This document shows positions 1-64,000 of a stretch of 64,000 nt of DNA, in pieces. The position numbers and the translations under genes are program-made. This stretch comes from Pomphorhynchus laevis. Lineage: Eukaryota > Acanthocephala > Palaeacanthocephala > Echinorhynchida > Pomphorhynchidae. The stretch is taken from assembly GCA_012934845.2 (NCBI GenBank), contig WNNJ02000295.1:51262-115261 (forward strand). Reading direction: 5' to 3'. Position 1 is the stretch's first letter. Each line of letters starts with the position of its first letter. A model generated the notes under the pieces. It saw only the letters and a list, made by a program, of their open reading frames with translations. It was not told the DNA's origin and did no database searches.

Positions 1-1139
1 TAATATAATATAGGTATAGTTTTATTATCTGATTCAACCTTTATACCCTTTTTAGCCATTATAGAATAGCGACTTGTAATAATTGTTTCAAAACTCAACT
101 CACTACGTTCATATGTTGGATTTACATTTAAATCATTAGAATTAACCTCTTTCATTAGTATATCATAATAAAGCTTTTTGCATATGAAGACAAAGTTATT
201 ACTTGCTTTATCAATATTGTTATTATATAGTAAGTAATATAGTAAGTTAATATTATATTAGTAAGTTCTTTATACATATCTTTATTAATTTTATCTTTCC
301 TTTTGTAATTGTTTATTATTTTCATTTTATTTTTAATTTTATCAAATATATAATCTTTCCAAATGTTTATCTTAGATCTATACGAGCTTTCACTATTAAT
401 CAGCTTACTAAAGTAATCATTTAAGTTATTATATAACGAATTGTAAATTTTATTTTTGTCGTTGTTATTATTTAATCTATATTTATACCCTTTTGATAGC
501 AGCTTTCTTAATTCACAATTTTTAATTAATTCTAGATTATGGGTACACATATGTTCATTTTTTTCTATCGAAACTAAGATTTTTACAATTGCATTCTGTT
601 TCCATTATGTTTCTAATATTATCATTACGTATTGATATTAATTCTTTATTATAATTACAAATTTTTCGTCCTAATAGTTGTAGGAGTTTATACCTTATTT
701 TAGAAATATATTGACTTAAATCTGATCCTATTATTTATTTACTTTTAGAATTATTTAAAAGTCCGGCTATAATTATGTTATCTATACATTTATCAATGAA
801 GTTTATGGTTAATGTATATTTTCTATTGTTATTATTAACATTTATTGTACGATTATAGTATTTTGTATTACAATAACTGTCTATTATACAACTTAGCCTA
901 TCATAGTCGTTAATTAATTTTTGATTTATTGAACATATGATATCTTTAGAAAAACTTCTTATATTTACATGAAGATCTTTCAGCTTATTATATGTTAAAA
1001 GTTGTTTTAATATTTATAATTGTTTAATTATGTACATATCTTTTTTAATATTTTTAACTTTATTTTGCTTATTCATTTTATCACTATGATTTCTTGATTT
1101 GCGTTTAACCGGATTATTATAATCTAGTTGATTATTATG
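1..1139 (-). mobile_element. Penelope-like element copy 1, decayed, runs off left edge
   Basis: On the minus strand this stretch matches the other two PLE copies in the window (8434-11822 and 56592-58120). It holds the region upstream of the RT core: an Asn/Lys/Tyr-rich segment (155-550 on the minus strand) and, further 5' (about 550-1100), a degraded leader with several stops that carries a Cys-x-Cys pair near 575-590. Positions 1-155 encode the start of the conserved RT section seen intact in copy 3; the rest lies outside the window. Many stops and small indels show it is dead. Family assignment rests on copy 3. The 5' limit near 1139 is where satellite sequence resumes and is approximate. 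Confidence 0.75.
155..550 (-). pseudogene. PLE N-terminal region fragment (copy 1)
   Basis: An open stretch of 131 codons on the minus strand, rich in Asn, Lys, Ile and Tyr. It aligns by eye with the 97-codon stretch at 11166-11459 of copy 2, sharing an N-terminal patch that reads ELIKNCELRK, so it is a real piece of the PLE coding region rather than a chance ORF. It precedes the RT domain. It has no catalytic motif of its own, and I cannot see a GIY-YIG nuclease motif in it. Stops on both sides and a downstream frameshift mean no functional product is expected. Confidence 0.6.
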
Positions 1140-3234
1140 TGCTGGAACTTGCGCAGACACTTTCCAGTGCTTGTGCTAATGGTCTAATTTTGTTAAGCTA
1201 TTGTAGTTTTAACGCTAAAGAGTTTCTTGTACATATTGCACTTGATTCATTCGATGATTGCCGTCTGCTAGTCTTTATCTGCATCCAGACGTTGTAGTAA
1301 ACTGCCATTGATGAGTCATAGTGATGACCAAATGGCATTCGTCTATTTTTCCAGTCAAGCTTATATGATTGCTAAAACATTCACGCGGTATGATATCATA
1401 ATTTGAGATTAGAAGTAGAGCCGATATTAAGATAATTTGCGCTGGCATATGCCATTTCTTTTGCTAATGATTCAATTTGGTGAGTCTATTTAAGGGATAA
1501 TTTAGCACTCTTGATTATGTAACTAGAAATTTTCAAGTACATCATGCAATTTATTCATTCGCTGATTGCGTCTGCTTGTCCTTCTTAGCATCCAGCAGTC
1601 TGAGCGAACTACCACTGATGAGTCATAGTGTTGACGCAACGGCATTCGTCATTCTTTTTCGTCGGGCTTTTATGATTAATAAAAAATTCACGTGGAATAG
1701 TATCATCATTTGAGATTAGAAAAATGCCGATATTAAGATACCTTGTGTGGCATTTGCCAGTGCTTTAGCTAATGATCCAATTTGGTGAGGCTATTTTAGT
1801 GCTGATTTAGAACTCTAGATGATGTCACTAGAGATTTTCTAGTACAACATGCACTTTATTCATTCATTGATTGCCGTCTGCTAGTACTCCTCTGCATCTA
1901 GCCTTGGGATAGAACTGGCACTTATGAGTCATGGTGATGAAGAAACGCCATTCGACATTCTTCTGTGTCATGCTCATTTGATATCTAAAAAATTCACGGG
2001 AATGTTATCATCATTTGAGATTAACAGTAAGCTTTTATTAAGATACCTTGTGCAGGCATTTGTCAGTGCTTGTGCTAATTTTTCAACTTTTGAAGTTTTT
2101 AAAGGCTCAATTCAGTGTCCTAGTTGATGTTACCAGAGATTTTCTAGTACATCATGCGCTTCATTCATTCGTTGATTGCCGTATATTATTCCTCCTTTGT
2201 ATCCATCTAAGGAAGGACACTGCCATGTATGAATCATAGTAATGACGAAACGTCATTCGTCATTCTTTCGCGTCGAGCTAATATGATTACTAAAACATTC
2301 ACGCAGAATGGTATAATCATTTGAGATAAGAAGTAAGCCGATATTAATATTTTTTGCGCTGGCATTTGCCAGTTCTTGTGCTATTGATTTAATTCAGTAA
2401 AGCTGTTGTAGTGACTTATTCAGCACTTTATTTAATGATTTTAGACATTTTCTAGTACAACATGCACTTGATTCATTCGTTGATTGCCGTCTGCTAGTCC
2501 TACTCTGCATCCAGCAGTGGGAGGAAACTGCAATTGATGAGTCTTTGTGATGACGAAACGTAATTCGTCATTCTTTGCCGTCGAGCTTATGTGATTACTA
2601 AAACATTCACGAGGAATGGTATCATTATTTGAGATTAGGGGTATGTCAATATTAAGATACCTTGCTGACATTTGCTAGTGCTTGTGCTTATGATTCAATT
2701 ATGTAAAACTAATGTAGTGCAAATGAAGCTCTCAAAATAATATTATAAATTGATTGTTCACCCATATATGATTATTTATTAGTAGAGAGAATAAACAAAA
2801 TATTTATTTAATCGAATTTTCAATAGCGTACAGCTTTCATCATCAGGAGTAAATTAATTACTCCTGATAATGATAGCAGTAAAGCTATAAAAAATTCGAA
2901 TAAATAAATAGTTTTTTTTCACTCTCTCCACCAATGATTACACTTAATAATTTAAAAAGAGATTTTCTTGTACATCATGCACTTGATTCATTCGTTTATT
3001 GCCCTATGCTAGGCGTCCTCTGAACCTAGCAGAGAAATAGAACTGGCACAGACGAGTCATAGTGATGACAAAACGGCAGTCGTCATTCATTCGCGTCGTG
3101 CTTTTATGATAACTAAAAACTCTACGCGGAATTGTATCATCATTTGAGATTAGAAGTTTGCCGATATTAAGATACATTGCGCTGGCATTTTCAAGTGCTT
3201 GTGCTAATGATGCGCTATGTCAACGATCAACATA
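1140..3234. repeat. Minor satellite, about 306-bp monomers
   Basis: A landmark close to GATTGCCGTCTGCTAGT recurs near 1257, 1565, 1869, 2174, 2483 and 2997. The spacings are 308, 304, 305, 309 and 514; the last is enlarged by the insert around 2745-2950. Other phase markers, such as the GTGATGACGAAACG-type block and a run resembling TTGAGATTAGAAG, keep the same spacing. Monomers are clearly diverged from one another. The short ORFs here (1924-2127, 2048-2239, 2441-2671) follow the repeat phase and are not genes. The consensus differs from the main satellite that starts near 3235. Confidence 0.85.
2784..2927. repeat. Foldback (MITE-like) palindromic insert
   Basis: Two arms of about 70 bp (2784-2852 and 2858-2927) are imperfect inverted repeats. 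Outer ends read AGAGAG and CTCTCT, and the centre pairs ATCAGGAGTAA with TTACTCCTGAT around a 5-nt spacer. The insert interrupts the 306-bp satellite and explains why one monomer is too long. No coding capacity. No target duplication could be made out, so the element class is open. Confidence 0.7.
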
Positions 3235-6200
3235 CTATTCATCACGTCTAAAGTGATTGAAAGCACTAAGCAGTATTATAAGTTATCTTCTTTACATTTT
3301 GAATGTCTGCATAACTTTCAAAATATAGCATTTTCTATAAATTGTTTAATTTTAGCGGCAAAATTATAGTAAACTTAAAAGTTGCTAAATAGGTTATATT
3401 AATTTATATAAGGCGTATTAGTGATGCAGAATTGTGTTTTTTTTATCATTCAAATGAATTTGGCATGTGTATCATTAAGATTGCATCAAACAAGCATGAT
3501 AACAATGGTCATGTTTATATTGGAATACGAAAATATGTTGAAAGCTGCTGTCGCTTTATAACTGGTCAACACTAACGATCAGCATACTCTTAATCACTTC
3601 TAAATTTCAAAGATAAACGGAATAACTTTTCTGTTGTATGAGCTATTTTCGATGACTTTTTGGCTGTCGGCTTGACGTATTAAAAAGATCGGGCGTTTTA
3701 ATGATGCTTATTTATGTTCAAAAGATTGTCATATGTATTATTAAGATTTCAAAAAAATTGCTTTATTTTAGCGCCAAAATTATAGTAAACCTGAAACTTG
3801 CTTATTAGATCATTTTTATATATATCAGGCGTTTTAATGATGCTTATTTATGTCATTTTTTCCTTTAAAAGAATTTGACATTCTTAAAATAAAGATTGCA
3901 TAAAACATGCATGACCATTGGGTCATGGATTTCAAAGGAATACGGCAATTTTTAAAAGCTGCTGTCGGGCACCAACTGGTCAGCCCCAAACGATCCGAAT
4001 ACTATTCGTCACTTCAAAGCATCAAAGATGTACAAAAGCACTCATATGTAGTATTAGGCATCTCGATGACGTGGTAGCTGCCTGCTTGACGTTTGAAAAA
4101 AAAATTATGTTCTCTAAATAGCTTAATTCGAACTGCTGAATTTTCGTAAACTAAAGACTTGCTTAGCAGACCATCTGTAATTATATCAGTCAATTCATTT
4201 GTTGCGCCATAGTGTCATTCGTTAAATTGTTCAAAATATTGTCATATGTATTATTAAGATTACATAAAACAAGCATAATATCAACAGTCTAGCATTCCAT
4301 TGAAACAGTTAGAATGTTAAGAGCTGCTGGAAATAAAATTGTCCACAGACAACGATCAGCACTCGTCACGTTTAAACGTTAATGATGTTCGAAGCACTAA
4401 TTAGTAGTATGATCGATCTCGAAGCCGTTTTGGTTATCTGCTTGATTATTACAAATACAGTTTTCTATAAATCGCAAAATTTTAGCGGCAAAATTATAGT
4501 AAACATAAAAGTTGCTTGCTAGATTATCTTTATTTATATCAGGCGTTTTTATGATGCGTCATTGTGTCAATTTATTATCATGTATAAGAATTTGGCTTAA
4601 GTATCGGTAAGAATTGCAAAAAACATGCATGATAACCATGGTAATGGATTTTAAGAGAATACGGTAAGATGTTGAAATCTGCTGTTAGTTAATAACTGGT
4701 CAACACAAACAAACAGCATCCTATTGGTCACTTCTTAACGTCAAGATAACAGGCAGCACTCATCAGTGATATTAGTCATGTTGATGACGTTTTGGCTGTA
4801 TGCTTGACTTTTGAATAATCGCATTTTACTTGAATCGTTTAATTTTAGCGGCAAAATTATAGAAAACATAAAACTTGCTTTTAAGATTATCTCTATTTAT
4901 ATCAGGCTTTTTTATAAACAGACATTTTGTCATTTGTTTATCTTTTTAAAGAATTTGACATTTGTATAATTAAGATTGCATAAAGCATAATAACAATGAT
5001 CATAGATTTCAATGGAATACAAAATTTGTTGAAAGCTGCTTTTTGCATGATAACAATGGTCATAGATTTCAAAGGAATACGGCAATAAAGCTGCTGTCCC
5101 ATTATAACTGGTCAACACCAACGATCAGCCTACTATTAATCATTTATTCACGTCAAAGATGAACAGAATCACTTTTTTGTAGTATGAGCTATCTCGATGA
5201 CGTTTCGGCTGCTTGCTTGACCTTTGAAAAATAGCATTTTTTCTAAATAGCTTAATTCGAACTACTGAATTTATTATCATTTAAAAGAATTTGTCATGTG
5301 ACTGATTAAGATTGCACCAAACATGCATGATATTAATTGTCATTGATTTCAATGGAATACGGCAATTTGTTTGCAGCTGCTGTCGTTTTATAACTTATCA
5401 GCACTAACGATTAGCATACTATTTGTCACCTCTAGATGCCAAAGAGTAACACATGTACTCATACTTGTATGAGCAATCTAGATGACGTTTCGGCTGCCAG
5501 CTTGATTTTTGAAAAATAGTATGTTCTCTTAATAGCTTAATTTGAACTGCTAAATTCTCGTTTACTAAACATTTGCTTGTTAGACTATCTCTATTTATAT
5601 CAGTAAATTTAATTGTTGCGTTATAGTGTCATTTGTTAAATTATTTGAAAGATTATCGTATGTATCATTGAGATTGCGTTAAACAAGAATTATAAGAAGA
5701 GTCAGCATTTCATTGGAATAGGGCAAACTGTTAAAAGCTGCAATAGGTTAAAAACGTTGACAGATTATGACCAGCATACTATTTGTCACGTCAAAACGTC
5801 AATGTTACCAAGAAAACAAAACAGTAGTATGATCCATCTTAACGTCGTTTTGGCTGTTTGCTTGACATTTAAAACATAGCATTTTCTACATATTGCTTAA
5901 TTTTATCGCCAAAATTATAGTAACTTAAAACTTGCATTTTAGACCATCTCTATTTATATCAGGCGTTTTGTTGATGCAGCATTCTGTCATTTGATTATCT
6001 TTTAAAAACGTTTGGAATGCGTGTAATTAAGATTGCATCAAACATGCATGATATTATTTGTCGTTGATTTCAATGGAATACAACCATTTTTTTAAGGTGC
6101 TATCGTATTATAACTTATAAAAGCAAACGATTAGCATACTATTTATCACCGCTAAACTTTAAAAAAGAACACAAGCACTTATCCGTAGTATGAGCAATCT

Positions 6201-8214
6201 CGATGACGTTTGGATCCCCGCTCTACTTTTAAAAAATAGCATGTTCTCTTAATACTTTAATTCGAACTGCTGAATTCTCGTTTACCAAAAATTTGCTTGT
6301 TAGACTTTCTCAATTTATATCAGTCAATTTATTTGTTGCGTTATAGTGTAATTTATTAAATTATTTGTAACATTATCGTGTGTATCTTTGAGATTGCGTT
6401 AAACAAGAATTGTAACAAGAGTCAGCATTTCATTGGAATAGGGCAAACTGTTAAATGCTGCAATAGGTAAAAAACGTTAACAAATTATCATCAGCATACT
6501 ATTTGTAACGTCAAAACGTCAATATTACCAAGATAACTGATCAGTAGTATGAGCCATCTTTTTGACGTTTTGGCTGGTTGCTTGACATTTGAAAAAATGC
6601 ATTTTCTAAAAATTGCTTAATTTTTGCGCTAAAATTAAAGTAACTTAAAACTTGCATTTTAGACCATCTCGATTTATATCTGGCATTTTAATAATGCGGC
6701 ATTGTGTCATTTTATTATCATTTAAAGAATTTGGCATGTGTATGATTAGGATTGCATCAAACATGCATGATTTTAATTGTCATTGAATTCAATGGAATAC
6801 AGCTTTGCCATGTGTATGATTTAAATTGCATCAAACATGCATGATATTAATTATCATTAATTTCAATGGAATACGGCTATTTGTTAAAAGCTGCTGTCGT
6901 TTAATAACAGCTTAACACTAACGATTATCATACTATTGGTCACCTCTATACGTCAAAAAGAAGCACGCACTCACCCGTAGTATAAGCAATCTCGATGATG
7001 TTTCGGATGCCTGCTTGACATTCGAAATATAGAGCGTTCTCTTAATAGCTTAATTCGAACTACTGAATTCTCGTAAACTAAAAATTTGCTTTTAAGACAA
7101 TCTCCATTTATATCAGTCAATTTATTTGTTGCGTTATAGTGTAATTTATTAAATTATTTGTAACATTATCGTGTGTATCTTTAATATTGCGTTAAACAAG
7201 AATTATAACAAAAGTCAGCATTTCATTGGGATAGGGCAAACTGTTAAAAGCTGCAATAGGAAAAAACGTTAACAAATTATGATCAGCATACTATTTGTCA
7301 CGTCAAAACGTCAATGTTAACAAGAGAACTAACATTAAATAAGCATTATAACAAGAGTCAGCATTTTATTGGAATGGGGCAAACTGTTAAATGCTGCAAT
7401 AGGTATAAAACGTTTAAAGATTACGATCAGCATACTATTTATCATTTCTAAACTTTAATAACATCCAAGATAACTAATAAGTACGATGAGCCGTTTTGAT
7501 GACGTTTTTGCTATCTGCTTGACTTTTGAAAAATAGCATTTTCTATAAATTGCTTGATTTTAGCGTCAAAATTATCGTAACTTAAAACTTGCAAATTAGA
7601 CCACCTCTATTTATATCAGAAGTTTAAATGATGCGGAATTGTATTATTTAATATTTTGTTAAAGAATTTTGCATGTGTATGATTAAGATTGCATCAAACA
7701 TGCATGATATCAATTGTCATTGATTTCAATGAAATAGGGCAATATGTTTTTAGCTGCTGTCGTTCAATAACTGCTCAACACTAACGATTAGCATACTATT
7801 GGTCACCTCTATACGTCAAAAAAGAACGCACACACTCATCCGTAGTATTGGCAATCTCCATGATGTTTCGGATGCCTGTTTGACTGTTGAAAAATAGAAT
7901 GTTCTCTTAATAGCTTAATTCCAACTGTGGAATTATCGTAAATTAAAAATTTGCTTGTCAGACCATCTCTATTTGTATCGGTTAATTTATTTGTTGCGTT
8001 ATGGTGTCATTCGTTTTATTATTAGTGATATAATCGTATGTCTCATTAAGATTGCATTAAACAAGCATGATAACAAGAGTCTGCATTTCATTAAAATAGA
8101 GCAAAATGTTTAAAGCTGCAATATGTAAAAAACGTTAACATATAACTATCAGTATACTATTTGTCACCTCTAAACCTTAAAGAGGAGCACAATCACTCTT
8201 CCTAGTACAAGCAA
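3235..8214. repeat. Main satellite, old diverged block
   Basis: Tandem monomers of about 345-360 bp in two alternating types. One carries a block like AGCGGCAAAATTATAGTAA followed by a GATGC(GG)CATTGTGTC-type block. The other carries GAACTGCTGAATTCTCGTAA followed by TTTGTTGCGTTATAGTGTCA. Both share an AAACATGCATGAT-type palindromic core, a GATCAGCATACTATT block and CGATGACGTTT. Copies differ more from each other than those after 26.6 kb. Small internal duplications are present (about 4985-5042 with 5045-5100; 6731-6803 with 6804-6877). No gene: the ORF at 3918-4121 is a satellite frame. Confidence 0.9.
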
Positions 8215-8433
8215 ATCAAATCAGCTAACTGAGTCTACATATTTAATATAATTATAAACTAAACAAAACATAAAAATGCTGAATCAAAAAGTAATAATAA
8301 ATGATAAAATTAATTATTGTTTTTAGATTTTCTATAATTTTAATCAAGTTAAAATAAAAGATTTAAACAAATTTAAAATGAACGCCATTTTTATGAATTG
8401 ACTAATAAATAACAGACGTTGTATCAGAATAAA
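8215..8433. other. AT-rich non-satellite spacer
   Basis: About 220 bp of very AT-rich sequence lies between the last recognisable satellite monomer and the 3' end of PLE copy 2. It matches nothing else in the window that I can see and carries no ORF, repeat or structure I can support. It could be flanking DNA carried with the element or decayed repeat. Confidence 0.4.
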
Positions 8434-8802
8434 AATTAGAGGTCATCAGGAGGAACTGCTATGCAACCAGGTTTTGCCCCTAACTCCTCTACCCAACATA
8501 GCAGCGGGCCCAAATACATGCTAATGATGTATTTCATCTGAAACAACTATCTAGTATCTTATTCCAATACAAAGTATATTATTTATTATCTATCTATAAA
8601 AATTTGGCACTTAAGAGTTTTAATTTATGCTTTATATTATTGTGTTGATTTATATATTTTACTATTTTCTGCTTGATGTTATTTTTATAGTAACCTAGTT
8701 TAAAATATGTATATATTAAATTTTTTTAATGATTTTGAAGAAAGCCATTATCATTACATATTGTTGCAATTCTTAAAATTTCATTATTTAATGTATTATA
8801 TT

Positions 8803-9130
8803 TTATATTAAATGGTTGCATGAATGCTCATGCAAAAATATGTTTCTTGTAAATTTAAAAATGTCATCTTTACGATATAAATTAATAGTAGTTTTAGTTA
8901 ATGTTAATTTAATGTTCATATCTAAATATACACCTTCTTTATCAATAATATTAGTTTTGTTAAGAATAAGGCTTTCTGGATAAATTTGTTCACTAATTGA
9001 ATAAAAATTATTAGAATTTAATACACATATATTATCAATGTATCGAAACATATATTTCATAAATTTATATTTTTTAGATTTAGTTTTTACACAGTTATGA
9101 ACAAATTCATATTCTATAAAGCTTAAAAAC
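8803..9130 (-). pseudogene. PLE reverse transcriptase, C-terminal part (copy 2)
   Basis: This minus-strand reading contains the RT region from motif 5 to near the C terminus. Compared with copy 3 the catalytic YIDD box reads YIDN, so a metal-binding Asp is lost. The tail also diverges: after HEHSC the frame runs to an early stop, where copy 3 continues for 35 more residues. The upstream half of the same RT lies at 10393-11160, beyond the inserted LINE. An open frame of 372 bp continues into the LINE (to 9174), but those first codons are not PLE. The copy is inactive. Confidence 0.8.
9116..9130. repeat. Target site duplication, left copy
   Basis: ATAAAGCTTAAAAAC here is repeated exactly at 10378-10392, and the uninterrupted PLE copy 3 has the same site once, in reverse complement, at about 57426-57440. 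This proves a TPRT-style insertion with a 15-bp duplication. Confidence 0.93.
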
Positions 9131-10225
9131 GAATATTTCCGGATATCTGGTCGTATGCTGAAACTCCTGTGCAATATCCTCTATGCCAATTCATTAAATG
9201 TCTTCGACGGACTTACTTCATCAGACACAATAATTGCTAGCCGCGGTGTGATGCAGGGAGATCCGCTCAGCCCTATCCTTTTCTCTGTTTATATCCATGA
9301 TTTGTCGTCTCATCTGAGAAACGAATGTCTAACTTCAAGTTATGTTCTTTACGCTGACGACTTAGTTATTCTAACGAAATATATGGAATCGGCTCAAAAC
9401 GCAACCCCTGCTCTAGCTAACTACTGTTCAAATAATCTAATTGAAGTCAAAATCGATAAAACAAAGGTAGTAAAGTTTCGTAAAGGTGGCAGATTGTTCT
9501 CACATGACGAGATTAGTTTAAACAGCAGGAAGGTAGAGTTCAGTAATCAATACACGTACTTGGGGATGCTATTGACAAGTAGGTGGTCTTTTAAGCTTCA
9601 TACGAAAAGAAATGTGCGAAAATTGTCATAGCCACTTCGCGAGTTAAATGTTTAGGTAAGCTTTCCTTTGGTGGTGCTCTTCAGTATTTTCATGTCATGC
9701 TTCTACCGATTTTGCCGTACGCGCTTTCAGCAATCTGGACAGACCTCACGACGGCTAATTTTGGGCAGATCGACAAATGTAAAGACAGATTCATTAAGTG
9801 TGTTGTAGGCGTCTCTCCAAAGTGCTCGACGACTGCGATTTATGTTTTATTTAAAGTCGAGTTATGTACGGAGTATTTACGAAATATGATCGGAGCACAA
9901 GATACGGTACATTATATTCAAAATAAAAAAGACTTTACAGATAAGGTTAGCAAGCTAGATCATCATCTGTACACTTCACCAGTTAATACGCAAACGAGTT
10001 GGCAGTCTCCGTGTGCTTCTAAACGCCCCCTCGTTTGGAGGGTTTCTTTACACGGATATCACGACAAGTTTTGTTGCACTCACATACCTGTCCATAAACG
10101 TGGAGTTTCGTGTGTGTGTTTTCTGTGGTAATAGATGTGAGTCTTTATCCCACGTATTTGAGTGCCCGGTGTTAGCGCAAAAATCTTTGAAGGAGATCGA
10201 TAGGTTAAGTTTACGGCTAACCTGA
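9131..10225 (+). pseudogene. LINE reverse transcriptase fragment
   Basis: The reading frame opens at the insertion point, in the finger/palm part of an RT. It contains GVMQGDPLSPILF (motif 4) and LYADDLVIL (catalytic Asp pair), then YLGMLLTS, matching RT motifs 4 to 7. A stop at 9629-9631 ends this frame. The protein continues in a second frame at about 9697-10131 and a third at 10013-10225, so at least two indels have accumulated. The last part has CVFCGN and HVFECP, a Cys/His cluster common at LINE ORF2 C termini. No endonuclease region is present because of the 5' truncation. It is dead. Confidence 0.85.
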
Positions 10226-10377
10226 TAAACCTGCTAAATTTCTTTTGCCTGTTGGGAACTAGCGGTGGACTATCAAATATTGATATTATCTCAAATGAAG
10301 TCGATGCACAATGTTTTATTTAATTTCTTTCATTTGGCCAAGTCGAGAGACGCAGTGCCCTAATAAATTTCCTCTAC
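9131..10377 (+). mobile_element. 5'-truncated LINE nested in PLE copy 2
   Basis: The exact ends come from the 15-bp target duplication. The insert begins inside an RT coding region, so it is 5'-truncated, and ends without a poly(A) tract after a CCTAATAAATTTCC-like 3' end. It codes on the opposite strand to its PLE host. The product is an RT of LINE type. A C-terminal Cys/His cluster is visible at about 10105-10180. I cannot place it securely in a clade: Jockey-, R1- and RTE-like groups all remain possible. Confidence 0.88.
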
Positions 10378-10392
10378 ATAAAGCTTAAAAAC
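10378..10392. repeat. Target site duplication, right copy
   Basis: Second copy of ATAAAGCTTAAAAAC flanking the nested LINE; PLE minus-strand coding resumes directly after it. Confidence 0.93.
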
Positions 10393-11460
10393 AAGTCAGC
10401 TATAATTGGGCTACTATTACCACACATTGAAGCAACTTTTATTTGTCTAAATATAGATGTCTCTACTTTTAAATGATTTTGATTTATCAAAATATTTAAG
10501 GATTCTATTAATTCAATTTTATCCATATATTTATATTTACTTGATGGTTTATTTTTTGTTAGATAAGCGTTATAATTATTATAACATATATATGTATATA
10601 TTTTTCCGAATATAAGATTAATTAATTTTAATAACGCTTCTTTAATATCTACTAAATCTAGATTTGTATTAAGAGTACTAAAATTGTATGTATTTATATT
10701 TTGAAAATTTATTCCTTTTGTCTGTTCTAAAAATTCTTTTGTAGAATTAATACTGAAATAGTGTTTTATACCAGTATCAATTTCGATTACCTTGCAATTT
10801 TTTTAAAGTGTGCTTTAATTACTTAAAGTATTTTATTTATAAAGACAGAAAGTGGTTTTAATGAACATTTTAACGCACTACATATGAACCTAGGTTTCAT
10901 TGGATTTTTATGTAATTTTGTATTCCAATATAATGTAAGTATAGGTTTATTATCTGATTGAACCTTTATACCCTTTTTATCCATTATAAAACAGTGACTT
11001 GTAATAATTGTGTTTCTAAACTCAACTCACTACGTTCATATGTTGTATTTACATTTAAATCATTAGAATTAACCTCTTTCATTAGTATATCGTAATAAAG
11101 ATTTTAGCATATGAAGACAAAGTTATTACTAGCTTTATCAATAGTTGTTATTATATAGTTATCCTTTAATTTAGTAAATTCTTTATACATATTTTTTTAA
11201 TTTTATCTTTCCTTTTGTAATTGTTTGTTATTTTCATTTTATTTTTAATTTTATCAAATATATAATCTTTGCAAATGTTTATCTTAGTTATATTCGAGCT
11301 TTCACTATTTATCAGTTTGCCAAAGTAAGCATTTAAGTTATTATATAACGAATTGTAAATTATATTATTGTCGTTTTTATTATTTAATCTATATTTATAC
11401 CCTTTTGATAGAAACTTTCTTAATTCACAATTTTTTATTAATTCTTGAGTTTGGTACATA
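10393..11460 (-). pseudogene. PLE RT N-terminal half and upstream region (copy 2)
   Basis: The minus-strand continuation of the copy 2 coding region upstream of the LINE. It matches copy 3 from the loop before the GVLMGG motif back through the YDFSTLYTNLD box, the RFICSAF-type box and the YWNPKLHK box, then the Asn/Lys-rich region (11166-11459). Several single-base changes break the frame, for example an altered run near 10799-10805 and stops around 11100-11165. With the LINE insertion and the YIDN change it cannot make RT. Confidence 0.75.
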
Positions 11461-11822
11461 TATGTTCATTTATTTTATCAAAACTAAGACATTTACAATT
11501 GCATTCTGTTTCCATCATGTTTCTAATATTATCGTTACATATTGATTGTAATTCTTTATTATAATTACAAATTTTTCGTCCTAATGGTGGTAGGAGTTTA
11601 TACCTTATTTTAGGAATATATTTACTTAAATCTGACCCTATTATTTCTTTACATTTAGAATTATTTAAAAGTCCGGCTATATTTATGTTATCTATACATT
11701 TCTTAATGAAGTTTATTATTAATGTATATTTTCTATTGTTATTATTAACATTTATTGTACGATTATAGTATTTTGTATTACAATAACTGTCTATTATACA
11801 ACTAAGCCTATCATAGTCGTTT

Positions 11823-14800
11823 AATATCTGATCAACACTAACGATCAGGATACTCTTAATAACTTTTAAACGTCAAAGATAAACGAAAGAACTCTTATGT
11901 TGTATGAGCTATTTTTGATGACGGTATGGCTGTCGGCTTGACTTTTAATAAATAGCATTTCTAAAAATTGCTTAATTTTAGCGGCAAAATTATAGTAAAC
12001 TTGAAACTTTCTTATAAGATCATTTCTATATATGTCAGGCGTTTTAGTGATGCTTATTTATGTCATTTTTTTCTTTAAAAGAATTTGGCATTTGTCAAAT
12101 TTAGATTGCATCAAACAGCCATGATAACAATGGTCATGGATTTCAAAAGAATACGGCAATTTTTGAATGCTGCTGTTTGGCACTAACTGTTCAGCCCCAA
12201 ACGATCCGAATACTATTCGTCACTTCTTAGCGTCAAAGATGTACAAAAGCACTCATCTGTATTATGAGGCATCTCGATAACGTGTCAGCTGCCTGCATGA
12301 CTTTTGAAAAAATAGCATTTTCTCTAAGTAGCTTAATACGAACTGCTGAATTCTCGTAAAATGAAAACTTGCTATTAGACCATCTGTAATTAAATCAGTC
12401 AATTCATCTGTTGCGTCATAATGTCATTTGTTAAATTTATTCAAAAGATTGTCATATGAATTATTAAGATTACTTAAAACAAGCATAACAACAGTCTAGC
12501 ATTTCATTGAAACAGGTTAAAATCTTGAAAGCTGTTGTTAGTAAAAAATGTCAACAGTCAACGATCAGCGTACCATTCGTCACGTCTAAATGTCCGTATT
12601 GACTGGAAGCATTAAGCAGTTTTATGTGCCATCTTCATTACATTTTAACTGTCTTGCTGACTTTTAAAAAATAGATTTTCTAAAAATTGCTTAATTTTAG
12701 CGGCAAAATAATAGTAAACTTTAAAGTTGCTTATTAGAATATATTTATTTATATCAGGCGTTTTAATGATGCAGGATTGTGTTTTTTATCATTAAAATGA
12801 ATTTGGCATGTGCATCATTAAGATGGCATTAAACAAGCATGATTACAACATCTACATTATATGGAATCCAAAAATTTATTTTCAAGCATAAACTATACCT
12901 ACATTATATTGGAATCCAAAATTACATAAAAATCCAATGAAACCTAGGTTCATATGTCATGGATTTTAATTGAATACGGAAATATATTGAAAGTTGCTCT
13001 CGCTTAATAACTGGTCAACACTAACGATCAGCATACTATTAATTACTTCTAAACGTCAAAGATAAACGGTAGAACTCTTCTGTTGAATGAGCTACTTTCG
13101 ATGACGTTTTGCCAGTCGGCGTCCATTTTAAAAAATAGCATTTTCTATAAATGGCTTAATTTTAGCGCCAAAATTATAGTAAACTTAAAACTGTCTTATT
13201 AGATCATTTCTATGTTTATCAGTCGTCTTAATGATGCTTAATTTTGTAATTTTTTATCTTTTAAAAGAATATGGCATTTGTATAATCAAGATTGCACCAA
13301 ACATGCATGATAACAATGGCCATAGATTTTAATGGAATACGGCAATTTTTGAAAGCTGCTGTCAGCCAATAATTGGTTTGCCCTTATTGATCAGAATACT
13401 ATTCGTCACTTCTAAGCGTCAAAGTTGAACAAAAGCACTCATCTTTAGTACGATGCATCTCGATGACTTGTTTAACTGCCGGCTTGACTCTTGAAAAAAT
13501 AGCATTTTGCCTAAATAGCTTAATTCGAACTTATGAATTCTCGTAACCTAAAAACTTGCTTATCAGACCATCTCTATTCTTATTAGTCAATTTATTTGTT
13601 GCGATATGGTGGCATTCGTTAAGTTATTCAAAAGATTGTCATATGTATTATAGAGATAACATAAAACAATCAGAATAACAACAGCCTAGCATTTAATTGA
13701 AACAGGTCAAAATGTTAAAAGCTGATGTAGATAAAAACGTCTACAGTCAACGATCAGCATACTTTTTGTAACGTCTAAACGTCAATAATGTCCGAAGACT
13801 AAATCAGTGGTATGATTCATCTCGATGACGATTTGGCTCTCTGCTTGATTTTTTAAAATAGCATTTTCTATAAATTGTTTAATTTTAGCGCAAAATTATA
13901 GTAAACTTAAAAGTTGGTGTTTAGATTATCTCTTTTATATCAGGCGTTTTAATGATGCTTCATTGTGTCCTTTTTTTATTATTTATAAGAATTTAGCATA
14001 AGTATCAGTAGGATTTCATCAAACATGCATGATAACCATGGTCATTGATTTTAAGAGAATACGCCAATATGTTGAAAGCTGATGTTAGTTTAAAACTTGT
14101 CAAGACATTACGATTGGCATATTATTGGTCACTTCTAAACGTCAACGATAACCAGAAGAACTCATCGGTAGAATGAGCTATCTTGATTACGTTTCAGCTG
14201 TCTGCTTGACTTTTGAATAATCGCATTTTTATAAATCGCTTAAATTTAGCAGCAAAATTATAGAAAACTTAAATCTTGATTATAAGACCATCTCTATTTA
14301 TATCAGCCGTTTTTAAAATGCGACATTGTGTCATTTTTTATCCTTGTATAGAATCTGGCATTTGTTTCAGTAAGATTGCATAAAACATGCATAATAACAA
14401 TAGTCATCGATTTCGATGGAGTACCGCATATGTCGAAAGCTGATGTCGGTTAACTGTTAAACACTAATTGATCAGAATACTATTTTACTTATAAACGTCA
14501 AAGATGAACGAAATCACTCATCTGTAGTATGAGTTATCACGATGAGGTTTCGCCTGCCTGCTTGACTTTTGAAAAATAGCATTTCCTCTCAATAGCTTAA
14601 TACGAACTGCTGAATTATCGTAAACAAAAAACTTGCTTATCTGACATCTCTATTCATATCAGTCAATTCATTTGTTGCGTCATAAGTCATTTGTTAAATT
14701 AATTCAAAATATTGTCATATGTCTCATTGAGATTGCATTAAACAAGCATAATAACAACAGTCTAACATTTCATTGCAAAAGGGCAAACTGTTGCAAGCTG

Positions 14801-17482
14801 CTGTTGCTTTAAAAAAGTCTAAAGTCAACGATCAACATACTATTCGTCACGTCTAAAGTGATTGAAAGCACTAAGCAGTATTATAAGTTATCTTCTTTAC
14901 ATTTTGAATGTCTGCATAACTTTCAAAATATAGCATTTTCTATAAATTGCTTAATTTTAGCCGCAAAATTATAATAAACTTAAAAGTTGCTAAATAGATT
15001 ATATTAATTTATATAAGGCGTATTAGTGATGCAGAATTGTGTTTTTTTATCATTCAAATGAATTTGGCATGTGTATCATTAAGATTGCATCAAACAAGCA
15101 TGATAACAATGGTCATGTTTATAATGGAATACGAAAATATGTTGAAAGCTGCTGTCGCTTTATAACTGGTCAACACTAACGATCAGCATACTCTTAATCA
15201 CTTCTAAATTTCAAAGATAAACGGAATAACTTTTCTGTTGTATGAGCTATTTTCGATGACTTTTTGGCTGTCGGCTTGACGTATTAAAAAGATCGGGCGT
15301 TTTAATGATGCTTATTTATGTTCAAAAGATTGTCATATGTATTATTAAGATTTCAAAAAATTGCTTTATTTTAGCGCCAAAATTATAGTAAACCTGAAAC
15401 TTGCTTATTAGATCATTTTTATATATATCAGGCGTTTTAATGATGCTTATTTATATCATTTTTTCCTTTAAAAGAATTTGACATTCTTAAAATAAAGATT
15501 GCATAAAACATGCATGACCATTGGGTCATGGATTTCAAAGGAATACGGCAATTTTTAAAAGCTGCTGTCGGGCACCAACTGGTCAGCCCCAAACGATCCG
15601 AATACTATTCGTCACTTCAAAGCATCAAAGATGTACAAAAGCACTCATCTGTAGTATTAGGCATCTCGATGACGTGGTAGCTGCCTGCTTGACTTTTGAA
15701 AAAAAATTATGTTCTCTAAATAGCTTAATTCGAACTGCTGAATTTTCGTAAACTAAAGACTTGCTTAGCAGACCATCTGTAATTATATCAGTCAATTCAT
15801 TTGTTGCGTCATAGTGTCATTCGTTAAATTGTTTAAAATATTGTCATATGTATTATTAAGATTACATAAAACAAGCATAATATCAACAGTCTAGCATTCC
15901 ATTGAAACAGTTTAAATTTTAAACAGCAAAATGTTAAAAGCTGCAATATGTAAAAAAGTCAACAGGTAACGATCAGCATACTATTTGTCACGTTTTAAAG
16001 TAAATGATGACCTAGAGCACTGATCAGTAGTATAAGCCATGTTGATTACGTTTTGGCTGTTTGCTTGACTTCTAAAAATTGCATTTTCTACAAATTGCTT
16101 GATTTAAGCGCTAAAATTATAGTAACTTAAAGCTTGCATATTAGATTATCTCTATTTATATCAAACGTTTTAATGATGCGGCATTGTGTTATTTTATTAT
16201 TCTCTAAAGAATTTAGCCTGTGTATGTTCAAGATAGCATCAAACATGCATGATACTAATTGTCATTGATTTCAATGGAATACGGCAATATGTTGCAAGCT
16301 GCTGTTGTTTGATAACTTAAATAAACTAACGATAATCATACTATTAATCACATCTAAACGTTAAAGAAAAACAGAGGCCATTAACAGTAGTATAAGCAAT
16401 CTCGATGACGTTTATACTGGCAGCTTAACTTTTTAAAAATAGCATGTTCTCAAAATTTCCTCATTCGAACTGCTGAATTCTCTTAAACGAATAATCTGCT
16501 TGTCATTCTATCATTATTTATATAAGTCAATTTATTTGTTGCGTTGTAGTGTCATTCAATGAATTATTAAAAAGATAATCGTATGTATCTTTGAGATTGC
16601 ATTAAACAAGCAATATGACAAGAGTCAACATTTCATTGGAATATGGAAAAATTTAAAAAGTTGCAATAGGTAAAAAACGTTTACAGATTATGATCAGCCT
16701 ACTATTTGTAACGTCAAAACGTCAATAATTACCGAAAGCACTAATCAGTAGTAAAATCAATCTTGATGACTCTATGGCTGTCTGCTTGCTTTATAAAAAA
16801 TTCATTCTTAATAAATTGCTCAATTAAAGCGGCAAAATTACTTTGAATTTTAATATAAGACCATGTTTATTTATATCAAGCATTTAATTGATGCGGCATT
16901 GTGTCACATTATGATCCTTTAAAAGAATTTGGCATGCATATGATTAAGATAGAATCAAACATGCATGATATTAATTGTCATAGATTTCATTTCAATACGG
17001 CATTATGTTTAAAGCTGCTGTCGTTTAATAACGGATCACAACTAACGATTAGAATACTATTAGTCACATCTAAACGTTCAAGCTGAACACAAGCACTTAT
17101 CGGTTGTATGAACAATCTCGATGACGTGTCGAGTGCCTGGTTTACTTACAAAAATAGCGTGATCTCTAAATTGCTTATTTCGAACTGAAGAATCCTCGTA
17201 AACTAAAAATCTGCTTGTTAGACTATCTCTATTTGTATCAGTTTTTTTTGCGTTGTAGCGTCATTCGTTTATTTATTTGAAAGATTAACGTATGTATCTT
17301 TGAAATTGCATTAAAAAGGCATAATAACAAGACTCAGTATTTCATTGGAATTAGACAAAATAATCAAATATGTAAAAAAAGTCAACAGATTACGATCAGC
17401 ATTATATTTGTAACGTCTAAATGTCAATGATAACCGGAAGCACTTATCAGTAGTATAAGTCATCTTGATGACGTTTTGGTTG
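11823..17482. repeat. Main satellite, diverged block with one duplicated segment
   Basis: Same two alternating monomer types as 3235-8214. The landmark ATACTATT(C/T)GTCAC recurs roughly every 345-360 bp. About 14827-15912 is nearly identical to 3225-4316, at a constant offset of about 11.6 kb, and far closer than neighbouring monomers are to each other. Towards the right end (from about 15950) the monomers become like the young arrays after 26.6 kb. ORFs at 15521-15751 and 16901-17086 are satellite frames that recur in other monomers. Confidence 0.9.
12850..12957 (+). repeat. PLE-derived filler inside satellite
   Basis: 12890-12957 matches the PLE RT-coding stretch at about 56868-56938 of copy 3 with about two differences. 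12850-12876 is a second, shorter copy of part of the same stretch. Ordinary satellite flanks both sides with a few bases of monomer missing. There are no PLE ends, so this looks like template-switch or break-repair filler rather than an insertion of an element. Confidence 0.8.
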
Positions 17483-17566
17483 TGTAATGATACTTACCTT
17501 TTGACTTGTTTTTCTAGATGTATTAGAATAAAGCCTATTCTTCTCTGCTTGAATTTACTCGGTACA
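17483..17566 (+). repeat. 5' LTR, 84 bp
   Basis: Starts TGTAATGATAC and ends CTCGGTACA. It differs from the 3' LTR at two positions (T/C near 17511 and T/G near 17536). AATAAA at 17527-17532 is a candidate poly(A) signal. Such short LTRs are known in the Mag group. Confidence 0.95.
17519..17532 (+). promoter_or_regulatory. Candidate self-primer segment within the LTR
   Basis: TGTATTAGAATAAA here is the exact reverse complement of 17568-17581 just behind the LTR. If transcription starts at or near 17519, the RNA's 5' end could fold back and prime, as in fission yeast Tf1. The start site is inferred, not seen. The segment also contains the AATAAA signal. Confidence 0.5.
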
Positions 17567-17567
17567 A

Positions 17568-17581
17568 TTTATTCTAATACA
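17568..17581 (+). promoter_or_regulatory. Candidate primer-binding site, self-complementary to the LTR
   Basis: TTTATTCTAATACA starts one base after the LTR end, where a primer-binding site belongs. It does not begin with TGG as a site for a tRNA 3' end would, but pairs perfectly over 14 nt with LTR bases 17519-17532. Confidence 0.55.
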
Positions 17582-17589
17582 CTGTTACC

Positions 17590-18060
17590 ATGGACAAGAT
17601 CTTGAAGCCAAACATCTTGGAATTGCATCCTGATGACACGAATGCCGAGCGCACCTGGAGACGTTGGCTCATACGTTTCAAGACATTCATTTCGTCCTTG
17701 GAGTCACCGTCCGATAGTGACAAATTTCACATTTGTACGAACCTGGTTTCAGCGGAGGTTTACGACCTTTTTCGAGAAACGTAAACTTACGAAGACGCGT
17801 TATCGACGTTATCTACTACGTACGTCAAATCGAAAACGGATTTGTTTCTGCGACATCAATTGCGTAATCAGCGCCAATCGTCCAACCAAACAATCGATCA
17901 ATTCATAAGGCATATCGAATCTCTGGGTCATGAATGTCCATTCGAGGCTGTAACAGCTCAAAATCATCGAGATTTATTTTTACGCGACACGTTTCGTCGC
18001 AGGAATCAACTCACCGATAATTCGGCAACGCCTGATTGAAGCTGCAGGTACACAATAAAG
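17590..18060 (+). pseudogene. Ty3/gypsy gag, broken
   Basis: Opens with ATG at 17590 inside CCATGG and reads a Ty3/gypsy gag: an N terminus MDKILKPNILELHPD, then a capsid-like segment. A TAA at 17782-17784 interrupts it. The same frame then continues with recognisable capsid sequence (RQSSNQTIDQFIRHIESLGH) to about 17990. An extra base near 17992-17994 shifts the frame: the expected continuation FVAGINSPIIRQRL is in the next frame. A further indel near 18052 leads into the pol frame. So gag carries one stop and at least two frameshifts and makes no full product. Confidence 0.8.
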
Positions 18061-19895
18061 CCAAGGTGTACGAGCTTGCACGAACTTTGGAAGACGCGCA
18101 TACTCAAGCAAGCCATTTCACAGAACAATCAAACTTAAATATGGGTTGTGAATCGATGACCATAAATGAACTACATGAAAATATACAAGAAGAACTTCCT
18201 TGTCAAATACAATGTAACTCGGTAGAACGTCGCAAATGCTACTTTTGTGGAGATACAATTCACAAACGAGATCGATGTCCTGCTAAGAATATCACTTGTC
18301 GTACTTGCGGGAAGTTGGGTCATTTCGCACGGGTGTGTAAATCCAAACGACAAATTTCAACAGGTGTCCATTCCGTGCTAGGTAGCACTTCTTTCTTTCA
18401 AGATTCTGCCGCAACGCTTCCAACAATTCAAATTTGTATAAAAGGGGTTTCGTTTAATGCCTTGATTGATACAGGTAGTGCACTCAATTTGATAAGACCT
18501 GATATTTCCACTTTGTGCAAACTGACATCGAACCCCTCAACTATACGTGTGTCTATGGCGAACACCGCATTCTCGACTAAATTACGACAATTCGTGGTAG
18601 CGGATATATCAGCTGATGGCAGACCTTACAAGAATATAAAATTCCATATTTTGTCGTCTTTATGTTCGGATGTTATACTTGGCCGGCCATTCCTTTCAAG
18701 ACACACTTCGTTACTTATGAAATTCAACGGTTCCGAGCCTTGTTTTACAATTGGAGCTGCAGAAGCTTTGACAGTTGAATCTCCTCAGCTATTCAAATTT
18801 CTGGACGAATCCATCCATCCTATCGCAACAAAATCTCGTAGAAGAAATCCGTACGATGAAAAGTTCATTGACAGCCAAATCAAACAACTATTATCCGACG
18901 AAATTATCGAACCAAGTCAATCGCCCTGGCGCGCTCAAGTACTCATTGTCAATCAGAACCAAAAGAGACGGATGGTTGTTGACTATTCGGAAACTGTCAA
19001 TAAATTTACTCAGCTCGACGCCTTCCCACTTCCACGAATTGATGATTTTATCAACAAATTAGCTCCATATTCCTTTTACAGTTGTCTCGATCTTAAATCA
19101 GCTTACCATCAGATTTTGCTGCGCAGTGACGAGCGTCATTATACTGCTTTCGAGGCGAATGGATCCTTATATCACTTCAATCGTCTACCATTCGGTCTCA
19201 CAAACGCCGTTCCTGCTTTTCAACGAGTTATCAATGGGATAATTAATAGAGAGAAGTTGACAGACACCTACGCTTATCTGGATGATGTCGTGATCGGCGG
19301 AAGAAGTAAAGAGCAACATGACAGTAACCTGAAGCGTTTTCTAAACGTAGCCACAAAATACAATATAACCTTGAACAATTCAAAGCGTGTGTTCGCGTCT
19401 TCGTGTATTCGAACACTTGGTTACCAAATTTCTAAAGGAAAAATGTCCCCTGATCCCAATCGAGTGATTTCAGTTACTTCCCTTGAGGAACCCAAGAACG
19501 CAGCATCCTTAAAGCGTATTGTTGGTTTGTTCGCCTACTACAGTTCCTGGATTAAAGATTTCTCAAAGTTGATTCGTCCTCTAATTGATTCTCAGTCTTT
19601 CCCATTATCTCATACTGCACTGAAAGCTTTCCATACTTTGAAGGAACGTATAGCTGAAATCACTGTCAACCCTGAAAACTTGGATGCAACGAAGTATATC
19701 GATGAGACGGTCAATCACTACAAGGAAAACGAACTATCCAGACAGGATGAATCATTTCTCTTAAATACTGATAATACGTGCCAGAGCAACTACCCTACGA
19801 GATACTTCAATCGTTCTGAAAATGGGGAACTACGACCTCAAAGAAATCGAAGAAGTCCTGCGTACTTAAATGATTATGTCGTGGGGAGAATGTAA
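18036..19895 (+). CDS. pol: Ty3/gypsy nucleocapsid-protease-RT polyprotein, RNase H and integrase deleted
   Basis: An open frame of 619 codons. The nominal start is only a TTG where the frame opens after the gag breaks; the true protein would begin in gag. Two zinc knuckles (CYFCGDTIHKRDRC and CRTCGKLGHFARVC, both C-x2-C-x4-H-x4-C; residues about 68-101) bind RNA. The aspartic protease follows with ALIDTGSALNLI (about 142-153). The RT spans about 270-460 with CLDLKSAYHQI, RLPFGLTNA and YLDDVVI as the catalytic motifs. After KAFHTLKERIAE, the very start of RNase H, the frame jumps to a terminal tail ending RSPAYLNDYV, typical of the pol C terminus. RNase H and integrase are therefore gone in frame. 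The frame runs 5 bp into the 3' LTR. Confidence 0.9.
   Translation: MKLQVHNKAKVYELARTLEDAHTQASHFTEQSNLNMGCESMTINELHENIQEELPCQIQCNSVERRKCYFCGDTIHKRDRCPAKNITCRTCGKLGHFARVCKSKRQISTGVHSVLGSTSFFQDSAATLPTIQICIKGVSFNALIDTGSALNLIRPDISTLCKLTSNPSTIRVSMANTAFSTKLRQFVVADISADGRPYKNIKFHILSSLCSDVILGRPFLSRHTSLLMKFNGSEPCFTIGAAEALTVESPQLFKFLDESIHPIATKSRRRNPYDEKFIDSQIKQLLSDEIIEPSQSPWRAQVLIVNQNQKRRMVVDYSETVNKFTQLDAFPLPRIDDFINKLAPYSFYSCLDLKSAYHQILLRSDERHYTAFEANGSLYHFNRLPFGLTNAVPAFQRVINGIINREKLTDTYAYLDDVVIGGRSKEQHDSNLKRFLNVATKYNITLNNSKRVFASSCIRTLGYQISKGKMSPDPNRVISVTSLEEPKNAASLKRIVGLFAYYSSWIKDFSKLIRPLIDSQSFPLSHTALKAFHTLKERIAEITVNPENLDATKYIDETVNHYKENELSRQDESFLLNTDNTCQSNYPTRYFNRSENGELRPQRNRRSPAYLNDYVVGRM
19880..19890 (+). 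promoter_or_regulatory. Polypurine tract
   Basis: CGTGGGGAGAA directly abuts the 3' LTR start at 19891. Its purine run is where plus-strand priming is expected. Confidence 0.75.
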
Positions 19896-19974
19896 TGATA
19901 CTTACCTTTTGACTTGTTCTTCTAGATGTATTAGAATAAAGCCGATTCTTCTCTGCTTGAATTTACTCGGTACA
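19891..19974 (+). repeat. 3' LTR, 84 bp
   Basis: 82 of 84 bases match the 5' LTR. The flank GGTTG follows at once, repeating the sequence before the 5' LTR; satellite then continues in phase. Confidence 0.95.
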
Positions 19975-20876
19975 GGTTGTCTGCTTTACTTTTTAAAAAA
20001 CATTTTATATAAGATGCTTGATTTTAGCGTCAAAATTATAGTAACTTTAAACATGCACATTGGACCATCTTTATTTATATAAAGAGTTTAAATGATGCGA
20101 CATTGTGTCATTTAATTATCATTTTAAAGAATTTGGCATGTTGATGATTAAGATAGCATAAACATGCATGATCTTTATTGTTATATAATTCAATTAAATA
20201 CGGCAATATGTTTCAAGTTGTGTCGTTTGATTACTTATCAAAACAAACGATAATTTTACTATTAATCACATCTAAACTTCAAAGAGGAACACAAGCCATC
20301 ATCAGTAGTATAAGCAATCTCGATGAAGTTTCGACTGCCAGTTAGACTTTGTTTAAATAGCATGTGCTCTTCATAGTTTAATCGAACTGCTGAATTCTCG
20401 TAAACTGGAAATTTGATTGTCAGACTATCTCTATTTATATCAGTTAATTTATTTGTTGCGTCATAATTCATTAAATTATTTGAAAGATTATCGTATGTAT
20501 CATTAAGATTGCATCTAACAAGCATGATAACAAGAGACAGCATTTCATTGGAATAGTGCAAAATGTTAAATATGCAATACGTAAAAACGTCAACAGAAAA
20601 CTATCCGCATACTATTTGCCACGTTTAAACTTCAATGATAACCGAAAGCCCTAATTAGTAGTATGATCCATCTTGATGACGTTTTGGCTGTCCGCTTGAC
20701 TTTTAAAAATTGCATTTCGTACAAATTGCGTGATTTAGCGGCAAAATTATAGTAACTTAAAACTTGAATATAAACTATCTCTATTGATTTTAGGCGTTTC
20801 AATGATGCAGCATTGTGTCGTTTTTTATCTTTTAAAAGAATTTAAAATGTGTATGATTAAGATTACATCAAATATG
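19975..20876. repeat. Main satellite between two insertions
   Basis: The satellite continues in phase with the monomer cut by the LTR element, through about two and a half monomers. It ends at GATTACATCAAATATG (20861-20876), where the USP-encoding retrotransposon inserted. The matching uninterrupted monomer occurs at 30848-30910. ORFs at 19870-20082 and 20262-20561 are satellite frames. Confidence 0.9.
20861..20876. repeat. Target duplication, left (degenerate)
   Basis: GATTACATCAAATATG; the right copy at 26607-26622 reads GATTGCATCAAACATG. Two mismatches in 16 are consistent with an aged duplication. Confidence 0.7.
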
Positions 20877-21357
20877 AAAAAAAAATTTTGGTTTCTAATA
20901 AAAATACATTTGAGATAAAATTACATACAATAACTAACAACAACCATCGACAACCATCCGCTTGACAATTATTGACAACCATCGACGACAACAGCTCACT
21001 ACTTACAACTTACGACTACATACAACTACGGCGAACTACTTACAACTAACGCGAACTACAAAAAATTTTGGTTTCTAATAAACATACAGAATCAATAACC
21101 CAAAAACTGAAGACCTTAAAAAATTTTGTTTTCTAATAAACATACAGAATCAATAACCCAAAAACTGAAAAAGATCGTATTAAATTTGGTGTTGAATTAG
21201 CTACCTATTCAAGTTATATTCAAATTACAATAAATAACATATAATTAATATACACAATCAAGAACATATCAAGAACATAGTTAAAGATCAAGAAAAGATC
21301 AAGAACAGAACAAGAAAGTGCATCCTGCAAAAACCCATCAGACCCATCAGATCGACA
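20877..21357 (+). promoter_or_regulatory. 5' UTR with repeated promoter-like module
   Basis: Three copies of a module reading AAAAAATTTTGGTTTCTAAT followed by AAACATACA start near 20877, 21061 and 21118. The second and third extend into a further shared 25-bp stretch. Between the first two lies a run of short ACAACCATCGAC- and TACAACTA-type repeats. Nearer the ATG are several GATCAAGAA repeats. The same module opens RLE elements A and B (49.2, 49.4 and 52.8 kb). It may be a promoter monomer, by analogy with tandem 5' UTR monomers of some LINEs; function is inferred. Confidence 0.6.
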
Positions 21358-24300
21358 ATGTACAGAACGGGTAACAATTTGATTCCATCATCAATTACGT
21401 CAGCTCACTCCGCCTCACACCCTACAAGTTCTAATGGCGAGTTCATTTCTCAAGTTAATTTTAATATGTGCCATATTTGTAGAGAGGTTCGCAACCGGAA
21501 GCGTATAACGCAATGTCACGCTTGCGGGAATTATTTTCACCTTTCCTGTGTTGGCCTTACAAAGAAGCAGTCCAAGACGATTCCCAAGTGGGTCTGTACG
21601 AGTTGCGTGTTTAATCTACCTGGACAAATTGCAACGTATTGCTCAGATACGTCGAAGTCCCTCGTTGGAGTGACTGCAGACCAGAGTGAACAAGACTCTC
21701 ATAATGATGATATCTCGGCATTGGCAAAAGTTTGGTCTGCTCCGGTTCAAACGGTTGTTCGACTTCCATGGAGCACCCGTACACATGCTGCACTGTTATT
21801 CGCTGATGCGATTAAAGCGGTTCTTACAAGGAACAATATTGCTTCATGGGTTCGATTATTGAGTATGCCAAAGTTATGCTTTCACCTGACAGCAACCCAG
21901 CAAGACCGGTTACGTTCACGAGAGGCATCAAAAGCTATTAGCGAACATCTGAACATGTTCGCAAATTCCTGTATTACCGATCTCGCAGGTTCTTTAGCAG
22001 ATAAGAGATACTCAAGGAGCACAAACAGGTGTGGCAAAGTATCGGAGGTGATCACTATTGCTAGGAGAGGGAACTATGGTAAGGCAGTGCGGCGGCTGAC
22101 GTCAAACGATCTTTGTGACGCTTCGCAGCAAGTGCGAGAACGATCGGTTCAATTACACCCCCGTCAGAGTGTCCAAGGTGAGTTTCCGTTTATGTATCCG
22201 GATATTCAGTGATGCAGTGATATAAGTGACGCTGTACAAGTAGACCGAGACCTTGTGTGGAGAGCCATCCAGTCATTTCAACCGTCAACTTCACCAGGTT
22301 GCCTAGGGTGGCGTCCTGAACATTTGCAGGACATGATTGCAGCGGATTGTGGGGGCAGCTTATTGGAGAGGCTTACACAGCTTGTCAACCACTTATTGGC
22401 GGGGCTTGCCCCAACTGAGCTTGCGCCGTGGTTAGCTGGAGCAGCATTGATAGGAGTGCCTAAAATAGATGGAGGGGTTCGGCCAATTGCTTCGGGTGAG
22501 ACGCTGCGTCGACTTTGCGCCAAATGTATCTGTATGAAGCTGAGAGGTAGCTTTGCACGGATTCTCCGCCCGACACAACTTGGTGTCTCGACTCCTAACG
22601 CCATTGAAACAATAATACACAAAGTACGAAGGATTCACACATCGTATAGAAACCGACTTGATTGGGTTTGGGCCAAGATGGACCTGTCCATTGCATTCAA
22701 TTGTGTCAACCGATCATCAATGCTAGACGAGGTGTTTGATCTCACCCCAGAGATTTACCCATGGGTTAGCTGGTGTTACGACAAGCCATCAAATCTAAGG
22801 TTTGGAAACATGAAACCTCTAATATCAGAGCAGGGAGTTCAACAGGGCGATCCTTTAAGACCTTTTCTTTTCTGTCTAGCGATCCAGAAGGTGATTACCC
22901 AGCCCAATGATAGTGAGGGAATCGAAGTTAACTGCTGGTACCTCGATGACGGCATCGTTGGAGGCAACCCTGAGGCTGTGGCTAATACCCTCAACAAACT
23001 AGAGAAGGCGTTCCACGTTTTGAACCTGAACTTAAATTGGGCAAAGACTGAAGTTACCGGTGATCCGGTAGCTGTTCGGAAGTGCATTTCGCTGTGCACA
23101 GAACGTCCATCTGCAAATATGACATGTAATTTTCATGTGCTTGGAACACCCATTGGTGACGATATTTTCGTAAACTCACACCTGCACGAGCAAGCTTTCC
23201 CCAAGCTAAAACAAGCAATCGACGCTGTTTCTTCGCTTCCAGATCCGCAGATTGCATATTTGCTGTTGCGTCATTGTGTCGCCGGCCCAAAGATCAATCA
23301 TTTCAACCGTACAATTCCACCCCTAGTAATGGAAAGTTTTTTACACAGGTTTGACCAGGAAGTCATGCAAGCCTTTGAGCGAATAACAGCGACTCAATTA
23401 AATGAGGCCACTCGACAACAAGTTGCGCTCCCTCTAAACCTTGGAGGGCTCGGTCTGCGAAGTGGAGAGAAGCACTCATTTTGCGCGTATATCTCTAGCA
23501 TATTGTCGGTTGCACGGAATGGATCGCGCGACCCCAGAGAGTACGTAGGTTATGATGACACTTTGAGTCGGATGGTCAGTATGTTACAAAATGAGTTTGA
23601 ACTTCTTGCCAACACAAAACAATCACGAATGTCATTTATGGTCGATAAGAAGTCACATGAATGCTTTCTCGGTCAAGCGAACCAATTTGATAAAGCGCAA
23701 CTACTCGCAATAGCAAGACCGCATGCAAGTGCCTGGCTGCAAGTAACCCCCTGTCAAATCCAACGAGTAGATCTAACGCCGCCACAATTTTGTATCCTCG
23801 TGCGTCTATGGTTGGGACTAGCCATTTTCCCAAAGAAACATCGGTGCGACCGTTGCCTTCGTTCATCGGATATTTATGGTCTGCACGCGCTCACATGTCA
23901 ATACGGGGGACATCGAGGCCTTCGTCATGATGGCATTCGAGATGTTTTATTCCATGCGGCGCAGAATGCTCGAATGCACGTCTCGCTAGAACCACAGAGA
24001 TTATTGCCTGATCTTCGTGAAAGACCAGCCGATATCTTGATACATGGAGACCCCCCAGAAGCGGTGGATTTTGCAGTTACGCACCCACAACAGAGTGGTT
24101 TCCTGGCAGAAGCTGCTATTTCAGAAGGCTACGCAGCAGCGGCATATGCTGCCAATGTTAAGGATCGAAAATACCGAGCGCGTATGGAGGCCCATGGTTA
24201 TGTGTTCACACCCGCTGTTGTTGAGGTGTTTGGAGGTTGGAATGTCAAGGGCGAACAATTAATTAGACGTATCGCTGGTAATGTTAGTAAAGTTCGGGGT

Positions 24301-26577
24301 ATTCCCTATAGCGTAGCGGTTACCAAGTTGTTCCAACGTACCTCAGTGGCCCTTATGCGTGGTAACGCCCGCGCGCTATTGGCCTCACTTGGAATATCCT
24401 ACTCGTCTAGTTCATGGGGACGCCCTCCGGTAACCCATGAACCGCTCAAACGATTTTTCGAAGAAAGCCAAGATGAGATGCAAAAGTCACAAAAACAAGG
24501 TAGCATCGAAGATATGGTTGACAAAGAACTGAGCACCTTTAAAGAAAAACTTACTGACAGGGAAGATAATGAGATGATCCATCTGACCACTGACGTATTC
24601 CTGACAGCAGAAGAACTCGAAAACGTTAATGAATCCTCCATTCCAAAAGACCTTTCCATTCCATCCAAAAAACAACAGCAGGAAGGTCTCAATCAGGGTT
24701 ACAGCGAAGGTTCGCCTCTTAATATGGCGAAATGTGTCGATGACCTGACAATCTCTCATCCGTCTCCAAACCACTTAGTCTTAACGGAGGAATTTTATTC
24801 ACGAAATAATGGTCATTACAGCGACGCAGAAAGCCAACACGCGCCATCCAAACGAATTGTATCGCAAAGTCATTCACGTCCTATCGGTTTCCCCAATATA
24901 GGCAACAGTTGTTTTTTGAACGATATCCTGAGGCCCCTCTTTTGCCTCGATATGTTCATGATCCATGTTCGCACACAATACGCTTTCAGCGAGATTCTTA
25001 ATTACATTAGGAAAAAACGGGAATCAATTGACAATCAACCATTTGGCGTAACACGATTCACAGTCAAAGCAATCAGAAATCGAAATCGGCAATATCGTAC
25101 GGTTACGCACCCGCCTACTGACATTGAAAACCGCGTCGTTACATTTTTGGGACATATGAATTGCCTCGCCGACATATTAGAACATGCAAATAGTAAACAG
25201 GGCACAGTCAAGAGAGCCATACGGGGTATACTGGACCTGACCCCACTCGAGAAACTTAGACAACATGACGCACACGAGATGTTGCTCTCTATTTTTGACC
25301 TACTACCCAGTTGCGACGACCTCTTTTCGTTTACGGTGTGTAATACCCTACGATGCACTCACTGTGACGCAGTGACTCGATCAGAAGACGTGAGTTTCGA
25401 TCTCTGTCTTGGTACCAGATTGGGCGGGGCCATGAAAGTCAAAGACGCTAACTCAATCCCACAGCCACGGCCCGAATGGAAAACTGACTATCCAGATGAG
25501 TGCGATCTAAATGCCTGTGTGCAAAAGAGGTTTGGTGATGAGATGGTTGACGGTTTCTTGTGCATCCATTGCGGGAAGTATGGTGTAAAGATCAGCCGAA
25601 AAATTAACTCACTTCCGTCAATGTTGATAATCTCCTTGCTGCGCTTCGGAATCGAGCCATGTCCTTACTCGAATGTGTTTGACGCAAGTACTCGGGACTG
25701 CAGCCGTGACATTGTTACTTCAAAGCTCATGACAAAGGTAGCTATTCCAGAACATCTAAATATGTATGATTATTGTGTACAACCCTCGTTACCCACTGAA
25801 TATATACTCCACGCGATAGTCAGCCACGAGGGGTTCTGTCCGAAGTTTGGTCACTACATCTGTGATGCCAGGCTGCAAGTACCCTGTGCACAGATACCAC
25901 ACGGATCTAAGAAAAACGACCCCGTCATTCGTTGGTTTACTTTTAACGATGACGTTGTGGACCGGTACAAGGATTTTAGCAAGTTACTGCAGGATCGGCA
26001 AAGGTCCGCATACATCTTGTTTTATCAAAAAAGTGATAAAGCCGCAAACAAAAATATGTGCAATGCAGAAATGCACTTGACGAATAAATACAGGGATCTT
26101 TGTAAGAGTCAAGTTTACTCAGAACAAACGAGCGGCGTGATGTTTTGCCACCATGCCGAAAAGAGCAAAAAATGGAAGGGGTCAGGCGAGAAGCAGAGCG
26201 AAGCCCCCGACGAAAAGACGATGATGACAGGGACTGAAGAAAGAAGTGACGTCCGCTCGGCGGCGACTGGCAGCAATAAAGCACGAAAAGGATCCAAGCG
26301 GAAATCCAAATCAGACAGAAAGCGATCAAAGAAAGTGGGGAGGAAAGAGAATATGAACGGAAAATCGGCGTCGAGTGAAAAGAACGACATAAAACGTAAG
26401 AAGAAGATAATTGAATCGGAACAACCGAAAAAGGATGCGAAAGTCGAGACAGTGAATAATAAAAAAATCAGCTTCGGTAATCCCATCGAAAAGACAAAAA
26501 AGAAAGACGAAGTCATGAAGCCGCTCACAATGGCTGACAATGAAGAGACTGAAACAATAGAGGGCGCAAAACATTAA
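21358..26577 (+). CDS. PHD-RT-RLE-USP retrotransposon polyprotein with one in-frame TGA
   Basis: Starts at ATG 21358 and is open in one frame to TAA 26577 (1739 codons), except for TGA at 22210-22212 (codon 285). The PHD finger is C4HC3 (C38, C41, C53, C56, H61, C64, C80, C83). The RT spans about 370-680: GGVRPIASGE, D442 in KMDLSIAFN, GVQQGDPL, YLDD (D530-D531), LGTPIG. The RLE has a CCHC knuckle C830-C833-H843-C847, then RHDGIRD and the nuclease pair D892 and D904. A USP domain occupies about 1176-1560: Cys box GFPNIGNSCFLN with C1185, zinc ribbon pairs C1333/C1336 and C1402/C1405, LPSMLIISLLRF, His box with H1499 in FGHYICDA, WFTFNDDVV with D1531, and AYILFYQ. A Lys-rich, NLS-like tail follows. 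The protein would nick target DNA, reverse-transcribe its RNA and, by inference, remove ubiquitin from some substrate. Confidence 0.92.
22210..22212 (+). other. In-frame TGA between PHD region and RT
   Basis: The frame is coding on both sides: LHP and FPFMYPDIQ before, VWRAIQSFQPS after. An apparent start at 22255 is a GTG codon 14 codons downstream and is not convincing as a real start. Either one nonsense mutation or programmed readthrough explains it. Confidence 0.85.
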
Positions 26578-26606
26578 CAGTTGTAACACTTTTATGTTGT
26601 ACTTGT
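26578..26606 (+). terminator. 29-nt 3' UTR
   Basis: From the stop codon to the target duplication there are only 29 bases, with no A-tail and no AATAAA. The RNA determinant recognised by the RT would have to be this short tail or lie within the coding region. Confidence 0.6.
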
Positions 26607-29600
26607 GATTGCATCAAACATGCATGATACTAATTGTCATTGATTTCAATCGAATACGGAAATTTGTTCAGAACAGCTGTCGTTTAATAACTTATCAACA
26701 CTATCGATAACAATACCATTGGTCACCTCTGAAGTCAAAGATAAACACAAGCACTCATTAGTAGTAGCAATCTCGATGACGTTTATACTGGCAGCTTTAC
26801 TTTTAAAAAATATCATGTTCTCAAAATTTCCTCATTTGAACTGCTGAATTCTCGTAAACTAATAATCTGCTTGTCTTTCTATCATTATTTATATCAGTCA
26901 ATTTATTTGTTGCGATGTATTGTCATTCGTTAAATTATTAAAAAGATAATCGTATGTATCTTTGAGATTGCATTAAACAAGCATTATGACAAGAGTCAAC
27001 ATTTCATTGGAATATGGCAAAATGTAAAAAGCTGCAATAGGTAAAAAACGTTAACAAATTACGATCAGCATACTATTTGTAACGTCAAAACGTCAGTAAT
27101 TACCGAAAGCACTAATCAGTAGTAAAATCAATATTGATGACTTTATCGCTGTCCGCTTGCTTTATAAAAAATGCATTCTTAATAAATTGCTCAATTTAAG
27201 CGGCAAAATTATTACTTTAAATTTGAATATTATACCATCTTTATTTATATCGGGCATTTAAATAATGCGGCGTTGTGTCACATTATGATCCTGTAAAAGA
27301 ATTTGGCATGCATATGATTAAGATAGAATCAAACATGCATGATATTAATTGTCAATAGATTTCATTTCAATACGGCATTATGTTTAAAGCTGCTGTCGTT
27401 TAATAACGGATCACAACTAACGATTAGCATAATATAATTTACATCTTAACGTTCAAGCTGAACACAAACAGTCATCTGTAGTATGAACAATCTCGATGAC
27501 GTTTCGGATGTCGCTTTACTCTAAGAAATAGCATGTTCTCTGAATTGCTTAATTTAAACTGAAGAATCCTCGTTACCTAAAAATCTGCTAGTTAGACTAT
27601 CTCTATGTATATCAGTTTATTTATTTTTTGTGTTGTAGCGTCATTCGTTAAATTATTTTGAAGATTAACGTATGTATCTTTTAAATTGCATTAAACAAGC
27701 ATAAAAACAAGAGTCAGTATTTCATTGGAATTAGGCAAAATGTTCAAATATGTAAAAAAAAGTTAACAGATTACGATCAGCATTATATTTGTAACGTCTA
27801 AATGTCAATATTAACCGGAAGCACTAGTAAGTAGTATGAGTCATTTTAATGACGTTTAAGCTGTCTTCTTGATTTTTTAGTGAAAGCATTTTATACAAAA
27901 TGCTTGATTGTAGCGTAAAATTATAGAAACTTTAAACATGTACATTAGACCATCTTTATTTATATAAAGAGTTTAAATGATGCGGCGTTGTGTCATTTAA
28001 TTATCATGTACAAGAATCTGACATGTGAAACGATGAAGATAGCATCAAACATGAATGATATTAATTTTCATAAATTTCAATTGAATACGGCAATTTGTTT
28101 TTAGCTGCTGTCGTTTGATTACTTATCAAAACAAACGATAATTTTACTATTAATCACATCTAAACGTCAAAGAGGAACACAAGCCATCATCAGTAGTATA
28201 AGCAATCTCGATGACGTTTCGACTGCCAATTAGACTTTTAAAAAATAGCATGTTATCTTCATAGTTTTATCGAACTGCTGAATTCTCGTAAACTGAAAAT
28301 TTGCTTGTCAGACTATCTCCATTCATATCAGTCAATATTTTGTTTCGTTTTAGTGTCATTTGTTAAATTATTCGAAAGATTATCGTATGTATTTTTGAGA
28401 TTGTATTAAACAAGCATGATAACAAAATTCAGCATTTCATTGGAATAGCGCAAAATGTTAAAAGCTGCAATATGTAAAAAAGTCAACAGTTAACGATCAG
28501 CATACTATTTGTCACGTTTTAAAGTAAATAATGACCCAGAGCACTGATCAGTAGTATAAGCCATGTTGATTACGTTTTGGCTGTTTGCTTGACTTCTAAA
28601 AATTGCATTTTCTACAAATTGCTTGATTTAAGCGCTAAAATTATAGTAACTTAAAGCTTGCATATTAGATTATCTCTATTTATATCAAACGTTTTAATGA
28701 GGCGGCATTGTGTTATTTTATTATTCTCTATAATAATTTAGCCTGTGTATGTTCAAGATAGCATCAAACATGCATGATACTAATTGTCATTGATTTCAAT
28801 GGAATACGGCAATATGTTTCAAGCTGCTGTTGTTTGATAACTTATAAAAACTAACGATAATCATACTATTAATCACATCTAATCGTCAAAGAAAAACATA
28901 AGCCATCATCAGTATAAGCAATCTCGATGACGTTTATACTGGCAGCTTGACTTTTGAAAAATAGCATGTTCTCAAAATTTCCTCATTCGAACTGCTGAAT
29001 TCTCGTAAACTAATAATCTGCTTGTCATTCTATCATTATTTATATCAGTCAATTTATTTGTTGCGTTGTAGTGTCATTCGTTAAATTATTAAAAAGATAA
29101 TCGTATGTATCTTTGAGATTGCATTAAACAAGCATTATGGCAAGAGTCAACATTTCATTGGAATATGGAAAAATGTAAAAAGCTGCAATAAGTAAAAAAC
29201 GTTTACAGATTATGATCAGCCTACTATTTGTAACGTCAAAACGTCAATAATTATCGAAAGCACTAATCAGTAGTAAAATCAATCTTGATGACTCTATGGC
29301 TGTCTGCTTGCTTTATAAAAAAATGCATTCTTAATAAATTGCTCAATTTAAGCGGCAAAATTATTACTTTAAATTTGAATATTAGACCATCTTTATTTAT
29401 ATCGGGCATTTAAATGATGCGACATTTTGTCAAATTATAATCCTTTTAAAGAATTTGGCATGCGTATGATCAAGATAGCATCGAACATGCATGATATTAA
29501 TTGTCATAGATTTCAATTCAATACGGCATTATGTTTTAAGCTACTGTCGTTTAATAACGGATCACAAGTAACGATTAGCATACTATTAGTCACATCTAAA

Positions 29601-32600
29601 CGTTCAAGCTGAACACAAGCACTTATCTGTAGTATGAACAATCTCGATTACGTGTCAGATGCCTGCTTGACTTACAAAAATAACATGTTCTCTAAATTGC
29701 TTATTTCGAACTAAAGAATCCTCGTAAACTAAAAATATGCTAGTTAGACTATCTCTATTTATATAAGTTAATTTGTTTTGCGTTGAAGCGTCATTCGTTC
29801 ATTTATTTGAAAGATTAACGTATGTATCTTTGAAATTGCATTAAAAAGGCATGATAACAAGACTCAGTATTTCATTGGAATTAGACAAAATGTTCAAATA
29901 TGTAAAAAAAGTCAACAGATTACGATCAGCATTATATTTGTAACGTCTAAATGTCAATGATAACCGGAAGCACTTATCAGTAGTATAAGTCATCTTGATG
30001 ACGTTTTGGTTGTCTTGCTTTACTTTTTAAAAACACCATTTTATATAAAATGCTTGATTTAAGCGTCAAAATTATAGTAACTTTAAACATGCACATTGGA
30101 CCATCTTTATTTATATAAAGAGTTTAAATGATGCGGCATTGTGTCATTTAATTATCATTTAAAAGAATTAAGCATGTGGATGATTAAGATAACATAAACA
30201 TGCATGATCTTTATTGTTATATAATTCAATTAAATACGGCAATATGTTTCAAGTTGTGTCGTTTGATTACTTATCAAAACTAACGATAATTTTACTATTA
30301 ATAACATCTAAACGTCAAAGAGGAACACAAGCCATCATCAGTTGTAAAGCCAATCTCGATGACGTTTCGGCTGCCAGTTAGACTTTTTAAAAATAGCATG
30401 TGCTCTTCATAGTTTTATCGAACTGCTGAATTCTCGTAAACTGGAAATTTGATTGTCAGACTATCTCTATTTATATCAGTCAATTTATTTGTTGCGTCAT
30501 AATTCATTAAATTATTTGAAAGATTATCGTATGTATCATTGAGATTGCATCTAACAAGCATGATAACAAGAGACAGCATTTCATTGGAATAGTGCAAAAT
30601 GTTAAATATGCAATACGTAAAAACGTCAACAGAAAACTATCCGCATACTATTTGCCAAGTTTAAACTTCAATGATAGCTGAAAGCACTAATTAGTAGTAT
30701 GATCTATCTTGATGACGTTTCGGCTGTTTCCGCTTGACTTTTAAAAATCGCATTTCGTACAAATTGCGTGATTTTAGCGGCAAAATTATAGTAACTTAAA
30801 ACTTGAATATAAACTATCTCTTTTGATTTTAGGCGTTTTAATAATGCAGCATTGTGTCATTTTATTATCCTTTAAAAGAATTTAAAATGTGTATGATTAA
30901 GATTACATCAAACATGCATGATACTAATTGTCATTGATTTCAAAGGAATACGGTAATTTGTTCAGAACAGCTGTCGTTTAATAACTTATCAACACTATCG
31001 ATTACAATACTATTGGTCACCACTGAACGTCAAAGATAAACACAAGCACTCATTAGTAGTAGTCGCAATCTCGATGACGTTTATACTGGCAGCTTTACTT
31101 TTGAAAAATATCATGTTCTCAAAATTTCCTCATTTGAACTGCTGAATTCTCGTAAACTAATAATCTGCTTGTCTTTCTATCATTATTTATATCAGTCAAT
31201 TTATTTGTTGCGTTGTAGTGTCATTCGTTAAATTATTAAAAAGATAATCGTATGTATCTTTGAGATTGCATTAAACAAGCATTATGACAAGAGTCAACAT
31301 TTCATTGGAATATGGCAAAATGTAAAAAGCTGCAATAGGTAAAAAACGTTAACAAATTACGATCAGCATACTATTTGTAACGTCTAAACGTCAATAATAA
31401 CTGAAAGCACTAATCAGTTGTAAAATCAATCTTGATGACTTTTTGGCTGTCTGCTTGCTTTATAAAAATACCATTTTTTATAAATTGCTTGATTTAAGCG
31501 GCGAAATTATAACTTTAAATTTAAATATTAGACTATATCTATTTATATCTAGCATTTAAATGATGCGACATTTTGTCAAATTATAATCCTTTTAAAGAAT
31601 TTGGCATGCGTATGATCAAGATAGCATCGAACATGCATGATATTAATTGTCATAGATTTCAATTCAATACGGCATTATGTTTTAAGCTGCTATTGTTTAA
31701 TAACTGAGAAACACTAACGATTAGCATACTATTATTCACATCTTAACGTTCAAGCTGAACACAAACAGTCATCTGTAGTATGAACAATCTCGATGACGTT
31801 TCGGATGTCGCTTGACTCTAAAAAATAGCATGTTCTCCAAATTGCTTAATCCAAACTGAAGAATCCTCGTTACCTACAAATCTGCTAATTAGACTATCTC
31901 TATGTATATCAGTTAATTTATTTTTTGTGTTGTAGCGTCATTCGTTAAATTATTTTGAAGATTAACGTATGTATCTTTTAAATTGCATTAAACAAGCATA
32001 AAAACAAGAGTCAGTATTTCATTGGAAATTAGGCAAAATGTTCAAATATGTAAAAAAAAGTCAACAGATTACGATCAGCATTATATTTGTAACGTCTAAT
32101 CGTCAATGATAACCGAAAGCACTAGTCAGTAGTATGAGTCATTTTAATGACGTTTTAGCTGTCTTCTTGACTTTTTAGAAAAAGCATTTTATACAAAACA
32201 GTTGATTGTAGCGTGAAATTATAGTAACTTTAAACATGCACATTGGGATATCTTTATTTATATAAAGAGTTTAAATGACGGTTCATTGTGTCATTTAATT
32301 ATCATGTTACAAGAATCTAACATGTGGATGATTAAGATAGCATCAAACATGCAATGATCTTTAATTGTTATAAATTTCAATTAAATACGGCAATATGTTT
32401 CAAGTTCTGTCGTTTGATTACTTATCAAAACAAACGATAATTTTACTATTAATCACATCTAATCGTCAAAGAGAAACACAAGCCATCATCAGTTGTAAAG
32501 CCAATCTCGATGACGTTTCGGCTGCCAGTTAGACTTTTTAAAAATAGCATGTGCTCTTAATAGTTTAATCGAACTGCTTAATTCTCGTAAACTGGAAATT

Positions 32601-35600
32601 TGATTGTCAGACTATCTCCATTTATATTAGTCAATATTTTGTTTCGTTGTAGTGTCATTTGGTTTAATTATTCGAAAGATTATTCGTATGTATTTTTGAG
32701 ATTGTATTAAACAAGCATGATAACAAAATTCAGCATTTCATTGGAATAGGGCAAAATGTTAAAAGCTGCAATATGTAAAAAAGTCAACAGATAACGATCA
32801 GCATACTATTTGTCACGTTTTAAAGTAAATAATGACCCAGAGCACTGATCAGTAGTATAAGCCATGTTGATTACGTTTTGGCTGTTTGCTTGACTTCTAA
32901 AAATTGCATTTTCTACAAATTGCTTGATTTAAGCGCTAAAATTATAGTAACTTAAAGCTTGCATATTAGATTATCTCTATTTATATCAAACGTTTTAATG
33001 ATGCGGCATTGTGTTATTTTATTATTCTCTAAAGAATTTAGCCTGTGTATGTTCAAGATAGCATCAAACATGCATGATACTAATTGTCATTGATTTCAAT
33101 GGAATACGGCAATATGTATCAAGCTGCTGTGGGTTGATAACTTATAAAAACTAACAATAATCATACTATTAATCACATCTAAACGTCAGAGAAAAACATA
33201 AGCCATCATCAGTATAAGCAATCTCGATGACGTTTATACTGGCAGCTTGACTTTTGAAAAATAGCATGTTCTCAAAATTTCCTCATTCGAACTGCTGAAT
33301 TCTCGTAAACTAATAATCTGCTTGTCTCTCTATCATTATTTATATCTGTCAATTTATTTGTTGCTTTGTAGTTTCATTCGTTAAATTATTAAAAAGATAC
33401 TCGTATTTATCTTTGAGATTGCATTAAACAAGCATTATGGCAAGAGTCAACATTTCATTGGGATATGGAAAAATGTAAAAAGCTGCAATAGCTAAAAAAC
33501 GTTTACAGATTGTGATCAGCCTAATATTTGTAACGTCAAAACGTCAATAATTACCGAAAGCTCTAATCAGTAGTAAAATCAATCTTGGTGACTTTATGGC
33601 TGTCTGCTTGCTTTATAAAAAATGCATTCTTAATAAATTGCTCAATTTAAGCGGCAAAATTATTACTTTAAATTTGAATATTAGATTTTCTTGATCTATA
33701 AAGGCATTTAATTGATGCGGCATTGTGTCACATTATGAACCTTTAAAAGAATTTTGCATGCATTTGATTAAGATATAATCAAACATGCATGATATTAATT
33801 GTCGTAGATTTCATTTCTATACGGCATTATGTTTAAAGCTGCTGTTGTTTAATAACAAATCACAAGTAAGGATTAGCATACTATAAGTCACATCTAAACG
33901 TTCAAGCTGAACACAAGCACTTATCTGTAGTATGAACAATCTAGATGACGTGTCAGATGCCTGCTTAATTTGCAAAAATAGCATATTCTCTAAATTGCTT
34001 TTTTCGAACTGAAGAATCCTCGTAAACTAAAAATATGCTAGTTAGACTATCTCTATTTAAATCAGTTAATTTTTTGGTGTTGTAGCGTCATTCGTTTATT
34101 TATTTGAAAGATTAACGTATGTATCTTTGAAATTGCATTAAAAAGGCATAATAACAAGACTCAGTATTTCATTGGAATTAGACAAAATGTTCAAATCTGT
34201 AAAAAAAGTCAACAGATTACGATCGGCATTAAATTTGTAACTTCTAAATGTCAATGATAACCGGAAGCACTTATCAGTAGTATAAATCATCTTGATGACG
34301 TTTTGGTTGTCTTCTTTACTTTTTAAAAATAACATTTTATATAAAATGCTTGATTTAATCGTCAAAATTATAGTAACTTTAAACATGCACATTGGACCAT
34401 CTTTATTTATATAAAGAGTTAAAATGATGCGGCATTGTGTCATTTAATTATCATTAAAAAGAATTTAGCATGTGGATGATTAAGATAACATAAACATGCA
34501 TGATCTTTATTGTTCTATAATTCAATGAAATACGGCAATATTTTTCAAGTTGTGTCGTTTGATTACTTATTAAAACTAACGATAATCATACTATTAATAA
34601 CATCTAAACGTCAAAGAGGAACACAAGCCATCATCAGTTGTAAAGCCAATCTCGATAACGTTTCGGCTGCCAGTTAGACTTTTTAAAAATAGCATGTGCT
34701 TTTCATAGTTTAATCGAACTGCTGAATTTTTGTAAACTGGAAATTTGATTGTCAGACTATCTCCATTCATATCAATCAATATTTAGTTTCGTTGTAGTGT
34801 CATTTGGTTAATTATTCGAAAGATTATCGTATATATTTTTGAGATTGTATTACACAAGCATGATATCAAAATTCAGCATTTCATTGGAATAGGGCGAAAT
34901 GTTATAAGCTGCAATATGTAAAAACGTCAACAGATATCGATCAGCATACTATTTAATACGTTTTAAAGTAAATAATGACCCAGAGCACTGATCAGTAGTA
35001 TAAGCCATGTTGATTACGTTTTAGCTGTTAGCTTGACATCTAAAAATTGCATTTTTTTCAAATTGCTTGATTTAAGCGCTAAAATTATAGTAACTTAAAG
35101 CTTGCATATTATATAATCTATATTTTTTATCAAACAATTTAATGATGCGGCATTGTGTTATTTAATTATTGTCTAAAAGAATTTAGCCTGTGTATGTTCA
35201 AGATAGCATCAAACATGCATGATACTAATTGTCATTGATTTCAATGGAATACAGCAATATGTATCAAGCTGCTGTTGTTTGATAACTTATAAAAACTATT
35301 TATTATCATACTATTAATTACATCTAAACGTCAAAGAAAAACATAAGCCATCATCAGTATAAGCAATCTCGATGACGTTTATACTGGCAGCTTGACTTTT
35401 TAAAAATAGCATGTTCTCAAAATTTCCTCATTCGAACTGCTGAATTCTCTTAAACTAATAATCTGCTTGTCATTCTATCATTATTTATATTAGTCAATTA
35501 ATTTGTTGCGTTGTAGTGTCATTCGTTAAATTATTAAAAAGATAATCGTATGTATCTTTGAGATTGCATTAAACAAGCATTATGGCAAGAGTCAACATTT

Positions 35601-38115
35601 CATTGGAATATGGAAAAATGTAGAAAGCTGCAATAGGTAAAAAACGTTTACAGATTATGATCAGCATACTAAATGTAACGTCTAAACGTCAATAATAACT
35701 GAAAGCACTAATCAGTTGTAAAATCAATCTTGATGACTTTTTGGCTGTCTGCTTGCTTTATAAAAATACCATTTTTTATATATTGCTTGATTTAAGCGGC
35801 GAAATTTTAACTTTAAATTTAAATATTAGACCATATCTATTTATATCTAGCATTTAAATGATGCGACATTTTGTCAAATTTTAAGTCTTTTAAAGAATTT
35901 GGCATGCGTATGATCAAGATAGCACCGAACATACATGATACTAATTGTCATTATTTCAATGGAATAAGGCAATATGTATCAAGCTGCTGTTGTTTGATAA
36001 CTTATAAAAACTAACGATAATCATACAATTAATCACATCTAAACGTCAAAGAAAAACATAAGCCATCATCAGTATAAGCAATCTCGATGACGTTTATTCT
36101 GGCAGCTTTACTTTTGAAAAATATCATGTTCTCAAAATTTCCTCATTTGAACTGCTGAATTCTCGTAAACTAATAATCTGCTTGTCATTCTATCATTATT
36201 TATATAAGTCAATTTATTTGTTGCGTTGTAGTGTCATTCGTTAAATTATTAAAAAGATAATCGTATGTATCTTTGAGATTGCATTAAACAAGCATTATGA
36301 CAAGAGTCAACATTTAATTGGAATATGGCAAAATGTAATATGCTGCAATAGATAAAAAACGTTAACAAATTACGATCAGCATACTATTTGTAACGTCTAA
36401 ACGTCAATAATAACTGAAAGCACTAATCAGTTGTAAAATCAATCTTGATGACTTTTTGGCTGTCTGCTTGCTTTATAAAAATACCATTTTTTATATATTG
36501 CTTTATTTAAGCGGCTAAATTATAACTTTTAATTTAAATATTAGACCATATCTATTTATATCTAGCATTTAAATGATGCGACATTTTGTCAAATTTCAAG
36601 TCTTTTAAAGAATTTGGCATGCGTATGATAAAGATAGCATCGAACATACATGATATTAATTGTCGTAGATTTCAATTCAATACGGCATTATGTTTTAAGC
36701 TGCTATTGTTTAATAACTGAGAAACACTAACGATTAGCATACTATTATTCACATCTTAACGTTCAAGCTGAACACAAACAGTCATCTGTAGTATGAACAA
36801 TCTCGATGACGTTTCGGATGTCGCTTGACTCTAAAAAATAGCATGTTCTCCCAATTGCTTAATTCAAACAGAAGAATCCTCGTAACCTAAAAATCTGCTT
36901 ATTAGACCATTTTTATGTATATCAGTTTATTATTTTTTGTGTTGTAGCGTCATTCGTTAAATTATTTTAAAGATTAATGTATGTATCTTTAAAATTGCAT
37001 TAAACAAGCATAAAAACAAGAGACAGTATTTCATTGGAATTAGGCAAAATGTTCAAATATGTAGAAAAAGTCAACAGATTACGATCAGCATTATATTTGT
37101 AACGTCTAATCGTCAATGATAACCGAAAAAACTAGTTAGTAGTATGAGTCATTTTATGACGTTTTAGCTGTCTACTTGACTTTTTCGAAAATGCATTTTA
37201 TACAAAATGCTTGATTGTAGCGTAAAATTATAGAAACTTTAAACATGCACATTGGACATCTTTATTTATATAAAGAGTTTAAATGATGCGGCATTGTGTC
37301 ATTTAATTATCATTTAAAAGAATTTAGCATGTGGATGATCAAGATCACATAAGCATGCATGATATTTATTGTAATATAATTCAATTAAATACGGCAATAT
37401 GTTTCAAGTTGTGTCGTTTGATTACTTATCAAAACAAACGATACTTTTACTATTAATCACATCTAAACGTCACCGAGGAACACAAGCAATCATCAGTAGT
37501 AAAAGCAATCTCGATGAGGTTCGACTGCCAATTAGACTTTTAAAAAATAGCATGTTATCTTCATAGTTTTATCGATCTGCTGAATTCTCGTAAACTGAAA
37601 ATTTGCTTGTCAGACAATCTCCATTTATATTAGTCAATATTTTGTTTCGTTGTAGTGTCATTTGTTTAATTATTCGAAAGATTATCGTATGTATTTTTGA
37701 GATTGTATTAAACAAGCATTATGGCAAGAGTCAACATTTCATTGGTATATGGAAAAATGTAAAAAGCTGCAATAGGTAAAAAACGTTTACAGATTATGAT
37801 CAGCCTACTATTTGTAACGTCAAAACGTCAATAATTACCGAAAGCACTAATCGGTAGTAAAATCAATCTTGATGACTTTATGGCTGTCTGCTTGCTTTAT
37901 AAAAAAATGCATTCTTAATAAATTGCTCAATTAAAGCGGCAAAATTATTACTTTAAATTTGAATATTAGACCATCTTTATTTATATCAGGCGATAACTGA
38001 TGCGGCATTGTGTCACATCGTGATCCTTTAAAAGAATTTGGCGTGCATATGATTAAGATAGAATCAAACATGCATGATATTAATTGTTAGATTTCATTTC
38101 AATACGGCATTATGT

Positions 38116-38359
38116 TTAGAGCAGCTGTCGTTTAATAATGGATCACAAGTAACGATTAGCAGACTATTAGTCACATCTAAACGTTCAAGCTGAACGTTTC
38201 GGCTGTCCGCTTGACTTTTAAAAATTGCATTTCGTACTTAAAGCTGCTGTTGTTTAATAACGGATCACAAGTAACAATTAGCATACTATTAGTCACATCT
38301 AAACGTTCAAGCTGAACGTTTCGGCTGTCCGCTAGACTTTTAAAAATTGCATTTCGTAC
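38116..38359. repeat. 122-bp tandem duplication at a monomer fusion
   Basis: 38116-38237 and 38238-38359 are direct copies differing at several bases. Each joins the GTTCAAGCTGAAC part of one monomer type directly to the GTTTCGGCTGTCCGC part of the other, dropping about 80 bp. The same illegitimate junction is thus present twice. Confidence 0.85.
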
Positions 38360-41300
38360 AAATTGCGTGATTTTAGCGGCATAATTATAGTAACTTAAAA
38401 CTTACATATAAACTATCTCTATTGATTTTTGGCGTTTTAATAATGCGCATTGTGTCATTTTATTATCCTTTAAAAGAATTTAAAATGTGTATGATTAAGA
38501 TTACATCAAACATGCATGATACTAATTGTCATTGATTTCAATGGAATTCGTTAATTTGTTCAGAACAGCTGTCGTTTAATAACTTATCAACACTATCGAT
38601 TACAATACTATTGGTCGCCACTGAACGTCAAAGGTAAACACAAGCACTTATTAGTAGTGGTAGTTGCGATCTCGAATACATTTATACTGGCAGCTTTACT
38701 TTTAAAAAATATCATGTTCTCAAAATTTCCTCATTTGAACTGCTGAATTCTCGTAAAGTAATAAACTGCTTGTCTTTCTATCATTATTTATATCAGTCAA
38801 TTTATTTGTTGCGTTGTAGTGTCATTCGTTAAATTATTAAAAAGATAATCGCATGTATCTTTAAGATTGCATTAAACAAGCATTATGACAAGAGTAAACA
38901 GTTCATTGGAATATGGCAAAATGTAAAAAGCTGCAAGACATAAAAGACGTTAACAAATTACGATCAGCATACTATTTGTAACGTCTAAACGTCAATAATA
39001 ACTGAAGGCACTAATCAGTTGTAAAATCAATCTTTATGACTTTTTGGCTCTCTGCTTGCTTTATAAAAATACCATTTTTATATATTGCTTGATTTAAGCG
39101 GCGAAATTATAACTTTAAATTTAAATATTAGACCATATCTGTTTATATCTAGCATTTAAATGATGCGACATTTTGTCAAATTATAATCCTTTTAAAGAAT
39201 TTGGCAAGCGTTTGATCAAGATATCATCGAACATGCATGATATTAATTGTCATAGATTTCAATTCAATACGGCATTATGTTTTAAGCTGCTGTTGTTCAA
39301 TAATTGAGCAACACTAACGATTAGCATACTATTATTCACATCTTAACGTTTAAGCTGAACACAAACTGTCATCTGTAGTATGAACAATCTCGATGACGTT
39401 TCGGATGTCGCTTGACTCTAAAAAATAGCATGTTCTCCAAATTGCTTAATTCAAACAGAAGAATCCTCGTAACCTAAAAATCTGCTTATTAGACCATTAT
39501 TATGTATATCAGTTTATTATTTTTTGTGTTGTAGCGTCATTCGTTAAATTATTTTAAAGATTAATGTATGTATCTTTAAAATTGCATTAAACAAGCATAA
39601 AAACAAGAGTCAGTATTTCATTGGAATTAGACAAAACGTTCGAATATGTAAAAAAAGTCAACAGATTACGATCAGCATTATATTTGTAAAGTCTAAATGC
39701 CAATGATAACCGGAATCACTTATCAGTAGTATAAGTCATCTTGATGACGTTTTGGTTGTCTGCTTTACTTTTTAAAAAAGACATTTAATATAAAATGCTT
39801 GATTTAAGTGTCAAAATTATAGTAACTTTAAACATGCACATTGGAATATCTTTATTTATATAAAGAGTTTAAATGATGCGGCATTGTGTCATTTAATTAT
39901 CATTTAAAAGAATTTAGCATGTGGATGATTAAGATAACATAAACATGTATGATCTTTATTGTTATATAATTCAATTAAATACGGCAATATGTTTCAAGTT
40001 CTGTCGTTTGATTACTTATCAAAACAAACTATAATTTTACTATTAATCACATCTAAACGTCAAAGAGGAACACAAGCCATCATCAGTAGTATAAGCAATC
40101 TCGATGACGTTTCGACTGCCAATTAGACTTTTAAAAAATAGCATGTTATCTATATAGTTTTATCGAACTGCTGAATTCTCGTAAACTGAAAATTTGCTTG
40201 TCAGACTATCTCCATTCATATCAGTCAATATTTTGTTTCGTTTTAGTGTCATTTGTTAAATTATTCGAAAGATTATCGTATGTATTTTTGAGATTGTATT
40301 AAACAAGCATGATAAAAAAATTCAGCATTTCATTGGAATAGCGCAAAATGTTAAAAGCTGCAATATGTAAAAAAGTCAACAGTTAACGATCAGCATACTA
40401 TTTGTCACGTTTTAAAGTAAATAATGACCCACAGCACTGATCAGTAGAATAAGCCATGTTATTACTTTTTGGCTGTTTGCTTGACTTCTAAAAATTGCAT
40501 TTTCTACAAATTGCTTGATTTAAGCGCTAAAATTATAGTAACTTAAAGCTTGCGTATTAGATTATCTCTATTTATATCAAACGTTTTAATGAGGCGGCAT
40601 TGTGTTATTTTATTATTCTCTATAATAATTTAGCCTGTGTATGTTCAAGATTGCATCAAACATGCATGATACTAATTGTCATTGATTTCAATAGAATACG
40701 GCAATATGTTTTAACCTGCTGTTGTTTGATAACTTATAAAAACTAACGATAATCATACTTTTAATCACATCTAATCGTCAAAGAAAAACATAAGCCATCA
40801 TCAGTATAAGCAATCTCGATGACGTTTATACTGGCAGCTTGACTTTTGAAAAATAGCATGTTCTCAAAATTTCCTCATTCGAACTGCTGAATTCTCTTAA
40901 ACGAATAATCTGCTTGTCATTCTATCATTATTTATATAAGTCAATTTATTTGTTGCGTTGTAGTGTCATTCGTTAAATTATTATAAAGATAATCGTATGT
41001 GTCTTTGAGATTGCATTAAACAAGCATTATGGCAAGAGTCAACATTTCATTGGAATATGGAAAAATGTAAAAAGCTGCAATAAGTAAAAAACGTTTACAG
41101 ATTATGATCAGCCTACTATTTGTAACGTCAAAACGTCAATAATGAGCGAAAGCACTAATCAGTAGTAAAATCAATCTTGATGACTCTATGGCTGTCTGCT
41201 TGCTTTATAAAAAAATGCATTCTTAATAAATTGCTCAATTTAAGCGGCAAAATTATTACTTTAAATTTGAATATTAGACCATCTTTATTTATATCGGGCA

Positions 41301-44300
41301 TTTAAATGATGCGACATTTTGTCAAATTATAATCCTTTTAAAGAATTTGGCAAGCGTATGATCAAGATATCATCGAACATGCATGATATTAATTGTCATA
41401 GATTTCAATTCAATACGGCATTATGTTTTAAGCTACTGTCGTTTAATAACGGATCACAAGTAACGATTAGCATACTATTAGTCACATCTAAACGTTCAAG
41501 CTGAACACAAGCACTTATCTGTAGTATGAACAATCTCGATTACGTGTCAGATGCCTGCTTGACTTACAAAAATAACATGTTCTCTAAATTGCTTATTTCG
41601 AACTAAAGAATTCTCGTAAACTAAAAATATGCTAGTTAGATTATCTCTATTTATATCAGTTAATTATTATTGCGTTGTAGCGTCATTCGTTTATTTATTT
41701 AAAAGATTAACGTATGTATATTTGAAATTGCATTTAATAAGCATGATAACAAGACTCAGTATTTCATTGGAATTAGACAAAATGTTCAAATATTTAAAAA
41801 AAGTAAACAGATTACGATCAGCATTATATTTGTAACGTCTAAATGTCAATGATAACCGGAAGCACTTATCAGTAGTATAAGTCATCTTGATTACGTTTTG
41901 TTGTCTGCTTTACTTTTTAAAAATAACATTTTATATAAATTGCTTGATTTAAGACTCAAAATTATAGTAACTTTAAACATGCACATTGGACCATCTTTAT
42001 TATATAAAGAGTTTCAATGATGCGGCATTGTGTCATTTAATTATCATTTAAAAGAATTAAGCATGTGAATGATTAAGATAACATATACATGCATGATCTT
42101 TATTGTTATATAATTCAATTAAATACGGCAATATGTTTCAAGTTGTGTCGTTTGATTACTTATCAAAACTAACGATAATTTTACTATTAATAACATCTAA
42201 ACGTCAAAGAGGAACTAGCCATCATCAGTTGTAAAGGCAATCTAGATGACTTTTCGGCTGCCAGTTAGACTTTTTAAAAATAGCATGTGCTCTTCATAGT
42301 TTAATCGAACAGCTGAATTCTCGTAAACTGGAAATTTGATTGTTACACTATCTCTATTTATATCAGTCAATTTTTTTGTTGCGTCATAATTCATTAAATT
42401 ATTTGAAAGATTATCGTATATATCATTGAGATTGCATCTAACAAGCATGATAACAAGAGACAGCATTTCATTGGAGTAGTGCAAAATGTTAAATATGCAA
42501 TACGTTAAAACGTCAACAGAAAACTATCCGCATACTATTTGCCACGTTTAAACTTCAATGATAACCGAAGGCCCTAATTAGTAGTATGATCTATCTTGAT
42601 GACGTTTGGCTGTCCGCTTGACTTTTAAAAATTGCATTTCGTACAAATTGCGTGATTTTAGCGACAAAATCATAGTAACTTAAAACTTGAATATAAACTA
42701 TCTCTATTGATTTTAGGCGTTTTAAGAATGCAGCATTGTGTCATTTTATTATCCTTTAAAAGAATTTAAAATGTGTATGATTAAGATTACATCAAACATG
42801 CATGATACTAATTGTCATTGATTTCAAAGGAATACGGTAATTTGTTCAGAACAGCTGTCGTTTAATAACTTATCAACACTATCGATTACAATACTATTGA
42901 TCACCACTGAACGTCAAAGATAAACACAAGCACTAATAAGTAGTATAAGCAATCTCGATGACGTTTATACTGGCAGCTTGACTTTTGAAAAATAGCATCT
43001 TCTCAAAATTTCTTCATTCGAACTGCTGAATTCTCGAAAACTAATAATCTGTTTATCATTCTAACATTATTTATATCAGTCAATTTATTTGTTGCTTTGT
43101 AGTGTAATTCGGTAAATTATTAAAAAGATAATCGTATGTATCTTTGAGATTGCATTAAACAAGCATTATGGCAAGAGTCGACATTTCATTGAATATGGAA
43201 AAATGTAAAAAGCAGCAATAGGTAAAAAAAAGTTTACAGATTATGATCAGCCTACTTTTTGAAACGTCAAAACGTCAATAAATATCGAAAGCACTAATCA
43301 GTAGTAAAATCAATCTTGATGACTCTTTGGCTGTCGACTTGCTTTATAAAAATACAATTTTTTATATATTGCTTGATTTAAGCGGCGAAATTATAACTTT
43401 AAATTTAAATATTAGACCATATCAATTTATATCTAGCATTCAAATGATGCGACATTTTGTTAAATTATAATTCTTTTAAAGAATTTGGCAAGCGTATGAT
43501 CAAGATATTATCGAACATGCATGATATTAATTGTCATAGATTTCAATTCAATACGGCATTATGTTTTAAGCTGCTGTTGTTTTATAACTGAGCAACACTA
43601 ACGATTAGCATACTATTACTCACATCTTAACGTTCAAGCTTAACACAAACAGTCATTTGTAGTATGAACAATCTCGATGACGTTTCGGATGTTGCTTGAC
43701 TCTAAAAAAAGCATGTTCTCTAAATTGCTTAATTCGAACTGAAAAATACTCGTAACCAAAACATCTGCTTGTTAGACTATCTCTATGTATATAAGTTAAT
43801 TTATTTTTTGTGTTATAGCGTCATTCGTTAAATTATTGTAAATATTAACTTATGTATCTTCAAAATTGCATTAAACAAGCATAAAAACAAGAGTTAGTAT
43901 TTCATTGGAATTAAGCAAAATGTTCAAATATGTAGAAAAAGTCAACAGATTACGATCGGCATTATATTTGTAAAGTCTAATCGTCAATGATAACCGAAAG
44001 CACTAGTCAGTAGTATGAGTCACTTTAATGACGTTTTAGCTGTCTTGTTGACTTTTTAGAACAAGCATTTTATACAAAACGCTTGATTGTAGCGTAAAAT
44101 TATAGTAACTTTAAACATGCACATTGGGATATCTTTATTTATATAAAGAGTTTAAATGATGCGGCATTGTGTCATATAATTATCATGTACGAGAATCTGA
44201 CATGTAAATGATTAAGATAGCATCAAACATGAATGATATTAATTGTCATAAATTTCAATTGAATACGGCAATTTGTTGTTAGCTGCTGTCGTTTGATTAC

Positions 44301-44992
44301 TTATCAAAACCAACGATTATTTTACTATTAATAACATCTAAACTTCAAAGAGGAACACAAACCATCATCAGTAGTATAAGCAATCTCGATGACGTTTCGA
44401 CTGCCAATTAGACTTTTAAAAAATAGCATGTTATCTTCATAGTTTTATCGAACTGCTGAATTCTCGTAAACTGAAAATTTGCTTGTCAGACTATCTCCAT
44501 TCATATCAGTCAATATTTTGTTTCGTTGTAGTGTCATTTGTTTAATTATTCGAAAGATTATCGTATGTATTTTTGAGATTGTATTAAACAAGCATGATAA
44601 CAAAATGCAGCATTTTATTGGAATAGGGCAAAATGTTAAAAGCTGCAATATGTAAAAAAAGTCAACAGATAACCATCAGCATGCAATTTGTCACGTTTTA
44701 AAGTAAATGATGACCCAGAGCACTGATTAGTAGTATAAGCCATGTTGATTACGTTTTGGCTGTTTGCTTGACTTCTAAAAATTGCATTTTCTACAAATTG
44801 CTTGATTTAAGCGCTTAAATTATAGTAACTTAAAGCTTGCATATTAGATTATCTCCATTTATATCAAACGTTTTAATGATGCGGCATTGTGTTATTTTAT
44901 AATTCTTAAAGAGAATTTAGCCTGTGTATGTTCAAGATAGCATCAAACATGCATGATACTAATTGTCATTGATTTCAATGGAATACAGCAAT

Positions 44993-45192
44993 ATGTTGAA
45001 GCTGCTGTTGTTTGATAACTTATAAAAACTAACGATAATCATACTATTAATCACATCTAAACGTCAAAGAAAAACATAAGCCATCATCAGTAATGTTTCA
45101 AGCTGCTGTTGTTTGATAACTTATAAATACTCACGATAATCATATTATTAATCACATCTAAACGTCAAAGAAAAACATAAGCCATCATCAGT
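44993..45192. repeat. 100-bp tandem duplication in satellite
   Basis: The half-monomer from ATGTT(GA/TCA)AGCTGCTG to CCATCATCAGT is present twice in a row (44993-45092, 45093-45192) with a few differences. Confidence 0.85.
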
Positions 45193-45839
45193 GTAAGCAA
45201 TCTCGATGACATTTATACAGGCAGCTTACTTTTGAAAAATAGCATGTTCTCAAAATTTCCTCATTCGAACTGCTGAATTCTCGTAAACTAATAATCTGCT
45301 TGTCATTCTATCATTATTTATATCAGTCAATTTATTTGTTGCGTTTTAGTGTTATTCGTTAAATTATTAAAAAGATAATCGTATGTATCTTTGAGATTGC
45401 ATTAAACAAGCATTATGGCAAGATTCAACATTTCATTGGAATATGGAAAAATTTAAAAAGCTGCAATAGGTAAAAAATGTTTACAGATTATGATCAGCCT
45501 ACTATTTGTAACGTCAAAACGTCAATAATTACCGAAAGCACTAATCGGTTGTAAAATCAATCTTGATGACTTTATGGCTGTCTGCTTGCTTTATAAAAAA
45601 TGCATTCTTAATAAATTGCTCAATATTAGCGGCAAAATTATTACTTTAAATTTGAATATTAGACCATCTCTTTATATATCGGGCATTTAATTGATGTGGC
45701 ATTGTGTCACATCACGATCCTTTAAAAGAATTTTGCATGCATATGATTAAGATAGAATCAAACATGCATGATATTAATTGTCATAGATTTTATTTCAATA
45801 CGTTATTATGTTTAAATCATACTATTAGGCACATCTAAA

Positions 45840-45862
45840 CCACTGGGACGCTCTCCCAGTGG
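45840..45862. other. Hairpin at the LINE 5' junction
   Basis: CCACTGGGA (45840-45848) and TCCCAGTGG (45854-45862) pair perfectly around CGCTC. It sits exactly where satellite ends and the truncated LINE begins; the right arm is in-frame LINE coding sequence. Confidence 0.8.
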
Positions 45863-46544
45863 CGTTCGTCACCTGCGATGTTGATAACGCACACACCTTG
45901 TGCACAAATTCAGTTACTCCCTTTGTAGGATATAATTTAAAGTTCTCAATCATAGAAACAAACAACTTGACGTTTCCTCATTGTAATCATTGTCATAGGT
46001 GGGGGCATTGGGCCTCCACTTGTAAAGAATTAAAAATATGCGGCGTCTGCACGAACGCTCTATGCCCCTCCTTGTCGAGTGGTGACAGATGCGATGCCAA
46101 TCCGGTCTGTTGTAACTGTGGCGGAGATCACCCGGCGTGGTCCCACCGTTGCCGATCCTTTAAAGAATATCGAAATAAGTATATGCCAGTTGCTTCTTCC
46201 CCTAACAAAAGCTATGCCAAAGTCACGACCGTTAGTTCCTCCGATTCAGTTTCCAACAAAGATTTACTATACTTATTGGATAACACAAAAAAAGACGATT
46301 TTAGCACAAATCCAGCAAATGCTGGCCCCCTTCTAGGGGCCCTCCTTTCGGCGCTCCAGTACCGTCTTGAGTTGCTATTCCTAAATCAAAGAAAAGGGGC
46401 GCGTCCGCCCGGTCTGTTTCCCCAATAAAAATTGGAAAGCTCTTGAATTTGGCCTTAGGAAATGAAGATATTGCTCTAGGGGTTGCGACCCCTTATGGAG
46501 CTAGTGGTGGGAAGGGCAACCTTCCTGCACCTAGCTATGTCTAG
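45841..46544 (+). pseudogene. LINE ORF1 (gag-like), 5'-truncated and frameshifted
   Basis: The frame is open from the junction at 45841 (WDALPVAFVTC), so the first part of ORF1 is missing and the GTG at 45859 is not a real start. Three Cys/His knuckles follow: CNHCHRWGHWASTC, a second CGVC-based cluster and CCNCGGDHPAWSHRC. They are typical of RNA-binding ORF1 proteins of the I and Jockey groups. Near 46365-46372 a one-base shift moves the protein into another frame; in frame 1 it ends at 46428. The shifted frame gives a plausible basic tail and stops with TAG at 46542-46544, 32 bp before ORF2. Confidence 0.8.
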
Positions 46545-46576
46545 GATAGCTTCCCCCGTCCATCTTATCTAACACA

Positions 46577-49030
46577 ATGGTGAGTAAACCCGAGCCTTTT
46601 TCACTGAATATCATTCAGTGGAATTCGGGAGGTGCTTTTCCCTTTAGACTTCTATCTGGTAGAGACGCAGATGGTATAGTCCTTCAGGAGACGCGGTCTA
46701 TCTGTCTCCCCCAGGATCTTACTAGATTTATCCCAAAGCATATATGTTCCAACTATACTCCGTATATAACCCCACCTCACTCCTCTTCGTCTCAAGGACT
46801 CTTGACTTTAGTACAATCCTCATTAAGATCCTCCCTCCTATTAAACTTTACTTGTCCAGCCATGTCTTGTTTAGTAGTTTTACTTAGTAAGAACGGTAAA
46901 CGCCTCAGTCTAGCCAATGTCTACATCCGTCCAGGGGAAATTCACAAGTACCGTGAACTCCTTGATAGTATTATTGACAGCGGTTATGACATGATACTTG
47001 GGGATTTTAATGACAGAACTGGTCGTTGGATCAATGCAGCACTTCGCAGAGCTAGGAATGGTTATCTTATTCACAAACCACCATCCCCTACCTTTCATTG
47101 CACATCAACAAATTCAATCCTCGACATTTTACTGCTTCACTCGAGGTGGCTGTTAAAACCCCTCTGCACGGAGCAGTCGCGCCAGCAATTGTCCACCTCT
47201 CATGACCTCATTCGTTGGAGGATAGAGGAGGATACGTTGCTGAGAAGGAGGTTTTACTTTGATCCGATCAGAGTGGCCTTCTTTCAGGCGGCAATCCGAC
47301 TCTTCCCCAGAATAGGAAATGAGAGTTTTACCGAATTTAATACCTACCTCTCTTCGCAAGCTACTGCGATTCTATCGACTACCTATAAAGGTCGTATATA
47401 CAATCCCACTCCGACGAAACTCAAGGTCCTAGCAAAATTACTGAACCTCCCCAATCTCTCTGCTTCCGCCAAACAGGCCCTCTCGAATGAATACTGGAGC
47501 ACTAGATACAGGTTCCAGCTGAGTAGGGATAGGACGAGTATCGCTCGTCTTAATCCTTCTCAGTCTTCCTTTTGGAAGATTTTCAAGAAGGAGAAGTTTG
47601 TTTGCTGGAAGGATAGAGCATTGAGTTGGATAGGGAATGTAGGCCTTGAAAAAGTTTTGGAGGAGTCACTAGCCCTACACAACTATGGAGCCACTCAATC
47701 ACCTCAACCAATCCCGCCTTGGTGTAACTTCAGGAGTAGGGATATATCTGTTACGGATATTCTTAACTCCTGGGGTCCACTCCCGGGCACCTCCAAATCC
47801 TTCGCTCCACTTTCTTCTCGTGTCTGTCAGCTTTTGACAGCTGATCAGAGAAGAGAGGTGGCCGTCTCAATGCTTTTAGCATCCCCATCCGATGTAGCAG
47901 GCATCAATAATAGTAAGCGAGTTTTTCTTCCTAAGAAAAAATCCTGCTCATGCCCTAAAGATCTGCGACCCATTTCGATTCAAAATGCCCTCATATCGAT
48001 TTACGAAAAAGCGCTTGCGCGTAAAATCCGCGACCATTTAAGTAGGCGTAATTTGATCCCTCCAAGCTTTCATGGGTTCTTCAAAGTTCGCTCGGTCCAT
48101 TCAGCAGTTGGTGAGGTGGAGCAGTTTTGTCGGGATAATAACCATCGTCTAGTTGTGGCTTTTTTCCTTGACTTTTCTGATGCATTTGACCGCATCTCCA
48201 TTCCTTTTGTGATCTCTTCTCTCAGGTCCCTCGGGTTGCCTGCGAGAATTGTGAACAGGGTGGAGATCCTGCTGTATACCAAGCGATTTTTTTATGAAGA
48301 CGACCCTGATGCACGTCAGTTCTACCCTATCACTGGTGTACCCCAAGGATCCCCACTTTCTCCTATCTTATATCTTGCTGCCTCTATTAATCTATTCAAA
48401 ATATTTAAACGCGAACAACGTCTTGTGGTGTACGCTGATGACACCACAGCCCTGTTCACTGGACACAGGTGTAAAGACGTAGTCTCTGACATCAGCCGTT
48501 TCTTTTTAAGATTAAAAGATCAATTACCCATATCTAACCTTATTTTAAACTCCGCCAAATCGCAGGTGGTTGTCTTTCATGGATCACCTGCGACGAAGCA
48601 AAAACTTAAGAGATTAGCACTCTCTGCGCTCTCCTCCATTTTTGCCTCAGAACCACTGCCCACCTTTACAAGTCGAGTAAAATACCTGGGGTTCACCGTT
48701 ACGGTGAACTGGTCAGGGAAAGCTGACCTGGATAGACTCAAACGTATCCTGAAGAAAGCTAGGTGGGCCCTGAAATGGGCTCAGCATCTGTCGTTGAATA
48801 AGAAAACCCAAGTGCGCCTTCGGGGCACTTGGGCTATCTCGGGATTAGTCTTCTTTCTAAGAGGACGTCCCCCAGAGCAAATACTAAGGTTTCTTAAACT
48901 CCTCGTCTCGCGGTTACCCAGCATAGTCCGCACCGACTGGACTCTTCGGGGATTGAAAGACCTCGGTTGGTTCAGTCGGAAGGCGGCGTGTTGGATAGGT
49001 TGGGGGGGGTTCAGATCCCTCTGGATTTGA
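46577..49030 (+). CDS. LINE ORF2: apurinic-type endonuclease and reverse transcriptase
   Basis: Starts with ATG at 46577, 32 bp after the restored end of ORF1, and is open for 817 codons. The N-terminal endonuclease shows IQWN (N16), LQET (E38) and GDFND (D143, N145). Its last motif reads S208-H209-D210, not the usual Ser-Asp-His, so activity may be altered. The RT has RPISIQNALISIYEKAL, FLDFSDAFDR, GVPQGSPLSPIL and YADDTTA, then LNSAKSQVVVF and KYLGFTV. The frame ends after a run of eight G (about 49003-49012); one base fewer would give a tail ending VRRLE at TAG 49059-49061. I infer a homopolymer frameshift at the very end. No RNase H domain is seen. Confidence 0.9.
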   Translation: MVSKPEPFSLNIIQWNSGGAFPFRLLSGRDADGIVLQETRSICLPQDLTRFIPKHICSNYTPYITPPHSSSSQGLLTLVQSSLRSSLLLNFTCPAMSCLVVLLSKNGKRLSLANVYIRPGEIHKYRELLDSIIDSGYDMILGDFNDRTGRWINAALRRARNGYLIHKPPSPTFHCTSTNSILDILLLHSRWLLKPLCTEQSRQQLSTSHDLIRWRIEEDTLLRRRFYFDPIRVAFFQAAIRLFPRIGNESFTEFNTYLSSQATAILSTTYKGRIYNPTPTKLKVLAKLLNLPNLSASAKQALSNEYWSTRYRFQLSRDRTSIARLNPSQSSFWKIFKKEKFVCWKDRALSWIGNVGLEKVLEESLALHNYGATQSPQPIPPWCNFRSRDISVTDILNSWGPLPGTSKSFAPLSSRVCQLLTADQRREVAVSMLLASPSDVAGINNSKRVFLPKKKSCSCPKDLRPISIQNALISIYEKALARKIRDHLSRRNLIPPSFHGFFKVRSVHSAVGEVEQFCRDNNHRLVVAFFLDFSDAFDRISIPFVISSLRSLGLPARIVNRVEILLYTKRFFYEDDPDARQFYPITGVPQGSPLSPILYLAASINLFKIFKREQRLVVYADDTTALFTGHRCKDVVSDISRFFLRLKDQLPISNLILNSAKSQVVVFHGSPATKQKLKRLALSALSSIFASEPLPTFTSRVKYLGFTVTVNWSGKADLDRLKRILKKARWALKWAQHLSLNKKTQVRLRGTWAISGLVFFLRGRPPEQILRFLKLLVSRLPSIVRTDWTLRGLKDLGWFSRKAACWIGWGGFRSLWI

Positions 49031-49138
49031 GGCTGTAATATCAGTAAGAAGACTTGAATAGAAAAGATAGAGATTCTTGTTTTTCTTTTTTGACTTACTT
49101 TTTTAATCACATTATTTATCACTGTTTTTTGTACTAGT

Positions 49139-49200
49139 AAGATGGCAATATTTTCTTTTCCAGTCGTTGCTAGAGCTGTTGCGGACGACTAACGTGCGTC
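49139..49200 (-). repeat. 62-bp inverted fragment of RLE element B
   Basis: Reverse complement of 53600-53661 with one mismatch. It lies between the LINE 3' end and the 5' end of RLE element A, as the only remnant of a minus-strand B-type copy. Confidence 0.92.
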
Positions 49201-52200
49201 TTTTTTTAAAAAAAATTTTTGGTTTCTTATAAACATACAACCTTAAACCCACAACTTTCCTTACGGAAGTCTTCCTGACAGACTTTCCTTACGGCATTTA
49301 TTGTCCGATCGACCTCACGACAACCTCACGACAACCTCACGACAAAAAAATTATTACTATTATTACTAATTGAACTAATTGAAAAAAATTAAAAAAAAAT
49401 TTGGTTTCTGATAAACATACACAAATTACAATAAAATAACATACAACAATACACACCGATATTGATTCCAATACATTCCAAATCTCAAGTGATTAAACAA
49501 ACAACTTTAACACACATACAATTTCAAAGTCGTACGTCCAGGGTACATCCCGGAGTACGCAGAATGGTTCGCGGAAAACCAACAGATGAAATACGATGTT
49601 GTAATTGCAACGGCGCAGCGGCCATTTGTCGTGGGTGTCGATGTGCGAAAAAATCAAGCCCGTGTGTGAATTGCAGAGCACCAGGCTGTCGTAATCGAAT
49701 TAAAAATATATTCCCCAAATCGGAGTCTATCAATGTGAATTCTATCCAATGTCGAAATTCTACACATACAGATCCGACTAGCATATTCAACGACCAAGTT
49801 CATTCAATAGATTCCTTATCTACATTTCGAAACAACGATGCAACAGCACGGGCAAGGGCAGTAAGTAATATAACGACACCCAGTATTTCTATTGAATACA
49901 TATATTATAAGGTATGTAATTGGCGCCCCAACCTCATGCAACTTCCTATATGTACGGCGAGTAACGAATTTATAGATATTCTTTCTTCTTATTACAATTT
50001 AATAGCAAATGACAAAGATGATGGCCAAATCTCATTGATGAAAGCAACGGTTTTCTCACAGTGTATCCTTCAAAAAATCCCAACGCGTAAGATCTCTTAC
50101 ACTAGAAAGACCATTGAACGTCGTTTAAAGAGTTGGAAAGCGGAAGACTTTATAAGTGTATATGAAGAAGCATTGATGTTGCAGACAACATCCCATTGCA
50201 ATGTGAAAACTAAGAAGATTGATTGGCATAAAAACTACATTCGGCTAATGGAGAATGGATGTGTAGCTTCAGCAACCAGACTTCTAGAATTTAAAGACGA
50301 TTCACCCATTCTTTCTCCCGATTCGAAAGTTGGTACAAATACTGTAATAGAGAAGCTAGCAGAATTACACCCTTACCCTGCTGAAATAGATCAGAGTGCT
50401 ATTCTATCGGATTTTGTTGAGGGAGTAACTAGTCATCATCCAGTCATATTTTATTCTATAGATGCAGACGAAATCATTGCAGCAGCAAGGAGAACTCAAG
50501 GTGGCGCTGGACCTTCAGGCTTAAATGCAATAATGTGGAAGAGAATGTTAACTGGATTCGGTATCCACTCTAAGAAGTTGGCAACATCACTAGCGGAATT
50601 TGCAATACGATTAGCTTCGGAGCATATCAATCCTAACAGTTTGCGTGCGTTTGTAGCGAGTAGACTTATAGCTTTAAAAAAGACTGCAGGTATACGACCA
50701 ATTGGCGTGGGACAATTGGAACGACGGATAATTAGCAAAGTCGTTTTAGGAAAAATTAGAGGACATATTCAGGATGTAATGGGAACTGTGCAATTGTGCG
50801 CATCACAGAGAAGCGGAATAGAATTCGCTGTTCATTCCTTATCAGATTCCTTTCACTCTCGGGTTGACTTTGGCTTACTGGCCGTGGATGCAACAAACGC
50901 TTTTAATTCCGTAAATCGACGTCTAACATTAGCAAACATAAAATTCATTTGTCCGTCTCTTGAAACAATACTAGTGAACTTATACATAAAATCATCAACA
51001 ATGTTTACTGGTAGTGATCCGATATTTTCAAAAGAGGGTTTCACTCAAGGTGACCCTTTGGCCATGGCTGCATTTGCCGTTTCGACTCTACCACTCATCC
51101 TTCATATTCAAAAATGTTTACCATCCGTGATTCAACGATGGTACGCAGACGATGCAAATTTTGTCGGTCCTAGCGATGATTTATATAAAGCCTGGGATAT
51201 ACTAAAAACAATAGGCCCAAAATTTGGCTATTACGTTAATCCACTAAAGACACAGCTGCTAATACACAAGGAACATGAATTCGACACTAGCAACTTCTCT
51301 GACTGTAAAATAAGTGAGCGTGCTATCGAAGTACTCGGAACTCCCATTGGAGCAGAAGCTGATGTTTTGGATATTATAAAAACCAGGGTAACATCCTGGG
51401 CATCCACACTTGAAAGATTAGTTGAAGTTAGTAAAATTGATAGACAAACTGCTTATTCCGGGTTAATACACTCTGTGCAATGGAAATGGATATATACTTA
51501 CAGAACAGTACCAATGTGCACGGATGTCACTAGATGTCTTAAAAACCTATTGTATAGCGGTTTTATTGAGTCAATCACACAAGCGAAAATTGAACAAGCA
51601 CATAAAGAATTATTAACTCTACCGTTCAAGTTAGGGGGCATTGGGTTAGTTGATCCGGAATACATCGCTGACTTGGAGTACGATTATTCTCGTAGAATGT
51701 ACGAAACCTATCGAGACGGATATACGGGAGAAAACCTGAGGGATGTTCAAACTCAAACAGCTAGAAATATTTCATACATGAGATTAAATGTAGCCAAATC
51801 GAGGAAAGAATTAATACTAAAATCTCTACCATCGGATTACTTTAAGATATTGGCACATGCTAGTTACAAGGGAGCTTCATCGTGGCTATCTTCCCTACTT
51901 CTACGTCACGAGGGGTTTCGGCTTACAAACAATGAGTTTAGCGATGCATTAGCAGGTCGCTATGGATGGTCTTTGCGAGCATTAGAAAATAAAAAATGCA
52001 TATGTTCTTCAGAAATGACTATCAATCATGCATTTTCGTGCAAGACCGGAGCGCTACCATCTATCAGGCATAATGAAGTAAGGGATATATTTTCTCATCT
52101 CTTAAGCGGGATATGCAGTGGCGTGGAGGTTGAACCAGTATTAGCAACCGTTCCATCTGATTATTGTTTTAACAACAATAGCACAAGCATATCGAAAGAA

Positions 52201-52780
52201 GCGCGTCTGGATGTTGTATGTAGTGGACTATTCGGAAGCCGGTTTGAGCGGACATTTTTGGATGTCGCAATATTTAATGTACATGCTCCCTCTAACTCCC
52301 GAACTGAGTGTAAGGCTGACTTTGAATACCATGAAAAACGAAAAATTTCGAAGTATGGAGAGCGAATTTTAAGTTTAGAACAGGCGCATTTCAGTCCGTT
52401 AATTTTTTCGTCTTCAGGAGGATCAAGTCAGGAATCTAATAGGATAATGAAGCAAATAGCGTCAAAATTAAGCTCAAAACGCGAACTCCCATATCCTCAA
52501 ATAATAAAAAATATACAAGAGAAAAATTCATTTGCCTTAGCTCGTGCTGCATCTGCCTGTTTAAGAGCGCCACGCTCTACATATGGAAAACCTATTCACG
52601 ATCATTTTCGATCAACAGAAGAGATGTCACGAAAGCCGGAAGATTCGAATTAAAGAGAAATAACTTAGCTTATGATTGGATTTTTGAATTCTTTAGTTCT
52701 TTACTTTTGGACACATTCTTGTATGTTTTACGAAAATATAAATTTTTCTTTAAAAAAAAATTGGACTAATTGAAAAAAAA
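49201..52780 (+). mobile_element. RLE non-LTR retrotransposon A, apparently intact
   Basis: A 3.6-kb element with two copies of the A-run/TTTTGGTTTCT module in its 5' UTR (about 49201 and 49387). Between them are three CCTCACGACAA repeats (about 49312-49345). A single long ORF and a T/A-rich 3' UTR follow. The 3' UTR ends where element B's 5' module starts, with near-identical AAAAAAAAATTGGACTAATTG-type context, so A and B stand head to tail. The 5' limit is taken at the start of the first module. Confidence 0.82.
49564..52653 (+). CDS. Retrotransposon A polyprotein: Cys-rich DNA-binding domain, RT, restriction-like endonuclease
   Basis: I take ATG 49564 (MVRGKP) because element B has the equivalent ATG followed by PRGKP; the open frame reaches back to 49462 but only from a TTG. 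The product is 1029 residues with no stops. A compact N-terminal Cys cluster (residues about 11-40; CCNCNG, CRGCRCAKK, CVNCRAPGC) resembles CXC/tesmin-type DNA-binding domains. RT motifs are RPIGVGQLERRI, D442 in AVDATNAFN, GFTQGDPLAM, WYADD (D529-D530) and VLGTPIG. The RLE has C812-C814-H822-C826, then RHNEVRD and the acidic pair D883 and D900. The protein would bind and nick a target and prime reverse transcription there. The open frame suggests recent activity. Confidence 0.9.
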   Translation: MVRGKPTDEIRCCNCNGAAAICRGCRCAKKSSPCVNCRAPGCRNRIKNIFPKSESINVNSIQCRNSTHTDPTSIFNDQVHSIDSLSTFRNNDATARARAVSNITTPSISIEYIYYKVCNWRPNLMQLPICTASNEFIDILSSYYNLIANDKDDGQISLMKATVFSQCILQKIPTRKISYTRKTIERRLKSWKAEDFISVYEEALMLQTTSHCNVKTKKIDWHKNYIRLMENGCVASATRLLEFKDDSPILSPDSKVGTNTVIEKLAELHPYPAEIDQSAILSDFVEGVTSHHPVIFYSIDADEIIAAARRTQGGAGPSGLNAIMWKRMLTGFGIHSKKLATSLAEFAIRLASEHINPNSLRAFVASRLIALKKTAGIRPIGVGQLERRIISKVVLGKIRGHIQDVMGTVQLCASQRSGIEFAVHSLSDSFHSRVDFGLLAVDATNAFNSVNRRLTLANIKFICPSLETILVNLYIKSSTMFTGSDPIFSKEGFTQGDPLAMAAFAVSTLPLILHIQKCLPSVIQRWYADDANFVGPSDDLYKAWDILKTIGPKFGYYVNPLKTQLLIHKEHEFDTSNFSDCKISERAIEVLGTPIGAEADVLDIIKTRVTSWASTLERLVEVSKIDRQTAYSGLIHSVQWKWIYTYRTVPMCTDVTRCLKNLLYSGFIESITQAKIEQAHKELLTLPFKLGGIGLVDPEYIADLEYDYSRRMYETYRDGYTGENLRDVQTQTARNISYMRLNVAKSRKELILKSLPSDYFKILAHASYKGASSWLSSLLLRHEGFRLTNNEFSDALAGRYGWSLRALENKKCICSSEMTINHAFSCKTGALPSIRHNEVRDIFSHLLSGICSGVEVEPVLATVPSDYCFNNNSTSISKEARLDVVCSGLFGSRFERTFLDVAIFNVHAPSNSRTECKADFEYHEKRKISKYGERILSLEQAHFSPLIFSSSGGSSQESNRIMKQIASKLSSKRELPYPQIIKNIQEKNSFALARAASACLRAPRSTYGKPIHDHFRSTEEMSRKPEDSN

Positions 52781-55142
52781 TCCTAAAAAAAAATTTTGGT
52801 TTCTTATCAACATACACAAATTACAAGCTAAGAAAGGCGAACAATACACAAACGAAGCCACACGCCGAGGGATTAACCCAGGGTGTGCATCTCATCCACA
52901 CGAAAATGCCTCGAGGAAAGCCAAGTACGGTTAGCAAATGTTGTGGTTGCAATGGCCCAAATGCAAGATGTCGCGGGTGTCGATGTGCGAAAGCGGATCG
53001 CCCCTGTATAAACTGCTCTGCTGCTCAGTGTACCAACAACCTTTCCGCGACTGAACTTCTCATCGATCTCAATCCCACTCACACTTCCGCAGAAAACAAT
53101 GATATTGACCCACCACGTCTCGATTACGGTACCCAAGATAGAATCAAAATGAGCTCTGATACCGACAGTATCGTGTTTACGAGAGATGATCACCCTATGC
53201 GTAATAACGGTGAAAACAACAGTGTTTCGCCCTTCAACGTACACACTGCTCAAGCGAATGACCGACCTATTACGACAAACTCGTCTTTCAAAATTCAGAT
53301 AGACTACGTATATGGTAAAGTAATTCACTGGAAACCCGAAAATTTAGAACTTCCCAAATGCAACGCCAGTAACGCGTTTATTGACCAACTAACCGACCTA
53401 TACAATATGGCCACTTACGGGAAAGACACGCCAACTTTTGATGCACTAAAAGCCGCAACCGTCCTCGCGAGATGCGTGCTGCAGCCGATTAAAACTCGAA
53501 AAACAGCAATGATTCGCAAAACTTTGTAGCGTCGAATCAGTCTATGGAAATGTCGAGAAATTCTTGAGCTATACAATGAGGCCCAAATCCTACAATCTCG
53601 ACGCACGTTAGTCGTCCGTAACAGCTCTAGCAACGACTGGAAAAGAAAATATTGCCATCTTGTCTGTAAAAACAAACTAACTGCGGATACTCATTTACTT
53701 GAAGACCACGAAACGAATGGTTGTCTATCACCTCACGTCCTGATCGGTGCAATGGAAATTATCACTGCAATGGAAATGGACTTTTCTATTCAGAACGACG
53801 CCTTGCACCGCTGCCAACGTTAATCCGTTGCACGGCATGTTACTCGATCAAATCCTGCCCCAAATTACAAAACACGATCTGCCTGATCCAATCAACAGCA
53901 TATTGACAAGTCCTATTAAAATGGGTGGCATTGGCATTATGGATCCTATATTTACCTTTAAGTCTGATCTCGAAGCCTCGGAGCATATGTGCTCCACTTA
54001 TTCATTTGGGCTCAAGGGCGAGGGATTAAAGTCGTTACAGCAAACCTATGCAGCTCAAATCGCCAAGACGCGCAAAGATGCATTCACACTCCGACTTAAC
54101 CAAGCTCTTCGTTTTGTTCCCGAAATTACCAAACGTGCACTTGAATATGCCAAGTACCCCGGCTCCTCAAACTGGCTCACTGCTGGTGCTTCTGAAGAGC
54201 TCCACCACCACCTTTCTGCGAGTGAATTTCAAGATGGCATCGCAACGCGCTATGGATTTAAACCACCAGACATGCCCGCCCTGTGTATCTGCAAAGAAGA
54301 AACAAGCCTTAGTCACGTGCTCTCTTGTAAACGTGGAGGCTTCCAGATCGTGCGACACAATAGCATTCGCGACATCCTCGCTGACGAGCTTAGTTCGGTC
54401 TGTTATGGGGTTGCAACCGAACCCACACTAACTGCAGTCAATGATCCCTCGTGTCTCGAAAGGGCATCAACTTGCTGCGACACCAACGCAAGACTAGATG
54501 TAATCTGTACGGGCCTATCAGTAGACCGCTTCCAGCGAACGTTCTTCGACGTTTCCGTTTTTAACAACCATGCTGGTTCCTACTCCGCGTCGGCAGAAAA
54601 CGCTTTTGCATACCACGAAGCCCGGAAGAGCTCAAAATACTCTGAAAGAATCACCCAAATCGAAAGGGGATCGTTTATACCCTTCATCCTATCTGCGTCT
54701 GGAGGTCTGGGAAAATGTGCACTTTCGGCCTTGCAGCGGATCGCACAACTCAAGTCAATAAACAACGATCAGATTTCGTACAGCCAACACATACAGCGAA
54801 TCAAAACAAGATTGAGTATAGCCATATGCCGTGCATCCTCTTTGTGCATAAGGGGCTTCCGATCCAGCAAGGGGCATCCCGTATACTCAGCAGACAACCA
54901 TCAAGCTGATACAATATCCAAAAAGACATCTAATCGCCAAGCTACAGATAGCCCGAATCCGTCGAACAATGCTCGAGCGATCCGATGGAATGATGAAGAC
55001 GGCGGCACGTTGTGTACCTCCCTTGTGGATCTAAAGTAACAAAAAAAAGAAAAAAAAATATTCTGGAATTTAATTAACCTGGCCCATTTGCGGGAACCTG
55101 TTTTTCTGTACAAATAAATCTATTATTATTATTGTTTATGAC
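52781..55142 (+). mobile_element. RLE retrotransposon B, RT core deleted
   Basis: Begins with the shared 5' module directly behind A and ends in an A-rich then ATTATTATTATTG stretch near 55133. Its coding sequence is related to A but clearly a different, GC-richer lineage. About 1.1 kb matching A residues roughly 260-635, which includes all RT motifs, is absent. Confidence 0.87.
52906..55039 (+). pseudogene. RLE element B protein: DNA-binding and endonuclease domains kept, RT lost
   Basis: The start ATG is 52906 (MPRGKP), matching A. The N-terminal Cys cluster KCCGCNG...CRGCRCAKADRPCINC is complete. The frame meets TAG at 53527-53529, where A has Glu, then continues recognisably (RRISLWKCREILELYNEAQ) to about 53750. 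There the RT core is deleted next to two copies of TGCAATGGAAAT (about 53748 and 53767). The remainder, in another frame (53747-55039), matches A from QWKW onward. It includes a full RLE: CICKEETSLSHVLSC, RHNSIRD, ARLDVICTG and FFDVSVFN. As it stands the 430-codon C-terminal half is an open frame without its own ATG near the junction. Confidence 0.88.
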
Positions 55143-55180
55143 TAAAAGCTTTGACTTTTTAGTAAAAGTCAAAGCTTTTA
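55143..55180. other. 17-bp perfect hairpin at the 5' end of element C
   Basis: TAAAAGCTTTGACTTTT (55143-55159) and its exact reverse complement (55164-55180) flank a TAGT loop. The right arm is in-frame coding sequence of element C (KSKLLLH, cf. KTQLLIH in A), so the left arm is an inverted copy of the truncated end. Confidence 0.9.
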
Positions 55181-56518
55181 CTTCATCAAGGTGCGCAAAC
55201 GAACCTAGTGCAAGAAAGTCCTATCATGCACGTAGAAACGGTCTATAACGGATTGGTCGTTCTGGGTTCGATGATAGGTTCATCGGATTTTATGGACTTG
55301 ACACTCAACAAGCGAATTTTGGATTGTATAAGATTGATTCACAGTTTGGTTGATGTTGCATCGGTTGATGTTCATTCGGCATATTGTGCATTTATATATG
55401 GAGCGCAATTTAAATGGCTGCATTTATTGAGGACAACTAAATGCACTCGCTTTTCGTTGGAGAAATTGCGAACAGAGATATTCCAGACATTAGTGAAAGC
55501 ATTAACCAATAAGAATATGTCACATGTTTTTGAAATGGTATATGCGCTACTCATATCGAGTGGAGGATTAGGAATTCGAGATCCGGTTGAGGATAGTGAG
55601 GATCAGTACAAGTGTTCACTACAGCTATCAGTCAATATGGAGTTGTCAAGCCAATCAGAACCTGAACTTGATATTTGGGAAAACATAAAGATAGTAAATG
55701 AAAGAAAATTGAAGAAATTGAAACAAAGGATAACAGACACATCACCAGAATTGGAGATGTTGCTGGATTACGCGAGCATGAAAGGGGCATCAAATTGGTT
55801 AACAACAAGACCGATTAGTTTAAAGGGTTGGCACCTATCTAATGATGAATTCCACGATGCTTTAGCAGCTCGGTATAACTGAACTCCAGACAACCTTCCC
55901 ATGAAGTGTGCGTGTGAGGAAGACTTAACGACAACACATGCGTTATCGTGTAGAAGAGGCGCTATTCCGATCATACGACATAACGAGATTCGTGACATTT
56001 TGACTGCAAAACTCACGCAGGTGTGCAAAAGTGTTGGAGTAGAACCACAGTTGAACCCCGTTCCTACAAATCATATATTTACATCAGCAGTGACAACACG
56101 TGATGGTGCAGCGCGTGCAGATATAGTATGTAGTGGCTTGTTCGGAGAAAGGATGGAGCGGACGTTTGTTGACGTCAGTTTATTTAATAATCATGCTTTA
56201 TCCTCTCAATCGAAATCAATAGAGTCAGTATTTCATTACCATGAGAAGAGAAAACGTTCAAAATACGAGGAAAGAATAATTGACATTGAGCGTAGTATTT
56301 TCTGTCCCTTTATAATGGCGACCAATGGTGCAATTGGACCATCTGCTTCTAGTTTGCTACGAACACTAGCACACAAACTATCTGTCAATAGTGGCGAATC
56401 CTACGCTGATGTGATTACTGAGTTGCGAAATAATTTGAGCATTTGTACAGCAAAAATGGTTTCACGCTGCTTTCGTTCACCAAGAGTGAAAATTTTTGTT
56501 CCACGTGAACTATGGTGA
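55164..56518 (+). pseudogene. RLE element C protein: RT thumb and endonuclease
   Basis: The frame is open from the hairpin at 55164, so the GTG at 55208 is not a true start. It aligns with A from KTQLLIH: VLGSMIG for VLGTPIG, GGLGIRDP for GGIGLVDP, then the WHLSNDEFHDALAARY block. A TGA at 55880-55882 sits where A has Trp in GRYGWSLRA, so a TGG to TGA change is the simplest cause. The endonuclease follows in the same frame: CACEEDLTTTHALSC, RHNEIRD, ARADIVCSGLFG and RTFVDVSLFN. The C-terminal KRKRSKYEERI block is shared with A and B. It lacks the RT catalytic motifs through truncation. Confidence 0.85.
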
Positions 56519-56591
56519 TTCAAAATCAAGAAAATATAATAAACATTGTTGAATAGTAATATTTTTTATTTTTTATTTGTGACTCAATTGC
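55164..56591 (+). mobile_element. RLE retrotransposon C, 5'-truncated
   Basis: A third member of the A/B group starting at the end of the RT domain. It has about 75 bp of T/A-rich 3' UTR after 56518 and is followed at about 56592 by an inverted scrap of PLE copy 3. It has no 5' module, being truncated. Confidence 0.85.
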
Positions 56592-56616
56592 GCTAGCTTT
56601 GTAAATAAAAGTTATA

Positions 56617-56662
56617 ATAGTTATCCTTTAATTTAGAACTTACTAAATTAAAGGATAACTAT
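56617..56662. other. 20-bp perfect hairpin at the PLE 5' junction
   Basis: 56617-56636 is the exact reverse complement of 56643-56662, with loop AACTTA. The right arm is PLE sequence also found in copy 2; the left arm is its inverted duplicate. Confidence 0.92.
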
Positions 56663-57829
56663 ATAATAACAACTATTGATAAAGCTAGTAATAACTTTGT
56701 CTTCATATGCAAAAAGCTTTATTATGATATACTAATGAAAGAGGTTAATTCTAATGATTTAAATGTAAATCCAGCATATGAACGTAGTGAGTTGAGTTTA
56801 GAAACAATTATTACAAGTCACTGTTCTATAATGGATAAAAAGGGTATAAAGGTTGAATTAGATAATAAAACTATACCTATATTATATTGGAATCCAAAAT
56901 TACATAAAAATCCAATAAAACCTAGGTTCATATGTAGTGCGTTTAAATGTACATTAAAACCACTTTCTGTTTATATGAATAAAATACTTAAAGTAATTAA
57001 AGCACATTTTAAAAAATATTGCAAGGTAATCGAAATTAATACTGGTATAAAACACTATTTCAGTATTAATTCTACAAAAGAATTTTTAGAACAGACAAAA
57101 GGAATAAATTTTCAAAATATAAATACATACGATTTTAGTACGCTTTATACAAATCTAGATTTAGTAGATATTAAAGAAGCGTTAGTAAAATTAATTAATC
57201 TTATATTCGGAAAAAGATATACATATATATGTTATAATAATTATAACGCCTATCTTACAAAAATTAAACCATCAAATAAATATAAATATATGGATAAAAT
57301 TGAATTAATAGAATCCTTAAATATTTTGATAAATCAAAATTATTTAAAAGTAGGGACATCTATATTTAGACAAGTAAAAGGTGTTCTAATGGGTGGTAAT
57401 AGTAGCCCAATTATAGCTGACTTGTTTTTAAGCTTTATAGAATATGAATTTGTTCATAACTGTGTAAAAACTAAATCTAAACAATATAAATATATGAAAT
57501 ATATGTTTCGATACATTGATGATATATGTGTATTTAATTCTAATAATTTTTATTCAATTAGTGAGCACATTTATCCAGAAAGCCTTATTCTTAACAAAAC
57601 CAATATTAATGATAAAAAAGGTGTATATCTAGATATGAACATTAAATTAACATTAACTAAAACTACTATTAATTTATATCGTAAAGATGACATATTTAAA
57701 TTTACAAGAAACATATTTTTGCATGAGCATTCATGCATACCATATAATATAAAATATAATACATTAAATAATGAAATTTTAAGAATTGCAACAATATGTA
57801 ATGATATTGGCTTTCTTCAAAATCATTAA
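56642..57829 (+). CDS. Penelope-like reverse transcriptase (partial, 5'-truncated)
   Basis: The frame is open from 56642 and clearly coding before the first ATG (56735): TTIDKASNNFVFICKK is the N-terminal DKAS-type motif of PLE RTs. RT motifs follow: YWNPKLHKNP, RFICSAFKCTLKPLS, TYDFSTLYTNLDL (catalytic Asp), GVLMGGNSSPIIADLF and FRYIDDICVF (catalytic Asp pair, intact here but YIDN in copy 2). The TAA at 57827-57829 may not be the original end, since about 48 more codons read on in frame (YFKLGYYKNN..., KFLWMDNK) to the next stop. Copy 2 has the same TAA, so it predates both insertions or is the real stop. Base composition is extremely AT-rich, unlike the RLE neighbours. Confidence 0.85.
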   Translation, partial: TKLKDNYIITTIDKASNNFVFICKKLYYDILMKEVNSNDLNVNPAYERSELSLETIITSHCSIMDKKGIKVELDNKTIPILYWNPKLHKNPIKPRFICSAFKCTLKPLSVYMNKILKVIKAHFKKYCKVIEINTGIKHYFSINSTKEFLEQTKGINFQNINTYDFSTLYTNLDLVDIKEALVKLINLIFGKRYTYICYNNYNAYLTKIKPSNKYKYMDKIELIESLNILINQNYLKVGTSIFRQVKGVLMGGNSSPIIADLFLSFIEYEFVHNCVKTKSKQYKYMKYMFRYIDDICVFNSNNFYSISEHIYPESLILNKTNINDKKGVYLDMNIKLTLTKTTINLYRKDDIFKFTRNIFLHEHSCIPYNIKYNTLNNEILRIATICNDIGFLQNH

Positions 57830-57961
57830 AAAAATTTAATATATACATATTTTAAACTAGGTTACTATAAAAATAACATCAAGCAGAAAATAGTAAAATA
57901 TATAAATCAACACAATAATATAAAGAATAAATTTAAACTCTTAAGTGGCAAATTTTTATGG

Positions 57962-58120
57962 ATGGATAATAAATAATATACTTTGCATTAGAATAAGATA
58001 CTAGATAGTTATTTCAGAGGAAATACATCATTAGCATGTATTTGGCCCCGCTGCTATGTTGGGTAGAGGAGTTAGGGGCCGAAACCTGATAGCATAGCAG
58101 TTCCTCCTGATGACCTCTAA
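57962..58120 (+). other. Conserved structured 3' end of the PLE
   Basis: Nearly identical to the reverse complement of 8434-8580 in copy 2 while the AT-rich flanks differ. Pairings kept in both copies are AAATACAT/ATGTATTT (hairpin), CTGCTATG (58051-58058) with CATAGCAG (58093-58100), TAGAGG (58064-58069) with CCTCTA (58114-58119), and GCCC with GGGC. The last three cross one another, so a pseudoknot is possible. It may be the site the RT recognises. Confidence 0.6.
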
Positions 58121-58151
58121 TGACTCATACTAGTCAGTAGTATGAGTCATT
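58119..58151. other. 14-bp perfect hairpin at the PLE 3' junction
   Basis: AATGACTCATACTA (58119-58132) is the reverse complement of 58138-58151, with loop GTCAG. The right arm is normal satellite (cf. 32130 region); most of the left arm is an inverted copy of it between PLE and satellite. Confidence 0.88.
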
Positions 58152-61100
58152 TTGAAGACGTTTTAGCTGTCTTCTTGACTTTTTAGAAAAAGCATTTTAT
58201 ACACAACGCTTGATTGTAGCCTAAAATTATAGTAACTTTAAACATGTACATTGGAACATCTTTATTTCTATATAGAGTTTAAATGATGCGGCATTATGTC
58301 ATTTAATTATAATTTAAAAGAATATAGCATGTGGATGATTAAGATAACATAAACATGCATGATCTTTATTGTTATATAATTCATTTAAATACGGACATAT
58401 GTTTCAAGTTGTGTCGTTTGATTACTTATCAAAACAAACGATAATTTTACTATTAATCACCTCAAAACGTCAGAGAGGAACACAAGCCATCATCAGTAGT
58501 ATAAGCAATCTCGATGAACTTTCGACTGCCAATTAGACTTTTAAAAAATGGCACGTTATCTTCATAGTTTTATCGAACTGCTGAATTCTCGTAAACTGAA
58601 AATTTGCTCGTCAAACTATCTCCATTCATATCAGTCAATATTTTGTTTCGTTGTAGTGTCATTTGTTTAATTATTCGAAAGATTATCGTCTGTATTTTTT
58701 AGATTGTATTAAACAAACATGATAACAAAATTCAGCATTTCATTGGAATAGGGCAAAATGTTAAAAGATGCAATATGTAAAAAAGTCAACAGATAACGAT
58801 CAGCATAATATTTGTCACGTTTTAAAGTAAATAATGACTCAGAGCACTGATCAGTAGTATACGCCATGTTGATTACGTTTTGGCTGTTTGCTTGAATTCT
58901 AAAAATTGCATTTTCTACAAATTGCTTGATTTAAGCGCTTAAATTATAGTAACTAAAAGCTTGCATATTAGATTATCTCAATTTATATCAAACGTTTTAA
59001 TGATGCGGCGGTTTGTTATTTTAATATTCTCCAAAAGAATTTAGCCTGTGTATGTTTAAGATAGCATCAAACATTCATGATACTAATTGTCATTGATTTC
59101 AATGGAATACGGCAATATGTTTCAAGCTGCTGTTGTTTGATAACTTATAAAAACTAACGATAATCATACTATTAATCACATCTTAACGTCAAAGAAAAAC
59201 AGAGGCCATCAACAGTTGTATAGGCAATCTCGATGACGTTTATACTGGCAGCTTCACTTTTGAAAAAAAGCATGTTCTCAAAATTTCCTCATTCGAACTG
59301 CTGAATTCTCGTAAACTAATAATCTGCTTGTCATTCTATCATTATTTATATCAATCAATTTATTTGTTGTGTTGTAGTGTCATTCGTTTAATTATAAAAA
59401 AGATAATCGTATGTATCTTTGAGATTGCATTAAACGAGCATGATGGCAAGAGTCAACATTTCATAGGAATATGGAAAAATGTAAAAAGCTGCAATAGGTA
59501 AAAAAAAGTTTACAGATTATGATAAGCCTATTATATGTAACGTCAAAACGTCAATAATTACCCATAAACTAATCAGTAGTTAAATCAATCCTGATGTTTT
59601 TATGGCTGTCTGCTTGCTTTCTAAAAGAATGCATTCTTAATAAATTGCTCAATTAAAGCGGCAAAATTACTTTGAATTTTAATATAAGACCATGTTTATT
59701 TATATCAAGCATTTAATTGATGCGGACTTGTGTCACATTATGATCCTTTAAAAGAATTTGGCATGTATATGATTAAGATAAAATCAAACATGCATGATAT
59801 TAATTGTCATAGATTTCATTTCAATACGGCATTATGTTTAAAGCTGCTGTCGTTTAATAACGGATCACAAGTAACGATTAGCATACTATTAGTCACATTT
59901 AAACGTTCAAACTTAACACAAGCACTTATCTGTTGTATGAACAATCTCGATTACGTGTCAGATGCCTGCTTGACTTACAAAAATAACATGTTCTCTAAAT
60001 TGCTTATTTCGAACTAAAGAATCCTCGTAAACTAAAAATATGCTAGTTAGACTATCTCTATTTATATTAGTCAATTTTTTTGCGTTGTAGCGTTATTGAA
60101 TTATTTATTTGCAAGATTAACGTATGTATCTTTGTAATTGCATTAAAAAGGCATGATAACAAGACTAGGTATTTCATTTGAACTAGACAAAATGTTCAAA
60201 TATGTAAAAAAAGTCAACAGATTACGATCAGCATTATATTTGTAACGTCTAAATGTCATTGCGACCGGAAGCACTTATCAGTAGTATAAGTCATCTTGAT
60301 GACGTTTTGGTTGTTTGCTTTACTTTTTAAAAACACCATTTTATATAAAATGCTTGATTGTAGCGTAAAATTATAGAAACTTTAAACATGCACATTAGAC
60401 CATCTTTATTTATATAAAGAGTTTAAATGATGCGGCATTGTGTTATTTATTATCATTTAAAAGAATTTAGCATGTGGATGGTTAAGATAACATAAACATG
60501 CATGATCTTTATTGTTATATAATTTAACTAAATACGGCAATATGTTCTAAGTTGTGTCGTTTGATTACTTATCAAAACTAACGATAATCATACTATTAAT
60601 AACATCTAAACGTCAACGGGGAACACAAGCCATCATCAGTAGTATAAGCAATCTCGATGACGTTTCGACTGCCAATTAGGCTTTTAAAAATAGCATGTTA
60701 TCTTCATAGTTTTATCGAACTGCTGAATTCTCGTAAACTTGAAATTTGATTGTCAGACTATCTCTTTTTATATCAGTCAATTTCTTTGTGTCGTCATAAT
60801 TCATTAAGGTATTTGAAAGATTATCGTATGTATCATTGAGATTGCATCTAACAAGCATGATAACAAGAGACAGCATTTCATTGGAATAGTGCAAAATGTT
60901 AAATATGCAATACGTAAAAACGTCAACAGAAAACTATCCGCATACTATTTGCCACGTTTAAACTTCAATGATACTTAAAAGCACTAATTAGTAGTATGAT
61001 CTATCTTGATGACGTTTCGGCTTTTCGCTTGACTTTTAAAAATTGCATTTCGTACAATTGGGTGATTTTAGCGGCAAAATTATAGTAACTTAAAACTTGA

Positions 61101-64000
61101 ATATAAACTATCTCTTTTGATTTTAGGCGTTTTAATAATGCAGCATTGTGTCATTTTATTATCCTTTCAAAGAATTTAAAATGTGTATGATTAAGATTAC
61201 ATCAAACATGCATGATACTAATTGTCATTGATTTCAATGGAATACGGTAATTTGTTCAGAACAGCTGTCGTTTAATAACTTATCAACACTATCGATTACA
61301 ATACTATTGGTAACCACTGAACGTCAAAGATAAACACAAGCACTCATTAGTAGTAGTCGCGTCTCGATGACGTTTATACTGGCAGCTTTACTTTTGAAAA
61401 ATATCATGTTCTCAAAATTTCCTTATTTGAACTGCTGAATTCTCGTAAACTAATAATCTGCTTGTCTTTCTATCATTATTTATATCAGTCAATTTATTTG
61501 TTGCGTTGTAGTGTCATTCGTTAAATTATTAAAAAGATAATCGTATGTATCTTTGAGATTGCATTTAACAAGCATTATGACAAGAGCCAACATTTCATTG
61601 GAATATGGCAAAATGTAAAAAGCTGCAATAGGTAAAAAACGTTAACAAATTACGATCAGCATACTATTTGTAACGTCTAAACGTCAATATTCATTGAAAG
61701 CACAAAACAGTTGTAAAATCAATCTTGATGACTTATTGGCTGTCCGCTTGCTTTATAAAAATTCCGTTTTTTATAAATTGCTTGATTTAAGCGGTGAAAT
61801 TTTAACTTAAAATTTAAATATTAGACTATATCTATTTATATCTAGCATTTAAATGATGCGACATTTTGTCAAATTATAATCCTTTTAAAGAATTTGGCAT
61901 GCGTATGATCAAGATAGCATCGAACATGCATGATATTAATTGTCATAGATTTCAATTCAATACGGCATTATGTTTTAAGCTGCTGTTTTTTAATAACTAA
62001 ACAACACTAACGATTAGCATACTATTATTCACATCTTAACGTTCAAGCTGAACACAAACAGTCATCTGTAGTATGAACAATCTCGATGACGTTTCGGATG
62101 TCGCTTGACTCTAAAAAATAGCATGTTCTCTAAATTGCTTTATTCGAACTGAAGAATCCTCATAAACTAAAAATCTGCTAGTTAGACTATCTCTATTTAT
62201 ATCAGTTAATTTTTTTTGTGTTGTAGCGTCATTCGTTAAATTATTTTAAAGATTAACGTATGTATCTTTAAAATTGCATTAAACAAGCATAAAAACAAGA
62301 GTCAGTATTTCATTGGAATTAGGCAAAATGTTCAAATATGTAGAAAAAGTCAACAGATTACGATCAGCATTATATTTGTAACGTCTAATCGTCAATGATA
62401 ACCGAAAGCACTAGTCAGTAGTATGGGTCATTTTGATTACGTTTTAGCTGTATTCTTGACTTTTTAGAAAAAGAATTTTATACAGAACCATTGATTGTAG
62501 CGTAAAATTAAAGTAACTTTAAACATGCACATTGCACCATCTTTATTTATATAAAGAGTTTAAATGATGCGGCATTGTGTCATTTAATAATCATTTAAAA
62601 GAATTTAGCATGTGGATGATTAAGATAGCATAAACATGCATCATCTTTATTGTTAAAACATTCAATTAAATATGGCAATATGTTTCAAGTTGTGTCGTTT
62701 GATTATTTATCAAAACAAATGATAATTTTACTATTAATCAAATCTAAACCTCAAAGAGGAACTCAAGCCATCATCAGTTGTAAAAGCCAATCACGATGAC
62801 GTTTCGGCTGCCAGTTAGACTTTTAAAACATAGCATGTGCTCTTCATAGTTTAATCGAACTGCTGAATTCTCGTAAACTGAAAATTTGCTTGTCAGACTA
62901 TCTGCATTCGTATTAGTCAATATTTTGTTTCGTTGTAGTTTAATTATTCGAAAGATTATCGAAATATTGTTTAATTATTCGAAAGATTTTCGTATGTATT
63001 TTTGAGATTGTATTAAACAAGCATGATAACAAAATTCTGCATTTCATTGGAATAGGGTAACATGTTAAAAGCTGCAATATGTAAAAAAGTCAACAGATAA
63101 CGATCAGCATGCTATTTGTCACGTTTAAAAGTAAATGATGACCCAGAGGACTTATCAGTAGTATAAGCCATGTTGATTACGTTTTGGCTGTTTGCTTGAC
63201 TTCTAAAATTTGCATTTTCTACAAATTGCTTGATTTAAGCGCTAAAATTATAGTAACTTAAAGCTTGCATATTAGATTATCTCTATTTATATCAAACGTT
63301 TTAATGAAGCGGCATTGTATAATTTTATTATTCTCTAAAATAATTTAGCCTGTGTATGTTCAAGATAGCATCAAACATGCATGATACTAATTGTCATTGA
63401 TTTCAATGGAATACGGCAATATGTTGCAAGCTGCTGTTGTTTGATAACTTTTAAAAACTAACGATAATCATACTATTAATCACATCTAATCGTCAAAGAA
63501 AAACAGAGGCCATCAACAGTAGTATAAGCAATCTCGATGACGTTTATACTGGCAGCTTGACTTTTGAAAAATAGCATGTTCTCAAAATTTCCTTATTCGA
63601 ACTGCTGAATTCTCGTAAACTAATAATCAGCTTGTCATTCTATCATTATTTATATCAGTCAATTTATTTGTTGCGTTGTAGTGTCATTCAATGAATTATT
63701 AAAAAGATAATCGTATGTATCTTTGAGATTGCATTAAACAAGCATTATGGCAAGAGTCAACATTTCATTTGAATATGGAAAAATTTAAAAAGCTGCAATA
63801 GGTAAAAAACGTTTACAGATTATGATCAGCCTACTATTTGTAACGTCAAAACGTCAATAATTATCGAAAGCACTAATCAGTAGTAAAATCAATCTTGATG
63901 ACTCTATGGCTGTCTGCTTGCTTTATAAAAAATTCATTCTTAATAAATTGCTCAATTAAAGCGGCAAAATTACTTTAAATTTTAATATAAGACCATGTTT
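58133..64000. repeat. Main satellite, young array continuing to window end
   Basis: Same monomers and order as 26607-45839. The GACTCAGAGCACTGATCAG-type variant at about 58.82 kb returns at about 63.12 kb, and the CAGATTATGAT(A/C)AGCCTA variant at about 59.51 kb returns at about 63.82 kb, both about 4.30 kb apart. A short duplication sits at about 62938-62990 (TTTAATTATTCGAAAGATT twice). ORFs at 59730-60017 and 60712-60894 are satellite frames. Confidence 0.92.

Follow-up and report, generated by a model that had tools for sequence, protein, structure and literature searches.

A complete USP deubiquitinase domain at the C terminus of an RLE-type non-LTR retrotransposon in Pomphorhynchus laevis

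We found that the window, the whole stretch of 64,000 nucleotides of Pomphorhynchus laevis DNA that was analysed, contains one copy of an RLE-type non-LTR retrotransposon and that the long frame of this copy terminates in a complete USP deubiquitinase domain. The USP is part of the mobile unit and moves with the element. The features of the window copy, in window coordinates, are as follows.

20862 to 20876, plus strand: left half of a candidate 15-bp target-site duplication, read directly (right half at 26608-26622, 2 mismatches)
20932 to 26606, plus strand: RLE-type non-LTR retrotransposon copy, about 5.67 kb (blastn against fetched family loci)
21358 to 22212, plus strand: N-terminal part of the ORF with a PHD finger, terminated by TAA (Pfam)
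21469 to 21606, plus strand: PHD finger (PF00628, E 2.5e-8)
22255 to 26577, plus strand: uninterrupted open frame of 1440 codons for reverse transcriptase, RLE, linker, USP and basic tail (ORF list and translation)
22456 to 23058, plus strand: reverse transcriptase domain with YLDD (RVT_1, PF00078, E 1.1e-15, residues 68-268)
23845 to 24249, plus strand: RLE with CCHC motif and R..D..D..K motif (alignment of 31 proteins, no Pfam model)
24391 to 24867, plus strand: RLE-USP linker (nothing in Pfam passes the cut-off)
24883 to 26025, plus strand: USP (peptidase C19) domain (Pfam UCH and motifs)
24910, plus strand: USP C1185 (motif position)
25354 to 25365 and 25561 to 25572, plus strand: USP CxxC zinc pairs 1333/1336 and 1402/1405 (motif positions)
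25852, plus strand: USP H1499 (motif position)
25945 to 25950, plus strand: USP N1530/D1531 (motif position)
26038 to 26574, plus strand: Lys-rich C-terminal tail (translation)

In the window copy, the reverse transcriptase (RT) is followed by a CCHC motif and an R..D..D..K motif, which we take to be the signature of an RLE, and the family includes 5'-truncated copies with a 3' end in common; both findings place the element among RLE-type non-LTR retrotransposons. When the window protein was aligned with 30 relatives, C531, C534, H544, C548, R590 and D605 were invariant and K636 was conserved in at least 90% of the sequences. In the PDB, R2 is the single sequence that the RT-RLE part matches, and the match is weak (E 7e-4). 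The RT trees described below are made up mostly of unnamed homologues rather than named references from the RLE clades (CRE, NeSL, R2, R4, HERO). By blastn of the fetched loci, several copies start near 20932 and 3' ends lie near 26590-26622. The preliminary description had placed PHD, RT, RLE and USP in one frame. We found that the frame is indeed shared; however, the TAA at 22210-22212 splits the PHD part from the RT-RLE-USP part in the window copy. This stop is private to the window copy, since it is present in only 1 of the 12 copies that cover the codon.

The complete USP proposed in the preliminary description is borne out by an HMM check with PF00443, which covers residues 877-1257 of the 22255-26577 ORF and matches the whole profile (positions 1-254 of 254, E 1.1e-29, 104.2 bits, where the cut-off is 23.9), and by a fold comparison in which the domain has the USP fold. 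The Cys, His and Asn/Asp boxes and the CxxC zinc pairs occur in USP order, and C1185, H1499, D1531 and both zinc pairs sit where that description had put them. D1531 had also been named as catalytic. It is a conserved Asp; however, by comparison with USP2 and USP7, N1530, which directly follows the F, is the likelier residue to complete the triad, with D1531 as the neighbouring invariant Asp. From these motifs, the window USP is predicted to cleave ubiquitin. By fold, USP1 with FANCD2, USP46/USP12 and SAGA Ubp8 are among the many USPs that tie for best match, and the best PDB sequence match is USP1 (47.5 bits). A word-based search of 5.8 billion sequences with the USP part, in which 1796 candidates were scored, returned two proteins, both from P. 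laevis and 97% and 75% identical. In one P. laevis gene model, P0001 (GJ496_011421), the element USP is joined to a stretch listed as PF03096, and this model is probably a merged annotation.

To follow the USP across the genome we compared the window copy with other copies in P. laevis. Where they share parts of the 20932-26606 unit with the window, eighteen fetched copies match it at 97.3-98.7% identity (blastn). At all 28 places where a match of at least 97% identity reaches the last base of the RT-RLE query, the sequence continues at the next base into the linker and USP; these 28 are a sample, in which 40 of 170 candidates were scored, and include probable assembly duplicates. RT-RLE matches that stop earlier are fragments, contig ends or, in one case (C611), an internal gap immediately followed by the USP. 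The 5'-truncated copies retain the USP and end near a common place. Chance capture of a USP by a single copy is ruled out by the 28 of 28 places with a USP after RT-RLE. Of 18 distinct copies, 10 have an uninterrupted USP frame and all 18 retain the codons for Cys, His, Asn and Asp, so the catalytic residues are preserved as first described; because the copies differ from the window by only 1.3-2.7%, this count is not strong evidence alone. All 11 copies that span PHD to USP have a stop or frameshifting indel somewhere relative to the window frame. Some of the single-base indels may be long-read errors; the assembly was built from PacBio and Illumina reads, according to the assembly paper (PMC7310846). 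Among the 20 fetched regions, L016 and L024 are without a copy of the window element, and L025 was dropped as a duplicate of L009. Five loci (L010, L011, L014, L017 and L020) have an alternative 3' end directly after the stop, which suggests two subfamilies. Copies with equal scores on different contigs (C1920/C2625, C148/C679 and C679/C2366) are likely assembly duplicates or haplotigs.

The preliminary description had held that copies ending after the RLE, with the USP present only in the window as a captured host gene fragment, would speak against a USP element. None of the 28 scored copies extending to the end of the RLE is of this kind, and other copies of the window element keep the USP; however, there is a separate sister family, with RT-RLE 56-57% identical to the window family, in which we found no USP in 4 loci. 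This family groups with the window family in the RT tree (support 100/99), and two of its four loci share sequence to about 390 bases beyond the RLE. In a more distant family, whose RT-RLE is 34-56% identical over aligned parts, a relic of the USP Cys box (44-67 residues) is present, about 430 bases past the RLE in the 4 loci where this is measurable, and its DNA is 64-67% identical over 133-140 bases. Among the 11 loci listed, five were read (L035-L039, on C2757, C2101, C684, C2143 and C518), and in these the catalytic Cys is Phe in four and Leu in one. The relic-bearing RLE family is older than the window family. Since sister families lack the USP or keep a dead relic, the USP module can be lost. 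A further P. laevis RLE relative lies on the minus strand of L024 (2623-5889), with RT-RLE 48% identical and its frame in pieces; the long stretch after its RLE has no USP match.

To see what related elements carry, we used the window RT-RLE as a query and found at least 62 homologues among the 7992 scored candidates sharing most words. Among relatives P0003-P0025, 20 of 23 end no more than 61 residues past the RLE. The nearest relative, P0003 (51%), has PHD-RT-RLE followed by an AAA domain and lid (Pfam, residues 1338-1514) that matches its profile only from position 23. This AAA, which in our judgement resembles that of the proteasome subunit Rpt3, seems to be without Walker A; because it is incomplete and apparently lacks this motif, enzymatic activity does not extend to every module. 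At its N terminus, P0023 carries an OTU domain (Pfam, residues 12-91). In P0005, residues of about 165-244 read as a ubiquitin-like domain ending in LRGG, with no Pfam match. This stretch favours a reading in which the USP cuts the polyprotein of the element, or a ubiquitin-like fusion, much as NeSL/Utopia Ulp1-type proteases might. However, the window element has no ubiquitin-like domain, 3 of 183 proteins contain an LRGG-like pattern with only that of P0005 in a suitable, ubiquitin-like-looking stretch, and a stricter LRGG-type pattern was found in none of the related proteins; we consider such self-processing very improbable.

The preliminary description had suggested looking for the PHD-RT-RLE-USP order in other genomes. 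This order is present in P0033 (31% identical to the window; Pfam scan, UCH E 2.4e-65) and in P0121 (precomputed Pfam list), and because P0033-related proteins share it, it is not unique to P. laevis. With the P0033 RT-RLE as query, PF00443 is carried by 24 of the 120 best of 262 homologues, P0033 included, and 22 of these 24 also have RVT_1. The PHD is listed for P0033 and P0121 and is below cut-off in P0081 and P0131, and 8 of the 24 USP-bearing proteins match the USP profile only in part. Three records from the barnacle Amphibalanus amphitrite (P0063, P0065 and P0107) contain RT-RLE. Judged by this domain content, P0063 ('Ubiquitin carboxyl-terminal hydrolase 38') and P0065 ('2') look like retrotransposon proteins, and the practical consequence is that barnacle genes annotated as USP38 and USP2 contain an RT-RLE. 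By best PDB match, a rough guide to USP kind in which USPs without a solved structure are missing from the set, P0033 is closest to USP8 (307 bits), P0065 to USP2 (369 bits), and P0063 and P0131 to USP35 (168 and 154 bits); the kind of P0126 is unclear, with USP21 first at 53 bits. Four kinds are thus counted: USP1-like in the worm and USP8-, USP2- and USP35-like in P0033-related elements.

To compare the history of the USPs with that of the RTs, we grouped the USPs by mutual similarity before building RT trees, first with 120 rows (P0036-P0062 and P0150-P0179 left out) and then as a careful tree of 22 chosen rows (without P0107, a near copy of P0063). We found that USP kind does not track the RT tree and that USP classes A, B and C are intermixed. 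One RT clade, supported at 100/100, unites P0033 (class A), P0063 (B) and P0080 (C), and the AU test rejects classes A, B and C as single RT clades (p 1.1e-64, 1.9e-72 and 1.3e-55). Some pairs have similar RTs and dissimilar USPs: RT 80% vs USP 29% identity for P0033/P0063, 83% vs 32% for P0033/P0080 and 75% vs 28% for P0072/P0109. Others have the USP as the more similar part: RT 47% vs USP 65% for P0063/P0131, 60% vs 75% for P0065/P0072 and 59% vs 74% for P0085/P0080. Class A itself splits into USP8-like P0033 and USP2-like P0065, in a PDB comparison that excluded P0072, P0084 and P0104. Some of the USP-RT proteins are gene models that may be merged wrongly, and many lie on contigs of less than 6 kb, but each class spans several RT lineages. 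A single USP origin for all USP elements is disfavoured: identity between the window USP and 12 element USPs of classes A-C is 24-32%. By sequence, the window USP is nearest to a free-standing P. laevis USP at C2701 (33%, 194 bits, vs at most 43 bits to element USPs, although the percentages nearly overlap), whose own PDB matches are a near tie between USP1 (45.9) and USP12 (44.3).

These patterns fit an exchange of modules by 3'-end template switching in target-primed reverse transcription; alternatively, repeated capture from conserved host genes may take the place of element-to-element swaps. Our broadest proposal, which we put forward tentatively and with rather more doubt than confidence, is that RLE elements have a C-terminal slot for ubiquitin-pathway enzymes, that this slot has been refilled with at least four USP kinds and a class of unclear descent, exchanged by 3'-end template switching, and that the deubiquitinase is a general counter-defence against the proteasome. 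If true, LINEs would offer a clear example of modular evolution, with modules passing from one RT lineage to another.

For the function of the USP itself, we give an even chance to a model in which it acts in cis, deubiquitinating its own RT-RLE protein or partners so that the RNP escapes the proteasome, with different USPs interchangeable and swapped by template jump. The USP would be tethered to the RT-RLE protein on its own RNA, would strip ubiquitin from that protein or its immediate partners, and would thereby let the RNP evade the proteasome long enough for target-primed reverse transcription. USPs of different descent would be interchangeable because tethering, not intrinsic specificity, selects the substrate. 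Since reverse transcription starts at the 3' end, a template jump would join the 3' module of one element to the RT of another, and capture from host mRNAs would bring in new USP kinds. The recurrent fusion of unlike deubiquitinases in the same place argues for a shared activity, the removal of ubiquitin, rather than a particular substrate. Relatives hold further modules of the ubiquitin pathway, namely the OTU of P0023 and the proteasome-type AAA of P0003. Speaking against the model are the copy-level changes that look neutral, the sister families with no USP or only a relic, the 20 of 23 relatives that stop soon after the RLE, the partial USPs in 8 of 24 proteins and the incomplete AAA of P0003. 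Should the module counteract degradation of the protein, it would offer a direct genetic handle on ubiquitin-based host restriction of retrotransposons.

To ask whether the USP is under selection, we counted changes among the 18 copies under an assumed weighting of transitions. In all domains the private changes look neutral, with dN/dS of about 1 (USP, 70 nonsynonymous or stop : 28 synonymous), and shared changes are too few to be informative (USP 16 nonsynonymous : 5 synonymous, RT 1 : 3). We also compared the window USP with the worm free-standing USP at 65 columns on which at least 70% of ten other USPs (nine element-borne, one worm gene) agree: 38 are kept by both, 4 by the element only, 6 by the free-standing USP only and 17 by neither. 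The element USP is therefore as conservative as a cellular-looking gene, since retention is nearly equal. This comparison suggests constraint on the element USP only indirectly, and part of the conservation may predate capture. Among the 16 element USPs outside P. laevis that match more than 200 profile positions, all 16 have the Cys (4 in a box that is atypical by eye) and 14 have a GHY His box. The neutral copy-level changes, together with the sister families that have no USP or a dead relic, the incomplete AAA of P0003 and the partial USPs in 8 of 24 proteins, are what would be seen if pieces of host mRNA were occasionally template-switched onto the 3' end and persisted there without function. 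However, the Cys and His boxes are widely kept outside P. laevis, one enzyme class recurs across several RT lineages, and the conserved columns are retained as well as in the worm free-standing USP; we regard a functionless passenger as improbable.

The window copy is inserted in a satellite of about 715 bp, whose register across the insertion overlaps by about 15 bp. The preliminary description had inferred targeting of heterochromatic satellite; this is not supported, since the satellite unit matches the fetched flanks of 0 of 16 other copies and blastn found no satellite match near any other fetched copy. Among the copies tested, the satellite location is peculiar to the window copy. By eye the flanks of the copies differ, and insertion into a single target, as in NeSL/Utopia, is not what we see. 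As for target-site duplications in the 16 other copies, in 6 of them the longest string that the two flanks have in common is above the 95% level of 60 shuffles, but its position varies. Copies of the satellite (about 64-95% identity) make up much of the window, at about 3222-17483, 20001-20876, 26607-45816 and 58129-64000, and there is a separate 305-bp tandem array at 1215-2700. Other elements in the window are a Ty3-like piece with a CCHC knuckle, aspartic protease and RT (18036-19895), an RT ORF weakly similar to an endonuclease-reverse transcriptase family (LINE-like; 46577-49030) and an RT ORF of 1063 aa (49462-52653; RVT_1 7.6e-12, 25% identical to the window RT-RLE) whose C-terminal part is RLE-like by eye, without a USP.

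A different reading is that the PHD directs the USP to chromatin or repair proteins where the element integrates (H2A/H2B, PCNA, FANCD2), and that its action there would open the target or delay repair. The PHD sits before the RT, the tied fold matches include USP1 with FANCD2, USP46/USP12 and SAGA Ubp8, and Bao et al., 2010 (PMC2836005) suggested that transposon Ulp1 and OTU domains may act on DNA repair. However, many USPs tie in fold score, and no preference for a satellite target is seen in the 16 other copies. The USPs of relatives are USP8-, USP2- and USP35-like, and because these enzymes differ in their cellular roles a fixed nuclear substrate is less likely; we consider action on chromatin or repair unlikely, though worth keeping in view. 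Taken together, the case for ubiquitin removal as the shared activity leads us to rank cis protection of the element's own RNP first, ahead of a role at chromatin or in repair, and to place the passenger last of the three.

Several known systems resemble the window element in part. R2 shares its RT-RLE core, by the weak match given above, and is not known to carry a protease. USP1, USP12 and USP46 are tied nearest to the window USP by fold, yet they are without an RT-RLE fusion, and the same is true of the free-standing P. laevis USP at C2701, nearest by sequence, in the 198 bases upstream that are readable. Among titles and the starts of abstracts, mainly outside subscription journals and without Repbase, none that we saw describes a non-LTR retrotransposon with a USP. 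As described in PMC4640811, NeSL of nematodes and Utopia-1_TSP are RLE-type elements with zinc fingers, RT, RLE and a Ulp1-like cysteine protease. Like the window element, they join an RLE-type core to a cysteine protease of the ubiquitin/SUMO pathway; in contrast, their protease is Ulp1-like and N-terminal and the elements are target-specific, whereas the window element has a C-terminal USP and no shared target is seen. Pfam lists no Ulp1 domain in the window element and UCH instead. In PMC2836005, Ginger1 is described with OTU and Ulp1, Mutator with Ulp1 and Helitron with OTU, and a T. vaginalis protein has transposase_11 beside a Peptidase C19 (USP) domain. These mobile elements carry ubiquitin/SUMO proteases as the window element does, in one case a C19 and in one case with a PHD; however, they are DNA transposons, whereas the window element is a non-LTR retrotransposon. 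Thus, Ulp1 and OTU in mobile elements and C19 in one DNA-transposon protein were already known. That distant relatives of the window element carry different USPs in the same place suggests that RLE elements repeatedly hijack the protein-tagging system of the cell.
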